DNA of 64,000 nucleotides from Chitinophaga sp. 180180018-3. GTDB taxonomy: Bacteria > Bacteroidota > Bacteroidia > Chitinophagales > Chitinophagaceae. Position 1 is the first letter of the stretch, and every line of letters starts with the position of its first letter. The notes beneath the pieces were generated by a model. It saw nothing but the letters and a program-made list of their open reading frames with translations, ran no database searches and was not told the DNA's origin. The stretch covers positions 6,448,001 through 6,512,000 of the forward strand of contig NZ_CP140772.1 of NCBI RefSeq assembly GCF_037893185.1, read 5' to 3'. Position numbers and translations under genes: made by a program. Of this stretch, positions 1 to 64,000 are shown one piece after another.

Positions 1-1727
1 CGGTGTTGAAAAATTCGTTGCATAAAAGCACCAAAGTGCTGGGCGTATTTTTTTCTATACAGTGGCCGGTATTCATTTTATGGCTGCTGGTGACGATATT
101 GTTTTCGTGGTGGGTGTATAATAACATCCGCCGTATCCGGCAAAATTATGAAGAGCAGGAAGGCGAAAGTATACTTCAGCATGCACAATATCTTTACCGG
201 CATCCGATAGCCTGTACGGTAGTGTTACTCACTACCCTTTCGGCCACGTTATCGGTGCATTACCCGATCCTGTATACAGAGATCACGTGGGGATTTGCGG
301 TGACAGCACTGACTATTATATTCCGTACACATCTTCCAAAACCACTATTCAGGAGCTGGTTATTGCTGGCAGGATTACTTGTATTATATTCTCTGAACAA
401 TCTGTTGATAGAAGTAACCTATGCAGAACAATGGGGCCTGCTCATAGGCGCCGTGTTATCGATTTCGCTGGGCAGACGGTTGCTAAAAGAAACTGCGCTG
501 GCGGCCTTTGCGTCGTCTAAATATACCCGTCCGGTTATCCGGCTGTTTATTTTTACGAGCGCTGTATCGTTGCTACTGGTAGTATTTGCGCGGGTAGGCA
601 CGGGCAAAATCATGGGATCGAGTGCCGTGGTGAGCACATTCATGGCAATAAGTTTGTATATCATGTTAAAAGTGATCCTGGAAGCAGTGTACCTGCAGGT
701 GGAAGCCAACAAGGATTCGAGCGCATTTACATCGTTTATGGATTACCAGGATATACAACGAAAGATGAAGAATGTGCTTGGGATTCTGGCATTTGTAGGC
801 TGGCTGATGGTGATAGCCCGTAATCTTTATTTGTATGATGCGATTTATGAAAACATATCTGATTTACTGGAATCGCCTCATCGCATCGGCAATTCAGATT
901 TCACGTTCAGCAGTATTATAATATTCATACTCGTGATATGGATAGCCTCCATAGCATCGCAGCTGATAGCGTATATGTTTGGGAATACGGGGCATGACAG
1001 TTCCGCGAATAAGAAAATGAAGTTTGGCTCTGCGCTGTTGTTGTTGCGGCTGGCAGTGCTTACCTGCGGCATTTTGCTGGCATTTGCCGCATCGGGTATT
1101 CCGATGGATAAGCTGACGATAGTTATCGGAGCATTGAGTGTGGGTATTGGATTTGGGTTGCAGAATGTGGTGAACAACCTCGTATCCGGTATCATCCTGG
1201 CATTTGAGAAACCAATAGAAGTGGGAGATGCGATAGAGTTGGGAGCGCGTTCGGGGATTATCAAGGAAGTGGGCATCCGTTCGAGTAAGATCAGTGCCTA
1301 TGATGGTTCGGAGGTGATTGTACCAAATGGTGATCTGATTTCCCAGCAGCTGATCAACTGGACCAGGAATAACCGTACCAAGCGTATTATGCTGACAATA
1401 GGAGTGGCATATGGCAGTGATGTAGATCAGGTGACCACGTTGCTGAAGTCGGCGTTTACGGACCGGAAAGAAGTGATGACTATACCGGCACCGTTTATCC
1501 AGTTGTATGAATTTGCCGATAATTCGGTGAATTTCAGGGTTTATTTCTGGGTGGCGAACCTTGATAATGCCGGCTCTGTGCAGAGTAATGTACTGGCATT
1601 TATATACGACTCGTTTAACAAGGCGGGGATAGAGTTACCGTTTCCGCAGCGGGATTTGCATATCAGATCGGTGGATGAGAGCGTGATAAAGCGGTGGGAT
1701 AAACCGGCGCAGGGGGATGTTGGTTAA
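1..1727 (+). CDS. MscS-family mechanosensitive ion channel (5' end outside window)
   Basis: Inner-membrane channel that opens under membrane tension and releases solutes during hypo-osmotic shock. The visible 574 residues begin with several hydrophobic segments. They end in the MscS core, where a Gly/Ala-rich pore helix (GALSVGIGFGLQNVVNNLVSG) leads into the cytosolic beta domain with the family signature VGDAIELG...VPNGDLISQQLINWTRN. The frame is open to the left edge, so the GTG at base 3 is probably not the true start and some N-terminal sequence is missing. Family assignment is firm; conductance and regulation cannot be read. The gene ends just before a tRNA promoter. Confidence 0.93.
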   Translation, partial: VLKNSLHKSTKVLGVFFSIQWPVFILWLLVTILFSWWVYNNIRRIRQNYEEQEGESILQHAQYLYRHPIACTVVLLTTLSATLSVHYPILYTEITWGFAVTALTIIFRTHLPKPLFRSWLLLAGLLVLYSLNNLLIEVTYAEQWGLLIGAVLSISLGRRLLKETALAAFASSKYTRPVIRLFIFTSAVSLLLVVFARVGTGKIMGSSAVVSTFMAISLYIMLKVILEAVYLQVEANKDSSAFTSFMDYQDIQRKMKNVLGILAFVGWLMVIARNLYLYDAIYENISDLLESPHRIGNSDFTFSSIIIFILVIWIASIASQLIAYMFGNTGHDSSANKKMKFGSALLLLRLAVLTCGILLAFAASGIPMDKLTIVIGALSVGIGFGLQNVVNNLVSGIILAFEKPIEVGDAIELGARSGIIKEVGIRSSKISAYDGSEVIVPNGDLISQQLINWTRNNRTKRIMLTIGVAYGSDVDQVTTLLKSAFTDRKEVMTIPAPFIQLYEFADNSVNFRVYFWVANLDNAGSVQSNVLAFIYDSFNKAGIELPFPQRDLHIRSVDESVIKRWDKPAQGDVG

Positions 1728-1744
1728 AAAAAGAAGAAAAACAT

Positions 1745-1776
1745 TTTGAATTTTCATTTTTAAGCTGTTATCTTTG
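1745..1776 (+). promoter_or_regulatory. Bacteroidota-type promoter for the tRNA gene
   Basis: TTTG at 1745-1748 and TATCTTTG at 1769-1776, a perfect TAnnTTTG, are separated by 20 nt. This fits the -33/-7 consensus of the Bacteroidota primary sigma factor. It lies 28 nt upstream of the mature tRNA. Confidence 0.8.
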
Positions 1777-1803
1777 CACTCCCGTTTTGGCGGTGGAATA
1801 AGC

Positions 1804-1877
1804 GGCGAGGTAGCTCAGGTGGTTAGAGCGTTGGATTCATAACCCAAAGGTCTCGGGTTCAACTCCCGATCTCGCTA
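1804..1877 (+). tRNA. tRNA with anticodon CAT (elongator tRNA-Met, or tRNA-Ile2)
   Basis: A complete cloverleaf can be folded by eye. The acceptor arm GGCGAGG pairs with TCTCGCT at 1870-1876 with two G-U pairs. The D arm is GCTC/GAGC, the anticodon loop TTCATAA gives CAT, and the T arm is TCGGG-TTCAACT-CCCGA. The discriminator is A1877 and CCA is not encoded. The paired first base argues against initiator tRNA. Met versus lysidine-modified Ile cannot be settled by eye. Confidence 0.93.
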
Positions 1878-1882
1878 CGAAG

Positions 1883-1920
1883 AAAAAGGCTTTTTAAGCA
1901 GATGCTTGAAAGCCTTTTTT
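1883..1920 (+). terminator. Rho-independent terminator after the tRNA
   Basis: AAAAAGGCTTT at 1883-1893 pairs with AAAGCCTTTTT at 1909-1919, leaving a 15-nt loop and a T run on the 3' side. The A-rich left arm also makes it usable in the other direction. Bases 1921-2136 hold nothing I can name. Confidence 0.8.
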
Positions 1921-2136
1921 GATTTAAATGCTTTTCTCCCCAATTCCGATGTGCTACCTATGATGCTATCCAAACATTGATGAAAGAATTTAGTTACCCT
2001 ATCATCCAATTTACTACTGGTGTTATGCTCTTAGCGACGATATTGAAGACATGTTTGTTATAGCCCTTATATAAGGTCGTTATGGAGGGGGACCTGACAG
2101 GTAACGATTTCAAAAGTGCTTCCTGCATGGACATAA

Positions 2137-2475
2137 TTAACATGGCAATTTAATTGGAGACAACAGCCAGGATATACCATCTTCTATTTGTTTAACATGC
2201 CAGATAGTAACTCCAACTGTAAATTCCGCTGTTTGCATATCAGGAAGCATAAAAGGAGGAATCCACATTAGTTCTATTTCTCCATCTCCCTCCCAACCCG
2301 CATTCAGAAACATTTCCTTTGCTATACTAATATATTCGTCCGCATTTTTCAAACAATCTTCCGGATTAATGGTGAAGTTTAGATTATCTATCCATTCATA
2401 TGCTTCCACTATAAAGGTTCTTAAAGTCTCTGGTGGATAGGTTATTAATTTACTTTTATCTCTTTGACTATTCAT
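2137..2475 (-). CDS. Hypothetical protein, 112 aa
   Basis: Family not recognised. The protein is acidic and soluble, with no signal peptide or membrane segment. It has a predicted helical N-terminal half and an aromatic C-terminal half containing GWEGDGEIELMWIPPFM and TIWHVKQIEDG. Coding potential is supported by an ATG start, ordinary composition and no longer competing frame. It sits between the tRNA terminator and a WG-repeat gene on the same strand in AT-rich accessory DNA. The size and fold pattern would suit an immunity or cargo protein, but no toxin partner is visible, so that is only a guess. Confidence 0.55.
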   Translation of the reverse strand: MNSQRDKSKLITYPPETLRTFIVEAYEWIDNLNFTINPEDCLKNADEYISIAKEMFLNAGWEGDGEIELMWIPPFMLPDMQTAEFTVGVTIWHVKQIEDGISWLLSPIKLPC

Positions 2476-2595
2476 GTATTTCCACTGTTGGCTGCCAGGT
2501 TTTAACTCTTTTAATATCGGGCAATCAGAAAGTTTAAAGATGGCAAATCAGATAACAACTGATTAGATAATTCCCCGATAAAAAGGGCGTCTTCT

Positions 2596-3849
2596 TTAAA
2601 ACTCTGAAGGCACAATCTGAATAGCCCATTCGCCATCTTCCTTAAGAATGCCGAATTCATGTTTTGTAGAATTATTTACAAAACTTGACTGATGTGCAAA
2701 CATTTTCCCATTATGGAAATCAGAAAGGTAAGCATACTTGCAATCAAGGATAACCTTTCCCTTTTTGTCGACCAGGCCATAACTTGTACCATATTGAAAA
2801 ATACCCTTTCCTTCATCTACCAGTTGTTGCAAGGTTTCTGAAACATAAAATGGATATTCAGGTCGATCACCAGCAGAAATTCCCGGAGCAGGTTTTGAAT
2901 TGTCGATATAGGAAAGGTTTTTAGGGAATGTTGTCACTACAATACCCATACTATCGATCAGACAAGCCGGCTTGTCATAATTTTCCCGGACAAGAGCATA
3001 TCCCTTATAGAAGCAGGTCGCGTATTCATACCTGGGAGGGATAACCACCACATTATCTTTATTAATAAATCCCTTGAGGCCTTCCTTATTCTCTACCCTG
3101 GCCAAACCGGACATAAATCTTGAGGTTTCTCTTGAGTAAGTATAAGGTATAATAAGTTTCCCGCTTGTGTTAATAAATCCCCAGTTTCCATCTGCATTTT
3201 GTACAGCGGCTAACCCTTCTGAAAAAGGGCGGGCTTTTTTGAACCCAACAGGTATAATTAGTTGAAGTTTTTTATCGATATACCCATATTTTTCTGCCTG
3301 TCTGGATGCTATTGGAGTCAGCCCGTCACTAAATGGCAGAAAATCCGATAAGGAAACGAATGTAAAAGCTGCGTTTTTGTTAAGTGGTTGAACAATAGCG
3401 ATGTATTTCTTAACGTCAAATCGTACAATTTCTTTGCCCGTTGTATCAATATACGCCACTATCCATGTACCCGGCGCACTGGGGACCCTGGCGACGGTGT
3501 TGTCTGTTGTAAATGGAAGGACTTCTTTGTATTTACCAGTTCCTAATGTCTGGCCTTTTACATTCTTCAATACAATATTTCCTGCTTCGTCAGTAAATAT
3601 CGTCCCATGGGCAAAGGGAAGTTCTCTGAAGAATCCCATTACAGGCGCTTTTATGCCACTGGCAACAACTTTCCCTTCCATATCAATTATGGCATAGCCA
3701 TCATTTCTTTCTACCGTAAAGTAATTACCTTTGAACTTTGTGATGTAATTGTTAGATGATCCTGCATATCCTTCTACCTTGAGGGATTGCGCAATGGCTG
3801 AGAAAAAGGGGAAAATGGATAAAACCACTACAATTATCAGGTTTCGCAT
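2596..3849 (-). CDS. Exported WG-repeat protein
   Basis: Secreted or periplasmic beta-repeat protein made of WG (KWG) repeats, each a short beta motif of the form GKxVI...Y..a..FsdGlA.V. Clear copies are AEKYGYIDKKLQLIIPVGFKKARPFSEGLAAV, then NWGFINTSGKLIIPYTYSRE and LKGFINKDNVVVIPPRYEYA, with weaker copies before and after. I chose the ATG at 3849 because it begins a clean signal peptide (MRNLIIVVVLSIFPFFSAIAQ). The frame runs 21 codons further up to another ATG at 3912 that would bury this signal. No enzymatic motif is present. WG repeats are generally thought to bind surfaces or proteins; the target is unknown. Confidence 0.8.
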   Translation of the reverse strand: MRNLIIVVVLSIFPFFSAIAQSLKVEGYAGSSNNYITKFKGNYFTVERNDGYAIIDMEGKVVASGIKAPVMGFFRELPFAHGTIFTDEAGNIVLKNVKGQTLGTGKYKEVLPFTTDNTVARVPSAPGTWIVAYIDTTGKEIVRFDVKKYIAIVQPLNKNAAFTFVSLSDFLPFSDGLTPIASRQAEKYGYIDKKLQLIIPVGFKKARPFSEGLAAVQNADGNWGFINTSGKLIIPYTYSRETSRFMSGLARVENKEGLKGFINKDNVVVIPPRYEYATCFYKGYALVRENYDKPACLIDSMGIVVTTFPKNLSYIDNSKPAPGISAGDRPEYPFYVSETLQQLVDEGKGIFQYGTSYGLVDKKGKVILDCKYAYLSDFHNGKMFAHQSSFVNNSTKHEFGILKEDGEWAIQIVPSEF

Positions 3850-4061
3850 ACAAGGATTTTTTGTTTTGGGAAACAATCGTGTCTTAAATGGTGTCCAATA
3901 GTTGTATCTCAAAATACAAAATCATTTTGTAATATCCAGTTTCCGTTACAAAACCAGCAGATGGTTATATTCGATAATTGTATATTTTTTATCTAGTGGG
4001 AGTAAATCAAATTTTTTCCAGAGGCCTCTTAAACAAACTAATTAACCCAAAAGCATAACAA

Positions 4062-4592
4062 TTGTACTTTCGACAACACGCTTTAAAAATCATATTAGGC
4101 ATTGAAGATTTCCGATCCATACCCCATGCGGCTTTACAGGCGTTAAAAGATGGATTTGACACTCCTTCTCTCTATATTCTGGCAGGGCTTTCAAAATACG
4201 ACGACACATTTGACATCCGGCATTATTACGACATTGCCTTACATGAATTAGGTATTGAATTACCCGATAAACGAACTGCAGCTATTGAGATAGCGCTATC
4301 TATTGCGGATGAAATATTTGATAATAAAAGAGATATTATTGAAGGCTCCTGGGATATAAAAAGGATAGCTATTGATGCCTATCCTTTTTATGAAGAAAGT
4401 AAACACTATTGTTATGATAGTATCCATTTCGAAAAAATATACGGTATTCTTGATCAAATCAATGAGCTGAGACATGCTCACCAGCAATGGCAGCCCGCTA
4501 AAACGAATGCGGAATTAGAACAGGAATATAGTGTACCCTTAATGAATGAACTTAGAAAATGGTATACTTTGATGAAAGTTACTATTAAATAA
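4062..4592 (+). CDS. Hypothetical protein, 176 aa
   Basis: Not recognised. The protein looks soluble and mainly helical, with no signal peptide and no catalytic motif I can name. The start is a TTG, since an in-frame TAA lies at 4056-4058 and no ATG follows early. The local DNA is very AT-rich: by my count 4381-4440 has 14 G/C out of 60. That is far below the carbohydrate loci in this window and fits acquired DNA. It precedes the terpene synthase on the same strand, but 285 nt separate them and no functional link is evident. Confidence 0.55.
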   Translation: MYFRQHALKIILGIEDFRSIPHAALQALKDGFDTPSLYILAGLSKYDDTFDIRHYYDIALHELGIELPDKRTAAIEIALSIADEIFDNKRDIIEGSWDIKRIAIDAYPFYEESKHYCYDSIHFEKIYGILDQINELRHAHQQWQPAKTNAELEQEYSVPLMNELRKWYTLMKVTIK

Positions 4593-4877
4593 AATCTACC
4601 ATTCCGCATGCAAACGCCATCTATTCTTTTAACTAGTTCGATTTATTTCACTCCACAATTTATTCATATACCATGATTTAAAGTTGTATCCTCTTTTTTA
4701 TTTAAATCCTTTTTTGTAAGTTAAAATTCCAGAACAGAAATCAAAAATCAGAAATTCTAAAACTATCCTATAAAAAACAAGTCGTTTGCCCATCCGCAAC
4801 GAGTGAACTTTGAGGTCATGGCATTTATGCCACCTGCCGTTATATTTCTTGGAATCTGTCATAATTTTTACAGAAAT

Positions 4878-5885
4878 ATGGAAAAACAAACTATGGAAAC
4901 CCAACTGAATGCGCTACGCATACCCGTTTTTGAACTCCCCTGGCCTGAAGCCTGCTCACCGGATGTTGAGTTAATCGAAGCGCAGATGATCACATGGGCC
5001 CGTTCGCAAGGCCTGTTCGTCAACGATGCCTATTGCGAGCGTGTTGCACGTACCCGCTACGCCTGGCTGGCAGCGCGCTGTTATCCGAACGCAAGACGGG
5101 AGTTGCTGCAGGCGATTGCTGACTATTTCGTCTGGTTCTTCCTTGTCGATGATCTGTTTGTAGATCGTGTGGAGACAGTGACGGCTGACACGCTTACCAA
5201 TCTGACCGCTATGATCGACGTCCTCGACTTTGATCGCGCAAGCCCTCAACCTGTATACGGTGAATTGGCGTGGCTCGATGTATGTCAACGATTGCGTCGG
5301 TTACTGTCTCCGGAGCATTTCGAGCGATTTGCGCAAGGAATGCGATTGTGGGCCACCACCGCCGGTTTGCAGATCCTCAACCATCTGCAGCCGAAATCGG
5401 TCGGCATTCGTCAATATGAAACCATCCGCCGCCATACGAGCGGTATGAATCCCTGTCTGGCACTATCAGACGCCGGGAACAATGGGGCAGTTGATCCCAA
5501 CGAATTCTATCGCCCGGATGTACAAACCTTGTACCGCCACGCAAATAATATCGTATGCTGGAGCAACGATATCCAGAGTACCGGCATAGAAGCCCGCCAG
5601 CCAGGTCAGTTCAGGAACATGCCATTGATATACGCCGCGCAAGGCCATACGTTGCAGGAGGGTATCGACTACGCGGCTGAGCGTGTACGTGAAGAAATTG
5701 AGCAGTTTGTGCAACTCTCAGATGCGCTCATGTTACAGGCCGGTGAACGGCTGGGAGGGCTCATTAATGGGTTCAAATACTGGATACGCGGGTATATGGA
5801 CTGGGTAGCGAAGGATACGCTTCGATATGCAACTGAGTTTGCTGCCGATGACGCTGATGACCGGGGATTGATAAGCATTGAATGA
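4878..5885 (+). CDS. Class I terpene synthase (sesqui- or diterpene cyclase)
   Basis: Cyclises a linear isoprenyl diphosphate after metal-triggered loss of diphosphate, giving a volatile or membrane-soluble terpene. Both metal-binding signatures are intact: the Asp-rich motif DDLFVD at residues 91-96 and the NSE triad NDIQSTGIE at N230/S234/E238. An RY pair near the C-terminus fits the usual diphosphate sensor. At 335 aa it is a normal bacterial single-domain cyclase. I chose the ATG at 4878 because the family starts near there; an upstream ATG at 4803 adds 25 atypical residues, and 4893 is also possible. No oxidase or prenyl-diphosphate synthase is adjacent, so the product may be released unmodified. 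The gene is GC-rich (39 of 60 in 5041-5100), unlike its neighbour, suggesting transfer. Product cannot be predicted. Confidence 0.9.
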
Positions 5886-5899
5886 TGTGAAATAGCTAA

Positions 5900-5972
5900 G
5901 ATGTAATCCGACAGTCAGGGCTAATGAACAAGTGTGGTTACTGAACATTAACCCCGACTGCCAGATTACATC
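5900..5972 (-). terminator. Long hairpin between convergent genes, best paired in the minus-strand RNA
   Basis: Left arm 5900-5926 and right arm 5946-5972 (27 nt each) match except at four positions. All four become G-U pairs in the minus-strand transcript and A-C mismatches in the plus-strand one. This points to a terminator or 3'-end stabiliser for the minus-strand operon ending at 6133. There is no strong T run. Confidence 0.65.
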
Positions 5973-6132
5973 GCAACTACTCCAGACTATTTGAGCTGCA
6001 CCATCACCACCGTTCTCCAAAGTTTTTTTGTATATCAATTTTCAACTCAAGCGTAGCCATATTCGCTTCATTTTCGCCAGGCGCAGTTTTATCAGTCGAC
6101 ATTCTTTGCTTACTGTACAGGTTGCCTTTTAT

Positions 6133-7470
6133 TTATTTCACCTTCCTCGCCCAATCCCTGAGCGAATTAATCGCATCATACAACACCCCTGCTTCTCCTC
6201 TGAAATCGCCGGAGCCGGATGCTTTGCCGGTGCGTACATCGTACCACTCATTAAATCCTTTGTTCGCAATCACCCGGTCCAGCATCGGGCTCATTTCTGC
6301 ATAGGCCTGCAACGGCATACCATTGCTGATTAATACAGAGATCATACGTCCGCCGAACCAGGTCCAGTCACCTGCATTCTGATAAAAATAAGCCGGCATA
6401 TTCGGAAATACCTCCACCGGGTAAGGAGGATAAACGGTCATCCCTATGGTGGCAAACGGCTCTTTTTCAGCGGCAGCCAGGAACTGTTGATTGATCTGCC
6501 GGATCTCTTTCTGATCATGTAATCCGGCCAGGATCGCACAGGCTGTACCACCGGTATAAAGTATACGGCGCTCGTCGAAGTCGGGCGCAAACGGACTTCC
6601 ATTCAAATAGATATGCGGGATGTATTTGCCGGATGCAGCATCCCACAAATGTTTCCGGATGTTCTTTCTGAGAGAAGCAGCTATATTTTTCCAATTGTAC
6701 TGTGTAGTATAAGATGCCGGCCTGATCGCCAGAAAATCATTGATAGCCAGGAGGAACATGGCGTTATCGTAGATATCGATAGCCCATTTGGTTTTTTCAT
6801 TCAACGCCACGCCCCATCCGTTCTCCGGCTGTACATCCCCCCAATCGATGGTAGTAGCACCTTTAACAAGACCGTATTCTTTGGACCATCGGTCTGTTGA
6901 CACAAAATGCAGCGCTGCTTCCATCCTTTGCATTACTGTTTGGGATCCTATCTTCTCCTCAAGAATACTCCTGTCACCTGTCACTTCAATATATTGTTTC
7001 ACCGCCTGTATCAGCGATGATTCCTGGTCTGTTTCCACAGTGTTCTTGTGGCTGGCCCATCCGGGAGCCAGCTCAGAGTAAGCATATTTATAGCCGATGT
7101 TCGCCTGCTTTTCGTTAATAGCTCCATCAGGAATATTACCATCAGCGCCCTGTAGCTTAAAAAAAAGTAACAACGCTTCTTTTACGTCCTGTCTGTTGCG
7201 CACTTTTAAAGAACCTTTGATAAAGGTATTGAAGTCCCGGATCCATATCTCGCCATAACCTGTGCCGGCATTGAATCCGGTCAGTATCTTTAACGCCCAC
7301 GCCTGTACGGTATCCAGGCGGTGGTCGGCCAATACTTGTTTAGCCAACGCAGCGTTGCTGATTCCTGTTGTTTCTACGCGGCCCGGATAGGACAGCAACT
7401 TCAATGCTCCCGTTTGTGCCTGTGCTGCCATAGCCATGATAAAGCATGGCAGTATAAATAATCTCTTCAT
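6133..7470 (-). CDS. Secreted six-hairpin glycosidase-like protein
   Basis: Predicted carbohydrate-active enzyme with an (alpha/alpha)6 barrel. Residues 1-18 form a signal peptide ending AQA. Typical barrel segments follow: GYGEIWIRDFNTFI with an IWIRD loop as in glucoamylase/debranching-type folds, then FFKLQGADGNIPDG, TIDWGDVQPENGWG, GDWTWFGGRM and GSGDFRGEAGVLYDAI. Acidic residues in these loops are candidate catalytic groups. I cannot place it in a numbered GH family. It is the last gene of the minus-strand SusC-SusD-lipoprotein run and lies 7 nt from its upstream neighbour, so it probably acts on the glycan that the system imports. The divergent mannose-isomerase-like gene hints at mannose-containing substrates. 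Confidence 0.7.
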   Translation of the reverse strand: MKRLFILPCFIMAMAAQAQTGALKLLSYPGRVETTGISNAALAKQVLADHRLDTVQAWALKILTGFNAGTGYGEIWIRDFNTFIKGSLKVRNRQDVKEALLLFFKLQGADGNIPDGAINEKQANIGYKYAYSELAPGWASHKNTVETDQESSLIQAVKQYIEVTGDRSILEEKIGSQTVMQRMEAALHFVSTDRWSKEYGLVKGATTIDWGDVQPENGWGVALNEKTKWAIDIYDNAMFLLAINDFLAIRPASYTTQYNWKNIAASLRKNIRKHLWDAASGKYIPHIYLNGSPFAPDFDERRILYTGGTACAILAGLHDQKEIRQINQQFLAAAEKEPFATIGMTVYPPYPVEVFPNMPAYFYQNAGDWTWFGGRMISVLISNGMPLQAYAEMSPMLDRVIANKGFNEWYDVRTGKASGSGDFRGEAGVLYDAINSLRDWARKVK

Positions 7471-7477
7471 TTCTCGC

Positions 7478-8686
7478 TTACTTATCGTGTGTATAAAATG
7501 TAAATTCTTCCATCGTCATAAAGTTGCTATTTCCCCAATTGGTTAATAGTTTAAACCGGTAATACCGGAATGGTGCTATTCCCTGTGGCACGCTGAATTC
7601 CTCTCCTGCTTCTGCATAAGCCACATCATCGTCTGAAGTTTGTCCGGCAGGCAAACCGGATGGCTTGATGGATTCATAAGCGCCTATTTTCGTCCAGCTA
7701 TCCCAGGTGCCATCGGCTGCAGGCTGATTGCTGCCATACAACTCAAAGGTTTTCACGCTTTCTTTTTCGTATAGCCGGTCGTTGGCCTGCCATACTTTAA
7801 AGCGGCTGAGCGCTGCTGCTTTGCCGCAATCGATCGTGAACCAGCAGGGAACAATTGACTGTGTCGCAAAACCGGGTGGGTTGTAATTATCATCCCACAA
7901 ATAGTTGATCAGCCAGCCATAACCTCCGTCTTTTACATCGGTTGGTAATTCAAGTGCTTTAAAGTTTGCTTTGGGTAATTCTCTCTCAAAGGCCGGCAAA
8001 GTGACACTGCCGGCTTTGGGATAAAAATACTCAAATGCATTGGAATCCGGCTTGTATCTTGAATTGTAGGTCAGTAATGAGCGCTCTTTATAATCCGGAA
8101 GCACAGTACGTATTTCTGTGGCTGGCACAGTAATTTTACGGTCTGTTCCATCGGCGCCTGTATAGCTCACGTCAATACCCTGTTCTCCCGCAGCCGCTGC
8201 TCCCCAGCTAAGTATTATCTGATTCCCGTCAGCAGACTGTGTAACAGATTGTAAAGTCCGGTTCGTGAGTGTGCCAACATAATTCTGACCTATAGCCACC
8301 CCGAAGGCGTTCACCATTACTGAACGATGACTATCCTTGTCGTACGTGTAAATGGTAAAATTATAATCTCCTTCGTTCAGTTTAGGCACCAGTACATTCA
8401 CCGTGTCGATCCCGGTGGTTCGTTTTACAGGGAGTTCCAGGGAGTCGGTGTTGTTGTTCCAGAAAACTTTCAGCCGTGTCACGAGCGGATCGTTGCCCAG
8501 TATAACAGACAACAGGATCCGGTTGAGGCCTGAATGTACGAGTACTGTATCGGCTCTTCCGGGATAAGTGATCTCGCCTCCTTCCATGTACTTTCTGTAG
8601 GCATCGCCCCGGGTTTTGGTACAGGATACAATGAAGCCGGAGAGGACCAGTATCCATAGAAATGTAAGAAATCCAATATTTTTCAT
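7478..8686 (-). CDS. Surface lipoprotein, DUF4998 plus discoidin-like C-terminal domain
   Basis: The N-terminus is a lipoprotein signal (VLSGFIVSC). The next ~170 residues match what I know as DUF4998, opening with GGEITYPGRADTV and an Ig-like beta pattern (LKVFWNNNTDSLELPV). The last ~170 residues resemble an F5/8 type C (discoidin) beta-sandwich, with WFTIDCGKAAALSRFKVW and a closing EFSVPQGIAPFRYYRFKLL, which usually binds sugars. No catalytic motif is seen. Position directly after SusD and another lipoprotein indicates a cell-surface glycan-binding role in the same uptake complex. Confidence 0.8.
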   Translation of the reverse strand: MKNIGFLTFLWILVLSGFIVSCTKTRGDAYRKYMEGGEITYPGRADTVLVHSGLNRILLSVILGNDPLVTRLKVFWNNNTDSLELPVKRTTGIDTVNVLVPKLNEGDYNFTIYTYDKDSHRSVMVNAFGVAIGQNYVGTLTNRTLQSVTQSADGNQIILSWGAAAAGEQGIDVSYTGADGTDRKITVPATEIRTVLPDYKERSLLTYNSRYKPDSNAFEYFYPKAGSVTLPAFERELPKANFKALELPTDVKDGGYGWLINYLWDDNYNPPGFATQSIVPCWFTIDCGKAAALSRFKVWQANDRLYEKESVKTFELYGSNQPAADGTWDSWTKIGAYESIKPSGLPAGQTSDDDVAYAEAGEEFSVPQGIAPFRYYRFKLLTNWGNSNFMTMEEFTFYTHDK

Positions 8687-8714
8687 GTTGTTTATTGCTT
8701 GGTTGATAAATGAT

Positions 8715-9884
8715 TTATTTTGTGTCTCCCCACATCATTATTTCATAAAAATTCACATAGGTACCATTAGACCAGTTCTTCAGTGTCTTAAACCGGATAT
8801 AGCGCACTTTCGGAGTATTTAGCGGGAAGGTGACTGTCCAGCCGGCTAACGCAGCGTCAGTATCAGCCTGAGAAAGCTCTCCTTCCGGCAATCCGGACGG
8901 TTTCACCTGTGTGGTAGTTGCCAGTAATATCCAGCTATCGTCAAAACTTCCGTTGGGATTAGGCTTATTGGAGCCCCATATTTCCACTACTTTGGGATTA
9001 TGCAGTGAATAGTAATAATCCGGCCTCATGAACCACACCAATCGACTTAATTTGGCAGTTACGCCCATATCGTAGGTAAACCACTGAGGCATTCTGGCGG
9101 CATCTCCTGAATGATAAAAGCCGCTGGTGGTGCTGCCGTCAAAAAGACCAGCCACATTACCGCCGTAGCCCAATGGTGCATCTCCGGGTAATACCACTTC
9201 TTTCATTTTCGTACGATCCAGCAGTTCTTCAAATAAGGGCGTCAGTTTCATCTGTAGGGTATCTGACAAATTCCCCCATCGGTCTCTTACATATACGCCG
9301 AATTGCGTTTGTACATCCTTCATGTTCCGGGTGGAGAAATTACCTTCTTTCAGATTAGTATACTGAGTAGTTACCGGAGAGAATTGCCCTAAAGAATCGT
9401 TAGCCAATACAACCAGCGCCAGGTCGTCTTCTCCCGCATTGGTATATTTAACATTTACACCGCCAAAATCAGGCACTACAGACAACGACCTTCTCACTGC
9501 CCAAATGGGTGGCTCCAGCGGATGTACGGTCACTTCCACGGCAGGAGAAACGTTTTCGCTTTTATCCACCACATACAACGATACTTTATAAGTGCTGGTA
9601 TCTCCAAAACCTTCTACCAATAAGCTGCTATTGTAACGGCTTACCTTGGTTTCCTGTTTTGCCCCTTTCGTTGTCTGATACAGGGCTTTTACGCATAGCA
9701 GATCGGGATCGCCAGGCAGGGTATAATTGATCCTGGCTGCACCATGGAGATTCGTTACTGTTACATTGGTGACAATGCCCGGAGTTGTGCTGTTTTGTTT
9801 AACAGGCCGGGGTTCCTCTCTTTTGCAGGAGCAGATGACCAGCAGGGATATTAATATACTCTTGTAATAAATTCGTTTGTTCAT
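8715..9884 (-). CDS. Surface lipoprotein of the DUF4959/DUF5126/DUF5000 type
   Basis: Surface glycan-binding lipoprotein encoded next to SusD. I place the start at 9884, giving MNKRIYYKSILISLLVICSC with a lipobox Cys; the ATG at 9908 adds eight residues. Two Ig/FnIII-like domains follow (INYTLPGDPDLLCVKALY... and VNVKYTNAGEDDLALVVLAND...). The C-terminal discoidin-like domain contains PQWFTYDMGVTAKLSRLVWF and a closing KVRYIRFKTLKNWSNG. The final domain is similar in pattern to that of the gene downstream (WFT-D-G...LSR), so the pair may have arisen by duplication and divergence. It belongs to the SusCD operon; the ligand is unknown. Confidence 0.82.
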   Translation of the reverse strand: MNKRIYYKSILISLLVICSCKREEPRPVKQNSTTPGIVTNVTVTNLHGAARINYTLPGDPDLLCVKALYQTTKGAKQETKVSRYNSSLLVEGFGDTSTYKVSLYVVDKSENVSPAVEVTVHPLEPPIWAVRRSLSVVPDFGGVNVKYTNAGEDDLALVVLANDSLGQFSPVTTQYTNLKEGNFSTRNMKDVQTQFGVYVRDRWGNLSDTLQMKLTPLFEELLDRTKMKEVVLPGDAPLGYGGNVAGLFDGSTTSGFYHSGDAARMPQWFTYDMGVTAKLSRLVWFMRPDYYYSLHNPKVVEIWGSNKPNPNGSFDDSWILLATTTQVKPSGLPEGELSQADTDAALAGWTVTFPLNTPKVRYIRFKTLKNWSNGTYVNFYEIMMWGDTK

Positions 9885-9932
9885 ATCAGTGCTTTTACGC
9901 AGGTACAAATATTTTGAAAGAATGATCAGCCG

Positions 9933-11843
9933 TCACCAGCCGGGATTTTGCAGCAGATTCGGGTTGACCTGGAGATTATCTTCCTTAATCGGCCAGAAAT
10001 AATCGCGGGGCGCCACAAACTGCATGTTATACAGAAACACCTTCCGATTATAATCTTCGTAAGTCGATTGCAGGATATCCCAACCGTAAATGGGGCTGTT
10101 CAACACTTGTGGCGCTGTTTTCCACCTCCTCAGATCCCAGAAGCGGCTACCTTCAAATGCCATTTCTATACTACGCTCCTGCCTGATAATATCCCGAAGA
10201 CCTTCTACAGACGCATATTTCGATGGTTTGGTAGAATAGGTACTCCATGAAGTTTCTACGGACTGCAATCCGGCTCTTTCGCGGATCTGATTCAGATAGG
10301 TCAATGCCTCCGCAGATCCTCCTGTTTCATTCAGTGCTTCCGCATACAGCAGATAGAGGTCCGACAGGCGCATAACGGGCCAGGGGTATGATTCTGTTTG
10401 TAATGAAGAGGTAGTAAAGACCAGGTTCCAGCTTACAATCTTTTTAGTGTAATAGCCGGTGATAGAATACAATCTGCTTTGTTTTTTCCCGGAAAACTGT
10501 TCCAGCTTACTTTGAATATTGTAGTTATCATTTTTCATGAACCATTTGGAGCCATCAAATGCTATATCAGCATAGAACCGCGGTTCTCTTTCAAAATGCA
10601 GTCCCACGGTTTTGTATCCTTCCTGCATCCCGGTATCCTTTGCAGTAACGGTGCGCAGCTTGAAACGGTTAGTATAGTCCCAGGTTTTGTCTTCATCGAT
10701 TGGAACGCCATGCTGTGTGTAAAACATCTCTGCTATTTTCAGTGGTGGCGCCAGTTTTCCTTTCAGGTTAATATTGAATGTATTGGGATCCAGTTGCGGG
10801 CAGGCAAATGTTTGCAGCCAGTAGGTAGGGTCACCGTCTGATGTTAATCCCCATATCAGTTCGCTGTTCCATTTCTCGCACACTGCATTGCGAATATTCA
10901 TTTCTATACGGGTAGCGTGATCTACTTCGAAGATGGAGGGATTGAAGTGGTATAGTCTCAGTCCGGCTGCCAGCGCGAGATCTATAGCTTTTTTACAGGC
11001 TTCTCTTGCCCGTTGCCATTTGGATGCATCGTATTGAGGATTAAAAAGCAGCTGCCCGTTTTTATTTTTCATACCGGCAAAATCGTTATTACCATTGAAC
11101 AAGGGGCTGGCAGCTGTTACCAGCACCCGGGCCTTGATGGCCAGTGCAGCTACTTTTGTAATACGTCCGAGTTCTGTGGTAGCGCTGGTGATAGACAATG
11201 GCAATCCGGTATTGTCGCCTGCGGCGGCTTCATCCAACAGACCGGATATATAATTCACCACAGAATCGACCGGTTGGCGAAACACCCGCACTTCGTCCGG
11301 CGGCGCAGTAATGGGCAGGTTTTTATCCACGACCGGAATGGGGCCGTACATTCTGAATAAATACCAGTGAAAATAGGCCTTCAGAAATTTCACTTCCGCG
11401 ATCCACCGGTCTCTTTCATAAGGTTGCAGATCTCTTACTTTACCGACATTCTCCAGAAAAATATTACAGGCTCTGATACCCTGCCATAGCGACTTCCCAT
11501 CATAACCATCCCAATAGTTCATATACGGATTGGCGCTGTTCTGATTACCGCGGGCAATGTTATAAGGGTCGAGGTAAAAATAATCCTCACTCATAGGCCA
11601 ATAGGTCCATGCCTCGTCGCAACCGCTGAAGGCGGGGTTCTTATCCGGATGGCCTTCTTTTGGCAGATAGGCATAGCAGGTAAATAAATACTTTTCTGCT
11701 TCTACCCGATTGGCAAATGCATGATCGATCGTAGGCACATTATCGGGCACGATATCCAGGTAGCCTTTTTTACAGGAGGCAAAAAGTATGGCGGCGGAAC
11801 ATAGCAACCACGCGGCAAAACGCTGTCTGCCCATACATTTCAT
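9933..11843 (-). CDS. SusD/RagB-family outer-membrane glycan-binding lipoprotein
   Basis: Lid subunit that binds oligosaccharides on top of the SusC barrel. The start at 11843 or 11834 gives a lipoprotein signal ending ILFASCKKGYLDIVPDN, the classic SusD opening; the ATG at 11873 is less likely. TPR-like helices follow, e.g. VKFLKAYFHWYLFRMYGPIPVV and ALAIKARVLVTAASPLFNG. The C-terminal SusD block LSDLYLLYAEALNETGG, YLNQIRERAGL and RSIEMAFEGSRFWDLRRWK is complete. At ~636 aa it is on the long side for the family. It lies ~50 nt after its SusC partner and before two accessory lipoproteins. Confidence 0.95.
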   Translation of the reverse strand: MKCMGRQRFAAWLLCSAAILFASCKKGYLDIVPDNVPTIDHAFANRVEAEKYLFTCYAYLPKEGHPDKNPAFSGCDEAWTYWPMSEDYFYLDPYNIARGNQNSANPYMNYWDGYDGKSLWQGIRACNIFLENVGKVRDLQPYERDRWIAEVKFLKAYFHWYLFRMYGPIPVVDKNLPITAPPDEVRVFRQPVDSVVNYISGLLDEAAAGDNTGLPLSITSATTELGRITKVAALAIKARVLVTAASPLFNGNNDFAGMKNKNGQLLFNPQYDASKWQRAREACKKAIDLALAAGLRLYHFNPSIFEVDHATRIEMNIRNAVCEKWNSELIWGLTSDGDPTYWLQTFACPQLDPNTFNINLKGKLAPPLKIAEMFYTQHGVPIDEDKTWDYTNRFKLRTVTAKDTGMQEGYKTVGLHFEREPRFYADIAFDGSKWFMKNDNYNIQSKLEQFSGKKQSRLYSITGYYTKKIVSWNLVFTTSSLQTESYPWPVMRLSDLYLLYAEALNETGGSAEALTYLNQIRERAGLQSVETSWSTYSTKPSKYASVEGLRDIIRQERSIEMAFEGSRFWDLRRWKTAPQVLNSPIYGWDILQSTYEDYNRKVFLYNMQFVAPRDYFWPIKEDNLQVNPNLLQNPGW

Positions 11844-11895
11844 TGATGTTAAACAAGTATATAATAATTGCATAAAAGTAGATTTTGGCTGGATA

Positions 11896-14800
11896 CTATA
11901 ACTGAACGTTGATGCCTATATTAAATACGCGTTGAACGGGATATCCCAATGCGTTGCCGCCCTGCTCCGGATCCCACAGTTTAAATGCGCTGATCAGGAA
12001 CAGATTGGTACCGTTGGCATAAATCCTCAACCCGGATATATGATATCTTTTCAATCCTTTTTCGCCGATGTTATAGCCGATCTCCGCGCTCTTCATCCGC
12101 AGGAAAGCGCCGTTGCGCATCCACCAGTTGGAAGGCTGGTTGTTATTGTCGTTTTGTGTAAGGCCGAGCCTGGGCCAGAAAGCGTACAGGTTGCGATTAT
12201 TCTCTGACCAGTGATCGCGGGCAACAACGTTGAGCAGACCATGCTGATTAGCGCCGTCTACTACAAAAGGAGAAATGGCAGCGGGGTCTATAAAAAAGGA
12301 GGATCTGGCAGAACCCTGAAAAAAGGTACTGATGTCAAAATTTTTGTAACCGAAGGAAAATCCGAAACCATAAATAATCTCTGGTGTAACAGGATACCCC
12401 AATGCGTTCACCATATCCAGTTTGGTGATTTGTCCGTCACCATTCAGATCACGGTATTTGATATCGCCACCTTTCACTTCTCCGAAATTCTGCCGGGGGG
12501 AGTTCTTTACATCTTCCTCATCTACAAACAATCTTTCTGCAATCAATCCGAATATCTGACCGAGGGAATGGCCTACGCGGGAAAGATATTGCATATTAGC
12601 AGGATACTGCGGCTCTTCATTCACCAACAGTTTGCTGGCGGCGTAGGTAAATGTTCCGCGCATCTGCAGCCAGGTTTTTCCGAAGTTCTTATTGTAATCC
12701 ATAGATACGTCGATACCACGGCCTTCTGCTACGCCTACATTGGCACTGATCGGCACTGTGAGTCCCATGGTGGTGGGAATATAAGCCCGCGGCATGAGGA
12801 TGCTGCTACGACGTTCTTTGTAGGCATCTACCGTAATCGTTAATGCATTCCACAGACCGAGGTCCAGGCCGATATTGATCTTTTTGGATTTCTCCCAGGT
12901 AATGTCATTATTCGGGTAGCGGGAAACAGAAACACCAGGTCTTGAATAACCATAGTTCTCTCCGAAAGAAGAGCCGAGTTTATTGTCGTTCAGATTTACA
13001 TTAGACAGGTAGAAGAAGCGATCACCGGCAGCCCCTATCTGATCGTTCCCCACAAGACCATAGGTAGCACGGAGTTTCAGCTGTGATATAACATCGGTTA
13101 AGTCTGCAAAGAATTTTTCGCTAGCTGCATTCCAGGCCACGCCTACAGATGGAAAAAAGCCGTAGCGATTATTTCTTGCAAAACGTTCCGATCCGTTATA
13201 GCCAAAATTTCCTTCCAACAAATAACGGTTATCGTAGCCATAGGTGAATCGTCCTGAAACGCCCTGGTTACGGAAGGGAAGAGATAGTTGCAGGTCGCCG
13301 GCATTTCCGTTCAGGTAGTTACGCCGGATGCCGATCAATAAGGCGCCGATGTTGTGTACCCGGTTGAAGGTACGGTTGTAGTTAACTGCTGCCTCCAGAT
13401 AGGTAGTGGTATTCACGATTTTATCGCCGGGTGTATAGTTGAGATATTCAGTAGCTGTTTTTTCATTTAACAGCGACAGCGTGTATTTATCAGGATCCTT
13501 TACAGTAGGGTTAGCAGTATAGAAGAACGGATTATACTGCCGGCTCAGGTTAAAATAGGAATAGCGCTTGGTATATGCCATGGCCCTGGCAGAAAGGCCC
13601 GGTGTAATGAAGCTCAGATCCTGCTTTACTTCCAGCTGTACGTTCAATGTAGACGTGCTGTATTGCTGGAAGCCTGACACCATAGATGCGTAAGGATTGT
13701 TATACACCTCTCCATCGGAGCCGCGGGCAGCATTTCCGAACAAAGGATGTTTTACATCAGGCAGATCACTGGCGGGGAAGATAGCCGGGAACAGCACGGG
13801 GTTGGCATTCAATGCACTTTTGAAGATGGCTGCGCCGCCACCAACAGGACCGTTATAATCATCGAAATTACCGGTGGTTCTGATGATGGCTTCAGTGGTG
13901 GAAGTGAGCTTCAGGTTCACGTTGGAACGGATCTCATAACTCCTCAACCGGATATTATTATTGAAGTTGTTGCTGCTTTGTGTTTTCAGGATGCCGTTAT
14001 CCTGGTTCATAGTAGCCCCTACATAATATTGCGCCTTCTGGCCGCCGCCGGAGAGGTTGAGATTCAGGCGCTGGTTATTCGTAAATTTTTTGATCAGTGT
14101 TCCCAGCCAGTCGTTATTGGGATACAGATAGGGGTTGTCGCCGGCTTTGGTATGATCGATCTTGTTCTGGCTGTAAGGCAGCGGGGCGAGGCGGTTCCGG
14201 GTGATTGCTGCTTCGTTGGCCAGTTGCATGTAGGAGATATTATCGGCCAGCTCAATGTTCCGGGTGTTGGAAGAAAAAGAATTCTCAAAACGTATATTCA
14301 TTTTCGTTACCCCTGCTTTACCAGATTTGGTGGTGACCAGTATTACGCCGTTGGCGCCGCGTGCGCCGTACAACGATGAGGCAGCGGCATCTTTCAATAC
14401 GGAAAACCCGGCGATATCATCCGGCTGCAGGCGGGCCAGTTCGGTGGAAGTAGATTCCATTCCGTCGATCAATATCAGGGGATCCAGTTTTCCTGAACCG
14501 AATGAGGTAATACCGCGGATAAAGAAGGAAGCGTTATCGGCTCCCGGCTCTCCGCTTCGCTGGTAGGATACCAATCCGGATATACGCCCTGCGAGCATGG
14601 TAGTCAGGTTACTGGTAGGTCCTTTGATTTCTTTCGGATTCACGGTAGTGATAGAGCTGACCATGCTTTGTTTCTTTTGCTGGCCGTAGGCGACTACCAC
14701 CACATCGTTCAGGTCGTTCCGGTTATCGAGCAGTGTTACCAGGATGGTGTGCCTTCCGTTTACCGGGATTTCCTGTGGCTGATACCCGAGGAAAGAGAAG

Positions 14801-15039
14801 ACCAGGGTATCGGAGGCCGTTGTTAGTTTGATGGTATAGTCGCCGCTGGAAGTGGTAACTGTACCATTGGGCTGGTGTTTCACCTTTACGGTCACGCCTG
14901 GCATGGCTTGTCCTTTGGCGTCCAGCACTTTACCTGTTACTGTGAATACCGTCTGGCTAAAGACAGCATTCCCTGCAAGCAACAGTAAAAGGAAGTACAG
15001 ATATTTCTGTACCAGGAAGGTTGGGATTCGTTTTTTCAT
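11896..15039 (-). CDS. SusC/RagA-family TonB-dependent outer-membrane transporter
   Basis: TonB-driven importer of oligosaccharides. Domains in order: signal peptide (1-29), a carboxypeptidase-regulatory-like beta domain (VTGKVLDAKGQAMPGVTVKVK), the TonB-box/plug start DLNDVVVVAYGQQKKQSMVSS, the plug with SusC signatures (DPLILIDGM, VLKDAAASSLYGARGANGVILVTTKSGK), and a 22-strand-type barrel ending VFNIGINVQL. Length (1047 aa) is standard. There is no STN domain, so it is not the FecR-signalling kind. The upstream region carries a palindrome that matches a site before the divergent sugar-isomerase gene, suggesting control by the adjacent GntR protein. Confidence 0.97.
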   Translation of the reverse strand: MKKRIPTFLVQKYLYFLLLLLAGNAVFSQTVFTVTGKVLDAKGQAMPGVTVKVKHQPNGTVTTSSGDYTIKLTTASDTLVFSFLGYQPQEIPVNGRHTILVTLLDNRNDLNDVVVVAYGQQKKQSMVSSITTVNPKEIKGPTSNLTTMLAGRISGLVSYQRSGEPGADNASFFIRGITSFGSGKLDPLILIDGMESTSTELARLQPDDIAGFSVLKDAAASSLYGARGANGVILVTTKSGKAGVTKMNIRFENSFSSNTRNIELADNISYMQLANEAAITRNRLAPLPYSQNKIDHTKAGDNPYLYPNNDWLGTLIKKFTNNQRLNLNLSGGGQKAQYYVGATMNQDNGILKTQSSNNFNNNIRLRSYEIRSNVNLKLTSTTEAIIRTTGNFDDYNGPVGGGAAIFKSALNANPVLFPAIFPASDLPDVKHPLFGNAARGSDGEVYNNPYASMVSGFQQYSTSTLNVQLEVKQDLSFITPGLSARAMAYTKRYSYFNLSRQYNPFFYTANPTVKDPDKYTLSLLNEKTATEYLNYTPGDKIVNTTTYLEAAVNYNRTFNRVHNIGALLIGIRRNYLNGNAGDLQLSLPFRNQGVSGRFTYGYDNRYLLEGNFGYNGSERFARNNRYGFFPSVGVAWNAASEKFFADLTDVISQLKLRATYGLVGNDQIGAAGDRFFYLSNVNLNDNKLGSSFGENYGYSRPGVSVSRYPNNDITWEKSKKINIGLDLGLWNALTITVDAYKERRSSILMPRAYIPTTMGLTVPISANVGVAEGRGIDVSMDYNKNFGKTWLQMRGTFTYAASKLLVNEEPQYPANMQYLSRVGHSLGQIFGLIAERLFVDEEDVKNSPRQNFGEVKGGDIKYRDLNGDGQITKLDMVNALGYPVTPEIIYGFGFSFGYKNFDISTFFQGSARSSFFIDPAAISPFVVDGANQHGLLNVVARDHWSENNRNLYAFWPRLGLTQNDNNNQPSNWWMRNGAFLRMKSAEIGYNIGEKGLKRYHISGLRIYANGTNLFLISAFKLWDPEQGGNALGYPVQRVFNIGINVQL

Positions 15040-15074
15040 AACAGTGCAGACAAATGTTTAGAGCGATTTAGTTT

Positions 15075-15092
15075 TGTACATACATAAGTACA
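15075..15092 (-). promoter_or_regulatory. Candidate GntR operator upstream of susC
   Basis: Perfect inverted repeat TGTAC-N8-GTACA, 36 nt before the SusC start. Read on the minus strand it contains TATGTATGTACA (15075-15086), which matches 11 of 12 bases of a site at 16112-16123. It overlaps weak -7-like boxes (TACTTATG, TATGTATG) that follow a TTTG by 19-23 nt, so binding there would block transcription. Confidence 0.6.
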
Positions 15093-15317
15093 TATTAAAA
15101 CGGTAATGTCAAACTATTTTGAAAGAAAAATTTCCAATACTATCTGTTATCATTAATAATAAGTTATTTAGATATTATTCATACAATCCATGTAATTGGA
15201 TCTTTTTTTCTACACACCGCCGTTAACTCGGCAATGCATTGCAGACGGGCAGCAAAAAGTCGGCAAAAATGGCTGCTATTTGTTAACTTGCAGACAGCTC
15301 ACTATGTTACTACATAT

Positions 15318-16052
15318 ATGAATTTAGCAATTGACCATCAAAGTGCCACTCCCCTGCATATACAGGTAGAAAACCTTTTACGGGAGCTGATTAAGCAGCC
15401 CGAGTATCAGGCGGGAAAGCTGTTACCCAATGAAATGGAACTGGCCAGGAAGCTGGCTATTTCACGAACTACCTTACGCCAGGCGATCAATAAACTGGTG
15501 TACGAAGAGTTGCTGGTGCGGAAGAAAAGACTGGGCACCAAAGTAGCCCAGCAGAAAATGAGCTCAAAATCCATGAACTGGCTGAGCTTTACACAGGAAA
15601 TGCAGGCCAGGGGGATTGCCATTAAGAATTACGAATTGCATATCAGCTGGGTGTTTCCTGATGAACAGGTGGCCAATTTCTTCGATATTAAACCCGATAA
15701 AAAAGTAATGAAACTGGAGCGTCTGCGGGGCAATCCGCAGGAGCCGTTTGTTTATTTTGTTTCCTATTTCCACCCCAGAATTGGCCTTACCGGTGAAGAA
15801 GATTTTAAGCGGCCGCTGTATGAAATGCTGGAGCAGGAGCATTATGTGGTAGCTACTTTATCGAAGGAGGAAATCAGCGCCAGAACTGCTGATAAATTCG
15901 TTGCTGCCAAGCTGGAAATTAATGCAGACAGTGCTATTTTGTTCCGGAAGCGGTACGTTTTTGATCAGGCCGACCGCCCCATTGAATACAACCTGGGGTA
16001 TTATAAAGCGGAGAGCTTTGTATACACTGTGGAGAGCAGGCGCACGCCCTGA
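15318..16052 (+). CDS. GntR-family transcriptional regulator (HutC/UTRA type)
   Basis: DNA-binding repressor with a sugar-phosphate-type sensor domain. The N-terminal winged helix is clear: PLHIQVENLLRELI, LLPNEMELARKLAISRTTLRQAINKLV. The C-terminal ~150 residues are a UTRA ligand domain (MKLERLRGNPQEPFVYFVSYFHPR... PIEYNLGYYKAESF). I chose the ATG at 15318, which gives the standard start MNLAIDHQSATPLH; the frame extends to an ATG at 15234 with a spurious-looking 28-residue prefix. It sits between the minus-strand SusCD operon and the isomerase-porter pair, both of which carry a shared promoter motif, so it is the likely local regulator. The effector may be a phosphosugar; that is inference. 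Confidence 0.92.
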   Translation: MNLAIDHQSATPLHIQVENLLRELIKQPEYQAGKLLPNEMELARKLAISRTTLRQAINKLVYEELLVRKKRLGTKVAQQKMSSKSMNWLSFTQEMQARGIAIKNYELHISWVFPDEQVANFFDIKPDKKVMKLERLRGNPQEPFVYFVSYFHPRIGLTGEEDFKRPLYEMLEQEHYVVATLSKEEISARTADKFVAAKLEINADSAILFRKRYVFDQADRPIEYNLGYYKAESFVYTVESRRTP

Positions 16053-16088
16053 TCTTTCCTTATTTTCATCATGATTCAAAAACAAAAC

Positions 16089-16123
16089 TTGTATTTTTTA
16101 GATACTTGTAATATGTTTGTACA
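16089..16123 (+). promoter_or_regulatory. Promoter with overlapping GntR-type site
   Basis: TTG (16089-16091), 20 nt, TATGTTTG (16112-16119) is a perfect Bacteroidota promoter. The -7 box is embedded in TATGTTTGTACA (16112-16123), 11/12 identical to the site before susC. The gene starts 27 nt downstream. Confidence 0.7.
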
Positions 16124-16150
16124 TTATAACATAAAATATAAATCGCAAGC

Positions 16151-17947
16151 ATGTTATCACCCATTCGAGAACAACAGATGACAGCGTCGCGGGCTACGGA
16201 ACAGCACCTGATCCCATTGACGAAAGACAGACAGGATATAACCGGGTACAACATTTACCCCAGCTTTCCCGCCACAGGCCCTATTTATACGGGTTTTGAG
16301 GCATTAGCCAGCTGGATCATTCAACAGTCGGCCAATGTGGTGATTGATGGTTACAGTGGTGTATTTTGGGAAGCATTTATCGGGAAGTTGCAGGAGCAGC
16401 TGGTCTTGCAAAATATTGCAGCGAATTATATAGCTGTTGCAGACGCCTTGCAGCCAAATTCAGCGATCGCCGATCTTATCGCATCCAGTATCGGAGGCGA
16501 TGATCCATTATTCGGAAAGCGCTTCACCGGGGAGCTTCGGGATTTTTTTTCAGCAGATAAACTGCAACAATTACAACCTGTTCCGGGGAAACTGAATATC
16601 ATTTATGGCAGCGGAGCGTCGTTAGCTGATTGGCCTGGAACGGTGTTGTATATTGATGTACCGAAGAATGAGATCCAGTTCAGGTCGAGAGCCGGCAAGA
16701 CCTGTAACCTGGGGCAATCCACACCGGGCAGTGATCCGAGGCAACAATACAAGCAGTTTTATTTTGTAGACTGGCCGGTACTCAACCGGCATAAAAAACA
16801 ATTGCTGCCACAGATCGATGTTATTATTGATGAACAACGAATTGATGATATCACCTGGTGCACAGGCGAAACGCTGCGCCAGACGCTTCGTCGCATGTCG
16901 CAGCATATGTTCAGAGCGCGACCCTGGTTCGAACCGGGCGTATGGGGCGGGCAATGGATGAAAGAGCAGATTCCTTCTCTCAATAAAGCCGTCGTGAACT
17001 ATGCGTGGTCTTTCGAGTTGATTGCTCCGGAAAACGGTATCCTGCTGGAATCGGGCGGAGCGTTGCTGGAGGTATCCTTTGATACTGTGCAGATGCTGGA
17101 TAATAAAGCCCTGCTGGGTAAAGCAGCAGAGCGGTTCGGAGATGCATTTCCGATCAGGTTCGATTTCCTGGATACATTTGATGGTGGTAATCTTTCCGTA
17201 CAATGTCATCCTACAGTGGCCTATACAAAGGAACATTTCGGTGAGGATTTTACGCAGGATGAAACTTATTACATACTGGATACGAAGCCCGGCGCCAGTG
17301 TTTACCTTGGTTTCCAGGAAAATATCAATGCTGTGGAATTTAAGCAGGTATTGCAGAACAGTTTCAGTGATCATAAGCCCGTGGATGTTGAAAAATATGT
17401 ACAGGTTTTTCCATCTCACAAACATGATCTGTTTCTCATACCAAACGGTACAGTACACAGTTCCGGGAAAAATAACCTGGTGTTGGAGATCAGCGCTACG
17501 CCTTATATTTTTACTTTCAAGATGTACGATTGGTTGCGGGCGGATCTGAGCGGGCAGCCCCGTACACTGAACATCGACCGGGCATTTGCCAACCTGAATT
17601 TTGAGAGAAAGGGAGATGTGGTACAGGACACGTTGCTGTCGCAACCAGTAACAATGCGGGAAGGGCGCGACTGGAAAATAGTACACCTGCCTACACATCC
17701 GCAACATTTTTATCGTATTGAACGACTGGAATTCAATACCCTTATTGAGTTGGATACCGCCGGGCAATGTCATATCTTAAGCCTGGTAGAAGGTAGCGTT
17801 ATCAAAGTAATCACCAATGGATTAACACAAACCGTGCATTACGCCGAGACGTTTGTCATACCAGCTGCCACCGGTACATATACACTTGTAAGCGATGGTG
17901 CGGCGGTGAAAGTAGTCAGGGCTTTTGTAAAAGAGGAATGTTGTTAA
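16151..17947 (+). CDS. Class I mannose-6-phosphate isomerase-like protein with N-terminal extension
   Basis: Probably interconverts mannose 6-phosphate and fructose 6-phosphate in the cytosol. The C-terminal ~350 residues carry the type I PMI cupin pattern, with metal-ligand candidates in SVQCHPTVAY (Q, H), KEHFGEDFTQDETYY (E) and IPNGTVHSSGKNN (H). About 250 residues precede it and are reminiscent of a nucleoside/uridine-kinase fold (VVIDGYSGVFW, DDPLFGKRFTGELRDFF, VLYIDVPKNEIQFRSRAGK), but no GK[ST] P-loop is present, so kinase activity is doubtful. It is followed 41 nt later by a sugar porter. Context supports use of imported mannose-type sugar. The isomerase call is good; the role of the N-terminal half is open. 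Confidence 0.8.
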   Translation: MLSPIREQQMTASRATEQHLIPLTKDRQDITGYNIYPSFPATGPIYTGFEALASWIIQQSANVVIDGYSGVFWEAFIGKLQEQLVLQNIAANYIAVADALQPNSAIADLIASSIGGDDPLFGKRFTGELRDFFSADKLQQLQPVPGKLNIIYGSGASLADWPGTVLYIDVPKNEIQFRSRAGKTCNLGQSTPGSDPRQQYKQFYFVDWPVLNRHKKQLLPQIDVIIDEQRIDDITWCTGETLRQTLRRMSQHMFRARPWFEPGVWGGQWMKEQIPSLNKAVVNYAWSFELIAPENGILLESGGALLEVSFDTVQMLDNKALLGKAAERFGDAFPIRFDFLDTFDGGNLSVQCHPTVAYTKEHFGEDFTQDETYYILDTKPGASVYLGFQENINAVEFKQVLQNSFSDHKPVDVEKYVQVFPSHKHDLFLIPNGTVHSSGKNNLVLEISATPYIFTFKMYDWLRADLSGQPRTLNIDRAFANLNFERKGDVVQDTLLSQPVTMREGRDWKIVHLPTHPQHFYRIERLEFNTLIELDTAGQCHILSLVEGSVIKVITNGLTQTVHYAETFVIPAATGTYTLVSDGAAVKVVRAFVKEECC

Positions 17948-17988
17948 AACCTATTATCAACTGAAATAAAAACAAACTCATCACAAGC

Positions 17989-19371
17989 ATGAACCGTGCA
18001 TCTTCATCTTTGTTGCTCATTACGTTCATTGCCACATTGGGCGGCCTGCTCTTTGGTTTCGATATGGCTGTTATTTCCGGGGCATTACCATTCGTAACAG
18101 ACCAGTTTCACCTATCGGATTCCGCGCAGGGCTGGTTTGTATCTTCCGCATTAATGGGCTGCATGGTTGGCGTAGCATTCTCCGGCGATTTAAGCGACCG
18201 GTCGGGCAGGAAGAAGCTGCTGATGGCAGCGGCGTTATTATTCCTTTTATCGGCAGTGGGGTCGGCCCTATCACCGGGATTTACCGTGCTGGTGCTGGCA
18301 CGTGTATCGGGAGGGATTGGAGTAGGTGTAGCCTCCATTGTAGCGCCGTTATATATTTCAGAGATAGCACCTGCACATATCCGCGGGCGTCTGGTGACCT
18401 TTTATCAGCTGGCAATCACTGCGGGGATTCTCATTGCTTACTTTACCAATTTTCTGCTGCTGCAATTTTCGTTGGGTCATAACAGTGATACACTGCCATT
18501 GATCCTGCACCTGGTTTTTGTGAAAGAAATCTGGCGCGGGATGATTGGTGTTGGCGCTATTCCATCGATATTGTTTCTTGCTGGTCTTTTCTTTGTGCCT
18601 GAAAGTCCACGCTGGCTTATACAAAACAACAGGCGTGAGGAGGGGCTGGCTATACTGCAGCGAATAACGGGAACGGCTATAGGTGCAGATAACGTGTTAC
18701 CTGCACCTGCTGCCGCTGGTTCCGCCAAAGGATTCTACCGGGAGCTATTATCGCCCGCCATGCGCAAGCCTTTGCTGATCGGAATATTATTGCCAGTGTT
18801 TTCACAATTCAGTGGTATCAATGCCGTCATTTACTACGGCCCGAGGATACTGCATGATGCAGGTATCAATATTTCCAATGCCTTTCTCAGTCAGGTGATT
18901 TTTGGTGTGGCCAATTTCATTTTCACGCTGATTGCCATCTGGAAAGTGGATACCATGGGCCGTCGTCCGTTATACATTGCCGGGTCTATAGGTGGTACCC
19001 TGAGCCTGCTTTTCACAGGCATCTGTTTTTATAACGGGGCTACCAGTAACATCGCTCTTGTGATCTCAATTATCCTGTTTCTCGCGTGTTTTGCATTTTC
19101 ACTCGGCCCGCTGAAATTTGTGATTGCAGCAGAGATATTTCCCACGCAGATCAGGGGAAGGGCCATGGCCTTGAGTATTATGGCGATGTGGTTGTCGGAT
19201 ACTATTGTAGGCCAGTTAACGCCGGTGCTGTTGGGTCGTGCAGGCGCTGCCGTTACCTTCTGGTTTTTTGCTACCTGTTGTTTGCTGGCGTTCCTGACAG
19301 TACTTAAAATGGTACCGGAAACGAAGGGCAGAACACTGGAGGAAGTGGAAGGTATGTGGCAGGGGCATTGA
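17989..19371 (+). CDS. MFS sugar porter (sugar:H+ symporter family)
   Basis: Inner-membrane importer of a monosaccharide with 12 predicted helices. All sugar-porter marks are present: GGLLFGFDMAVISGALPF in helix 1, DRSGRKKL in loop 2-3, PESPRWL after helix 6, QFSGINAVIYYGPRIL in helix 7, DTMGRRPLY in loop 8-9 and the closing PETKGRTLEEVE. Its 460 aa are normal for XylE/GalP-like porters. It is co-transcribed with the isomerase-like gene, so mannose, fructose or a related hexose is likely. Its stop lies 13 nt from that of the convergent gene. Confidence 0.93.
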   Translation: MNRASSSLLLITFIATLGGLLFGFDMAVISGALPFVTDQFHLSDSAQGWFVSSALMGCMVGVAFSGDLSDRSGRKKLLMAAALLFLLSAVGSALSPGFTVLVLARVSGGIGVGVASIVAPLYISEIAPAHIRGRLVTFYQLAITAGILIAYFTNFLLLQFSLGHNSDTLPLILHLVFVKEIWRGMIGVGAIPSILFLAGLFFVPESPRWLIQNNRREEGLAILQRITGTAIGADNVLPAPAAAGSAKGFYRELLSPAMRKPLLIGILLPVFSQFSGINAVIYYGPRILHDAGINISNAFLSQVIFGVANFIFTLIAIWKVDTMGRRPLYIAGSIGGTLSLLFTGICFYNGATSNIALVISIILFLACFAFSLGPLKFVIAAEIFPTQIRGRAMALSIMAMWLSDTIVGQLTPVLLGRAGAAVTFWFFATCCLLAFLTVLKMVPETKGRTLEEVEGMWQGH

Positions 19372-19384
19372 GCCGGCTGCTTTA

Positions 19385-19834
19385 TCATGCATCCGGAATT
19401 TCGGGCTCTACCAGTTTAGTTAGTTTATCCAGAGAATCCTGCCAGCCCAGATAGCACATTTCCACGGGTATCATCGCAGGTATTCCTTCCTGCACAATCT
19501 TTACATCTGTGCCCGCTATCGTTTTCTTCAGCCAAACGGAGGTGGTCATTACGCCCGGCATATTGGGATCATCGAACTTATCGGTGTACTTCAGGAATTC
19601 ACCGGGTTTGAGTTCCTGATATTCTCCGCCGAATGAATGACCATTTCCGGTTGTAAAATTCTGAAACGACATTTTGAACTTTCCTCCCACTTTTACATTC
19701 ATTTCATGTACGGTGCAAAGAAAGCCATATGGTGGCAGCCAGGAGGCGATTGCCAGGGCTTCGGTAAAGGCACGATATACTTTTTCAGGAGATGCCTTCA
19801 TTACTCTGTGTAAAGAAACTTTGTTGTCTGACAT
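19385..19834 (-). CDS. SRPBCC/AHSA1-domain protein
   Basis: A 149-residue START-like hydrophobic-pocket protein. It opens with the typical VMKASPEKVYRAFTEALAIASWLPP, continues with VGGKFKMSFQNF and FGGEYQELKPGEFLKYTDKF, and ends with the amphipathic helix CYLGWQDSLDKLTKLVEP. Members of this family bind small hydrophobic ligands or act on them; the ligand cannot be guessed. No signal peptide. It stands alone between a convergent porter gene and a DUF1304 gene ~170 nt upstream. Confidence 0.88.
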   Translation of the reverse strand: MSDNKVSLHRVMKASPEKVYRAFTEALAIASWLPPYGFLCTVHEMNVKVGGKFKMSFQNFTTGNGHSFGGEYQELKPGEFLKYTDKFDDPNMPGVMTTSVWLKKTIAGTDVKIVQEGIPAMIPVEMCYLGWQDSLDKLTKLVEPEIPDA

Positions 19835-20001
19835 AAGAATATTTTTTTGTTGTATCCTACTCGTCTGGCTTTTCGGATCCGCCCGTTTTTAGGTGGTTAC
19901 TGCTCCACTGGTTGTTCTTAACAAAGGTGGTTGTAAAAGCTGATTTTGAGCGAGGTGGTATGCGACAATTTATGGGGCGGATTACGACGAGGGGTAGTGA
20001 G

Positions 20002-20370
20002 TTATTTTGCCAGATACACAAAAATGATGGCAACAATGGCTGGCAGTGCCTGCACATAGAATATCTTCCTGGAAGCAGTAAGTGCGCCGTAAATACCCGC
20101 TATGGCCACGCATGCAAGAAAAAACAACCGGATATTTGTGGCCCAGGTGGTATCTGAGATCAGAAACGACCAGATCAATCCCGCAGCCAGGAATCCATTA
20201 TACAGTCCCTGGTTGGCTGCAAGTTTTTTTGTTGGTTTAAACAACTCGCCGGGTAAAGCACCGCCAAAAGCCTTTTTGCCGGCAGTTTCCCAGGCAAACA
20301 TTTCCATCCAGAGTATGTACAGATGTTCGATGGCTACTAAGGCAGTGAGTATGGTTGCTATCAGTTTCAT
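20002..20370 (-). CDS. DUF1304-family small membrane protein
   Basis: A 122-residue protein with four predicted membrane helices. The DUF1304 pattern is clear: IEHLYILWMEMFAWET after helix 1, the conserved NQGLYNGFLAAGLIWSF, and a closing FYVQALPAIVAIIFVYL. Function is unknown in the family. It lies ~45 nt beyond the 3' end of the hybrid-sensor gene on the same strand, which may only reflect gene packing. Confidence 0.88.
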   Translation of the reverse strand: MKLIATILTALVAIEHLYILWMEMFAWETAGKKAFGGALPGELFKPTKKLAANQGLYNGFLAAGLIWSFLISDTTWATNIRLFFLACVAIAGIYGALTASRKIFYVQALPAIVAIIFVYLAK

Positions 20371-20415
20371 AGTTTAACAATTTAATATTTTCTGTTAACA
20401 TTTGCGGCTTGTTTT

Positions 20416-23400
20416 TCACCCTTTCTGCTTCCACTCTCTCGGCGATTTCCCAAAATGCTTCTTAAACTCCCGGCTGAAATACTTAGGATCACTATATCCC
20501 ACTTTATACGCCACTTCACTGATATTATATTCCGCATTATCCAGGTAAACCGTAGCCCGCTTCATTCGTATCGCTTTAATAAAATCATTCACCGTAAGCC
20601 CTGTAAGCATGTTCAGCTTTTTGTACAACACCGGCCGGCTCATCGCCAGCTTCCGGGAGATCGTATCCACATTGAATGCCGGTTCATCCATATTTTCTTC
20701 AATGATTTCAATCACTTTCGTAAGAAAGGGATCTTCAATGATATCAGTTGCTTCTTCCTGCGGTACCGTATGATGATCGGAAGGAAGTGCCAGTTGTTTC
20801 GCCAGCCGCTGATGAATTTTTTCACGCAGGCTCAACAGGTTGCCAATATGCAGCGTGAGTATGTGAATACTGAATGGTTTGGTAAGATAGATATCCGCAC
20901 CTTTCTGCAGCCCGCTTAATTGCTGGGACGAGGACGACATGGCTGTTAGCAGGATCACCGGAATATGATTGGTTCGTTCATCGCTTTTCAGCCTGCTGCA
21001 TAATGTATAACCATCCATGCCTGGCATCATTACATCACTGACAATGATATCAGGAATCAGTTCTATGGCCGCTTCCCAGCCTGCAGAACCATTGGTGCTG
21101 GTTACTACATTGTAATGCTTCTCCAGTACTTCCCGGTTAAGCGCCAGAATTTCTTCATTGTCTTCTATCAGCAGGATGGTATATTTATTTTTATCAGGGC
21201 CGGGTGCTACATTTTCCGGTACCACCAGTGGCCGCTCCGGCTGCACGGTATCAACCGGCACAGTCTTTTTATCACTGCTGTATTTATCCAGTTTAACTGC
21301 ATGATTCAAATGCGTATTACCTTTCCGCAGTGTTACGGTAAACACCGTTGTATTGCCGCTATCCGTGCGGATGCTGTCTACCGTAATACTACCTCCATGT
21401 AATTCAATAATACTTTTTGCCAATGCCAGGCCAATACCGTATCCTTTGTTATCACTGCCCTGGTCATCTTCCTGGAAATAGTTGGTAAACAATTTGGGCA
21501 GATTCTCGGGTGCCACTCCCCTGCCATTGTCTTTTATGGTAATGTCTACCGTCTTTTCCTTTTCTTCTATTGCGGTAATGATACAGCCACCTGATGGCGT
21601 AAATTTATAAGCGTTATAAAAGAGGTTATAGAATACCTTTTCCAGCTGAATCCTGTCGAAGTACAGGCTGATTTCCGGTGCCGGGCTTTTAAACTCATAT
21701 TGAATATTCATGGATAAAGCCCGGTCTTCAAACGTGAAGAAAACATCCCGCAGAAAAGATACAAGATCCTGCTCCGCTATCTGTAATGGCAAACCGCCCG
21801 ATTCTGCCTTTCTGAAATCCATCAGTTCCGTTAGCAAATGTAGCAGGCTTTCTGAGTTTTTCCGGATGATCTGCAATTGCCTGGAATTTTCATAGTCTTC
21901 CTTGTTGATCAGCAACAACCGTTCTGCAGGCCCGATGATCAGCGAGAGGCGGGATCGCATCTCATGGGAAATATTGGTAAAGAAGTCAAGCTTCAGGCGC
22001 GTTAATTCATGATCGCGCCGGATCAATGATCTCAACACAAAAAAGCGCACGACAAAAAACACCACGGCTGCTGCAAAAAGAACATATAAAATATATGCCC
22101 AGACTGTTTTCCAGATGGGCGGCAATACGGTAATGTACAGCTGTGTTGGGTTTCCCCAGATACCATCATTATTGGTTCCTTTTACAAAAAATGTATAGTT
22201 ACCCGGAGGCAGGTTCATATAGGTGGCAGCAGGAGTGGCCGTGTAGTTCCAGTTCCTGTCGAACCCTGCTAATTTATAAGCATAGGTATTCTTTTCGGGT
22301 TGTACGTAATTGAGCGCAGCAAATTCAAGTGTGAACACATTTTGCAGGTGTGTAAAACAAATATCCCTAGTCTGGCTGATCTCTTTTTCCAGCAAGCGGT
22401 CTGGCTGCCCGATGACCACTGCATGATCAAACAATTTCAGTCCCGTTAGTATGGTACGCGGAGCAAAAGGATTCTCTTTGATTTCATCCGGGCGAAAAAA
22501 GGTGAGCCCATTGTAACCACCAAACAACATTTCCCCGGAACTGCTTTTATAACCGGAGTTGATATTGAAAATGTTGCCGGCCAGTCCATCGCTTTTATTA
22601 TAATTTTTAAATACCCTGGTGTTTTCATCCAGCTTAGACAACCCGTTTCCGGTACTTATCCAGAGATTGTTATGCTCGTCTTCCAGTATTGCCATGATAT
22701 TATCGTCCGGCAATCCGTTTGCCTTTGTGTAGATGGTGAATTTTTTTGTTTCACCTGTTGGCGTATACAACGCCAGGCCGCCGAACGCACAGCCTATCCA
22801 GATCCTTCCATTACTGTCTTCATGGATACAGTTGATATTGTTTTTGGGCAGGTTATCTTTCGTTGTGAAACGGTAAACGGTATCAGTTCCCTGCCGCATG
22901 AGCAGGAGGTCGCCCGAGGTACCTACCCAGGTATCTCCGTTTGCTGACTGGAGGATCGTTTTTACAGATTTTGTGCCGACAGCCCTGGTAAGGCTGTTTT
23001 CCGGCAGCACATCTAAAGACGTTCCTGTTCTTTTAAATGCCAGCAGGCCTGTTTGTGTGCCAATCCAAAATATACCTTCCCGGCTTTCCAGCACAGAGAG
23101 TATTTCAGAAGTACGTACTACGGGATCATTTTCTTTATAAAAAAAGCGGGTAAAATTACGGGAGACAGGATTAAACAGGTTAAGCCCTCCACCATGCGTT
23201 CCTATCCAGAAATGCCCGTCTTTGTCTTTGTATATGACCTTTACCAGGTCGGAACCCAGCGATGCCTCGTTTGCCGGATTATGGCGGAATAATGTGATTT
23301 GCTGCGTTGTTCTGTTGATATAATTCAGGCCGCCACCTTCTGTGCCTACCCACAAATTATTGGCTGCATCTTCCGACAGCGCACTCACCACGCTATTGTT

Positions 23401-24477
23401 AATGCCTTGCCGGTATGCGCTGGTTTTATACACATGAAAAGGAGTATTATCTACTGAAACGCTGTTCACTCCGCCCCAGTAGGTACCGATCCATACGGTG
23501 GCATGATCGTCCGTAAAAATGCTGTACACGGAATTATGGCTCAGGGTCTGTATATTATCAGGGTCTGAATTGTAGTTCTGGAATCGTCCGGTTTCCGGAT
23601 CATAAATGCTGATACCTCCCTGTGTGCCAATCCACAATCTGCCATGGGCGTCTGTTCTTATATCCCTGATATTATTGTTCACCAATCCATTGGGAGAACC
23701 AGCCTGGTAGCGTTTAAAGGATTTTTGACGGGGATCATAGAGATTTATACCACCCTGTTGTGTACCTATCCACAGGCGATTGGCCGGATCTTCGAAGATG
23801 ACGGTGATGTAGCTGTCGCTCAGGCTCGACTCCTGGCTGTCGTGCCTGAAGCGGCGGAAACTCATCTTTCCATTTTCGTCGGTCATTTGTGTAAGTCCCA
23901 GCGACGATCCAATCCAGTATGTACCCTGGTGATCCTGATAAATGGTGCGGATATTATTATTAACCGACAGGCCGGCAACAGAATCCGGAATGGCCACCTG
24001 TTTGAACTGATTGGTTTCCCTGTTATCAAGCCGGAACAGGCCTGCGGACGACCATACCCAGATCCTGTTTTGTTTGTCTTCGTAAACGCAGCTGATACTT
24101 AGGTTACTTTTCCCCCGGTTTTTTGTAAGCAACACGGAATCGAGCCGGTCTGTTGCCGGATTATATTTATTCAGCCCATTGCGGGTACCCACCCAAAGTA
24201 TTTTGTGTGAATCGAACAATAAACGGGTAATATAGTTTTCGGGAACATCATTATAGGTACTGATCGGGCTTTTGTAGATTTTAAAGCGGCGGGTATCAAA
24301 TCGGTTTAACCCGTTTTGTGTTCCGAACCACATAAATCCGTTTCCATCCTGCGCAATACACAACACGGCGCCCGGAGCCAGGCCTTCTTCCGAAGTAAGC
24401 CGGTTAAACAGTAATTCCTGTCCGCGCAGGTGCAGGCAGCAAAGCAATAAAATTATCAAGGTGCTGCTTTTCAGCAT
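20416..24477 (-). CDS. Hybrid two-component sensor kinase/response regulator with AraC output (HTCS)
   Basis: One-protein signalling system that senses a glycan in the periplasm and activates the neighbouring utilisation genes. Domains: signal peptide, fourteen or so Reg_prop beta-propeller repeats (e.g. WVGTRNGLNKYNP, WIGTQGGISIYDP), a Y_Y_Y domain near 730 (PPGNYTFFVKGTNNDG), a membrane helix near 785, HisKA with H838 in FFTNISHEMRSRLSLI, an HATPase with DNGRGVAPENL and GIGLALAKSI, a receiver with D1148 (IIVSDVMMPGMDGY), and an AraC HTH (VAYKVGYSDPKYFSREFKKHFGKSPREW). The usual RTPL after the phospho-His is RSRL here. I start it at 24477 (MLKSSTLII); 24492 adds five residues. It is divergent from the SusC gene it probably controls. 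Confidence 0.96.
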   Translation of the reverse strand: MLKSSTLIILLLCCLHLRGQELLFNRLTSEEGLAPGAVLCIAQDGNGFMWFGTQNGLNRFDTRRFKIYKSPISTYNDVPENYITRLLFDSHKILWVGTRNGLNKYNPATDRLDSVLLTKNRGKSNLSISCVYEDKQNRIWVWSSAGLFRLDNRETNQFKQVAIPDSVAGLSVNNNIRTIYQDHQGTYWIGSSLGLTQMTDENGKMSFRRFRHDSQESSLSDSYITVIFEDPANRLWIGTQQGGINLYDPRQKSFKRYQAGSPNGLVNNNIRDIRTDAHGRLWIGTQGGISIYDPETGRFQNYNSDPDNIQTLSHNSVYSIFTDDHATVWIGTYWGGVNSVSVDNTPFHVYKTSAYRQGINNSVVSALSEDAANNLWVGTEGGGLNYINRTTQQITLFRHNPANEASLGSDLVKVIYKDKDGHFWIGTHGGGLNLFNPVSRNFTRFFYKENDPVVRTSEILSVLESREGIFWIGTQTGLLAFKRTGTSLDVLPENSLTRAVGTKSVKTILQSANGDTWVGTSGDLLLMRQGTDTVYRFTTKDNLPKNNINCIHEDSNGRIWIGCAFGGLALYTPTGETKKFTIYTKANGLPDDNIMAILEDEHNNLWISTGNGLSKLDENTRVFKNYNKSDGLAGNIFNINSGYKSSSGEMLFGGYNGLTFFRPDEIKENPFAPRTILTGLKLFDHAVVIGQPDRLLEKEISQTRDICFTHLQNVFTLEFAALNYVQPEKNTYAYKLAGFDRNWNYTATPAATYMNLPPGNYTFFVKGTNNDGIWGNPTQLYITVLPPIWKTVWAYILYVLFAAAVVFFVVRFFVLRSLIRRDHELTRLKLDFFTNISHEMRSRLSLIIGPAERLLLINKEDYENSRQLQIIRKNSESLLHLLTELMDFRKAESGGLPLQIAEQDLVSFLRDVFFTFEDRALSMNIQYEFKSPAPEISLYFDRIQLEKVFYNLFYNAYKFTPSGGCIITAIEEKEKTVDITIKDNGRGVAPENLPKLFTNYFQEDDQGSDNKGYGIGLALAKSIIELHGGSITVDSIRTDSGNTTVFTVTLRKGNTHLNHAVKLDKYSSDKKTVPVDTVQPERPLVVPENVAPGPDKNKYTILLIEDNEEILALNREVLEKHYNVVTSTNGSAGWEAAIELIPDIIVSDVMMPGMDGYTLCSRLKSDERTNHIPVILLTAMSSSSQQLSGLQKGADIYLTKPFSIHILTLHIGNLLSLREKIHQRLAKQLALPSDHHTVPQEEATDIIEDPFLTKVIEIIEENMDEPAFNVDTISRKLAMSRPVLYKKLNMLTGLTVNDFIKAIRMKRATVYLDNAEYNISEVAYKVGYSDPKYFSREFKKHFGKSPREWKQKG

Positions 24478-24574
24478 AGTTCTGACAAACATTCTTTATT
24501 AAATCAGTGCCCTCAGCGTTGTATGAAAGATTTTGGATATTGTCATCGTGCTTGCAGGATAGCGAAAAAATCCT

Positions 24575-24639
24575 GATTTTCACCTGTTTCTACCCGGAAT
24601 TTACAATTTCACCCCATCTTTTTTCTGATTTTACCCCAT
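24575..24639. promoter_or_regulatory. Direct repeats in the HTCS-susC intergenic region, candidate activator sites
   Basis: Three related elements on the plus strand: GATTTTCACCTGT (24575-24587), AATTTCACCCCAT (24605-24617) and GATTTTACCCCAT (24627-24639). The last two are 22 bp apart (two helical turns) and the first is 30 bp away. Direct repeats are expected for AraC-type outputs. The gap holds no other gene. Confidence 0.5.
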
Positions 24640-24700
24640 ATCGCTATAAGGCAGAAGATATCTTGCTGATTATAAATTCCAACCTCCAAACACATACGTT

Positions 24701-27700
24701 ATGTTTCCACGATTAGTTTTGCTAGGTATCTTACTATTCCCTCTATGGACATGGGCACAAAACAAAAAGGTAACCGGCACCGTACTGGATGAAAATGGTG
24801 CTCCGGTTCAGAGTATCAGTGTACAGGTAAAGGGAAAGCCTGGCGGCGCCCTCACCAACAAGTCCGGTAATTTTGAAATTGAAACAGGCGCTGCCGAAAC
24901 GCTTGTTTTTACTGCCGTGAACTACATTACACAGGAAGTATCGCTGAGCAATGCGAGCCTGCCGTTAACGGTTGTATTGAAATCCAAGGTCACCTCCATC
25001 GGAGATGTAGTGGTGGTGGGCTACGGCACCCAGAAAAAACGGGACCTGACCGGCTCCATTTCCTCCGTTTCAACAAAAGACTTTAAAGAGCAGCCGGTTG
25101 TAAACGTGTAACAGATTCTTCAGGGCCGCACTGCCGGAGTACAGGTAGTATCCAACGCCGGCGCGCCGGGAGGCGCTGTATCGGTGCGGATAAGGGGAAA
25201 TAACTCCATTAAGGGCGACAACAATCCCTTGTATGTGATCGATGGTTTTGTAGGAGCTGATCCGTCAACAGTGAATCCTAATGATATAGAAACGATGGAC
25301 GTGCTTAAAGACGCTTCCTCCACCGCTATATATGGCAGCCGGGGCGCCAATGGGGTCATTGTCATCACCACTAAAAGAGGGAAAGCCGGCAAAACCAGCA
25401 TTGAACTGATGAGCCAGTTTTCCAGTGCCCAGGTACTGAAGAAGATGAACTTATTGAATGCAGCTGATTTTGCCACTACTGCCAATGAAAATGCCCTCGC
25501 CAATGGCGGGTCTGCCATTTTTACGCCGCAACAGATCGATGGCTTCAGGGCCAACGGAGGAACAAACTGGCAGAACCAGATCTTCAGAACCGCTCCCACC
25601 CAGGAGTATCAGCTGAGCATTTCCGGCGGAAGCGATAAAACGAAATACTATACCAGCGGGAATTTTCTAAACCAGCAGGGCATCATTATTAATTCCTCTC
25701 TAAAGAGGTATTCGGTGAGAGCAGGTCTTAATTCACAACTGTATAAAAAACTTTCCCTTCATGTAAATGCCTATGCGGTAAGAAATGAAACGCGCAATAC
25801 CGGGATTACAGGCAGAGATGCACCGGTTACCCAGGCCATCGCCTGGGCGCCCACCGTGCCTGTAAGAGACAGCACCGGCAAATTTACGCTAAACGATCCT
25901 GTGGGTTCCATTTCATTCAACCCGGTAGCCATAGCAACAGATCAGAACAATATTACTCACAATTCCACCTTCGCCACCATAGCCGGACTTAAATACGAAT
26001 TTGTTCCCGGCCTTACACTGGATGTAACCGGCGCGGTTAATTACAGTAATATTCAAACACTGGGCTATACCGGGCCTTCCGTTACATCATCGCGGCAGGC
26101 CAATGCCACCCGGAGCTCCGGTGAAAACATCGGTATACAAAGCACCAATAACCTTACCTATAGCCATCTGTTTAATAACGCGCACCAGCTTACCGTTACA
26201 GGGGTAATTGAGTATCAGACATTCAGTACCAGTGGTTTCAACGCCAATGCCAACAGCTTAACTTTTCCTAACCTGGGGTTCTATAACCTGTCGCTTGCAC
26301 AGACGTATGGCCTGGGAACAAATTACTCAGACTATAAACTGCTCTCCTACCTTGGAAGGGTGAACTACGATTATAAGGGCCGGTATTATATTACAGCCGG
26401 CGTAAGACGGGATGGCTCCTCCAAATTTCAGGGCGGACATCAGTACAGTACGTTCCCTTCAGTAGGTGTTGCATGGAAGTTGTCGGAAATGGATTTTATG
26501 AAGACAGCCACTTTCGTCAATAACCTCAAAATAAGAACCGGATATGGTGTAACCGGTAACCAGGCCATCAATCCTTATCAAACCCTTACAGCCTATCAAA
26601 ATGTTACCACTACGCTGACTCCCGGTAGTGTAACACCGGGCATTATTCTGGGTAATCCGGGAAATCCGGATCTGAAATGGGAAACCACCAAACAATGGGA
26701 TATCGGACTGGATGCAGATATGTTCGACAACCGGTTATCTTTTACAGCAGACTATTACAATAAAAACACGAGCAATCTCCTGCTTCCCGTGCCCATTCCC
26801 AATTACCTGGGCGGTGGCAGTGTATTATCGAACGTAGGCAAGGTAAACAACAAGGGGATTGAGCTTTCCATATCAGGAGATATCATCCGCCATACCGGCA
26901 TGACCTGGAACAGTGCCTTCAATTTATCGTTCCTCCGTAACAAGGTAATATCCCTTTACTCCGATAAGAACATCCCATCCGGTACCAATGTGGGGGCAGG
27001 ACTTTCACCACAGCCGGAATTCATGATTATTCCCGGACAGCCACTGGGTACTTATTGGGGGCTTACCTACCTCGGTACCTGGAAGCCTGACGAAGCCGCA
27101 GCTGCAGCAGCATACGGAAATGTTCCAGGCGACTCGAAGTACCAGGATCTTGATGGGAATAAAGTCATCGATGGCAGCGACTATCACATCATCGGGCACG
27201 GGCTCCCCAGGTATTCGTGGGGCTGGAACAATACATTTACCTGGAAAGGTTTTACACTGAATGTTTTCGTACAGTCGCTGGGCGGATACGACAAACTGGA
27301 TTACACCTATGCAGCTGGTATTACCGCCAATTCAGATATGCGGCAGGCAACTATTTCCGATATCAAAAACAGGTATATCCCCGGAAAGAACGAAACATCC
27401 GATATTCCGGCGTTCAGTAAAACCAATAAGAATTATATGCTCAGTACCCGTTTCCTGGAAGACGGCACATTTATCAGGTTTAAAAACATCAGCCTTAGCT
27501 ATCAATTACCTGAGTCATTGGTAAAACAGGCAAAGATCACGGTATATGTGCGGGCTGCCAATCTCTTTACTATTACCAGGTATAAAGGACTGGATCCTGA
27601 AACTAACAGCGTAGCCACCGGCGCAGGAAGCGATGTAAACCAAAGCATCGACTATGGCTCCTATCCCAATGCGAAAACGATTACCGGGGGCGTAAAAATT

Positions 27701-27709
27701 GGTTTCTAA
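24701..27709 (+). pseudogene. SusC/RagA-family TonB-dependent transporter, interrupted by an in-frame stop
   Basis: A full-length SusC frame of ~1002 codons is cut once by TAA at 25109-25111. Before it: signal peptide (MFPRLVLLGILLFPLWTWAQ), the regulatory-like beta domain (VTGTVLDENGAPVQSISVQVK) and the plug start IGDVVVVGYGTQKKRDLTGS...PVVNV. After it, in the same frame: [21 protein letters not shown], then [39 protein letters not shown] and an intact barrel. Codon 137 is one substitution from GAA, CAA or AAA. No frameshift is needed. The rest shows no decay, so this is either a very recent nonsense mutation or a sequencing error. The Met at 25184 is not a believable start because it falls inside the plug. 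Its SusD partner follows intact. Confidence 0.9.
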
Positions 27710-27730
27710 AACAACCCAAAACACATTCAA

Positions 27731-29191
27731 ATGAAAAAGATCATATATCTGCTATTGTTGGTATCGCTTAGCTCAGCGTGTAACAAAGAACTTACTGAAA
27801 ACCCCAATGGCCAGCTGGTGGGCGATGATGCCCTGCGTACCATCGAGGGATTACAAACAGCGTTGACAGGCGCCTATCAACCTTTAAAAAACGGCTATAC
27901 GTCGGGCTTTGCCACCGCTGCGCTGGATGCCGTATTGATGGGGTCCGATGATCTGACCACGCATCCAGCCAGTAATAAACAGGAGTTAAGGGAGATGGAT
28001 CAATTCGCAGTTAATTCCACCAACGGCCGTATCAACGTTATCTGGCTGGGCTGCTATAAGTCTATCCAGAACGCCAATAATATCATCGCTAATTATGAAA
28101 AGGCAGGTACTTCCGATAACATCAAACAGATTGGCGGGGAAGCCTATTTTTTGAGAGCATTCTCTTATTTCTGGCTGGTGCGGCTATGGGGCAACATTCC
28201 ATTGATTACCACATCGAAGTATAGTCCCGATTTGCTGACAGTGAAAAAGAGCAGCCCGGCGCAGGTGTATGCATTGATTGAAGCAGACCTGAAAAAAGCA
28301 GAAACGCTTATGGGTAACAGCAAGCCGGCAGCCGGAAGAGCAAGTGCAGGTACAGCCAAAGCATTGCTGGCAGAAGTATACCTGACCGAAGCAGGGTATC
28401 CGCTTAAAGATGCTTCCAAATATGCGCTGGCGGCGGCTAAAGCCAAAGAAGTGATCGATAACAAAGCTGCTTATGGCTTTGATCTTGTTCCTGATTTCGG
28501 CAGCTTATGGACAGGTACCCCTGCCAGTAATAATACACCGGAAGATGTATTTGCGCTGCAGTTCTGCAATAGCTGCGGTAACCCGAGCACCCTGTATGGA
28601 AAATCAAGTATGCCGGGAGATGAAGCCGGATGGGACGATTATTTCTGTGAAATTACTTTCTTCAATAATTTTCCTGCAGGAAAAAGAAAAGATGTAACTT
28701 TTTATACCGTCTTTAAAACCAGCGCCGGAAATATCAACTGGCAAAATGGCCAGACAAAACATCCTTATTATAATAAGTTCAGGGTAAACACGCCTACGCC
28801 CGGTTTCCTTACCTCCGCCAGCGATCTTTCTGTAAAACTGTTGCGTTATGCACAGGTATTACTTACTTATGCGGAAGCCCAGGCACGCTCTACCGGCGCT
28901 CCTTCAGTGGATGCATACAATGCAGTAAACAAGATACGGGAACGCGCAGGGCTCAGCGATCTGCCGGCAGGGTTATCAGGCGATGTATTTGCCACTGCTG
29001 TCGTGAATGAACGTGGTTGGGAATTTGCCGGAGAGTACACCCGGTGGTTCGACCTCCAACGACTGGAACTCGTGGAATCCGCCAATTCCAACAAAGCGCC
29101 GGACGATTTGAAACCACTGAATGCCATTACCAAAGACCGGTACTGGTTACCCATCCCTTACAACGACCAACAGATCAATACTGGCTTATAG
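27731..29191 (+). CDS. SusD/RagB-family outer-membrane glycan-binding lipoprotein
   Basis: Surface lipoprotein partner of the interrupted SusC, which ends 21 nt upstream. The lipobox is SLSSACNKELTENPNGQL. Helical TPR-like segments include IQNANNIIANYEKAG and YFLRAFSYFWLVRLWGNIPLI. The C-terminal SusD block is VKLLRYAQVLLTYAEAQAR, NKIRERAGL and NERGWEFAGEYTRWFDLQRLEL. At 486 aa it is of normal length and intact, which suggests the operon was functional until recently. Substrate is unknown, but GH16 and GH2 enzymes follow in the same direction. Confidence 0.95.
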   Translation: MKKIIYLLLLVSLSSACNKELTENPNGQLVGDDALRTIEGLQTALTGAYQPLKNGYTSGFATAALDAVLMGSDDLTTHPASNKQELREMDQFAVNSTNGRINVIWLGCYKSIQNANNIIANYEKAGTSDNIKQIGGEAYFLRAFSYFWLVRLWGNIPLITTSKYSPDLLTVKKSSPAQVYALIEADLKKAETLMGNSKPAAGRASAGTAKALLAEVYLTEAGYPLKDASKYALAAAKAKEVIDNKAAYGFDLVPDFGSLWTGTPASNNTPEDVFALQFCNSCGNPSTLYGKSSMPGDEAGWDDYFCEITFFNNFPAGKRKDVTFYTVFKTSAGNINWQNGQTKHPYYNKFRVNTPTPGFLTSASDLSVKLLRYAQVLLTYAEAQARSTGAPSVDAYNAVNKIRERAGLSDLPAGLSGDVFATAVVNERGWEFAGEYTRWFDLQRLELVESANSNKAPDDLKPLNAITKDRYWLPIPYNDQQINTGL

Positions 29192-29239
29192 CAAAGAAAA
29201 CGGCCTGACATCCATTTTTTACCTTATAAAACCTTCAAC

Positions 29240-31315
29240 ATGAAAAAGAGCACATCCCTGTTTTTAATGGCATGCACTTGCTTGGCTTCCTGTGCAAAAC
29301 AAACGGACCTGGAAAAGCTGAACCGGGGGAAATCCGCGGTAGCTGGGGCGGTGGGTACCGTCTACTATGTAGATCCCAATGGCAGCGATAGCAACTCCGG
29401 TACCAGCACCAGCACTGCCTGGCAAACCCTGGCGAAAGTTAACGCTGTAACATTTGCTCCCGGCGATCAGATCCTGTTGCTGAGTGGTGGTGTATGGAAC
29501 GATACTTTACATCCCAAAGGATCAGGAAGTGCGGGCGCCCCTATCATTATTGATACATATGGCGGCACTGCCCGTCCTGTTATCAATGGCGGAGGAAAAG
29601 TGAATGGCTCCAATACCCTGTTGTTAGACAGAGTATCATACTGGACAGTGAACAACCTGGAAATAACGAATACGGTGCCCACCAGCGTGACCTATGCTGC
29701 CACGGGGATACGCGTGAACGGCGGCAGTGCTGCTACAGATCCTTTCAATTCCAATATTACCATTACCAATTGCTATGTGCATGACGTAAATGCAGCAACG
29801 GTTAAACAAACCAACTACGCCAAAGGAACAGGTGGTATTATCGTTAACGGAAAACTAACTGATGTACTCGTACAAAGCTGCCATATAGCCAATTGCTCCG
29901 TAGAAGGCATGCGTACTACAGGTGCTACCGACATGGCGAACAGGCTAAAAAATATTGTATTCGACAATAACCTTATTGAAAATATCTACGGCGATGGGAT
30001 TGTCATGTCGTCAGTCAGCAGCGGCAGTAAAGTTACCAACAACACTGTTTACAATGCCTGTATGACTATGGATGCAAATTTTGCCGGTATATGGACAGTG
30101 GCCAGTAACAATACGCTTGTTGCTCACAACGAAGTATATGGAATGAAAGGTGGCGGCGCCAACGATGGGGAAGCGTTCGATGCAGATGGCTGGACAACTC
30201 CTACTGCAGCGGATGGTGATATTTTTGAGTATAACTATTCTCACGACAACAATGGTGGATTTATGTTGTTTATGGGATACTCCAATAACATCACAGTAAG
30301 ATATAACGTGAGTGTTAACGATGTTGGAACATTAGGAGGATACACCAAGAAATTGTTCTGGATTGAAAATACAGCTAACAACAACCGGCAGATATACAAC
30401 AATGTATTTTACATAAAAAATCCGGCGAACGAGCTGTTTAATGTTAGTGGTGGCTCCGGCCAGCCTGTTGCCACTTTCTCCAACAATATCTTTTATACTA
30501 CATCAACAGTGAGCAATGCGTCAAATATAACACCCGTGGCCAGTATGAAGTTTTATAACAACTGTTTATATCCGTCTGCCACCTTCTCTTCACTGAACTG
30601 GGGAGCCGCTGTTCGCAGCAACAACTTCTATGCGAATCCATACTTTATAAATCCGGCATCCGGAACCGGCGTCGGCGTGGCGAATGGATATAATATTGCC
30701 GACACTTCCCGTTGCCGTAATGCCGGTATAGTTATGAGCAACAATGGCGGCATTGATTTCTCGGGAAATACGTTACCTGCCAGCAGTCCGGATGTGGGCG
30801 CCTTTCAACACGCCGTTATATCACAGGCCGGCAGCACACTTGCCGATGCCTATGTGCGTGATGGGAGCTATGCCGGCATAAATTATGGCACCGACACCCT
30901 GTTGATAGTTAAATCGGATGCAGTTTCCTATGCGCGTAAATCTTACCTGAAGTTTAATTTCACACAGGTAGGGTCGCCGAATGTAAGTGCAGCAAACCTT
31001 AGCATGTATTGCATTGGCGCCGGCACAACCAATACCATCAATATTTACAGCACCACTACCAAAAGCTGGGTCGAGAACGCTATTACCTGGAACAACGCCC
31101 CAATGGACACAACACTCGTTGGACAGGTAACCGTAACCGGTGCGGGATGGTATAACATGGATGTAACCAGCGCAGTAAACAGGGAGCTACAGGCTGGCAG
31201 CAAAGTGGTATCGCTGTTGCTCATGAATACAGGGCCTTTTAACTCAAACGGATATACGTCGTTTTACAGCAGGGAAACTGCTGTAAATAAGCCTGTTCTA
31301 CAGCTCCAATATTGA
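29240..31315 (+). CDS. Right-handed beta-helix lipoprotein with C-terminal DNRLRE domain
   Basis: Probable polysaccharide lyase or glycan-binding protein on the cell surface. The lipobox is CTCLASCAKQ. From ~residue 43 the motif YYVDPNGSDSNSGTSTSTAW opens a parallel beta-helix with repeated short Asn-rich coils (ITNCYVHDVN, IVFDNNLIENIYGDGI, KVTNNTVYNACM, FEYNYSHDNNGGFM, NITVRYNVSVND). Residues ~530-690 form a DNRLRE-type beta-sandwich (LADAYVRDGSYAGINYGTDTLLI...SYLKFNF), seen in surface anchoring or carbohydrate-binding modules. I cannot assign a PL or GH family; lyase activity is inference from fold and context. Confidence 0.8.
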   Translation: MKKSTSLFLMACTCLASCAKQTDLEKLNRGKSAVAGAVGTVYYVDPNGSDSNSGTSTSTAWQTLAKVNAVTFAPGDQILLLSGGVWNDTLHPKGSGSAGAPIIIDTYGGTARPVINGGGKVNGSNTLLLDRVSYWTVNNLEITNTVPTSVTYAATGIRVNGGSAATDPFNSNITITNCYVHDVNAATVKQTNYAKGTGGIIVNGKLTDVLVQSCHIANCSVEGMRTTGATDMANRLKNIVFDNNLIENIYGDGIVMSSVSSGSKVTNNTVYNACMTMDANFAGIWTVASNNTLVAHNEVYGMKGGGANDGEAFDADGWTTPTAADGDIFEYNYSHDNNGGFMLFMGYSNNITVRYNVSVNDVGTLGGYTKKLFWIENTANNNRQIYNNVFYIKNPANELFNVSGGSGQPVATFSNNIFYTTSTVSNASNITPVASMKFYNNCLYPSATFSSLNWGAAVRSNNFYANPYFINPASGTGVGVANGYNIADTSRCRNAGIVMSNNGGIDFSGNTLPASSPDVGAFQHAVISQAGSTLADAYVRDGSYAGINYGTDTLLIVKSDAVSYARKSYLKFNFTQVGSPNVSAANLSMYCIGAGTTNTINIYSTTTKSWVENAITWNNAPMDTTLVGQVTVTGAGWYNMDVTSAVNRELQAGSKVVSLLLMNTGPFNSNGYTSFYSRETAVNKPVLQLQY

Positions 31316-31345
31316 CTTGTTATTAATAATAACTTTCATCAAAAA

Positions 31346-31381
31346 GTTGTTTGTCTGCCTGTTAACAGGCAGACAAACAAC
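31346..31381. terminator. Perfect 36-bp palindrome between the beta-helix and GH2 genes
   Basis: Arms of 18 nt (GTTGTTTGTCTGCCTGTT and its exact complement) meet with no spacer and lie 30 nt after the beta-helix stop. With no T run it may act as a 3'-end stabiliser or attenuator within the operon. Confidence 0.6.
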
Positions 31382-31441
31382 CACACGCCCCGGTATAGCT
31401 CAACACCACTATCAATAGCTTTGGATCAGTAAATACATACA

Positions 31442-33499
31442 ATGAAAAGAAAGTACTTCATCACCCTCGCCGCCTGTTTTATTACGCTATTCAGCTACGC
31501 TGGCGACGCTCCGAGGTTATATCTAAATCTGAACAGCGACTGGAGCTTCCATTTTGCATACGATATCCGGAAAAACGCACCACTAGAGCAGGTTACACTG
31601 CCGCATACCTGGAACACCAAAGATATTTTCAACGGACAGTTACATTACTATCGCGGCACAGGAATTTACAACCGCAAGCTGGCTTATCATCCTGAATGGA
31701 AAGACAAAAGAGTATTCCTTTATTTTGAAGGCGCCAATTCGGTAGCAGATGTACTCGTGAACAACAAATTTGTCACAGAACATAAAGGTGGCTATACCGC
31801 ATTTTGTGCAGAGATTACTTCCTATCTTACAAGCGGAACAAACAATTCGATCACCGTGCAAGTCAGCAATGCAGCACGAATGGATGTACTCCCGCTCTCC
31901 GGCGATTTCAACGTATTCGGTGGATTGCATCGTCCTGTATGGTTGATTGTTACCAATAAAAACTGCATCACCCCACTCGATTACGCATCGCCGGGGGTGT
32001 ATATCAGTCAACATAAATCAACTGCTGCCGAGGCTTCGGTGAATATACTCACTAAACTGTCGCTGAGCGCTCCTGCTCAGCAGCTGGAAGCACGTACCAT
32101 TGTAAAAGATGCAGCACAACATGAAGTAGCAAGAGAACAAACCGCCATTACAGCCGGTGATTCGCTCGTACAGCAAGCACTCACTATCAGCAGGCCACAT
32201 CTGTGGAATGGGAGAGCCGATCCCTATCTTTACCAGGTAACGGTGCAGTTATTCCAAAACAACCAGCTGATTGATGAAATCACACAACCATTGGGATTAC
32301 GTTCCTTTGAGGTAAATGCCAATACCGGATTTATGCTCAACGGCCGCCACTTCGACCTGTATGGTTTTGGATTACATGAAGATGTAGATGGGCGGGGTTC
32401 CGCACTGCTGAAAAGCGATCATGAAAAAGATATGGCACTGATCGTAGAATCAGGAGCTACAGCGATGCGACTGACCCATTATCCGCATTTAAATTATTTC
32501 TACGAACTGGCAGACAAGAACGGTATTATTCTGTGGACAGAAATTCCTCTGGTGGGCCCCGGTGGCTATACAGGCACTGGTTTTGTTGACGATCCGGAAT
32601 TAAAAGCCCATGCCCGGCAGCTACTCACAGAAATGATACGGCAACAATACAATCATCCATCCATTGTTTTCTGGGGTTTGTTCAATGAACTGAAACTGGA
32701 TTACGATGATCCGATTCCATTCTTAACGGAGCTCCGGCAAATTGCAAAAAAGGAAGATCCTTCAAGAATCATTACCTGCGCTACTTTCATTGACTCAGAT
32801 CATTTCAATACCGTCAGCGATGCTATCGCCTGGAATAAATACTATGGATGGTACGGAGGTACCTTTAAAGACATGGGCACCTGGGCAGACGACATGCACA
32901 GGAAGTTTCCGGAAAAACCCATCGGCGTGAGCGAATATGGCGCCGGCGCTAATATTCATCAACATCAGGAGATACAGAAAGCTCCCATCGCCGACGGCGA
33001 TTTCCATCCGGAAGAATGGCAGACAGCCTATCATGAGGCAACCTGGGCAGCATTGGCAGCGCGGCCTTTTATCTGGGGGAAATTTGCCTGGGCACTGGCC
33101 GATTTCAGTTCATCTATCCGGAATGAAGGCGGAATCGGCGGGCTCAATGATAAAGGCCTCGTTACCTACGACCGGCGTGTAAAAAAAGATGCTTATTATT
33201 TTTATAAAGCAAACTGGAGCCAGGAACCCATGCTTTATTTAACAGAAAAGCGTTCGGTTAACAGAAAGCAGGTGGCAACAGCTGTTAAAGCCTATACCAA
33301 CCTGCGTAATGCATCTCTCTATATCAACAACAAAAACATGGGAACAGCCAACCGTGATTCTATTGGCCGGGTCATCTGGGAACATGTTACGCTGCAGCCA
33401 GGTAAAAATATTATTACGGTAAAGGCTACACGCAATGGAAAAGTATTACAGGACAGCTGCGTATGGAATGTTGAAAATACCACGCCCGACGGGCACTGA
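31442..33499 (+). CDS. Secreted glycoside hydrolase family 2 enzyme
   Basis: Retaining beta-glycosidase of the beta-galactosidase/beta-glucuronidase/beta-mannosidase family. Signal peptide 1-20 (ending FSYA). Then a jelly-roll sugar-binding domain (LPHTWNTKD...RGTGIYNRKL...FEGANSVADVLVNNKFVTEHKGGYTAF), an Ig-like domain, and a TIM barrel. The acid/base is E416 in PSIVFWGLFNEL and the nucleophile E498 in PIGVSEYGAG; the spacing of 82 residues is normal. Ligand residues LTHYPH and FIWGKFAWALADFSS are present. At 685 aa it is shorter than LacZ and lacks its C-terminal domains, keeping only one extra Ig-like module. It probably trims oligosaccharides released by the GH16 enzyme encoded 36 nt downstream. 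Confidence 0.93.
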   Translation: MKRKYFITLAACFITLFSYAGDAPRLYLNLNSDWSFHFAYDIRKNAPLEQVTLPHTWNTKDIFNGQLHYYRGTGIYNRKLAYHPEWKDKRVFLYFEGANSVADVLVNNKFVTEHKGGYTAFCAEITSYLTSGTNNSITVQVSNAARMDVLPLSGDFNVFGGLHRPVWLIVTNKNCITPLDYASPGVYISQHKSTAAEASVNILTKLSLSAPAQQLEARTIVKDAAQHEVAREQTAITAGDSLVQQALTISRPHLWNGRADPYLYQVTVQLFQNNQLIDEITQPLGLRSFEVNANTGFMLNGRHFDLYGFGLHEDVDGRGSALLKSDHEKDMALIVESGATAMRLTHYPHLNYFYELADKNGIILWTEIPLVGPGGYTGTGFVDDPELKAHARQLLTEMIRQQYNHPSIVFWGLFNELKLDYDDPIPFLTELRQIAKKEDPSRIITCATFIDSDHFNTVSDAIAWNKYYGWYGGTFKDMGTWADDMHRKFPEKPIGVSEYGAGANIHQHQEIQKAPIADGDFHPEEWQTAYHEATWAALAARPFIWGKFAWALADFSSSIRNEGGIGGLNDKGLVTYDRRVKKDAYYFYKANWSQEPMLYLTEKRSVNRKQVATAVKAYTNLRNASLYINNKNMGTANRDSIGRVIWEHVTLQPGKNIITVKATRNGKVLQDSCVWNVENTTPDGH

Positions 33500-33535
33500 C
33501 GATAATATTCTCTGATTACTCTAAAACAATGATTT

Positions 33536-34354
33536 ATGAAAACTGCAAAAATCTTATTGTTTTCCGCTGCCGCCATCACTGCGGTGATGGCCTGTCAGAA
33601 AAACACCGTGCTGGATAAGCCCTCGGGTAAATCGACCGCTGTAGTTGATTCTACCGATGTCGACAAATTACTGGCTAACTACAAACTGGTATGGAACGAT
33701 GAGTTCAACGGTACCATAATGGATACCAGTAAATGGAGCTACCGGGCAAACGGAACAGTAAGAGGATATGCCACCGTGGATGGCGCCAGAACTATTTCGC
33801 TGGATGGAAAAGGTAACATGGTTATACAGGTAACAAAAGAAGGCAGCACTTACTATGTAGGACAGGCAAGCACCGACGGGCACTTCAATCCTAAATATGG
33901 ATATTATGAATGCAGGGCGAGAATGAATAAATATATCGGTCCTCATATCGGATTCTGGCTGCAATCTCCCACGATGGGCAATGCTCCCTACAATAATCCG
34001 GCAGTGAATGGCGCAGAAGTGGATATCTTCGAATACCACCGCAAAACGCCGGGGCAGGTGTGGCAAACCATTCATATCAATGGCTACGGCACCTATCACC
34101 AATCTCAGGGCGTTCAAATCCCCTATCCTGCCGTGGATACAGGGTTCCATACTTTTGGATTGTTATGGACCGATTCTACCTATAAGTTTTACGTAGACGG
34201 TAACAAAACCTGGGAAACCACTTTTGGATTATCAAAACGTACTGAGTATATCATTTTAAGTACAGAGCTCACTGGCTTCGGGGGCACTCCTTCGCTGGGT
34301 ACTTACCCCGACAGTGTGATCTACGACTACGTGCGCGTGTATCAGCCGAAGTAA
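33536..34354 (+). CDS. GH16 endo-beta-glycanase lipoprotein
   Basis: Beta-jelly-roll endo-hydrolase that cuts beta-glucans or beta-galactans at the cell surface. The lipobox is TAVMACQKN. The GH16 opening LVWNDEFNGTIMDTSKW and the catalytic strand E161-V-D163-I-F-E166 (EVDIFEYHRK) are intact: E161 is the expected nucleophile, E166 the acid/base, D163 the assistant. The next segment is IHINGYGTYHQSQG and the end DSVIYDYVRVYQPK is typical. The motif EVDIFE, without the extra Met of laminarinases (E-D-x-M-E), fits agarase/carrageenase/porphyranase-type members slightly better, but the substrate cannot be fixed by eye. Last gene of the locus; a terminator follows. Confidence 0.93.
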   Translation: MKTAKILLFSAAAITAVMACQKNTVLDKPSGKSTAVVDSTDVDKLLANYKLVWNDEFNGTIMDTSKWSYRANGTVRGYATVDGARTISLDGKGNMVIQVTKEGSTYYVGQASTDGHFNPKYGYYECRARMNKYIGPHIGFWLQSPTMGNAPYNNPAVNGAEVDIFEYHRKTPGQVWQTIHINGYGTYHQSQGVQIPYPAVDTGFHTFGLLWTDSTYKFYVDGNKTWETTFGLSKRTEYIILSTELTGFGGTPSLGTYPDSVIYDYVRVYQPK

Positions 34355-34386
34355 TATGGATTTAAAGGGATCTTACACTTCAGCAG

Positions 34387-34412
34387 GCACTGGTTTTACC
34401 AGTGCTTTTTTT
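34387..34412 (+). terminator. Rho-independent terminator after the GH16 gene
   Basis: GCACTGGT (34387-34394), loop TTT, ACCAGTGC (34398-34405), then seven T. It closes the second polysaccharide locus. Confidence 0.88.
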
Positions 34413-34463
34413 ATGCCCGGCAGGCAGCTGCTACCGGTTCCGGAAAAAGCGTAATTTTACATT

Positions 34464-35087
34464 ATGGAAAATCTGGACGAAATAATAGAATTCAAATCCT
34501 CACCAGCGCTGGTAGAAGCCATGTATAAGTATGGAACAACAAAGCGCTATAAAACCGGTGAGATCATTTTCAATGAAAAGTCCTGTATCCGGTCTATTCC
34601 CATCATTACCAAAGGAATTCTGAAAGTTATCCGGACGGAAGAAGACGGCAGGGAAATTCTGCTCTACTATATAAAAGCCGGTGAGAGCTGCATCATGTCC
34701 TTTATGGGAGGGTTACTCAATGAAACCAGCAAAGTAAAAGCTGAGGTGGAAGAAGATGCGGAAATCCTGTTCCTGCCTATCGAAAAAGCCGCATTATTCA
34801 ACAAGGAATACCCCGAATGGCTGACCTATATTTTTCGCTTGTATCACAAACGTTTTGAAGAGTTACTGGATATGGTCAATTCCACTGCCTTCAAAAAAGT
34901 AGATGAGCGGCTGTTGGCCCTGCTTAAAAAGAAAAGCGAACTTATACAATCAACTACTATCTCCATTACGCATGAGCAACTGGCAAATGAGCTGGGAACA
35001 GCGCGGGTAGTGGTTTCCAGGCTTTTAAAACAACTGGAGGAAGACGGTATGGTGCAACTCGGCAGAAACAAGATCGTGCTTCTGTAA
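34464..35087 (+). CDS. Crp/Fnr-family transcriptional regulator
   Basis: Cyclic-nucleotide-binding-fold sensor (residues ~15-130) followed by a winged HTH (ITHEQLANELGTARVVVSRLLKQLEEDGMV). It lacks the Cys cluster of oxygen-sensing FNR. Only two cysteines are present, C41 (EKSCIRS) and C76 (GESCIMS), which could form a disulfide or polysulfide. It heads a sulfur gene set, and near-identical 19-bp sites lie in the promoters of the next two units at activator distance. I infer that it activates sulfide/persulfide handling genes. Its stop codon TAA lies inside the first of those sites. Confidence 0.92.
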   Translation: MENLDEIIEFKSSPALVEAMYKYGTTKRYKTGEIIFNEKSCIRSIPIITKGILKVIRTEEDGREILLYYIKAGESCIMSFMGGLLNETSKVKAEVEEDAEILFLPIEKAALFNKEYPEWLTYIFRLYHKRFEELLDMVNSTAFKKVDERLLALLKKKSELIQSTTISITHEQLANELGTARVVVSRLLKQLEEDGMVQLGRNKIVLL

Positions 35088-35127
35088 CTAAAGTAGCTGT
35101 AAAACTGTTTTCCCCGCTGCAATTTTG
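35083..35127 (+). promoter_or_regulatory. Activator-type site and promoter of the TauE gene
   Basis: TGTAACTAAAGTAGCTGTA (35083-35101), 18 nt, then CAATTTTG (35120-35127) as a -7-like box. 17 of 19 bases match the site at 35965, with the same spacing to its -7 box. No TTG -33 box is needed, as expected for class II activation by the Crp/Fnr protein. Confidence 0.65.
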
Positions 35128-35147
35128 CTGTATTATTTACAGCAGCT

Positions 35148-35939
35148 ATGGAAATTGCAGGATATCTTTCTTCTATTCTTATAGGAGTGGCTTTAGGACT
35201 TATTGGCGGAGGTGGCAGTATTCTGACCGTTCCTGTGCTGGTATATCTTTTCAGTATCGATGCGGTGTCAGCTACCGCGTATTCATTATTTGTGGTAGGT
35301 ACCACCAGTGCCGCCGGGTCAATTGCATATTTCAGGAATGGCCTGGTCAGCCTGCGAACAGCCATCATTTTTGGCATTCCGTCCGTTGTGGCGGTTTTCC
35401 TGACCCGTACTTTTATTGTACCTGCTATACCGCACAACATTTTCCAGTTGGGTAATTTTATTGTCACAAGAGATCTCCTGCTGATGATCCTCTTTGCCGT
35501 GCTCATGATCGTTGCATCCTACAACATGATCAGCAGGCCATCTCCCGGGATAAATAAAGCAGTCAATTCTTCCGGCCATCTCCGCATATTGCTGCAAGGC
35601 ATATTTGTAGGCGCTATCACCGGTCTGATTGGCGCAGGTGGCGGTTTTCTGATTATACCGGCGCTGGTTGGCGGGTTAAAGATGCCGATGAAACAAGCCA
35701 TCGGAACATCCCTGGTGATCATTGCCATCAATTCAGCATTCGGATTTTTGTCATCACTCGCTAATAACGCCGTCGACTGGCAACTACTGCTGCGTATCAC
35801 CCTCATTGCGATGGTGGGAGTGTTTATAGGTACTCAGATTTCCCAAAAGCTCGACGGAGGGAAATTAAAGCCTGTTTTTGGCTGGTTCGTGCTGGTCATG
35901 GGCATTTACATCATCATAAAAGAAACCTGGCTTAAATAG
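35148..35939 (+). CDS. TauE/SafE-family sulfite/organosulfonate exporter
   Basis: Inner-membrane transporter with about eight helices, likely moving sulfite or a related sulfur anion. The two internal repeats show the family signature: [23 protein letters not shown] near the N-terminus and [39 protein letters not shown] in the middle. At 263 aa the length is normal. It lies 60 nt after the Crp/Fnr gene and before a persulfide-type MBL-rhodanese gene, so sulfite export from sulfide oxidation is a reasonable role. Confidence 0.9.
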
Positions 35940-35964
35940 GCTTTATACACGCAAATTTCCGTTG

Positions 35965-36009
35965 TGTAACCAAAGTAACTGTAGGCGCAAAAATAAAGCG
36001 GGATCTTTG
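35965..36009 (+). promoter_or_regulatory. Activator-type site and promoter of the MBL-rhodanese gene
   Basis: TGTAACCAAAGTAACTGTA (35965-35983), 18 nt, then GATCTTTG (36002-36009). Same motif and same spacing as before the TauE gene; the start codon is at 36041. Confidence 0.65.
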
Positions 36010-36040
36010 ATTCATCATCATTCAAAATAAAAACAGTATC

Positions 36041-37447
36041 ATGTTTTTTCAACACGTTTACGATAAAAGCCTGGCGCAGGCCAGTTATGTAATAGGCTGT
36101 CAGGCTAAGGGAATCGCCCTGGTTATTGATCCCCAAAGGGATATTGATATATATCTGGAGATAGCCAGGCAGCAAAACCTCCGGATTACGCACATCACTG
36201 AAACCCATATCCATGCGGATTTTCTCAGTGGCTCGCGTGAGCTGGCCGCGGCTACCGGAGCAGCGCTCTGGCTCTCTGATGAAGGGGATGAGAACTGGCA
36301 ATACGAGTTTGTACATCATGGATTGAAACACGGCGACAAGATCACGGTTGGCAACCTGACACTGGAAGTATTGCATACACCGGGGCATACGCCGGAGAGT
36401 ATCAGCTTTCTGCTGACTGATCATCCGGCGAGCGATAAGCCGGTAATGGTATTTACGGGAGATTTTGTTTTTGTGGGAGATATCGGTCGCCCTGACCTGC
36501 TGGAGAAAGCAGCCGGTATTATGGGTACCCGCGTAAAAGGCGCCAGGCAGATGTACGAATCCATCAGACGATTTACCGCACTTCCGGCATACGTACAGGT
36601 GTGGCCGGGCCACGGAGCAGGATCAGCCTGCGGGAAGGCCCTGGGAGCCGTTCCCAGCTCCACGGTGGGTTATGAGCTGATACGCAACTGGGCATTTCAA
36701 TATGAAGCCGACGAACAGGGCTTTGTGGATTTCCTGCTGGAAGGACAACCCGAGCCGCCTAAATACTTCGCCATGATGAAGCACCTGAACAAGGTGAAAC
36801 GGCCCTTACTGATAGAGGTGCCGAAACATCCGAAGCTCAGTAAAGATCAGTTCCTTTCCGCTTACCATAACGGTTTGAAGGTAATCGACACCCGCAACAA
36901 AGCAGCATTTGCCGAAGGGTTTATCCCCGGAAGCCTGAATATCCAGGGCAACAATTCCTTCTCCACCTGGATGGGCTGGCATGTTAACTATCAGGAACAA
37001 TTCATATTAGTAGCTGATGATGAGCAGATCAATGACCTTACCCGGAAACTCATGCGGATCGGAATGGATAATATGTACGGATACATTTCGGATGTAGCGG
37101 CAACAGGGCTTACACTGCAAACCGCGGGCATTATCGATATCGCAGAATTCAGCACTTATGTTGGACGGGAAGACGTGCAGATCGTGGATGTACGTGGAGA
37201 AAACGAATACAACACCGCGCATATCGACGGAGCTGAGCATGTATTCACAGGCACGCTGGAAGACAACCTGCACCAGATCAGCCAGGATAAGCAGGTGGTG
37301 ATCCATTGCCAGGCGGGCGATCGGGCAACTATTGCCTACTCAATTCTGAGAAAGAACGGATGGGATAACGTAAAGAATTATTCCGGAGGAATGAAAGAAT
37401 GGAATGAGAAAGGAAATGTATATAAACATCTGACAGAGAAAGTATAA
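36041..37447 (+). CDS. MBL-fold persulfide dioxygenase-like/rhodanese fusion
   Basis: Cytosolic enzyme for sulfur detoxification. Residues 1-~240 are a metallo-beta-lactamase-fold domain of the ETHE1/glyoxalase II class, with metal-binding motifs THIHADFLSGS, HTPGHTPES and FTGDFVFVGDIGRPDL. Such domains oxidise glutathione- or related persulfide to sulfite. Two rhodanese-like domains follow. The first (VIDTRNKAAFAEGFIPGSLNI) lacks a catalytic Cys. The second (IVDVRGENEYNTAHIDGA) has it in VIHCQAGDRATIAYSIL. The arrangement is common in Bacteroidota. The sulfite produced would be a substrate for the neighbouring exporter. Confidence 0.92.
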   Translation: MFFQHVYDKSLAQASYVIGCQAKGIALVIDPQRDIDIYLEIARQQNLRITHITETHIHADFLSGSRELAAATGAALWLSDEGDENWQYEFVHHGLKHGDKITVGNLTLEVLHTPGHTPESISFLLTDHPASDKPVMVFTGDFVFVGDIGRPDLLEKAAGIMGTRVKGARQMYESIRRFTALPAYVQVWPGHGAGSACGKALGAVPSSTVGYELIRNWAFQYEADEQGFVDFLLEGQPEPPKYFAMMKHLNKVKRPLLIEVPKHPKLSKDQFLSAYHNGLKVIDTRNKAAFAEGFIPGSLNIQGNNSFSTWMGWHVNYQEQFILVADDEQINDLTRKLMRIGMDNMYGYISDVAATGLTLQTAGIIDIAEFSTYVGREDVQIVDVRGENEYNTAHIDGAEHVFTGTLEDNLHQISQDKQVVIHCQAGDRATIAYSILRKNGWDNVKNYSGGMKEWNEKGNVYKHLTEKV

Positions 37448-37459
37448 AAAAGCAGGAAG

Positions 37460-37579
37460 ATGAAAAAGTATTTAAGGAACTGGAATTTGATGCGGGCACT
37501 ACGACTCGTTATGGGAATCATCATTGCCGTTCAGGGTTTTCAGTCCGGGCAATGGATGGTGGCGGGATTAGGAAAATAA
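37460..37579 (+). CDS. Truncated small membrane protein, 39 aa (YgaP/DUF2892-like start)
   Basis: A short frame with AGGA nine bases before the ATG, 12 nt after the MBL-rhodanese stop. It reads KKYLRNWNLMRALRLVMGII and continues with one hydrophobic stretch to AVQGFQSGQWMVAGLGK. This looks like the first half of the small two-helix membrane proteins (DUF2892-like, usually ~60-70 aa with a Cys-rich end) that sit at this place in related sulfur loci. The second helix and Cys tail are missing, and no other frame continues it. It may be a degenerate copy or a working single-helix peptide. Confidence 0.6.
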   Translation: MKKYLRNWNLMRALRLVMGIIIAVQGFQSGQWMVAGLGK

Positions 37580-37611
37580 AATCATCACCAATTAAACATT
37601 AAGACAATTAC

Positions 37612-38175
37612 ATGCTTGAAACGCTGAAACAACCCTGGCCCTGGTATGTTGCCGGGCCGCTCATAGGGCTTACGGTGCCGGCGCTGCTGATACTGGGTAA
37701 TAAATCTTTTGGGATCAGTGCATCGCTGCGCCACATCTGTGCGTCGTGTATGCCGGCCAATATTCCCTTCTTCAAATATGACTGGAAGAAAGAGGCGTGG
37801 AACTTATTCTTTGTTTTCGGGATATTGCTGGGAGGCCTGATAGCGGCGCATTTACCGGGCAATCCGGCGCCGGTGAATATAAACCCTATGCTGGCAAAGG
37901 AATTGGCTGGTTATGGCATCACCAATTACAATAACCTGGTTCCGGCAGATATCATGAACTGGCCATCTCTGTTCACCATAAAAGGCTTACTGCTGATGGT
38001 AGCCGGTGGTTTCCTGGTAGGCTTCGGCGCCCGTTATGCGGGAGGATGTACCAGTGGGCATGCTATTATGGGCTTGTCGAATCTGCAATGGCCGTCTTTA
38101 GTGGCCACCATCTGCTTTATGGCCGGCGGCTTTATCATGGCCAATCTTATACTGCCTTTTATATTAACGCTCTAA
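37612..38175 (+). CDS. YeeE/YedE-family sulfur transporter (half 1)
   Basis: Inner-membrane protein of the family that contains the thiosulfate importer TsuA. Conserved Cys motifs stand out: [20 protein letters not shown] and the hallmark [25 protein letters not shown]. At 187 aa it is a half-size member, and the next gene supplies the other half, so the two probably assemble as one channel. It directly follows the persulfide enzyme and the small protein. Likely substrate: thiosulfate or another reduced sulfur species. Confidence 0.9.
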
Positions 38176-38186
38176 GTACGGAACCG

Positions 38187-38675
38187 ATGAAACAGCATAC
38201 AGATTTTGAAGTAAGATCACAGGATACTATATGTATCAATGAAAGCACACTGCAGCACAAATGGTATCATAACATAAAATACCTGATTGTTGGAATACTC
38301 TTCGGAATAGTATTCGTGAAATCAGAAGTTATCAGTTGGTTCCGCATACAGGAAATGTTCCGCCTGCAATCCTTTCATATGTATGGTATTATCGGAAGCG
38401 CCATAGTGGTGGGAATGATTTCGGTGTGGCTGATTAAGAAATTCAATGTAAAAACCATTTACGGTGAACCCATTACTATTTCACCGAAGAAATTCAACAA
38501 AGGGCAGATCTATGGCGGGCTTATCTTTGGTTTAGGCTGGGCGCTTACCGGCGCCTGCCCCGGACCGTTGTTTGCGCAGATTGGTACCGGAGCTGGCGTT
38601 GTTGCTGTTACACTGCTGAGCGCCGTAGCAGGTACCTGGGTGTATGGATGGCTCAGGGAAAGGTTGCCGCACTGA
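38187..38675 (+). CDS. YeeE/YedE-family sulfur transporter (half 2)
   Basis: Second half-size member of the pair, beginning 11 nt after the first. I start it at ATG 38187 (KQHTDFEVRS...) because the open frame further upstream lies inside the preceding gene. Signature: IYGGLIFGLGWALTGACPGPLFAQIGTG, with a single conserved Cys. Four helices are predicted in 162 aa, with a soluble N-terminal stretch of ~25 residues. The last gene of the sulfur locus; a long hairpin begins three bases after its stop. Confidence 0.9.
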   Translation: MKQHTDFEVRSQDTICINESTLQHKWYHNIKYLIVGILFGIVFVKSEVISWFRIQEMFRLQSFHMYGIIGSAIVVGMISVWLIKKFNVKTIYGEPITISPKKFNKGQIYGGLIFGLGWALTGACPGPLFAQIGTGAGVVAVTLLSAVAGTWVYGWLRERLPH

Positions 38676-38678
38676 GTA

Positions 38679-38779
38679 GAATTACGAATAGGGAGTGAAG
38701 AATGAAGAAACAGCGCGGAGATTTTAGCGAATAATGCTACTGCGCTGTTTCTTCATTCTTCACTCCCCATTCGTAATTC
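38679..38779. terminator. Long hairpin, 38-nt arms
   Basis: Left arm 38679-38716 and right arm 38742-38779 match at 37 of 38 positions, with a 25-nt loop. It fills the gap between the second YeeE gene and the AraC gene. It begins GAATTACGAATA, similar to the GAATTAGGAATA inside the hairpin at 43149. Likely terminator or repeated intergenic element. Confidence 0.7.
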
Positions 38780-38811
38780 CTATCGTATCTTTGTTCCAGA
38801 AATAACGACGC

Positions 38812-39606
38812 ATGAATTTTCAGGTAATTGCACCGCCTGCGGCCCTCAGAAATTATGTACGCCACTTCTGGATACTGGAGAACCGGACAGATGATCTGTC
38901 TGAAAAGGCATTCACGGTGATGTGTAATGGAGCGCCAGGGATTATCTTCCAGGAAGATCCCAGGGCGTTCACAGGTTTTGAAGGCGAACAGTTACCACAA
39001 TTATTTGTTTTCGGCCAGGCAAAAAAATACGGGCAATTGCGTTGCAGTGGCAGCTTTCGTACCATTGGCGTAAATTTTCAGCCTACTGCACTTAAAGCAG
39101 TATTTGGCCTGGATGCCAATGAGCTGACGCAGCAGAATACCTGTATTACTCAGCTGACCAGTACGCTGCTAACCGAGCAATTAATGGATTGCAGCACCGT
39201 GCAGCAGCAGATTGCCTGTTTCTCCTCCTTTCTGCTCGGGCTGGCACACCGTGGGGAAGGCGACGATAAGAAGGTGGAATATGCTGTTTCAGCCATACAA
39301 CGGGGCGAGCAGTTATCCCGCGTGCTACGTGATCTCAACCTGTCGGAACGCTCGCTCGAACGGCTCTTTCACACACATGTCGGCATTACTCCCATCCTGT
39401 TTGCCCGAATCGCCCGTTTCCAGCACTCATTATCGCTTTTACGCCAGAACGGCTCTCTTTCACTCACTGATATCGCCCATTCGACTGGTTATTACGACCA
39501 ATCGCATTTTATCCGCGACTTTAAACTATTCTCCGGAGCGAGTCCGGGTATTTACCAACGCAATACCATAGAGCGGATGCCCGGTTTCCCCGAATGGCAG
39601 TCTTAA
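38812..39606 (+). CDS. AraC-family transcriptional regulator
   Basis: A 264-residue activator. The N-terminal ~140 residues match the DUF6597-type sensor common in Bacteroidota (PPAALRNYVRHFWILENR...GAPGIIFQEDP...FVFGQAKKYGQLRCSGSFRTIGVNFQPTAL). The C-terminal AraC HTH is complete: LSRVLRDLNLSERSLERLFHTHVGITPILFARIARFQ and LTDIAHSTGYYDQSHFIRDFKLFSGASPGIY. It might control the methyltransferase gene ~95 nt downstream, but the effector and targets are not visible. Confidence 0.92.
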   Translation: MNFQVIAPPAALRNYVRHFWILENRTDDLSEKAFTVMCNGAPGIIFQEDPRAFTGFEGEQLPQLFVFGQAKKYGQLRCSGSFRTIGVNFQPTALKAVFGLDANELTQQNTCITQLTSTLLTEQLMDCSTVQQQIACFSSFLLGLAHRGEGDDKKVEYAVSAIQRGEQLSRVLRDLNLSERSLERLFHTHVGITPILFARIARFQHSLSLLRQNGSLSLTDIAHSTGYYDQSHFIRDFKLFSGASPGIYQRNTIERMPGFPEWQS

Positions 39607-39653
39607 AAAAAGAGGCTGTCGGTTTTTTACAATTTAAATGCAATCACTGCTGG

Positions 39654-39661
39654 TAACTTTG
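39654..39661 (+). promoter_or_regulatory. -7 element upstream of the methyltransferase gene
   Basis: TAACTTTG is a perfect TAnnTTTG, 40 nt before the start codon. No clear TTG -33 box is found at the right distance, so an activator such as the upstream AraC protein might be needed. Confidence 0.45.
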
Positions 39662-39701
39662 CTTCAAATAAGTTATTTTCTATCATACAAACAGTTAGAA
39701 T

Positions 39702-40559
39702 ATGCAGCAGCATGTAAAAACGATACCGGATAATACCGCCATACGTACGGCTTTATGGAGAGCGTTACATCTGCAGGTAGATGCTCCGCCTCACCTGCTG
39801 GAAGATGAAGTAGGCCTGCAATTGATAGCCCCGGAAGCAAACTGGCAGCAACGGCCCGACATGCACCCGGAAGGTACCAAACAGGCGCGTATCTCCATCG
39901 TTACGCGGGCGCGGTTCGCTGAAGATCTGGTGACAGCAGCCATGGACCGGGGCGTGCAGCAATATGTGATCCTGGGCGCTGGCCTGGATACATTTGCTCT
40001 CAGGAGAAAGGATCTCATTGATAAAGTAACCGTATATGAGATTGATGAACCCGCCACGCAGGCATGGAAACAACAACGCCTGACCACGCTCGGAATACCG
40101 GTACCAGAACGGTTACACTTCGTGCCGGTTGATTTTGAAAAGACCGCCAACTGGCTTTCTTCATTAACAGCCGCAGGTTTCGATACCAGCCGCCCGGCTG
40201 TGGTGGCCTGTACCGGCGTAAGTATGTACCTCACACACGAGGCCATCCTGGGATTGCTTCAACAAGTGGCTACATTGGCGCCGGGTTCTACACTGGCCAT
40301 GTCGTTCCTGTTACCGAAAGAACTGGCGAGCCCGGAAGAACAACGCCTGCTGGAAATGGCCATGAAAGGAGCTCAGGCAGCAGGAACTCCCTTTCTCAGC
40401 TTCTTCACACCAACAGAAATGCTGACACTTGCTGCAAAAGCAGGTCTGCACAATGGGGAAATCGTGTCTGCCGGCGATCTTACCAACCGGTATTTCGCAG
40501 ACAGAAAAGACGGACTCGGTCCCTCCACCGGCGAACCAATACTGGTTGCCACTACCTAA
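39702..40559 (+). CDS. Class I SAM-dependent methyltransferase (leucine carboxymethyltransferase/TIGR00027 type)
   Basis: Cytosolic methyltransferase of 285 aa. The SAM-binding motif I is YVILGAGLDTFALRR and the acidic motif II is VTVYEIDEPATQAWK. VVACTGVSMYLTHEAILGLLQQVA is the family motif after strand 4. These are the marks of the TIGR00027/LCM-like family, which often methylates carboxylates of secondary metabolites or unknown small molecules. The substrate is not known. It is preceded by an AraC gene and followed by its own terminator. Confidence 0.9.
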   Translation: MQQHVKTIPDNTAIRTALWRALHLQVDAPPHLLEDEVGLQLIAPEANWQQRPDMHPEGTKQARISIVTRARFAEDLVTAAMDRGVQQYVILGAGLDTFALRRKDLIDKVTVYEIDEPATQAWKQQRLTTLGIPVPERLHFVPVDFEKTANWLSSLTAAGFDTSRPAVVACTGVSMYLTHEAILGLLQQVATLAPGSTLAMSFLLPKELASPEEQRLLEMAMKGAQAAGTPFLSFFTPTEMLTLAAKAGLHNGEIVSAGDLTNRYFADRKDGLGPSTGEPILVATT

Positions 40560-40583
40560 CGGATACGGATAAACGTTATAGCG

Positions 40584-40615
40584 AAAGCCGGAGATCATCT
40601 GATTTCCGGCTTTTT
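40584..40615 (+). terminator. Rho-independent terminator after the methyltransferase gene
   Basis: AAAGCCGGA (40584-40592) pairs with TCCGGCTTT (40605-40613), followed by further T. Loop of 12 nt. Confidence 0.85.
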
Positions 40616-40765
40616 CAGTTGTTCCTGCCGGCTCTTTTCCAAGTCCGGAAGTGGCCGTACACTGTGCAAAAGCGGACACTCATCCAATAGCAGATTACTG
40701 ATTATCAAACTCTTAACTAACGGCATTATCTTAGTGCCGTGGAATGAGCCAGCAAAAAATATGAT

Positions 40766-43147
40766 ATGTTCAAGAACTACCTGAAAATAGCATTCCGAAA
40801 CATGGTGAAGAACAAGATACATTCCTTCATCAACATAGCAGGCCTTTCGGCAGGCATGGCAGTTGCCATCCTGATTGGCTTGTGGATATGGAATGAATTG
40901 TCGTTCGATAAACAGAACAGGCATTATGAACGCATCGCACAGGTATACCAGAACCAGACCTTCAACGGAAAAATCGATACCTGGTTTGCGATGCCCTTCC
41001 CGCTGTCGGAAGTTCTTCGTCATGACTACGGCGGCAATTTTAAATATGTAGTGATGTCGTCGTGGACACAGGCTCATATCCTTGCTACCGCCGATCGAAA
41101 ACTGACCAGGGAAGGCAATTTCATGGAGGAACACGGCCCGGATATCATGGACCTTCAGATGGAGGCCGGCAGTTCCAGTCTGAAGGATCCAAATACGATT
41201 CTGCTTTCAAAATCTACAGCCCGGGCAATTTTTGGTGATGCAGATCCAATGAATAAGCTCATCAGGGTAGATAATCAGCTGGATGTGAAAGTAGGTGGTA
41301 TTTACCAGGATCCTCCGGATAATTCTTCGTTTGCGCGTGTTGGTTATGTAATCCCCTGGGCGGTGATGCCGGTTATAGAAACCTGGATAAAAAAAATGGA
41401 CTATCTCTGGGGAAACAATATCTGCCAGGTTTTCGTGGAACTGGGCGATCATGTGAACATCGATCAGGCAGCTGCGAGTATCCGGAATGCAAAGCTGAAT
41501 AATATCCGCGCGGATGAAAAGAAATTCCAACCGCTGTTGTATTTGCAGCCGATGAAAAAGTGGCACCTGTATGGAGAATTTAAAAATGGAGTAAATACAG
41601 GTGGCGATATTCGTTTTATATGGCTCTTCGGTGTTATAGGCGCATTTGTATTGCTGTTAGCCTGCATTAATTTCATGAACCTCAGCACAGCACGATCAGA
41701 GAAAAGGGCTAAGGAAGTAGGCATCCGTAAATCGATAGGTTCGCAACGAAGCCAGCTGATACTTCAGTTTTTTAGCGAGTCATTGTCATTGTCGTTTTTG
41801 TCTTTGGTAATGGCGCTGCTGCTCGTACAGCTTTTACTTCCTGCTTTTAATAGTGTGGCAGATAAAAAAACAGGCATTCTCTGGACCAATCCATTCTTCT
41901 GGCTGTTGTGTATTGTTTTTTGCATCATCACAGGATTGATTGCCGGCAGCTACCCTGCATTATATCTCTCCTCTTTCCGCCCCGTAAAAGTATTGAAAGG
42001 CACCTTCAGAGCCGGCCGCAATGCAGCTATTCCCCGCAAGGTGCTCGTAGTAACACAGTTTTGCGTTTCCATTATATTGATCATTGGTACGACAGTAATA
42101 TTTCGCGAGATACAATTCGCAAGAAACCGTCCGGTAGGATACTCCCGCGAAGGACTTGTCGCTATACGATTATATACCCTCGACATTCACAATCATTTTG
42201 ATGTTGTCAGAAATGAATTAAAAAATACAAACGCTATTGTAGAGATGGCTGAATCTGCCAGTGCCCTTACCAATGTAGCATCTACTTCCGGCGGTTTCGA
42301 ATGGACAGGCAAAGATCCTTCCCTCGCAGTTGATTTCCCTAATAACGGTGTATCATACGACTATGGGCAGACGGTAGGCTGGCAATTTAAGGCCGGAAGA
42401 GATTTCTCGCGCGACTTTGCTTCTGATACCGCAGCATTTGTCGTAAACGAAAGTGCCGTAAAATTTATGGGATTAAAAGATCCGATAGGTGAAGTGGTGA
42501 AATGGGGTGATCGTCCCTTCCGGATTATCGGGGTAATCCATGATATGATTGTAGAAAATCCATATCAGGCGGTGAGACCATCTTTCTACTACATGACAAA
42601 GATGGATGGAAATTTCGCGGTAATCAGAATGAATCCTGCACGGAGTGCCAATGATGCCATTGCACAAATAAAAACAATATTTGAGAAATTTAGTCCGGCC
42701 CAGCCTTTCGACTACCAGTTTGTTAACCTGGAATACGCGCGCAAGTTCAGCAGCGAAGAGCGGGATGGTAAGCTGGCCGGTTTTTTCGCAGGTCTGGCTA
42801 TCCTCATCAGTTGCCTGGGACTATTTGGTATGGCCTCTTTTATGGCGGAGCAACGTACCAAGGAAATAGGTATACGTAAGATACTGGGGGCATCAGTACT
42901 TAGTTTATGGCATTTATTGTCGAGAGACTTTGTAATACTGGTAGTTATTGCTATGATCATAGCGACTCCACTCTCTTATCAGCTCATGCATAACTGGCTC
43001 TCGCGATATGATTACCAGGCGGGTATTCCGTGGTGGATATTTGTATTAACAGGAAGCGGTGCATTGCTCATCACCCTGCTGACAGTCAGTTACCAGGCTG
43101 TGAGAGCAGCGCTGAGGAATCCGGCGAAGACGTTGAAGACGGAGTAA
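40766..43147 (+). CDS. MacB/FtsX-type ABC transporter permease
   Basis: A 793-residue inner-membrane protein with two MacB-type halves: TM helix plus periplasmic core (IAFRNMVKNKIHSFINIAGLSAGMAVAILI), three helices with the FtsX signature (INFMNLSTARSEKRAKEVGIRKSIGSQRSQLI), then a second core and FtsX block (LFGMASFMAEQRTKEIGIRKILGASVLSLWHLLSRDF). It needs a separate ATPase, which is not encoded here. Such orphan permeases are abundant in Chitinophaga and relatives; they are thought to export peptides or lipids or to relay envelope stress. A small hairpin (ACGGCA/TGCCGT, 40720-40740) overlaps a TATCTTAG -7-like box upstream. Confidence 0.92.
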   Translation: MFKNYLKIAFRNMVKNKIHSFINIAGLSAGMAVAILIGLWIWNELSFDKQNRHYERIAQVYQNQTFNGKIDTWFAMPFPLSEVLRHDYGGNFKYVVMSSWTQAHILATADRKLTREGNFMEEHGPDIMDLQMEAGSSSLKDPNTILLSKSTARAIFGDADPMNKLIRVDNQLDVKVGGIYQDPPDNSSFARVGYVIPWAVMPVIETWIKKMDYLWGNNICQVFVELGDHVNIDQAAASIRNAKLNNIRADEKKFQPLLYLQPMKKWHLYGEFKNGVNTGGDIRFIWLFGVIGAFVLLLACINFMNLSTARSEKRAKEVGIRKSIGSQRSQLILQFFSESLSLSFLSLVMALLLVQLLLPAFNSVADKKTGILWTNPFFWLLCIVFCIITGLIAGSYPALYLSSFRPVKVLKGTFRAGRNAAIPRKVLVVTQFCVSIILIIGTTVIFREIQFARNRPVGYSREGLVAIRLYTLDIHNHFDVVRNELKNTNAIVEMAESASALTNVASTSGGFEWTGKDPSLAVDFPNNGVSYDYGQTVGWQFKAGRDFSRDFASDTAAFVVNESAVKFMGLKDPIGEVVKWGDRPFRIIGVIHDMIVENPYQAVRPSFYYMTKMDGNFAVIRMNPARSANDAIAQIKTIFEKFSPAQPFDYQFVNLEYARKFSSEERDGKLAGFFAGLAILISCLGLFGMASFMAEQRTKEIGIRKILGASVLSLWHLLSRDFVILVVIAMIIATPLSYQLMHNWLSRYDYQAGIPWWIFVLTGSGALLITLLTVSYQAVRAALRNPAKTLKTE

Positions 43148-43148
43148 A

Positions 43149-43245
43149 GAAAGAATTAGGAATATAGAATGAATAATTAAGAAGGCCAGCGAAGATGATC
43201 TTCGCTGGCCTTCTTAATTATTCATTCTATATTCCTAATTCTTTC
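43149..43245. terminator. Perfect 97-bp palindrome between convergent genes
   Basis: Arms 43149-43196 and 43198-43245 are exact complements (48 nt) around a single central base. The core CCAGCGAAGAT is GC-richer. It starts two bases after the permease stop and its right arm covers the last codons and stop of the thioredoxin gene, so it can terminate both transcripts. Confidence 0.8.
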
Positions 43246-44767
43246 CCTTGCTCAGCAATGATCCGATCATCAGTTCAAGTGTCTGTTCATTACTTCCATC
43301 GGTACGGAAATCGGCAAATACCAGCTGCCCATGTTGATCGATCAGAAAGTTACTGGGTTCTCCCCGTACTTTGTATGCTTTCTGCGCTTCTTCTTTTTCA
43401 TCACGTAAAGGGATAAACGAATATCCGGTTCCTTTCATAAAGGGCCGTACATACGGATCCTGATCCATTGCTACATTTATGCCTACATAAACTACCTCAT
43501 CCTTACTGAACTTATTAATGACATTCTGGAAATGCGGGAATTCGCCGCGGCAGGGCCCGCAGCCCGGGAACCAGAATGTGAGTAATACTACTTTTCCTTT
43601 GAAGTGTTCGAGGCTGGCATTACCGGATTGCAAATACTGAGGCAGGTTAAATCCGGGTGCAGGTTTGGTGGTTTGCGCACGAATGGCCCATACATCCTTG
43701 CTGACATCATTTTCATTTTTACCCAACAGTTTACTGTAATTGTCCAGTGCTGCTTTTATTGCATCCGTGGGTTCTTTGGCATATAGTTCTGTCAGGCCAC
43801 GATATGCTTCAGCCGTATTGCCGGCTCCATGAGCTGCCTGAGCAGTTAGCAGTACCAAGGCATTTTTCAGGCTGCTGTATCTCGGAAGGCGTATACCACG
43901 CAATATTTCGCCTGCCTGCTGATATTGGTGATTGTCCAGTGCCTGGTGAACTGATATGAATTTGCGTGCCAGGGTATCTTTTGCTTTCCAGCCCTCCAGG
44001 TTACTGAGAGAAGTAGCTAATTCAAGTGCTTTCCCTGGCGTAGTATTCATGTAGATATTATACAGGCCATCCATTCCACCGGAAGACCAACTGAACTTTT
44101 CCGGGGGATAGGCTGCTTTCAGCTGTTCAAATACTTTTACTTTTTCAGTAGTATCATTTGAACGGGCGCCCAGCCAGTAGAGGCCCTGTGCCCCTCTTTC
44201 ACTCTGAGGAAAACGTTTAGCCAGGTCGTATATCATGTTACGCCATTTTCCGGGATCTACGTGTTCGAAATCCATCGCATGATAAAAAGCATAGGAAGGG
44301 TCGTCTGGCGCTGCTGCAGCGGCTTTCCCCATGTACTCCCGTGACATGGATTCATTCCCCCAGCGTTCGGCATCAAAAGCAAGATCCCTCCAGGCTTTGG
44401 CCAGCTGAGGATTTATTTTCACCGCCTGCAGCAGATATGTCTTTGCCTTAGGGCTTTCAGCATCTGCATAAGCTTCGCCAATAGCGAAAGCTACATTAGC
44501 TGCTTTGGGATATTTTTTCATCCAGGCAGCATACTGACCGGCAAGCAGGGATGTTACAGAATCAGCATTGCGGAAAGAAGCGCCAGGTATGCTTTTCCGG
44601 AAGGCCTCGATAAAACGCTGATGTGCCTCCAGACTATCCGGATGGCTGGCCACCACTGCTTTGAGTTGCTGCAGATCGCTATTTTCATTTTTCGTTTGTG
44701 CATTTACGTTAGTAACTGCCATTAGTCCCAGTGCCAGACCGGCACCTAATATATTTCGTTTCTTCAT
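43235..44767 (-). CDS. Secreted TlpA-like thioredoxin with long helical N-terminal region
   Basis: Periplasmic thiol-disulfide protein. Signal peptide 1-23 (MAVTNVNA). Residues ~30-340 are helical repeats resembling TPRs (AAWMKKYPKAANVAFAIGEAYADAES, LQAVKINPQLAKAWRDLAFDAERWG). The last ~150 residues are a TlpA/AhpC-type thioredoxin fold with C403-G-P-C406 in LLTFWFPGCGPCRGEFPHF and a cis-Pro region KVRGEPSNFLIDQHG. It is the last gene of the sigma-FecR-SusC-SusD operon, 10 nt from SusD. Thioredoxins in this position are common in Bacteroidota; the substrate is not known. Confidence 0.9.
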   Translation of the reverse strand: MKKRNILGAGLALGLMAVTNVNAQTKNENSDLQQLKAVVASHPDSLEAHQRFIEAFRKSIPGASFRNADSVTSLLAGQYAAWMKKYPKAANVAFAIGEAYADAESPKAKTYLLQAVKINPQLAKAWRDLAFDAERWGNESMSREYMGKAAAAAPDDPSYAFYHAMDFEHVDPGKWRNMIYDLAKRFPQSERGAQGLYWLGARSNDTTEKVKVFEQLKAAYPPEKFSWSSGGMDGLYNIYMNTTPGKALELATSLSNLEGWKAKDTLARKFISVHQALDNHQYQQAGEILRGIRLPRYSSLKNALVLLTAQAAHGAGNTAEAYRGLTELYAKEPTDAIKAALDNYSKLLGKNENDVSKDVWAIRAQTTKPAPGFNLPQYLQSGNASLEHFKGKVVLLTFWFPGCGPCRGEFPHFQNVINKFSKDEVVYVGINVAMDQDPYVRPFMKGTGYSFIPLRDEKEEAQKAYKVRGEPSNFLIDQHGQLVFADFRTDGSNEQTLELMIGSLLSKGKN

Positions 44768-44777
44768 ATAATAAAAT

Positions 44778-46304
44778 TTAATACTTATTCTGTTCTATTA
44801 TACCGTTACTGGAAATAATTTCTGTACGTGGTATCGGCGCTGCAAAGCGGAGCGAATTTGCGGGCAGCGTATATACCTTCGTTGGCTGCGTTGTCAGTAC
44901 CTGGGCATTGTTATAAGGGTAAAAAGTCCGACTCAGCACCACATCATCGGAAGGATCTTCATTATTATTAAAACGCCTGATATCAAACCAGCGCTGAGAA
45001 AACGGCATCTCCCGGCGGCGCTCCTGCAGGATCAGCTTCACTGCCTCATTTTTATCTGCAGCTGTCAGGTTCACCCAGGAGCCGGGTTTCATGCGGGCAG
45101 CACGTAACGTGTTTACAGCCGTCATACTCCCTGCTACGTCGCCTGTTCTGGCAAGGCATTCCGCCTTGATCAACAGCATCTCTGCCACAGTAGGTCCGGA
45201 GGGGATCCTGTCTTTGAAAAAGAAAACATACCCCGGATAGCTATAGGCTGGTTTAATCAGCCCTCTGTCGTACGAATAATTCTGCACCATATGATAGGTA
45301 TATCGCAGGTCATGATCCTGATCGTAGAGATTCAGCAATGCCCGGGAAGGGATATACCACCAGGATTCATGATTCAACATACGGAAATAAAGAAACTCCT
45401 TCCAGCCGATCATATCCGTCATATCCGTCTGATTATTGTGGGTATAAGGATATTTGATAGTCACGGTCTGTGCCTGTGGTGTGCCGGGATTGATCGTTAT
45501 ACTCCCGTCTCTGCCATATTTCATGGCGGTATTGTAATCTACCAGCTGGCTGTATTCAGCCAATGCAGCGTTGGCATATTTGAGTGCTTCGGTGTAGTTA
45601 TTCCGGTTGAGGTAGTACCTGGCTGCAAAACCATTTACCCCTGCTTTGCTGGCTCTCCAGTGATGTGGCACACCGTTCTGCACCAACGTCACCGTTGTTT
45701 TCAGTGCTTCGGCCAGATCGGCTTCTATTTGTGCATACACTTTTTCCAGCGGCTGCCGGGCCACCGGTTCAGTAAAATCAGTAGTTAGTTTCAATGGCAA
45801 CCCGGCTGCCTGCTTATTGGCCGCGGTGTAGGGCAGGCAATAGGTATTGGCGAGTACCCAGTAGCTATAAGCCCTGATAAAATGAGCATCTGCTTTGATA
45901 ATATCTTTTTCATCACTGGTGCCGCTTACTTTATCCGCATATGCGAGGGCCATATTGGCATTGAAGATCTTCTTATATTCCCCACTCCAGAAAGATTCTC
46001 TTCCATCGTCCGGCAGGTTATCGATATCCCAGAGTGTAAATTCTACCTGTGCCATGGAAAAGGTAGAAGGCCGGGCATTAAACAATTCTACCGGCAGGTC
46101 AGCATCATCAGTACTATAAATGGCAGTTCTGTTACCCTCCTGATAAAATGTACTGTAGTTGTTCAGCAAAGCCGATAGCTGAGCAGTAGTAGTTACTACC
46201 AGAGAACTGGTTTTTGACGGAGGAGCATCCAGGTAATTGTTACAGGAGCCAGCCATTATCCACAGTGCCGCCCCAATAAGCCAATAAGTATTTTTTACAA
46301 ACAT
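44778..46304 (-). CDS. SusD/RagB-family outer-membrane lipoprotein
   Basis: Surface substrate-binding lid for the STN-type SusC encoded 12 nt upstream. The lipobox is IMAGSCNNYLDAPPSKTS. Helical repeats include AHFIRAYSYWVLANTYCLPY and VNGFAARYYLNRNNYTEALKYANAAL. The C-terminal SusD elements are present: PTVAEMLLIKAECLARTGD, VNTLRAARM and LILQERRREMPFSQRWFDIRRFN. At 508 aa it is normal. Its operon carries no glycosidase, so the imported substrate may be a peptide or another polymer and not a plain polysaccharide; that is inference. Confidence 0.94.
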   Translation of the reverse strand: MFVKNTYWLIGAALWIMAGSCNNYLDAPPSKTSSLVVTTTAQLSALLNNYSTFYQEGNRTAIYSTDDADLPVELFNARPSTFSMAQVEFTLWDIDNLPDDGRESFWSGEYKKIFNANMALAYADKVSGTSDEKDIIKADAHFIRAYSYWVLANTYCLPYTAANKQAAGLPLKLTTDFTEPVARQPLEKVYAQIEADLAEALKTTVTLVQNGVPHHWRASKAGVNGFAARYYLNRNNYTEALKYANAALAEYSQLVDYNTAMKYGRDGSITINPGTPQAQTVTIKYPYTHNNQTDMTDMIGWKEFLYFRMLNHESWWYIPSRALLNLYDQDHDLRYTYHMVQNYSYDRGLIKPAYSYPGYVFFFKDRIPSGPTVAEMLLIKAECLARTGDVAGSMTAVNTLRAARMKPGSWVNLTAADKNEAVKLILQERRREMPFSQRWFDIRRFNNNEDPSDDVVLSRTFYPYNNAQVLTTQPTKVYTLPANSLRFAAPIPRTEIISSNGIIEQNKY

Positions 46305-46316
46305 ATAATGGTTGGT

Positions 46317-49300
46317 TTAGAGTGATAGTTTAAGGCCAAAAGTGAATTTCGGCTGAGGCTTCATTCCCCCCATTGGATATTCCGGATCTTCTCCTGCATG
46401 ATTAGCCAGTATGGTGAACAAATTGTTGCCCTGTGCATATAGTTGCAGGCCGCCAACATGGAGCGCTTTCGCCAGACTGCGTTTCAGGTTGTAGGTGATA
46501 TTTACTTCCTGCATGCGTATATGTGAAGCATTTTCTACCAGGTAGCTCATGTAAGGATAGAAGCGATCCCAGAAATAAAATTTAGGCTCATTGTCATTCA
46601 TCGGCAGTGGCACTATTTTCATGGGATCGCCATTCATCACCTCATTCAGTTTTTTGTTAGGGAGTACCCGGCTACTCCATAATGTGGGGTAGTTGAAAGA
46701 CATCCTGTTGAAGACATGCCCGAATTTGCCCGTTATAATAAAGGACAGATCAAAGTCATAGATTTTGAATGAGTTCATTATTCCCAGTGTATAGGGCGCT
46801 ACCTGTGGTCCCATGGCCAACATATAATCCCTGCCATCTCCGGGTGTCCAACCTGTGAAATTATACTTGTCGCCTTTAGCACCTTTAACATAGGGTTGTT
46901 TATCGTATACGCCTGCATACTGGAAGCTCCAGAGTGTGCTCGCATCCTTTCCTTCCACATAAGCACCGGATCCGCCACTAAATAACGTATAGGCGGGGTA
47001 GTTAGCCACAAATAAACTCGTTATACGGTTACGGTTATACGAAAAATTAATATCCCCGCTCCAAACGATATCATTTTTCCTGATTGGCAGAGATGTACCT
47101 ATTGTCAGCTCAATACCGCGGTTATTCATGGAAGCGTTGTTCAGCCGCTGGGAAGTAGTACCGTTCACCGCTGGTATCGACAGTACGGCTATAAGATCGC
47201 GGCCGTTTTTGTTATACATATCGATTTTCCCTCTCAGCTTTCCGTTAAACAGCATGTAATCGGCGCCCAGATTCCAGGTGCCGGTTTTCTCCCAGCGTAA
47301 TGTAGGATTGCCATAGCTGGAGATAGATGCCTTGAAGTCCTGCGTATAAACATCAGGAGTGGCCGTGGTAGCGATAAGCGGACGAAATGCGGTAGACTTG
47401 TCCACGTTACCATTATACCCATAGGTCAGGCGCAGCGTGAGCCGGTCTATCCAGGTAAGCCTGGTCATAAAAGGCTCCTGTTGCAAACGCCAGGCTCCAC
47501 CTATAGACCAAAAGGGTGCAAACCGGTATTTCGGATCATCAGTGATCAGGTTAGAGGCATCTGTGCGGTAACTGCCCGAGAGGGTATATCTGTTGTTGAA
47601 AGTATAGGCTGCATTAGCATACAGGGAGAAATATCTCTCTGTTCTGTAGGAAAAAGTATTGGTATAGGCAAAAGTCTGATTATTGCCCATCCAGTTTTTA
47701 ATAGGATTAAACGTACCTCCGGGGCCATTGGGAAACGTTCCCAGGGTCAGTGTCTGATCGTTATAGCCGTAGGCATCCGGATTGCCGAAAGTTTGTGTAA
47801 CCAGATTATTGACCTCCGAGCCGGCGATCATATTTACCTCATGCTTACGGCCAAATGAGCGATTAAAGTTCACCTGGTTACGGAAGTTATAAGCTTCTGC
47901 CCTGGTACGGTTCTGTGTAAGGATACCGCCTTTAGGCAGGTTCAGGGTAATGGCATTGGTTGTCTGATCCCAGGCAGCTGCCGTGTTTACTTTATTTCTT
48001 ACGTAAAACGACTGATCGCTATACAGCCCGCGATTAAACGTGTTAAACAGCTCATACTGAATCCTGCTATCAAAAGAAATACCTTTTGCCAGCCTGAAGG
48101 TGAGCCCTGCCTGCATACGGGCGTTAAGTTGCTGGGCGGTAATATCCCTGCCGGCTATTTCCTGGATGGGATTGTAGGTCCAGTCGGAGTACGGGAATTT
48201 ACTCGTAGGTACCTTTCTTTGCAGGATGGGCCAGTAGTATTGACTGATATTGGTGTACGAGCCATCCGGATTCACCAGCATATCATAAGGCGACAGCCCC
48301 TGTATATCTGCCAGGGAAACACCGTTATTATGTTGTTCGTTATACTGCAACATGGCAGAGGCGTTGAAGTCGAGCCATTTAAACACATTGGCACTGCCGC
48401 GGTAGTTGAACATATAATTTTTGTCGTAGGTTCCTTTGAAGTTGGACTGGTTTTTCCCGAACAGCAGGGAAACCACGTTGCTCATGCGTGTGCTGCCACC
48501 ATAGAGCGTCAGGTTATACTGCTGATTTACGGGGTTCGACAGGAGATAGCGGGATATCTGTGAGCGGTTATCCTGTGTTTTTAGCTTGTTCAGGACAGCA
48601 TCGCGTTGCGCATCCGGCAGGAAGCCCAGATAATTTTCGCTGAGTGCCACGGAGGCCTGAGACCATTGGAATCCGACATTTGAGGCAAAGTCGCCTGAGT
48701 TGGTAAGTGCTCCCCAGCGGTTGAAAGTGAGTTTTTCGTATTCCACAGTTTCCGCAGAAGAAGCCAGGGGATTGACATAGCCCAGATCAAACTTGCTGCC
48801 GACACGGGTAAATGCAGAAAGCTCCACGCGCAGTGGCACTCCTCTTGCTGATTTTTTGGTAGTCACCACTATCACTCCATTAGCGGAACGTGCGCCCCAG
48901 ATGGAGGCTGCAGCAGCATCTTTCAGGATAGTAATGCTTTCCACATCGTTAGGATTGATAGAGTTAAAATCGCCCTGTACAGCGAATCCATCTACTACTA
49001 CCAGTGGGCTGGCATTGGCATATAAGCTGGTTTTACCCCTGATTTCGAAGGTAGGGTTTCCGTCTACATCCAATTTTGCCTGCATACCTGCCGTAGTACC
49101 AATAAGCCGTTGTGCAATATTGATGGCCGGTTTATCGAGCTGCTGCCTGCTAATAGCATCATAAGAGCCGGTAGCGCGCTCCCGGGAAATGGTCTGATAG
49201 CCGGTCGACACTACGACTACCTTGTCCAACAGCGCGGTCTTTACCTTCAGGACGATCGTCAGGAAGGTTTTCCCCTCTGGTTTTATTCTAACTGTTTCGT

Positions 49301-49865
49301 ACCCAACACTGCCTATAAACAGGGTCGTATGATCATCTACCTCATTCAACGAAAATTCACCTTTATCGTTGGTTACCGTACCCATCGCTTTTCCCTCCAC
49401 GCGTATGCTCACGCCTACGAGGGGTTCGCCACTGACATCAGTAACGCGGCCCCGCAGGGGATATGTTTCTAAGATCGGTGTGGTGAAATCAGGCAACAGC
49501 ATTCCCCTGCGCTTTATCACGATCAGGTGATCGGCGATACTGTAAGAGTACGGCAATCCCTGCAGGCATGCTTCAAGCGCCTGTTGCAGCGTTGCATTGT
49601 TCAGCCTGAGGTGATGTAATACGGTATTGTCAATCAGCCTGTTATCAGCAATGAAAGAATAGCCCGTCTGTTTTTTGATTTCGTTCAGAGCGTGGTGAAT
49701 GCTCAGTTTTTCTTCAATAATAGTTACACGTTGTGAATAGATCTTAGCGCTCAGATGTAAGCTGATTATGAGTAACAAGGATGTCAGCCGCATAATCTTC
49801 CAAATTAAAAATGGCAATAAAAAGCCGTTGCCCCGGGGGGCTTTTACATTAACATTGAAATACAT
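46317..49865 (-). CDS. STN-domain SusC/RagA-family TonB-dependent transporter
   Basis: TonB-dependent importer that also signals. After the signal sequence (IMRLTSLLLIISLHLSAKIYSQ) comes an STN domain (ERLSIHHALNEIKKQTGYSF-like; LNNATLQQALEACLQGLPYSY), which contacts the FecR anti-sigma in the periplasm. Then the regulatory-like domain (LRGRVTDVSGEPLVGVSIRVEG), the plug start KVVVVSTGYQTISRERATGSYD, SusC plug motifs (SPLVVVDGFAV, ILKDAAAASIWGARSANGVIVVTTK) and a full barrel. 1182 aa is normal for this subclass. The ATG at 49865 is used; 49793, right before the signal peptide, is an alternative. It follows sigma and FecR genes on the same strand. Confidence 0.96.
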   Translation of the reverse strand: MYFNVNVKAPRGNGFLLPFLIWKIMRLTSLLLIISLHLSAKIYSQRVTIIEEKLSIHHALNEIKKQTGYSFIADNRLIDNTVLHHLRLNNATLQQALEACLQGLPYSYSIADHLIVIKRRGMLLPDFTTPILETYPLRGRVTDVSGEPLVGVSIRVEGKAMGTVTNDKGEFSLNEVDDHTTLFIGSVGYETVRIKPEGKTFLTIVLKVKTALLDKVVVVSTGYQTISRERATGSYDAISRQQLDKPAINIAQRLIGTTAGMQAKLDVDGNPTFEIRGKTSLYANASPLVVVDGFAVQGDFNSINPNDVESITILKDAAAASIWGARSANGVIVVTTKKSARGVPLRVELSAFTRVGSKFDLGYVNPLASSAETVEYEKLTFNRWGALTNSGDFASNVGFQWSQASVALSENYLGFLPDAQRDAVLNKLKTQDNRSQISRYLLSNPVNQQYNLTLYGGSTRMSNVVSLLFGKNQSNFKGTYDKNYMFNYRGSANVFKWLDFNASAMLQYNEQHNNGVSLADIQGLSPYDMLVNPDGSYTNISQYYWPILQRKVPTSKFPYSDWTYNPIQEIAGRDITAQQLNARMQAGLTFRLAKGISFDSRIQYELFNTFNRGLYSDQSFYVRNKVNTAAAWDQTTNAITLNLPKGGILTQNRTRAEAYNFRNQVNFNRSFGRKHEVNMIAGSEVNNLVTQTFGNPDAYGYNDQTLTLGTFPNGPGGTFNPIKNWMGNNQTFAYTNTFSYRTERYFSLYANAAYTFNNRYTLSGSYRTDASNLITDDPKYRFAPFWSIGGAWRLQQEPFMTRLTWIDRLTLRLTYGYNGNVDKSTAFRPLIATTATPDVYTQDFKASISSYGNPTLRWEKTGTWNLGADYMLFNGKLRGKIDMYNKNGRDLIAVLSIPAVNGTTSQRLNNASMNNRGIELTIGTSLPIRKNDIVWSGDINFSYNRNRITSLFVANYPAYTLFSGGSGAYVEGKDASTLWSFQYAGVYDKQPYVKGAKGDKYNFTGWTPGDGRDYMLAMGPQVAPYTLGIMNSFKIYDFDLSFIITGKFGHVFNRMSFNYPTLWSSRVLPNKKLNEVMNGDPMKIVPLPMNDNEPKFYFWDRFYPYMSYLVENASHIRMQEVNITYNLKRSLAKALHVGGLQLYAQGNNLFTILANHAGEDPEYPMGGMKPQPKFTFGLKLSL

Positions 49866-50136
49866 AATTTTGGATTGTTCGGGTAGACTTTGAAAAAGCG
49901 ATAAAATTCTTAGGCGCCCGGATATTTGGCCGGGAGTGAGTAGTGATCACTTCCGGCTTTCCATTAGGACATACCGGTTAGTTAGCAGGAATTTTGAATC
50001 ATGCGAAACAATTTTTTGGTTGAATAAATAATCTCCGGGGGTGGTGAGGCGCCGGTTGGTTCTATTTAAGGACGTACAAATTTTCCAACAGCTATCTTGT
50101 TGTAATACTATCGTTATGGTTGGTTAATGACTCCTG
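49866..50136 (-). other. 271-nt gap between fecR and the STN-susC gene
   Basis: No open frame or RNA gene seen. It contains GTGATCAC (49947-49954) and partial GC-rich dyads. In ECF/FecR systems this gap normally holds the sigma-dependent promoter of the SusC gene; I could not identify its boxes. Confidence 0.4.
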
Positions 50137-51270
50137 TTATCTGGCAGAAACGATTAATGTCTGATGTTCCAGACGCGCATCGATCCCATAAACAGCCAGG
50201 GCCTTTATTACGCTGGACAGATAAACATCTTTATCGATGATCCCTACAAATCCAGTACCTGGCAAAGTGCCATTCACTTTTATTTTCACATCATACCAGC
50301 GTGCGATTTTGCGTAACAACGTGGCAACGTCCCCACTTTCCAGGGAAAGCTGCCCATTGGTCCAAACTATAGCATCTCCGGCATTTTCGGGCTGGCTCAG
50401 GATTACCTGCGTTTGTCCCTTGTTCACTTGTGCCAGCTGGCCGGGTCGCAACATGGTTCCGTTCACTTTTGCCAGGCCTTCCAGTAAGGTCGTTTTCATG
50501 ACAGGCTCATCTTCATATGCATTTACATTGAAGGCAGTACCGAGGTCTTCGATCACATGCCTGCCAACCCGCACTTTAAATGGCTGAGCTGCATTATGTA
50601 CTACCTTGAAGTATACTTCGCCGGTAATGTCTACCACCCTTTCTTTTCCTGCAAAACTCAGCGGGTAACGAATAGAGCTGGCAGCATTCAGCCATACTTC
50701 TGTACCGTCCGGCAACAACATCTTCCATTGCCTGCTGTTATCGGTAGTAATGGTATTGTATACTGGCTGATCCGATGTTCCTTCATAGCGTATAGCGCCA
50801 TTTTCTTTCACCACCTTTACCTTCCCCTGCATAGCCACTGTACCATTCGTGATGCTGTCTAACACAATCGAGCTGCCATCAGACAATTGAAGAACCGCAC
50901 CATTATGGCCGGGCGCCTTGTCGTGAGCAGCCAGCAGCACAGGTGCTGTTGGCTGATGACGCTGGTACATTCCTATCCCGATGAGCAGCAAAACTGCTGC
51001 AGCCACAGTACTCCATAATAATATACGCCGCGGTCGTACCGTTCTCATCCGCTGCCCCTGCTCTGCCCGTACCCGCTGCAGTAACCGGGCTTTCATCCGT
51101 TCCTGCAAATCATTCCTCTCGTTCAACGATACATCAGCATCGCTGTTTAATTCATCCAGGCGATCCAGATAGCTCTCCACCAGCCGGATTTCCGCCGGAG
51201 TGGCCTGTCCCGCTTCGTACTTCTTCAGTATGGATAATAAATGCTTCCGATGCCAGTCGGAAAAATACAT
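50137..51270 (-). CDS. FecR-family anti-sigma factor
   Basis: Inner-membrane protein that holds the ECF sigma factor until the STN domain of the loaded SusC signals. N-terminal cytosolic helices (LLSILKKYEAGQATPAEIRLVESYLDRLDE), one TM segment (ILLWSTVAAAVLLLIGIGMY), then a periplasmic FecR domain with LPDGTEVWLNAASSIRYPLSFAGKERVVDITGEVYFKV and HVIEDLGTAFNVNAYEDEP. The C-terminal DUF4974-type end is ARWYDVKIKVNG. I place the start at 51270 (MYFSDWHRKHLL); 51294 adds eight residues. It lies ~60 nt after the sigma gene. Confidence 0.94.
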   Translation of the reverse strand: MYFSDWHRKHLLSILKKYEAGQATPAEIRLVESYLDRLDELNSDADVSLNERNDLQERMKARLLQRVRAEQGQRMRTVRPRRILLWSTVAAAVLLLIGIGMYQRHQPTAPVLLAAHDKAPGHNGAVLQLSDGSSIVLDSITNGTVAMQGKVKVVKENGAIRYEGTSDQPVYNTITTDNSRQWKMLLPDGTEVWLNAASSIRYPLSFAGKERVVDITGEVYFKVVHNAAQPFKVRVGRHVIEDLGTAFNVNAYEDEPVMKTTLLEGLAKVNGTMLRPGQLAQVNKGQTQVILSQPENAGDAIVWTNGQLSLESGDVATLLRKIARWYDVKIKVNGTLPGTGFVGIIDKDVYLSSVIKALAVYGIDARLEHQTLIVSAR

Positions 51271-51331
51271 AGAACCACTTTTTAGTATAGTCACAGAAAA
51301 AATGCTTGTTTCCCGGAAAAGTGAAAAAAAA

Positions 51332-51910
51332 TTAAAAAATTTCTGAGAAAAGGAGATAGCATATTGCCAACAGGGCAGCCAGACGGGTACGCAGGTGGCG
51401 TAGCGACAGGCTCAGGTTATTTTGTATAGTTTTGGGAGACAGGTCCATGGAAACAGCTATCTCCTTAACAGACAACTCTTTAATATAGTGCTGAATAAAA
51501 ATATGTCGTTGGGTTTCCGGTAGCGTCCCTATCCAGGCTTCTATCAGGCTAATGAGATCTTTCTGCTTCAACAGCACATCTGCCTCATAGGGAGAATAAA
51601 GCAATGTTTCAAACAGATCAAAGAAAGCAGGTATTTTCTGACGGGTAACAAAATTAATGAGCCTGAAACGAACGGCCTGCTCAAGATATGCCGGTAAATG
51701 CCGGACATGTAGCTCTTTTCGTCGTTTCCAGATATCCATAAATATATCCTGTATAATTTCTTCGGCCTGCCCGGAGTCGGCCAGCTTGCGACAGGCAGAT
51801 CTGTAAAGTTGTTGCCAGTAGCGATCATAGATTTCCGCAAAAGCCGTTTCATTACTGCTTTTAAGCAGGTCAATCAGTTGCTCATCGGTATATTCCACAT
51901 ACGGACGCAT
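51332..51910 (-). CDS. ECF RNA polymerase sigma factor (FecI-like)
   Basis: A 192-residue sigma-70 of the extracytoplasmic class. Region 2: LLKSSNETAFAEIYDRYWQQLYRSACRKLADSGQAEEIIQDIFMDIWKRR. Region 4: LPETQRHIFIQHYIKELSVKEIAVSMDLSPKTIQNNLSLSLRHLR. It ends in a hydrophobic tail (LAALLAICYLLFSEIF). First gene of the minus-strand unit with fecR, susC, susD and the thioredoxin gene, which it likely turns on when the cognate substrate is bound outside. Confidence 0.95.
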   Translation of the reverse strand: MRPYVEYTDEQLIDLLKSSNETAFAEIYDRYWQQLYRSACRKLADSGQAEEIIQDIFMDIWKRRKELHVRHLPAYLEQAVRFRLINFVTRQKIPAFFDLFETLLYSPYEADVLLKQKDLISLIEAWIGTLPETQRHIFIQHYIKELSVKEIAVSMDLSPKTIQNNLSLSLRHLRTRLAALLAICYLLFSEIF

Positions 51911-51966
51911 AGAAGAAATGAAATATGGTTGGCGGCATAAAAATATAATTTTTTCTATTCAGATGC

Positions 51967-53373
51967 TTAAATATTCACCGCTTTCCCTCCCGCTCCGATG
52001 AGGAAGGCATCTTTCAATGCCTCTGAGTAGGTAGGATGTGCATAGCAGATCCTGAACATTTCATCAGCGGTTGTTTCATGTGCCATCCCTACTGCAGCCT
52101 GCCCAATGACGTCCGCGGCCCTCGGGCCTATGATATGAACGCCCAGCACTTCATTATAGGCTTCGGCTATCAGTACTTTTACAAAGCCATCGGTGTCCAT
52201 AGAGGCTCTTGCGCGGGCACTGGCCATATAAGGGAACTTCCCGGAACGGTAAGCAATGCCCGCTGCTTTCAGTTGTTCCTCAGTAGCCCCTACTGAAGCC
52301 ACTTCCGGCCAGGTATAAACTACGTTGGGAACAAGATTATAATCGATATGCGGCTTTAATCCGGCAATCACCTCTGCCACCAGGGTTCCTTCTTCTTCAG
52401 CTTTATGTGCCAGCATGGGCCCTTCAATCACATCTCCGATAGCGTAAATATTCGGAACCGTAGTTTGCAAAACGCTGTTAACAGGGATCTTTCCGTTCTT
52501 CGCAGGTACAATGCCCACTGCTTTCAGATTCAAACCATTAGTGTAGGCTCTTCTGCCTACCGCCACCATGCAGTAGTCGGCGCTCAGCTCCGTTTGTTTG
52601 CCATCCTGACCGAGGAAGCCCACCACTGCTGCAGTACCGGAATTGGTGGCAGATTGCACCTTGCTGTTCAGCCGGATGTCAATTCCTAATGCAGTCAGCG
52701 ATTTCTGCAGCGCTTTTCCGAGCTCCCTGTCCATCGTAGGAATGAGCGAATCAGCATATTCGATGATAGTAACATGGGTACCAATGCGGGCATATACAGA
52801 GGCCATCTCCACTCCGATCACACCTCCGCCGATAATGATCACAGCCGCGGGTTGTGCTGAAAGCGACAAGCCTTCTGTGGAAGTAATAATTCTTTCTTTA
52901 TCGATAGTGATACCTGGAAGTGTAGCAGGTTTTGAACCGGTTGCGATCACAAAATAACGCGCGTTAAGGAGTATATCGCCGCCAGATGTGCTAACCTTTA
53001 ACCGGTGTGCATCCACAAAACTGCCGGTGCCGTGATGTACATCTATCTTATTCTTCTTCATCAGATATACCAGCCCGGATATATTCTGCTTAACTACCTC
53101 CTGCTTCCGCTGAATAAACCGGCTGAAGTTGAGCTTCAGCTCATTGATGTCAATTCCATGAGTACCGAACTGTGTTTCCGCTTTATGATAGTGCTCAGAG
53201 CTGTCCAGTAAAGCCTTGGCAGGTATGCAGCCAACATTGGTACATGTTCCGCCCAATGTATCATACTTCTCTACAAGTGCCACCTTAAAACCCAGCTGTG
53301 CAGCCCGGATGGCACCAACATAACCACCGGGGCCGGATCCGATGACAACCACATCGTAATTAGTAGTTTCCAT
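51967..53373 (-). CDS. lpdA: Dihydrolipoyl dehydrogenase
   Basis: E3 component of 2-oxoacid dehydrogenase complexes; reoxidises dihydrolipoamide with NAD+. FAD motif VVIGSGPGGYVGAIRAAQLG at the N-terminus, redox disulfide in GGTCTNVGCIPAKALL, NAD-binding IIGGGVIGVEMASVYARIG, second FAD motif IYAIGDVIEGPMLAHKAEEEG, and the C-terminal active-site pair in CYAHPTYSEALKDAF. 468 aa is exact for the family. It stands alone here without E1/E2 genes, which is common. A palindrome ~60 nt upstream may govern it or the divergent gene. Confidence 0.96.
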   Translation of the reverse strand: METTNYDVVVIGSGPGGYVGAIRAAQLGFKVALVEKYDTLGGTCTNVGCIPAKALLDSSEHYHKAETQFGTHGIDINELKLNFSRFIQRKQEVVKQNISGLVYLMKKNKIDVHHGTGSFVDAHRLKVSTSGGDILLNARYFVIATGSKPATLPGITIDKERIITSTEGLSLSAQPAAVIIIGGGVIGVEMASVYARIGTHVTIIEYADSLIPTMDRELGKALQKSLTALGIDIRLNSKVQSATNSGTAAVVGFLGQDGKQTELSADYCMVAVGRRAYTNGLNLKAVGIVPAKNGKIPVNSVLQTTVPNIYAIGDVIEGPMLAHKAEEEGTLVAEVIAGLKPHIDYNLVPNVVYTWPEVASVGATEEQLKAAGIAYRSGKFPYMASARARASMDTDGFVKVLIAEAYNEVLGVHIIGPRAADVIGQAAVGMAHETTADEMFRICYAHPTYSEALKDAFLIGAGGKAVNI

Positions 53374-53432
53374 GATAAGTGATCATTTTTAAGTAGCTGA
53401 CAGCTACTTCGGAGTAAAGGTAGGGAAATTAA

Positions 53433-53460
53433 TTAAAATATACCGTTCGGTATATTTTAA
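53433..53460. promoter_or_regulatory. 28-bp palindrome in the lpdA-53533 intergenic region, TetR-operator-like
   Basis: Two exactly complementary 13-nt arms (TTAAAATATACCG and its complement) flank TT. The core TACCGTTCGGTA resembles TetR-family operators. No TetR gene is in the window. It is 60 nt from the lpdA start and 73 nt from the divergent small-protein gene. Confidence 0.6.
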
Positions 53461-53532
53461 CCATGGATAAAAATCAGTAATTAAAATTTGCAACAACGTA
53501 TCATTTTTAACAAATTGGACTATATTTGTTGA

Positions 53533-53895
53533 ATGGGGCAGCCAGCATATTCTACTGTACATAAATTGCTATCTTACTTTTTACTCGCCGTCATGTTATT
53601 CGTGCAGGCAGTGAAAGTCGGCCATACGCACGCAACAGCAGGATATCATGTCATTTCCGTAAAACCCGCTACCACAACCGGCGATATAATTCCGGTATTG
53701 ACAGATGGTAATGCCCATCATTGTAATATCTGTGATTATGAACTTACGAAAGATGCTGTGCCGATGCATAGTCTTTCTTTTCTTCCGTTACAGCAGCAGA
53801 TTGCTGTAAGATATAAATTCCTTCACACCCGGTTTCTTGCCGTTATTCACCAGGCGCAGACTAACAAAGGCCCGCCCGGTGCCCGACCTGTCTAA
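53533..53895 (+). CDS. Small secreted His/Cys-rich protein, 120 aa
   Basis: Signal peptide or anchor in residues 10-27 (LLSYFLLAVMLFVQAVKV), then a short periplasmic part with several His (VGHTHATAGYH) and the motif AHHCNICDYELTKDA. That motif, a pair of His and a C-x-x-C, could bind a metal ion. I have a sense of similar Bacteroidota proteins next to TonB receptors, but I know no assigned function. It is followed 39 nt later by an ABC exporter and a TonB receptor on the same strand, so a role in metal or metal-chelate traffic is a reasonable guess. A -7-like TATATTTG (53521-53528) lies only four bases before the ATG, so the mRNA may be nearly leaderless or the start may be annotated too early. 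Confidence 0.7.
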   Translation: MGQPAYSTVHKLLSYFLLAVMLFVQAVKVGHTHATAGYHVISVKPATTTGDIIPVLTDGNAHHCNICDYELTKDAVPMHSLSFLPLQQQIAVRYKFLHTRFLAVIHQAQTNKGPPGARPV

Positions 53896-53934
53896 TCTTT
53901 CTTCTCTTATTTATTGACCAGCAATTGAAAAATT

Positions 53935-54642
53935 ATGTTGCAGGCTATTGAGCTGACCTGTCGGTTTAGTCAGCATACGGCATTACATGCCTTAAACCTC
54001 GAAGTGGGCCGCGGGGAAGTGTTCTGTTTACTGGGGCCTAATGGCGCCGGAAAAACAACTACCATCAACTGTTTCCTGGGCTTCATAACGCCAACCCGCG
54101 GAGAAGCACGTGTAAATGATATACCAGTACAGCAACATCATGGGGAAACGAGGCGACATATTGCTTATATCCCTGAAACGGTAATGCTGTATCCTTATCT
54201 CAGCGGGCTGGAGAACCTGGAATTCTTTCATGCACTGACCGGCATCGCGTATTCAAAAGACGAGCTGGTGCAAATCCTGCAGGATGCAGGCCTGGCGCCG
54301 TCGGCTATTCACCGGCGCGTGCATACTTATTCGAAAGGGATGCGTCAGAAAGTAGGTATTGCTATAGCTGTGGCTAAGAACGCCGGTGCCTTGTTGCTTG
54401 ATGAGCCAACATCAGGACTGGATCCGGCTGCGAGCAACGAATTTTCTGCGCTGCTACAGCGCTTCAGCCGGGAGGGCAGAGCCGTGCTGATGGCTACGCA
54501 CGACCTTTACCGCGCCAGAGAAGTAGCTACCCGCATCGGTATCATGAAAGAAGGTCGCCTGCTCAAAGTAATGAATGCAGAAGAAGTAGATCATTACGCG
54601 TTGGAGAATATTTACATGGAACATATGACCACAGCTGAATAA
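53935..54642 (+). CDS. ABC transporter ATP-binding protein (ABC-2/NosF-like)
   Basis: Cytosolic ATPase of an exporter-type ABC system. Walker A LLGPNGAGKTTTIN, signature YSKGMRQKVGIAIA, Walker B GALLLDEPTSGLDP, H-loop MATHD. 235 aa, single domain. The closest general types are NosF, drug-resistance and lantibiotic-immunity (LanF) ATPases. The stop is followed after 3 nt by the start of a permease gene, and the run continues through a second permease and a TonB receptor. Confidence 0.93.
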   Translation: MLQAIELTCRFSQHTALHALNLEVGRGEVFCLLGPNGAGKTTTINCFLGFITPTRGEARVNDIPVQQHHGETRRHIAYIPETVMLYPYLSGLENLEFFHALTGIAYSKDELVQILQDAGLAPSAIHRRVHTYSKGMRQKVGIAIAVAKNAGALLLDEPTSGLDPAASNEFSALLQRFSREGRAVLMATHDLYRAREVATRIGIMKEGRLLKVMNAEEVDHYALENIYMEHMTTAE

Positions 54643-54645
54643 TCT

Positions 54646-56067
54646 ATGCTTAAAATAATTGTTGCCCGGGAGTGGCAAACCATCTGGCGCAGTAAAACCC
54701 TGACCGCCGGATGGCTGTTCCTCCTTATCATGCTTGGAATCGCATTTGCCGGAACACAGCAACAGGTAACCCGGTTAGCGCAGCAGCGAGCCATGGCCGA
54801 TTCGCTATTCCGTTATCAGTGGACACAACTGAAAGCGGAAAACCCGCACTCCGCTGCACATTTCGGCACTTATATTTACAAGCCGGTAAGTACATTGAGT
54901 GTATTTGATAATGGCATTCATCACTTCAGCGGCTATACGCTGCGTGTGGAGGCACATGTGCAACACATGCTGGCTGCAGCCCCTGCCACACCAGCCGATA
55001 ACTATCTGCGCTTCGGGGAATTCAGCATGGCCACTGTATTGCAGCTGTTCTTTCCATTGCTGATTATCTTTTTCTGCTATAACAGCTATGTGCAGGAAAG
55101 AGAACAAGGTACATTAAAAATACTGCTACTACAGGGAGCAGGCAACAGGCTGTTGCTTACCGGTAAAGCACTGTCTGGGTTATTGATCAGCAACGCTATG
55201 CTATTGGTATCTCTCGTCATATTCTTCTCTATACTATTCCTGTTCAATAAATTCCATAGCAACACAGATGTAACCGCTGCCTGCCTCCTGATGCTGGCTT
55301 ACGCAGTGTATGCCAGTATCCTGGTACTTTGCTGCATTATTATTTCCTTTCTTTCCAAAACCGGCAGACAGGCGTTGATTATACTGCTGGGGGCCTGGCT
55401 GGCTGGCGCAGTACTCATTCCCCGGATGGCTGCCACAGCCGGCAATATCCTGTATCCGCTTCCCTCCTGGTATGAATTGCAGGAAAGTATCAGCCGTGCA
55501 GAAAAATTCGGTATCGATGGCAAGGAACCAAGAGAGCAGCGACAGGAAAAACTAACGGCAGCATGGTTGAAAAAATATCATGTAAAAACGGTAAACGAAC
55601 TGCCTGTCAACTTTGACGCCATACAGATGCAGGCAGCAGAAGAATATATGCAACAGATCTACGACAGGCATATTGCAGCTATCGATAGCATTATCAGGCA
55701 TCAGAACAATATCATCGGTTACGCAGCTATACTCAATCCATATCTTGCCATACAACATGTATCCATGGGTCTATCGGGCAGCGATTATCAGCATCATGCA
55801 CATTTTTTTGCAGCTGCACGCCTGTATCGAAACAATTTCATACGACGGTTGAATGAGCAACTGGCTTATGGTGGCAGTAAAACCGGTGATCACAACTGGA
55901 AGGCTGATGCTGCTTTTTTCCGGAAGATGCCGGTTTTCAAATACCGGCCCCCATCCCTGCAAGCGGTGCTGCTGCAGCAATTACCTTACATAGCACTACT
56001 CATCGCATGGTTACTGGCCGGTTACCTTTTACTTATAAGACTATCCAGCAATGAATCAGTTATTTAA
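54646..56067 (+). CDS. ABC-2 type permease, first of a pair (DUF3526-like)
   Basis: Inner-membrane subunit with a helix near residue 25, a large periplasmic loop (~50-120), then a group of helices (LQLFFPLLIIFFCYNSYVQEREQGTLKILLLQG, MLLVSLVIFFSILFLF, ILVLCCIIISFLSKTGRQALIILLGAWLAGAVLI), a second soluble segment and a final helix (ALLIAWLLAGYLLLIRL). The QEREQGTL motif after the helix is typical of ABC-2 permeases that pair with NosF-like ATPases. Its 3' end overlaps the next gene by 17 nt, indicating translational coupling. The substrate is unknown. Confidence 0.88.
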   Translation: MLKIIVAREWQTIWRSKTLTAGWLFLLIMLGIAFAGTQQQVTRLAQQRAMADSLFRYQWTQLKAENPHSAAHFGTYIYKPVSTLSVFDNGIHHFSGYTLRVEAHVQHMLAAAPATPADNYLRFGEFSMATVLQLFFPLLIIFFCYNSYVQEREQGTLKILLLQGAGNRLLLTGKALSGLLISNAMLLVSLVIFFSILFLFNKFHSNTDVTAACLLMLAYAVYASILVLCCIIISFLSKTGRQALIILLGAWLAGAVLIPRMAATAGNILYPLPSWYELQESISRAEKFGIDGKEPREQRQEKLTAAWLKKYHVKTVNELPVNFDAIQMQAAEEYMQQIYDRHIAAIDSIIRHQNNIIGYAAILNPYLAIQHVSMGLSGSDYQHHAHFFAAARLYRNNFIRRLNEQLAYGGSKTGDHNWKADAAFFRKMPVFKYRPPSLQAVLLQQLPYIALLIAWLLAGYLLLIRLSSNESVI

Positions 56068-57499
56068 GCATATACAAACTACCCGCCAACTGTTCTGGTT
56101 TGAGTGGCGGTGGCTGACACGCACCGCTATGTTACCGGCGCTGGTAGCCGTTTTCATGGTGATTGGTATCTATGCGGTCATCTGTAGTAAAGGAGCGCTT
56201 CAGCAACGCATATCTGCCATCGACAGCCTCCGGCAGGGCCATCATCAGGCCTATACAAAGATGTATGCGCAGCTGATTGCTGATACTGCTACAACGAAGG
56301 CCAAAACGGACTATACGCTGGCTGTTGATCCGGCCATTGTGGAATATCGCCTGTACAGTACCGCTTATCATCCGCCGGCAGTGTTCTCGCTGTTCTCCAC
56401 AGGCATGAGCGATAATATCAGAAATTATTATCCCGTCAGGATCAATGCCGGTTACCTTGCTACTGAAGAGAGGGTGGCCAATCCTTTACTCCTGATGACC
56501 GGGAATTTCGATCTCGCATTTATACTGATATACCTGATACCACTGGCCGCTATTGGTTTGTGCTATAATCTGCTATCGCAGGAAAGGGAACAGGGTACGC
56601 TGCCGCTGATGATGATACAACGCGGAGATATTACCAGCGCTATGCTGATCAAATTGTTTGTGAGACATGGCCTGTTGTTATCGCTTATTGCATTGGTGAC
56701 GCTGGCAGGATTATTCCTGGCGCCTGCCGGCATCAGCTGGACATGGAAAGAACTGGCTGCCTGGATATTCATCTGTATTGCCTATACTGCTTTCTGGATG
56801 GGGCTCATCTGGTTTATCATTTCCTGGAAACAATCGTCTGCAGGCAATCTTATCACATTGATAGGCATGTGGCTGTTACTACTGATCGTTATTCCGGCGT
56901 TACTTCGTTTTACCGGCAACGACTATACGAATATTGATACAGCCGCCGTTAACGCTTCCAGGCAGCGTGAAATTGCCTGGGATACCTGGGATCTTCCGCA
57001 GCAACAGCTGCTGGATAGTTTCTACCTCCGCTATCCACAATACCGGAACGAGCAGGCCTACGACACCAGTGAGCGCAGCCTTCGGAGGGTAATGGCTTAT
57101 TATCATCTTACAGATGTACGGATGGATCGGGAACTGGAACCACAGGAAAAAGCATATCGTCAACAGGTACGGCATGTAGCTGCTGGTTACCTGGTTAACC
57201 CTGTCGTATATACGCAGACACTACTCAACAAAATTGCCCGTACTGATGTGACAGACTATGACTATTTCCATCAGCGCATGACCGATTTCCGGCAGCGCTG
57301 GAAAACATATTTCTACGATTTCAATTTTAACGACAGGAATTTCGACACCGCGGCCTATGCTACTATTCCTGCGTATTCGCCGGCGTTTGACACCGCGGCA
57401 ACAGTGATGGTGCGTAATGGTATTGTTTATCTGCTATTGCTCAGCTTTTGCGGACTTACTGCCGGAATAATTGTATTCAGAAAAAAAGTACATCTATAA
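56051..57499 (+). CDS. ABC-2 type permease, second of a pair (DUF3526-like)
   Basis: Paralogue of the preceding permease with the same plan: helix (MLPALVAVFMVIGIYAVI), periplasmic region (~45-150), helix bundle with LSQEREQGTLPLMMIQRG and AGNLITLIGMWLLLLIVIPALL, a soluble segment and a last helix (GIVYLLLLSFCGLTAGIIVF). The two probably form a heterodimeric channel. The TonB receptor gene begins 15 nt after its stop, tying the exporter to an outer-membrane port. Confidence 0.88.
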   Translation: MNQLFKHIQTTRQLFWFEWRWLTRTAMLPALVAVFMVIGIYAVICSKGALQQRISAIDSLRQGHHQAYTKMYAQLIADTATTKAKTDYTLAVDPAIVEYRLYSTAYHPPAVFSLFSTGMSDNIRNYYPVRINAGYLATEERVANPLLLMTGNFDLAFILIYLIPLAAIGLCYNLLSQEREQGTLPLMMIQRGDITSAMLIKLFVRHGLLLSLIALVTLAGLFLAPAGISWTWKELAAWIFICIAYTAFWMGLIWFIISWKQSSAGNLITLIGMWLLLLIVIPALLRFTGNDYTNIDTAAVNASRQREIAWDTWDLPQQQLLDSFYLRYPQYRNEQAYDTSERSLRRVMAYYHLTDVRMDRELEPQEKAYRQQVRHVAAGYLVNPVVYTQTLLNKIARTDVTDYDYFHQRMTDFRQRWKTYFYDFNFNDRNFDTAAYATIPAYSPAFDTAATVMVRNGIVYLLLLSFCGLTAGIIVFRKKVHL

Positions 57500-57514
57500 A
57501 ATAGTAACGATAAT

Positions 57515-59614
57515 ATGAAGAAAAGTTTCCTTATACTCATCTTATTAAATACCCTGTCTGTGGCGAGTATGGCGCAACACCAGGCGGACAGCCTTCGTAA
57601 AGCGCATCTCCGGGAAATAGAAATACAGGAGAAGAAAAAGAAACTCAAAGCAGACAGTATTTCTCCCACACTGAGAATAACAGCCCGATCACTGGAAATG
57701 CCGCAAAACATTACCGGTGTTAGCCAGGAGCTGATACAGCAACAGGGCGGGCTGGTGATGAAGGATATTGTCAGGAACGCTGCTGGCGTTCACATGGGCT
57801 ATAATTCATCTCTGTTCGACGCTTCCAATCTTGTTTTCATGCGGGGCTTTCCGGCACCCACCTACGTAAACGGGTTACTTCAGCGTACTACAATCGATGA
57901 TGCTGCAATTATCGAAAGTGTAGAATTTATCAAAGGGCCGGCTGGCTTCCTCGCTTCCGCAGGGGAGCCGGGCGGCGCGATGAATCTGAATACCAAAGTA
58001 CCGGCTGCGCGTATTCGCAATATAGAAATAGCCGGTGGCAGCTTTAACTTATGGCGCGGTGCAGCAGATCTGGGCAGTGCCATAAAATCCAAAGGGTTCT
58101 CTTACCGGCTGAACGCTGCATACCAGACTGGCGGATCTTTCCTCGACTTTCAGCAAACAAGGAAGTATGTAATCGCACCTGTGGTACAATACAACTTCAG
58201 TCCGCGGAGCATGATACTTACCGAATATAATCTCATTCGCATGACCTCCGATGGCGGGAGCGGCGTCACCAAAGTAGGCACAGATGAGGAAATACGAACT
58301 GCACGCGTACGGGACAACTATGGCGGAGATCCCGGATTGCCATTATCATACGGAGAAACCCAGTCGATACGGCTGTTATTCAATCATTCCTTTAACGATC
58401 GGTGGAAACTGGTGTTACAATCAAAATATACTTCCACTCCTGTAGATAGCTGGTACCTGTTATCCGACAATCAATCTCCCGTAAATTTTAATGCAGGAGA
58501 TACCACCCGGCGGCAACCGGTGAGAAGCTACTCCAAAGGAGAAGTAGTGGCAGCTCAGGCATATGTAAAGGGGATATTCAATACCGGTAAGCAATTGACG
58601 CACTATCTGCTCACAGGGGTAGATTATAATTACGCCAAAGACGTTTACAGTTACGCCACCGGCCGCTATAGCTTTTTCTTCGACCGCCGTCATCCCCGGT
58701 ATGGACTGAATACAGACAGTGCCAGAGTGCTGGACGAATACCCCGCCTCCAGGGACGAAAATAACTGGTGGTCCGTTTTTGCATACGACATGATACATCT
58801 GGGCCCACGGTGGCGCCTAAACGCCGGCGGCCGGTATACGATCAATACACGCACCGGCAAGGATCAACAGAATGCTTTTTCCCCACGCCTGGGCATTACA
58901 TGGCTGCTGCGCGATAACATCTCCATATATGCCTTATATGACCAGTCTTTTATTCCTCAGAACGGGCAAGACTTTTACAAGAATAATTTCAAGCCGCTGA
59001 AAGGTAATGATATTGAAATAGGTGCCAAGGGAGAATGGTGGAACAGGCGTCTTTCTACCAACGTAACTGTTTACCGGATCATCAAAAATAACCTGTTGGT
59101 ATCGGACATGGAGCATAGCCGTTACAGGCGACAGGTTGGGCAGGCCACCAGTACCGGCATAGAGGCAGATGTAATCGGGCAGGTAAGTAATCGTATATCC
59201 GTATCCGTTAATTATGCATACACCCATGCCGTAATCAGTAAGGATACTAAAAAAGAAAATGAAGGCACGGCGTTACCATTCATGCCACAGCAACTGATAA
59301 ATGCCTGGGTACAATACAGCATCCCGGTAAGCGAAACAGGAAGGATCAGGCTGAGCGCCGGTGAAACTACAGTCGTTAAACCTGGTACCTATACTCCAGG
59401 CACTTACCTTCCCGGTTATACGAAGTTTGACGCAGGAGCAGCATACGATGCGGGAAAATGGTATATACGGGTAGTAGCAGATAATATTACGAACAAGCAA
59501 TACTTTACCAGTGGCGATATTCTTGTTGGTTCCATCTTTCCGGATGTAAAAACCACCTATTATGTAGATGGCGCTCCGGCAAATTTCAAAATATTCCTGG
59601 GGATAAAACTATAG
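57515..59614 (+). CDS. TonB-dependent siderophore-type receptor (FhuA/FpvA-like)
   Basis: Outer-membrane active importer, 699 aa. Signal peptide 1-20 (SVASMAQ). There is no SusC-type beta domain; the plug starts soon after (ITARSLEMPQNITGVSQELIQQQGG, VRNAAGVHMGYNSSLFDASNLVFMRGFPAPTYVNGLL, VEFIKGPAGFLASAGEPGGAMNLNTK). The barrel shows the siderophore-receptor block FSPRLGITWLLRDNISIYALYDQSFIPQNG and ends FKIFLGIKL. It is encoded at the end of the ABC operon, 232 nt before the lanthipeptide precursor gene. Likely ligand: an iron or other metal chelate. A link with the peptide is possible but unproven. Confidence 0.93.
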   Translation: MKKSFLILILLNTLSVASMAQHQADSLRKAHLREIEIQEKKKKLKADSISPTLRITARSLEMPQNITGVSQELIQQQGGLVMKDIVRNAAGVHMGYNSSLFDASNLVFMRGFPAPTYVNGLLQRTTIDDAAIIESVEFIKGPAGFLASAGEPGGAMNLNTKVPAARIRNIEIAGGSFNLWRGAADLGSAIKSKGFSYRLNAAYQTGGSFLDFQQTRKYVIAPVVQYNFSPRSMILTEYNLIRMTSDGGSGVTKVGTDEEIRTARVRDNYGGDPGLPLSYGETQSIRLLFNHSFNDRWKLVLQSKYTSTPVDSWYLLSDNQSPVNFNAGDTTRRQPVRSYSKGEVVAAQAYVKGIFNTGKQLTHYLLTGVDYNYAKDVYSYATGRYSFFFDRRHPRYGLNTDSARVLDEYPASRDENNWWSVFAYDMIHLGPRWRLNAGGRYTINTRTGKDQQNAFSPRLGITWLLRDNISIYALYDQSFIPQNGQDFYKNNFKPLKGNDIEIGAKGEWWNRRLSTNVTVYRIIKNNLLVSDMEHSRYRRQVGQATSTGIEADVIGQVSNRISVSVNYAYTHAVISKDTKKENEGTALPFMPQQLINAWVQYSIPVSETGRIRLSAGETTVVKPGTYTPGTYLPGYTKFDAGAAYDAGKWYIRVVADNITNKQYFTSGDILVGSIFPDVKTTYYVDGAPANFKIFLGIKL

Positions 59615-59745
59615 CAATGATAAATTAGAGAAAGGCTACATACTGCATTTGTTCACATGCTTTGTTAACTATTAACAGACACGGAAAACCTTTGTCTATG
59701 CCAGATTACAGATTGCTTTTTCTCTCAAAAAAACTGCATTATTTT

Positions 59746-59791
59746 TTTGCAACATTGTTTCATTTTTGTATTTTTATAAGGATTGCAATCC
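59746..59791 (+). promoter_or_regulatory. Promoter and start-site palindrome of the lanthipeptide precursor gene
   Basis: TTTG (59746-59749), 19 nt, TATTTTTA (59769-59776; one mismatch to TAnnTTTG). A perfect 12-bp palindrome GGATTGCAATCC (59780-59791) sits where transcription would start, as expected for a repressor site. The leader of ~60 nt holds no other feature. Confidence 0.6.
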
Positions 59792-59846
59792 GGGGAAAGC
59801 CGAAGCCCTATTCAACTGTAGGCGATCATTTTTTAAATACTATTTT

Positions 59847-60032
59847 ATGAAAGAGAACAATTCAGACAAAATCAAACTGAGTCTCGACGATCTGAAGATC
59901 GAAAGTTTTGTTACCAGTATCGACAGTGAGATGAACATGCGCCTGGCAGGTGGTCTGGCCGGTCAGTCACATCCTACGCATACACAGCGTACAGATGATG
60001 AGCATCATTTCTGCACTACAGCAATTTGCTGA
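59847..60032 (+). CDS. Class I lanthipeptide precursor, pinensin-like, 61 aa
   Basis: Ribosomal precursor of a thioether-bridged peptide. Leader residues 1-36 include KIKLSLDDLKIESFVTSID and end MRLAGG, a double-Gly cleavage site. The pattern LDDLKxESFVTS is what I remember of pinensin-family leaders. The core holds S41, T44, T46, T49, T57, T58 and two Cys (C56, C61 at the very end), so at most two (methyl)lanthionine rings. Four His and the segment RTDDEHHF make it polar. Cleavage after GG leaves 25 residues; further trimming to Q40 leaves 22, the length I recall for pinensins. The start at 59847 was chosen because the upstream ATG (59766) lies on the -7 box. Modification enzymes are on the opposite strand at 61704-64000. 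Confidence 0.9.
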   Translation: MKENNSDKIKLSLDDLKIESFVTSIDSEMNMRLAGGLAGQSHPTHTQRTDDEHHFCTTAIC

Positions 60033-60056
60033 TAACAGTAAGCCATGTGAAAGAAA

Positions 60057-60092
60057 GGGTGTCTTCCAAAATGGGAGGCACCCTCTTCTTTT
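60057..60092 (+). terminator. Terminator of the lanthipeptide precursor gene
   Basis: GGGTGTCTTCC (60057-60067) pairs with GGGAGGCACCC (60073-60083) including two G-U pairs, followed by a T-rich tail. The precursor is therefore a one-gene transcript. Confidence 0.75.
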
Positions 60093-60110
60093 ACAACAAT
60101 TGCTCACTGC

Positions 60111-61295
60111 TTAATTAGAAGTGCCAGTCAGATAAGCGGCGTAATTCACGCTGCCGCTTATTGGCTGTACAGAGTTCGACAAAACAGGGCTTATGCCTGA
60201 CACCTGGTATTCAAGTTTGCTCAGATCAAATTTGAAAGTGTGTGCACCCGCAGAAAGATTTCCAACGTTTACCATAATAGGGCTAAGAGCACCACCCTGG
60301 CACCAGTTCCTCACAGGGTACCTCCAGGTGGAGTAAGGCCCTTTAGCACCATTGGGATTGATACCATCGTAATAAGAAGCCGGCGTGCAAAATATCCGGG
60401 TGCTTACACTTGTCTTCTGTACATTGTCAACTGACACTACATTGATACGTGACCTGCCTTCTTCGTTACCGTGGCCGGTAGTAAAAATAGTCAGCATCCC
60501 ATTGGTTACAGCTTTAGGAAGTGTCACCGTTGCTGTGAATATACCATTGGTAGTGTTGGAAGCGTTGATCACACTTCTTGCAAATTGTGTGGGATTATCA
60601 GCAGTACTTCCGGAAGTCACTAATGAAGCATCCAGCTGGAAACCAATGTTATCGCAGAAACTTAAGCCTGCAGCGGTTGGTTCGCCATAATCAACGTTGG
60701 CTCCTATCGTAACATATACCCAGGTGTCCTGGTCTGTGCGTCTTAATTGCTGAGCGAGCGCACTGAGATCGTAACTGTTATAGTTAATAGTATTAGGCGT
60801 TTGTGATTTCAGGAAATACGGCGTCATGATCCATCCAACCTTTGCCCGCTGATCCAGCAGCGAAGGCAGGCTGTCTTTCGATGTATTTAAAGGTGTATTG
60901 AGCACCGCTACTTCAAAGGTTCTGTCCCATCCATCATATTGCGCATACAGTTTTAAATTCAGCGTAACTGTGGAGCCAATTTGTGTTTTCTCTGTAGCTG
61001 TTAGTTTTCGTAAATACGTAAAACCATTGAGTTTAACAGCAGCACCAACAGGCGCAACATTTGGATCAGTACAGGAGGTCCATTGGCCGGTGCTGCTACC
61101 GGATGAATAAACCCCATAGAATCTGGCGCCATTTAACAAACTAATGGTACCTGCTAGCTCTGTCTGGGGCTTGTCTTTACCTTTTACTACAGGTTCGTTG
61201 CTGGTTTGATTTTTACTACAAGAGCTAAGTACAAACAAGGCTATAGTTGCAGCCTGAATTTGCCGGATAAACGGCGCTTTGATGTTCTGGATCAT
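60111..61295 (-). CDS. PNGase F-like lipoprotein
   Basis: Surface or periplasmic protein of 394 aa. Lipobox LFVLSSCSKN. The middle (RKLTATEKTQIGSTVTLNLKLYAQYDGWDRTFEVAVL) and the C-terminal part resemble the two jelly-roll domains of peptide-N-glycosidase F, an amidase that removes N-glycans from proteins. Marks are TIFTTGHGNEEGRSRI and the pair NPNGAKGPYSTW / YPVRNWCQGGALSP, which recall the NPxxxQGGTW...RxGWCPG pattern of that enzyme. I cannot map its catalytic acids, so activity is unproven. It lies between the lanthipeptide precursor (convergent) and the cyclase gene (same strand, ~410 nt upstream); a shared role is not evident. Confidence 0.65.
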   Translation of the reverse strand: MIQNIKAPFIRQIQAATIALFVLSSCSKNQTSNEPVVKGKDKPQTELAGTISLLNGARFYGVYSSGSSTGQWTSCTDPNVAPVGAAVKLNGFTYLRKLTATEKTQIGSTVTLNLKLYAQYDGWDRTFEVAVLNTPLNTSKDSLPSLLDQRAKVGWIMTPYFLKSQTPNTINYNSYDLSALAQQLRRTDQDTWVYVTIGANVDYGEPTAAGLSFCDNIGFQLDASLVTSGSTADNPTQFARSVINASNTTNGIFTATVTLPKAVTNGMLTIFTTGHGNEEGRSRINVVSVDNVQKTSVSTRIFCTPASYYDGINPNGAKGPYSTWRYPVRNWCQGGALSPIMVNVGNLSAGAHTFKFDLSKLEYQVSGISPVLSNSVQPISGSVNYAAYLTGTSN

Positions 61296-61703
61296 ACAAA
61301 CGGGTTTTTATGGAGTGATAAATATTCACTTACCTACTATGCAAAAGCATTTCCTTCACGGTAAGAGGCATTACCGTACCTGCAGCTACAAGCTGCCAAT
61401 AACCATAGATATTGGATACTTATCTGTAGTTAAAAACAGGGCATGACTTATCAATAATCATACTCATGGAAACATCAGTTTAATGTAATGAAAATGCGCT
61501 CTCTCGTTGTTGTTAAAGTTTGCTTTGCTTATTGCATTCAGAACGTGCACGGATTGGGCTAACGGTTAACGTTAATCGGATTGCTCTCATCTATTAATGC
61601 TCATGGCAGGTTCTGTTATGAAGATAATTAAAATAAGAAATGAAGCCAGATAGTTATTTCACAATTATCAATGCTTTTTTACCAGGCCAGATAAACTAAG
61701 ATA
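61296..61703. other. 408-nt intergenic region with short dyads
   Basis: No credible coding frame or RNA. Three dyads stand out: ACGGTAA-N6-TTACCGT (61358-61377), GCAGCT-N3-AGCTGC (61382-61396) and TTAACGTTAA (61566-61575). The first two lie 60-100 nt before the start of the PNGase F-like gene and may be its operator region. No clear terminator follows the cyclase gene. Confidence 0.5.
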
Positions 61704-63608
61704 TCAGTTGTTCCATATATCCGGAGCCTCCTTTCGCACGATAGTAACCCATCCGCTTTTCAGTAATTCCTTTACCTGGGCCGCTACAAGAGGAAAGATA
61801 TCAGCTGCTGATTGATCCGGGAAGTGCTTCCTGAGAAGATGTGCGGCTAATTCATTCAGGGTATATGGCTGCTCCGGCAGCAGGAGTATCAGCGCTGTGA
61901 GTTTTCCCACCGGCTGACTACTGATACCCGTTTCATGGCTATACCAGAGTGTATGAACAGGATAATCACATAATCGTACATGCGTGCTGGTTATAAATGC
62001 ATATTGCTGTTGATCGTTACCGGCAGCCAGGAATGCTTCCATTGCTTCATGCATCAGCTCTCTGCGCACCTGGTGGTACAACCAGCCTTTATGCTGCATC
62101 CAAAGTGATACGACCTGCTTTTCATTGCTGAAGTGGCTCGTTTCCCCGCTGATTGCGGGGTCTAGTTGTTGTTCTAATTGTTGTTGCAGGGAGATGATAT
62201 CCGCCGCCCGGAGTATATCAGTCTCCGTAACTGCGCCGCGCTGCATCAGGGCTGGTAATGTATGAGGGTAGTAGCGGTTAAAGATTCTTCTTTTTACGTC
62301 GACAATCGTATACGACTGCATAGCAGGTACTCCTCCCTCATAAGATAGAGAAGGGCACAATATAGATACATCTGCCGGCTGGCTAATAGTCCGCAGCATA
62401 AAGTACCCCACCCCCGCCAGCCCGGAGAGCAATCCGTAATCGGGATAACTGGTGGTAATACGGCTGTTATAGGTGCCATGTTTTTCGTTATAGCGTATGC
62501 CGGCCAGGGCAGTTTGTTGTGCGGCTGTTTGCAATTCAGGAATTTCCAAAGCAAATGCTGCTTCCAAAAAAAACATAGCTATTCCACCCCGGCCACTGCA
62601 CAGTGTGTAATCCATGCTTTCCGCACTGTTCAGGTCGGCCCTGCATCGGTCAACAGCCTGCCATACATGCTGCAGGTAAGATACATTACCGGTAGCACGG
62701 TATGCATACAAACGTGAAATACCTGATCCCGCAGCTCCATGTGCCCAGGCATTTACATTGCTCATCGTTGAGTAGAAACATGGCAATGGCCAATCCATCA
62801 GCTGCCAGCCATATTGCTCTTTCAACCGCTGCATTCGTTGTACTCCCACCCGCAAATCCATCCAGTTATTCCTCCGGGCATCATGGTACAACATTTCATA
62901 TCGCAATGCTTCTTCCCCCAGCCAGATCAGGCCTTCGCTATGAAAACAGCGCCCCACCTGCATGAGTGCGAACCCAATACCAGCGCTTCCATGGGAAAAA
63001 CAGGTAAGACTATCACACGCATGTTTAACGGGATCCCATTTCAAACCCTGCGGAGCAATACGCGCATTGTCTATGATTTGGTCGGATAAACGTTTCACAA
63101 GCGACAAATAGTATTCATTTTTCGTGTATACGTATAAGTGAGACAACAGCAACAGATTACCTGCATGGCCACTCAGCAGATCGTGTTGTATCACGCTTTC
63201 GAGAATACCGCTTTCGTAGCTGCGGGTCAGCTCCAGCGCATGTTGCAAATACCACTCCTCCCCCGTCGCCTCATGTAAGCGCATACACAGCCACAATACA
63301 GAGGTAGCTCCAGTATAAAACGGATAAAAAACAGGCTGTTGCACGTCGGCATGCTTCAGGAGCCGTGATGCCGCGCGCAACGCAAACGTAAGTATATCAG
63401 CTGCCGGTTTATATTGATGTATCTCCAGCAGCAAAAGAATAATGCCGGCATTTCCGTTGAAGAGATCTGTACTCTCCTGAGGCATACCGTCGGCGTCTTC
63501 CAGCGGAGTAACCCAATATGGGCCATGTACATCCTCTTTCGCCTGCTGCATCAGCGTTTCAGCAATACCGAATACGGTTGTTTCAATGCGTGCGTTGTCT
63601 GTGTTCAT
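61704..63608 (-). CDS. LanC-type lanthionine cyclase with atypical metal site and C-terminal extension
   Basis: Expected to join Cys thiols to dehydrated Ser/Thr of the precursor. Residues ~45-405 form the LanC (alpha/alpha)6 toroid with its repeated Gly motifs: DLFNGNAGI, D143LLSGHAG, CFSH206GSAGIG, NAW288AHGAAG, LC337SGRGG, LLSGLAGVGY. Against NisC, D143 and H206 match D141 and H212. The zinc ligands, however, are altered: the WCYG Cys is Ala (A289, with H290 next to it) and CHG is CSG (S338). Only C337 of the three is kept. The last ~200 residues are extra, with a winged-helix or PqqD-like stretch (LTALILLLPEQPYTLNELAA...VAAQVKELLKSGWVTI). The start overlaps the upstream gene by 26 nt. Confidence 0.85.
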   Translation of the reverse strand: MNTDNARIETTVFGIAETLMQQAKEDVHGPYWVTPLEDADGMPQESTDLFNGNAGIILLLLEIHQYKPAADILTFALRAASRLLKHADVQQPVFYPFYTGATSVLWLCMRLHEATGEEWYLQHALELTRSYESGILESVIQHDLLSGHAGNLLLLSHLYVYTKNEYYLSLVKRLSDQIIDNARIAPQGLKWDPVKHACDSLTCFSHGSAGIGFALMQVGRCFHSEGLIWLGEEALRYEMLYHDARRNNWMDLRVGVQRMQRLKEQYGWQLMDWPLPCFYSTMSNVNAWAHGAAGSGISRLYAYRATGNVSYLQHVWQAVDRCRADLNSAESMDYTLCSGRGGIAMFFLEAAFALEIPELQTAAQQTALAGIRYNEKHGTYNSRITTSYPDYGLLSGLAGVGYFMLRTISQPADVSILCPSLSYEGGVPAMQSYTIVDVKRRIFNRYYPHTLPALMQRGAVTETDILRAADIISLQQQLEQQLDPAISGETSHFSNEKQVVSLWMQHKGWLYHQVRRELMHEAMEAFLAAGNDQQQYAFITSTHVRLCDYPVHTLWYSHETGISSQPVGKLTALILLLPEQPYTLNELAAHLLRKHFPDQSAADIFPLVAAQVKELLKSGWVTIVRKEAPDIWNN

Positions 63609-64000
63609 AAATATGTTGCATACATTTCAGTGTAAAGCATACCAGGTAAGATTCTTCCGGGTTAGGAATACCAAGCCGGTTATGGGTCATGTGAAGCATG
63701 CTGCCTATTACTCCCTGCATTTCATCAGACGTCAATGCGGCAAGCCGGTATTTCTGAAACACACGCTGCTGGCCAGCTGCAAATAATTGTAGCTGCCGCT
63801 CCGCCATTCCCGACGTTAGCGCCACCCAAAGCGCTGCTATACCGGGCTCCAGTATCAATGCATACTGACGGTACATGTTTTCCATATGCTTAAACATTGT
63901 ATTGATATCATTTCCACTTTGCATCCGCGGTAACCACCGGCGGATGAATTGTTCGCAGATATGCTCGACAGTGGCCCTATCTTCCTGCAAAGCATGGAAC
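63583..64000 (-). CDS. LanB-type elimination-domain protein, C-terminal part (cut by window edge)
   Basis: The visible ~138 residues match the end of the SpaB_C/thiopeptide-type domain, which eliminates glutamate from glutamylated Ser/Thr to form dehydro residues. The telling segment is MQGVIGSMLHMTHNRLGIPNPEES, similar to the conserved (H)MxxNRLxG near the C-terminus of LanB enzymes. The frame continues past base 64000, so the TTG at 63990 is not a credible start. Whether the glutamylation domain is fused or separate cannot be seen; pinensin-type clusters, as I recall, have a split LanB. It overlaps the cyclase start by 26 nt, so the two are translated together. Confidence 0.72.
   Translation of the reverse strand, partial: FHALQEDRATVEHICEQFIRRWLPRMQSGNDINTMFKHMENMYRQYALILEPGIAALWVALTSGMAERQLQLFAAGQQRVFQKYRLAALTSDEMQGVIGSMLHMTHNRLGIPNPEESYLVCFTLKCMQHIYEHRQRTH

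Follow-up and report, generated by a model that had tools for sequence, protein, structure and literature searches.

A pinensin-type lanthipeptide cluster with a cyclase that has lost its zinc site and a possible role in zinc starvation

By its gene content, a locus of Chitinophaga sp. 180180018-3 at the right-hand end of the 64,000-nucleotide stretch analysed here (the window; contig NZ_CP140772.1), completed past the window's edge, amounts to a full pinensin-type class I lanthipeptide cluster. We propose, with reasonable though far from firm confidence, that this cluster works as a zinc-starvation system and that its peptide is probably a zincophore. The proposal builds on features that can be read directly from the DNA: membership of the pinensin family, the full gene set, the loss of zinc ligands from the cyclase, the linkage of a TonB receptor to the cluster, and operator dyads shared among loci. 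From these we infer that the window's peptide would bind zinc and be re-imported, and that its cluster would be under Zur control. The peptide may be zinc-scavenging, because its DNA context suggests production at zinc scarcity by a cyclase without a zinc site.

Results

The locus encodes a complete pinensin-type pathway

The precursor gene pinA encodes MKENNSDKIKLSLDDLKIESFVTSIDSEMNMRLAGG followed by LAGQSHPTHTQRTDDEHHFCTTAIC, with a start codon that is our choice (the list of open reading frames offers a longer frame from 59766). A sequence-only reading of the window had described a 61-residue precursor with a characteristic leader pattern, a double Gly, two Cys and a core rich in His and acidic residues, all of which the translation bears out. 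Its assignment to the pinensin family is upheld by the curated leader-domain model NF038180 (46.4 bits against a cut-off of 24) and by a cluster of the same layout and gene order in Chitinophaga sp. YR627; the score, together with matches in other genomes of the genus, argues against a chance resemblance. NF038180 matches 25 of 79 genus genomes, with one precursor match found per genome, and 24 of these have a pinensin-type core. The window and YR627 cores agree at 20 of 25 residues and differ at 5 (QRTDDEHHFCTTAIC against VATDDEGHLCTTIICA), and the YR627 core is reported to be identical to pinensin (PMC9248904). H42, T44, H45, T46, T49, D50, C56 and C61 are invariant in an alignment of 22 precursors, and the core of the window's precursor conforms to the pinensin plan, its two Cys being C-terminal. 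Each of the 30 distinct pinensin-type cores holds 3-4 His, exactly 2 Cys, 0-1 Lys/Arg and 2-8 Asp/Glu; against a zinc-binding role, most Pedobacter and Sphingobacterium cores have Glu in place of the first core His. Pinensin-type counts exclude G048 (L004/L028), which joins an NF038180 leader to another core, and core and LanC counts exclude L146, whose pinA is broken; 10 precursors were parsed from loci L052-L077 (n=26), one of them pinensin-type (L055), giving nine sister cores. Chitinocin was dropped as a candidate relative, as the paper describing it says that its sequence could not be determined.

The window's right edge cuts the cluster, as the sequence-only reading had noted: the LanB elimination gene runs on from 63583 (minus strand) to window-equivalent 64446, encoding 287 aa in all (PF14028, 130.1 bits). 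Past position 64000, where that reading had suggested looking for a LanB glutamylation domain and a protease/transporter, both are present, the latter as a C39 peptidase/ABC exporter (Table 1). The cluster thus combines a split LanB, with glutamylation and elimination on separate proteins, with a LanC (PF04738, PF14028, PF05147). Precursor homologs adjoin LanC genes in other Chitinophaga genomes as well, so neither of the two absences that the same reading had named as telling against it, that of a nearby glutamylation domain or that of such homologs, was encountered. The precursor does lie beside the LanC and LanB elimination genes as it had described, but not in direct neighbourhood, since a gene for a peptide-N-glycosidase F C-domain protein sits between precursor and LanC. 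This gene was ruled out as a cluster member: tblastn found it in none of 24 other genus loci.

Table 1. Features of the cluster in the window and, in window-equivalent coordinates, beyond its right edge
Feature	Position	Strand	Remarks
Candidate Zur-type operator TTGCAACAACGTATCAT	53488..53504	+	precedes c8 operon; 3 mismatches to dyad
c8 (our name), small protein, 120 aa	53533..53895	+	first operon gene
ABC-2 type ATPase	53935..54642	+	PF00005, 101.6 bits
ABC-2 permease 1 (DUF3526)	54646..56067	+	PF12040, 92.5 bits
ABC-2 permease 2 (DUF3526)	56051..57499	+	PF12040, 66.4 bits
TonB-dependent siderophore-receptor-type outer-membrane protein	57515..59614	+	TIGR01783, 254.2 bits (cut-off 223.5)
Candidate Zur-type operator TTGCAACATTGTTTCAT	59747..59763	+	precedes pinA; 2 mismatches to dyad
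Conserved pinA 5'-UTR element, pseudoknot-like	59783..59827	+	GGGG/CCCC interleaved with GCC/GGC
pinA, pinensin-type precursor, 61 aa	59847..60032	+	NF038180, 46.4 bits
Peptide-N-glycosidase F C-domain protein	60111-61295	-	between precursor and LanC
pinC, LanC cyclase, 634 aa	61704..63608	-	PF05147, 145.5 bits
Split LanB elimination protein, cut by edge	63583..64000	-	PF14028
LanB glutamylation protein, 884 aa	64450-67104		PF04738; outside window
pinT, C39/ABC exporter, 749 aa	67129-69378		outside window
Candidate dyad of pinT	69331-69347		outside window

Pinensin-type cyclases have lost the LanC zinc site

When PinC is aligned to LicM2 and LanCL1, Ala289, Cys337 and Ser338 occupy the zinc-ligand positions, which in NisC are reported as Cys284, Cys330 and His331 (PMC10604976); the Cys and Cys-His ligands of a zinc-dependent LanC are thus incomplete. 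All 46 pinensin-type LanCs lack this triad's first Cys and its His, and 11 of them have lost all three ligands. Genus loci carry WAHG and LCSG in 24 of 24 LanCs, and loci of other families carry WAHG in 22 of 22, with the second Cys also lost in 11 of these. By contrast, the four LanCs found no more than 10 kb from a sister precursor with another core (L156-L159) all keep the canonical WCHG/LCHG, and sister LanCs are similar in length to PinC (658-678 aa). L183, which did not align, is outside this comparison, and L181, a canonical LanC of G363 whose nearest listed precursor on the same contig is 170 kb away, was not counted as a sister-cluster LanC. If the cyclase is metal-free and made during zinc starvation, this would explain why ligands were lost in the pinensin clade and not in its sisters.

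Asp143, His206, Arg253 and His290 are conserved in all 36 aligned LanCs, and the predicted structure of PinC (pTM 0.89) has the LanC fold, with Foldseek, run on the LanC model, matching LanCL2 (2.6e-11) and NisC (1.3e-7). Since its zinc site is lost, PinC would work without zinc, as a class I LanC with metal-free catalysis. PF05147 is its only domain above any Pfam cut-off, so the kinase and lyase fusion of class III (LanKC) enzymes is missing; among NCBIfam models LanM came closest, and a scan of genome contigs with the LanC returned no confirmed relative. A PqqD/RRE domain at the LanC C-terminus was considered and rejected (1 of 13 members matched, at E 0.0086, under the cut-off).

A shared dyad marks pinA, pinT and c8

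The dyad TTGCAAC-N3-GTTGCAA precedes pinA with at most one mismatch in all 22 non-Chitinophaga loci, pinT with at most three in 20 of 22 Chitinophaga loci (17 with one; L045 and L047 are left out because their stretches end before pinT), and 15 of 16 c8 genes with at most three. In type I Chitinophaga, most pinT sites have one dyad half that doubles as the start-codon region (ATGTTTCAA, Met-Phe-Gln). The dyad is absent from the starts of C, TonB, Bglu and Belim genes (0 of 85), and four sister stretches (two overlapping) hold no site with two mismatches or fewer. The window's own operators are degenerate, at two and three mismatches, and within the window sites with up to three mismatches occur at chance frequency (5 found, 4.4 expected), so that the c8 site carries no weight taken alone. 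No site better than four mismatches precedes pinA in 17 of 47 loci, all of the Chitinophaga set; for loci of this kind we are inclined to read control from the c8 operator instead.

In the window's genome the one exact copy of the dyad lies between SCO1 and a Fur-family gene on one side and MerC and a ZigA-like zinc GTPase gene (553 bits against a cut-off of 600) on the other. Zur is the best NCBIfam match of the Fur-family protein, at 36.8 bits far under the cut-off of 167, and the gene falls under all equivalog cut-offs. Several genomes carry a dyad with COG0523/CobW-type GTPases behind it, two of these GTPases scoring 553 and 573 bits with ZigA, and several dyad sites elsewhere precede genes without an evident metal link. 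Six non-Chitinophaga genomes hold 1-4 sites with at most one mismatch, against 0-2 for a reversed control. With such neighbours the dyad is a candidate Zur operator to which the Fur-family repressor may bind; SCO1 and MerC beside the Fur-family gene could point to another metal. A Fur-family gene beside pinA was discarded as a cluster member: it was found in a single species, L152 and L187 being one and the same locus.

A dedicated receptor and transporter accompany the cluster

Nearly every cluster comes with its own TonB receptor, together with an ABC-2 ATPase and a pair of DUF3526 permeases. Of the 24 genus genomes with a pinensin-type precursor, 23 have the receptor, whereas the 55 others hold one intact and one broken copy between them; in all 22 genomes of other families it adjoins the cluster. 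One genome speaks against the zinc reading: G046 has the cluster and lacks the receptor. Another, G039, keeps receptor and permeases but, within the stretch covered, has neither a precursor nor biosynthetic enzymes. Among solved structures the receptor comes nearest to siderophore receptors and to CntO, a receptor for metal-pseudopaline. ATPase homologs in the 17 other type I clusters are 71-79% identical, and the ATPase also matches the lantibiotic-protection model TIGR03740 (135 bits against a cut-off of 310). DUF3526 was found in the window's genome in these two permeases only (E up to 0.001), and among 14 control genomes in one, Caulobacter vibrioides, where the match would be znuH/I. The product of the first operon gene, c8, has one hydrophobic stretch, an H..C.IC motif and, close to its end, GPP; it has no NCBIfam match at E up to 0.01, and its homologs have no Pfam match above cut-off, one grazing DUF2946 (E 0.13).

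Upstream of pinA, an alignment (A3) of 33 of 36 distinct 5'-UTR stretches lends a putative pseudoknot modest support: three pairs show two-sided changes, equalled in 10 of 500 shuffles, while 85 of the 500 reach its covariation score and 452 its further pair types. Rfam gave no match at E up to 1 in window positions 57500-64000, and a known riboswitch was set aside as a candidate, L131 giving implausible weak matches only.

Discussion

In the scheme that we propose, zinc scarcity would release a Zur-like repressor of the Fur family from the operators in front of the c8 operon, pinA and pinT. The split LanB would then dehydrate the precursor, the LanC lacking a zinc site would close the rings without zinc, and the C39-ABC protein would cleave the product at the double Gly and export it. 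Once outside, this two-ring peptide, acidic and rich in His, would bind zinc or a similar metal and return through the TonB receptor dedicated to it; the ABC-2/DUF3526 transporter would act in uptake or in release. The sequence-only reading had guessed at metal binding from the core; the zinc-less cyclase, the TonB receptor and the shared operator dyads now indirectly favour that guess. The broader claim, that pinensins are the first lanthipeptide zincophores, with Zur control, a zinc-free class I LanC, TonB/ABC-2 recovery and an antifungal action at least in part via zinc capture, we hold to be evenly poised. If it is true, zinc acquisition would give a family of antifungal class I lanthipeptides its physiological purpose, and LanC chemistry would have a natural class I example of ring closure without zinc.

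The locus might instead be an ordinary pinensin antifungal cluster, in which the ABC-2 genes give LanFEG-like self-protection, the TonB receptor serves to sense the peptide or bring it back in, and the response of the dyad to a metal is no more than a competition cue. Pinensins were discovered as antifungals (PMC6958371), and their reported action at low micromolar concentrations, through disrupted membrane integrity (PMC13060382), speaks against the zinc reading. The ATPase's lantibiotic-protection match fits such a cluster too, as does G039, whose retained genes look like a resistance remnant. However, this account leaves unexplained why the zinc site was lost in the pinensin clade but not in its sisters, and why the operators are common to ZigA-like and Fur-family genes; the acidic cores, with at most one Lys/Arg, are also unlike typical membrane-active peptides, which are cationic. 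We regard it as unlikely, if well worth weighing.

A metallophore for copper, nickel or iron, under a Fur-family regulator other than Zur, would agree with the receptor's solved relatives, with the SCO1 and MerC genes at the divergent operator and with the regulator's low scores; we nonetheless judge it improbable, given the ZigA-scoring GTPases downstream of the dyad, Zur as the best of the weak regulator matches, and a cyclase whose lost site points to zinc. Very improbable, in our view, is a degenerate PinC with rings closed by another LanC in trans or non-enzymatically. Several Chitinophaga genomes do hold canonical LanCs elsewhere (L188 in YR627, WCYG/LCHG), but a PF05147 search of Pedobacter mendelii (G725) found a single place, the pinensin-cluster LanC, a pattern search showed the window genome's other two LanC-like places to lack the canonical Cys/Cys-His motif, and PinC's four invariant residues argue against decay.

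As a zinc-starvation system, the cluster would resemble metallophore pathways such as those of methanobactin, bufferins and opine zincophores, which involve a secreted or exported metal ligand and, in the import types, a TonB receptor; to our knowledge none of these is a lanthipeptide. Pinensins A and B (Chitinophaga pinensis DSM 28390) share with the window the leader family, the split LanB, the LanC and the core plan (H/E)PTHT..TD..H..C...C. The abstract of Mohr et al. 2015 on pinensins is said to speak of export, sensing and import. Pinensins are described as two-component, with two methyllanthionine rings (PMC13060382), whereas the genus genomes here gave one precursor match each. The literature that we searched mentioned neither a zinc link nor ligand loss in the cyclase.

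PinC shares a LanC fold lacking zinc ligands with LanMbC (PMC10676384) and with the class III cyclase domain ThurKC, reported to be metal-independent (PMC10604976), but those domains are fused to kinase/lyase or LanM-type domains, whereas PinC stands alone, with Ala/Cys-or-Val/Ser at the ligand positions. In Caulobacter crescentus, the Zur-repressed znuK and znuGHI likewise combine a TonB receptor with an ABC-2 ATPase and two ABC-2 permeases; as far as PMC4176598 tells, no peptide biosynthesis accompanies them, and their operator is of the TGTTAT-N3-ATAACA type, unlike the pinensin dyad. The Zur-linked zinc-independent paralogs PyrC, HemB2 and DksA lie behind putative Zur sites and, like PinC, lack the zinc-binding residues of their relatives (PMC2770081); PinC differs in being no backup copy but its cluster's only cyclase, and in belonging to secondary metabolism.

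Proposed role of the cluster

We propose that the lanthipeptide cluster at the right edge of the window would be expressed under zinc starvation, that its cyclase would then have to work without zinc, and that the peptide would probably bring zinc home. Each strand of evidence is suggestive alone, and jointly they suggest this one story. Whether pinensin-type peptides, meaning those with the pinensin core plan, act as zincophores seems to us evenly balanced. Chief among the facts that the zinc-starvation reading does not predict is the reported action on fungi, which PMC13060382 places at the membrane.

Cluster organization and relatives

The sequence-only reading had recognized a pinensin-like cluster cut by the window's edge, and membership of the pinensin family is now virtually certain. 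The genome is one contig of 8.13 Mb (window, G000:C1:6448001-6512000), and beyond the edge it carries a LanB glutamylation protein with a C39 peptidase/ABC exporter (PinT), where that reading had proposed to look for them. PinA, the precursor, scores above the cut-off (24) of NF038180, which is NCBIfam's model of the pinensin leader; the LanB elimination protein, like the LanC cyclase PinC, is convergent with pinA. On the 5' side and in the same direction as pinA run c8, an ABC ATPase, two DUF3526 permeases and a TonB-dependent receptor. The small protein c8 possibly represents an unnamed metal-binding family. The PNGase F-like gene recurs in 0/24 other genus loci.

Features of the window (window coordinates)
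Feature	Position	Strand	Remark
ORFs resembling a SusC/SusD pair, FecR-type anti-sigma and ECF sigma factor	44778-51910	-	read by eye
c8, small H..C.ICDY protein ending in GPP	53533-53895	+	first operon gene
Pseudoknot-like 5'-UTR element of pinA	59783-59827		
pinA, precursor, 61 aa	59847-60032	+	NF038180, 46.4 bits
Peptide-N-glycosidase F C-domain (PNGase F-like) protein	60111-61295	-	between pinA and pinC
pinC, LanC	61704-63608	-	convergent with pinA

Within the genus, 25 of 79 genomes match NF038180, once each, and 24 of these have a pinensin-type core; matches fall to 3/244 genomes at family level, all from the window's genus, and 7/395 at class level, six above the cut-off with the window's own included. 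A second collection yielded 36 named loci, spanning Chitinophaga, [Flexibacter] sp. ATCC 35208, Pedobacter, Sphingobacterium, Sinomicrobium and a Sphingobacteriaceae MAG. One of them, from Chitinophaga sp. YR627, reads LAGQ-SHPTHTVATDDEGHLCTTIICA, and from Ser onward its core has 22 residues, which we take to be the length of pinensin A. PMC9248904 gives this core as identical to the described pinensin. The 59 loci, in which some genomes are represented twice, supply 30 distinct cores. Each of these has THT and TD with another His further on, carries 3-4 His and exactly 2 Cys in all, and has no more than one Lys/Arg; the first core His is often Glu outside Chitinophaga. Nine "sister" cores, from NF038180 precursors of other core types, have 0-2 His and 0-9 Cys when parsed by script.

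The 5'-UTR element of pinA is conserved in Chitinophaga, Pedobacter, Sphingobacterium and Sinomicrobium, and no Rfam family was found for it. Among at most the best 150 candidates per genome, a model of the element had a single match in each of nine pinA-bearing genomes, in one of which pinA is broken, and no match in seven genomes lacking a pinensin-type pinA. Most of these loci had also served to build the model; matches at pinA are therefore not an independent test, and the news is only the absence of matches elsewhere.

Zinc ligands of the cyclase

Aligned to the solved LicM2 and LanCL1, PinC has W-A-HG for W-C-HG and L-C-S-G for L-C-H-G, as do 24/24 genus loci. In a second LanC set (n=36; 35 named loci and the window) WAHG is universal, the His is replaced by Ser in 35 and Thr in one, and the remaining Cys is Val in 11; Asp143, His206, Arg253 and His290 are unchanged in 36/36. 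When the 24 loci of the genus are pooled with 22 from other families (46 distinct loci), two zinc ligands are lost in every one and all three in 11. An AlphaFold model of PinC (pTM 0.89) has structural matches that include LanCL2, LicM2, LanCL1, MadC, NisC and ThurKC. WCHG/LCHG is kept in 4/4 LanCs within 10 kb of sister precursors (loci L156-L159; genomes G363, G665, G346 and G048), and six more aligned LanCs of those sister genomes (L154, L155, L174, L176, L177, L181) retain Cys/Cys-His or Cys/Cys-Cys. In a FastTree tree, canonical LanCs form one clan (support 0.993) and triple-loss LanCs another (1.000). It is very likely that the ligands are truly lost in the pinensin-type cyclase, and metal-free catalysis would be a likely property of the enzyme.

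As for other cyclases, PF05147 finds a single place in Pedobacter mendelii (G725). The window's genome has two further LanC-like places, one kinase-fused and one behind a gene that by our reading resembles a glycosyltransferase, and a pattern search found canonical zinc motifs in neither. PMC7296275 and PMC12328550 name class III as the zinc-free cyclase kind, and PMC10676384 describes LanM proteins fused to a cyclase of class III type. Our literature search, covering sources partly in excerpt, found no report of zinc-ligand loss in pinensin or other class I LanCs.

A shared dyad and its neighbors

Comparison of pinA upstream regions yielded the dyad TTGCAAC-N3-GTTGCAA, a candidate Zur-type operator. 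Before pinA it is exact in 20 of 22 non-Chitinophaga loci, with one mismatch in the other two; among 25 other loci, eight have a degenerate copy (two mismatches in the window) and 17 none better than four mismatches. At three mismatches or fewer it precedes c8, which opens the type I operon, in 15/16 cases and pinT in 20/22 Chitinophaga loci, 17 of the latter at one mismatch; the three-mismatch level is reached by 0/85 starts of pinC, the TonB receptor and the two LanB genes and by 141/5000 random stretches of the same loci, true sites included. The start codon of pinT (ATG TTT CAA) itself falls within one half of the dyad at most type I loci. The pinT regions of other families plus the fetched locus L153 reach two mismatches in 21/23, over a wider stretch and without a null, and four sister stretches (two overlapping) have no dyad at two or fewer. 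Whole-genome counts of sites that are exact or one mismatch off range from 3-12 across nine Chitinophaga genomes, versus 0-1 in the reversed control, to 1-4 across six other genomes, versus 0-2; within the window alone, sites with up to three mismatches are at chance level. Look-alikes of c8 follow the same dyad in other places.

The only exact dyad in the window's genome is flanked by SCO1 with a Fur-family gene and by MerC with a CobW/COG0523 GTPase. The GTPase scores 553 bits against the model for ZigA, a zinc metallochaperone GTPase (cut-off 600; 573 for one such GTPase in genome G035), and the Fur-family protein best matches Zur (36.8 bits, cut-off 167). We chose 24 further dyad regions from 10 genomes and read them by eye, with additional checks of L228, L240 and L224. 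CobW/COG0523-type GTPases lie beside four, MerC-like genes beside five and alkaline phosphatase-like genes beside three; small His/Cys proteins appear repeatedly, as do TonB receptors, and about seven regions have no evident metal link. PMC2770081 ties CobW/COG0523-type GTPases to Zur sites and also mentions enzymes, linked to Zur, that are without zinc ligands. According to PMC4176598, the genes that Zur represses in Caulobacter include those for a TonB receptor and for an ABC-2 ATPase accompanied by two ABC-2 permeases. In the window's genome DUF3526 was found solely in the cluster's two permeases, and among 14 control genomes only in Caulobacter vibrioides (genome-level match). Zinc-responsive control of the cluster is probable.

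Linkage of the TonB receptor

Scoring at most the best 14 candidates in each of the 79 genus genomes gave 24 intact receptor copies at 548 bits or more, a broken copy at 323 (G037) and paralogs at no more than 285. Pinensin-type clusters hold 23 of the 24, 18 directly before pinA and five beyond pinT; receptor and pinensin-type precursor co-occur with Fisher p = 1.2e-17, genomes being treated as independent despite kinship. In other families the receptor adjoins the second permease in 22/22 genomes, just past the fetched stretch, as placed from coordinates and read directly in three.

Among the 55 other genus genomes, G037 (C. pinensis YS-16; L109/L146) has a decayed cluster with pinA and receptor both broken, and G039 has an intact receptor, with precursor and LanB/LanC absent from the 20 kb read around it, which suggests an orphan uptake or resistance set. 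In G039 (L108:6996-12107) the receptor and two permeases lie behind two one-mismatch dyads. One of the 24 pinensin-type genus genomes, G046, is without the receptor. Pieces of a transposase and a group II intron-type reverse transcriptase lie 5' of pinA in G046 (L049:5200-7500).
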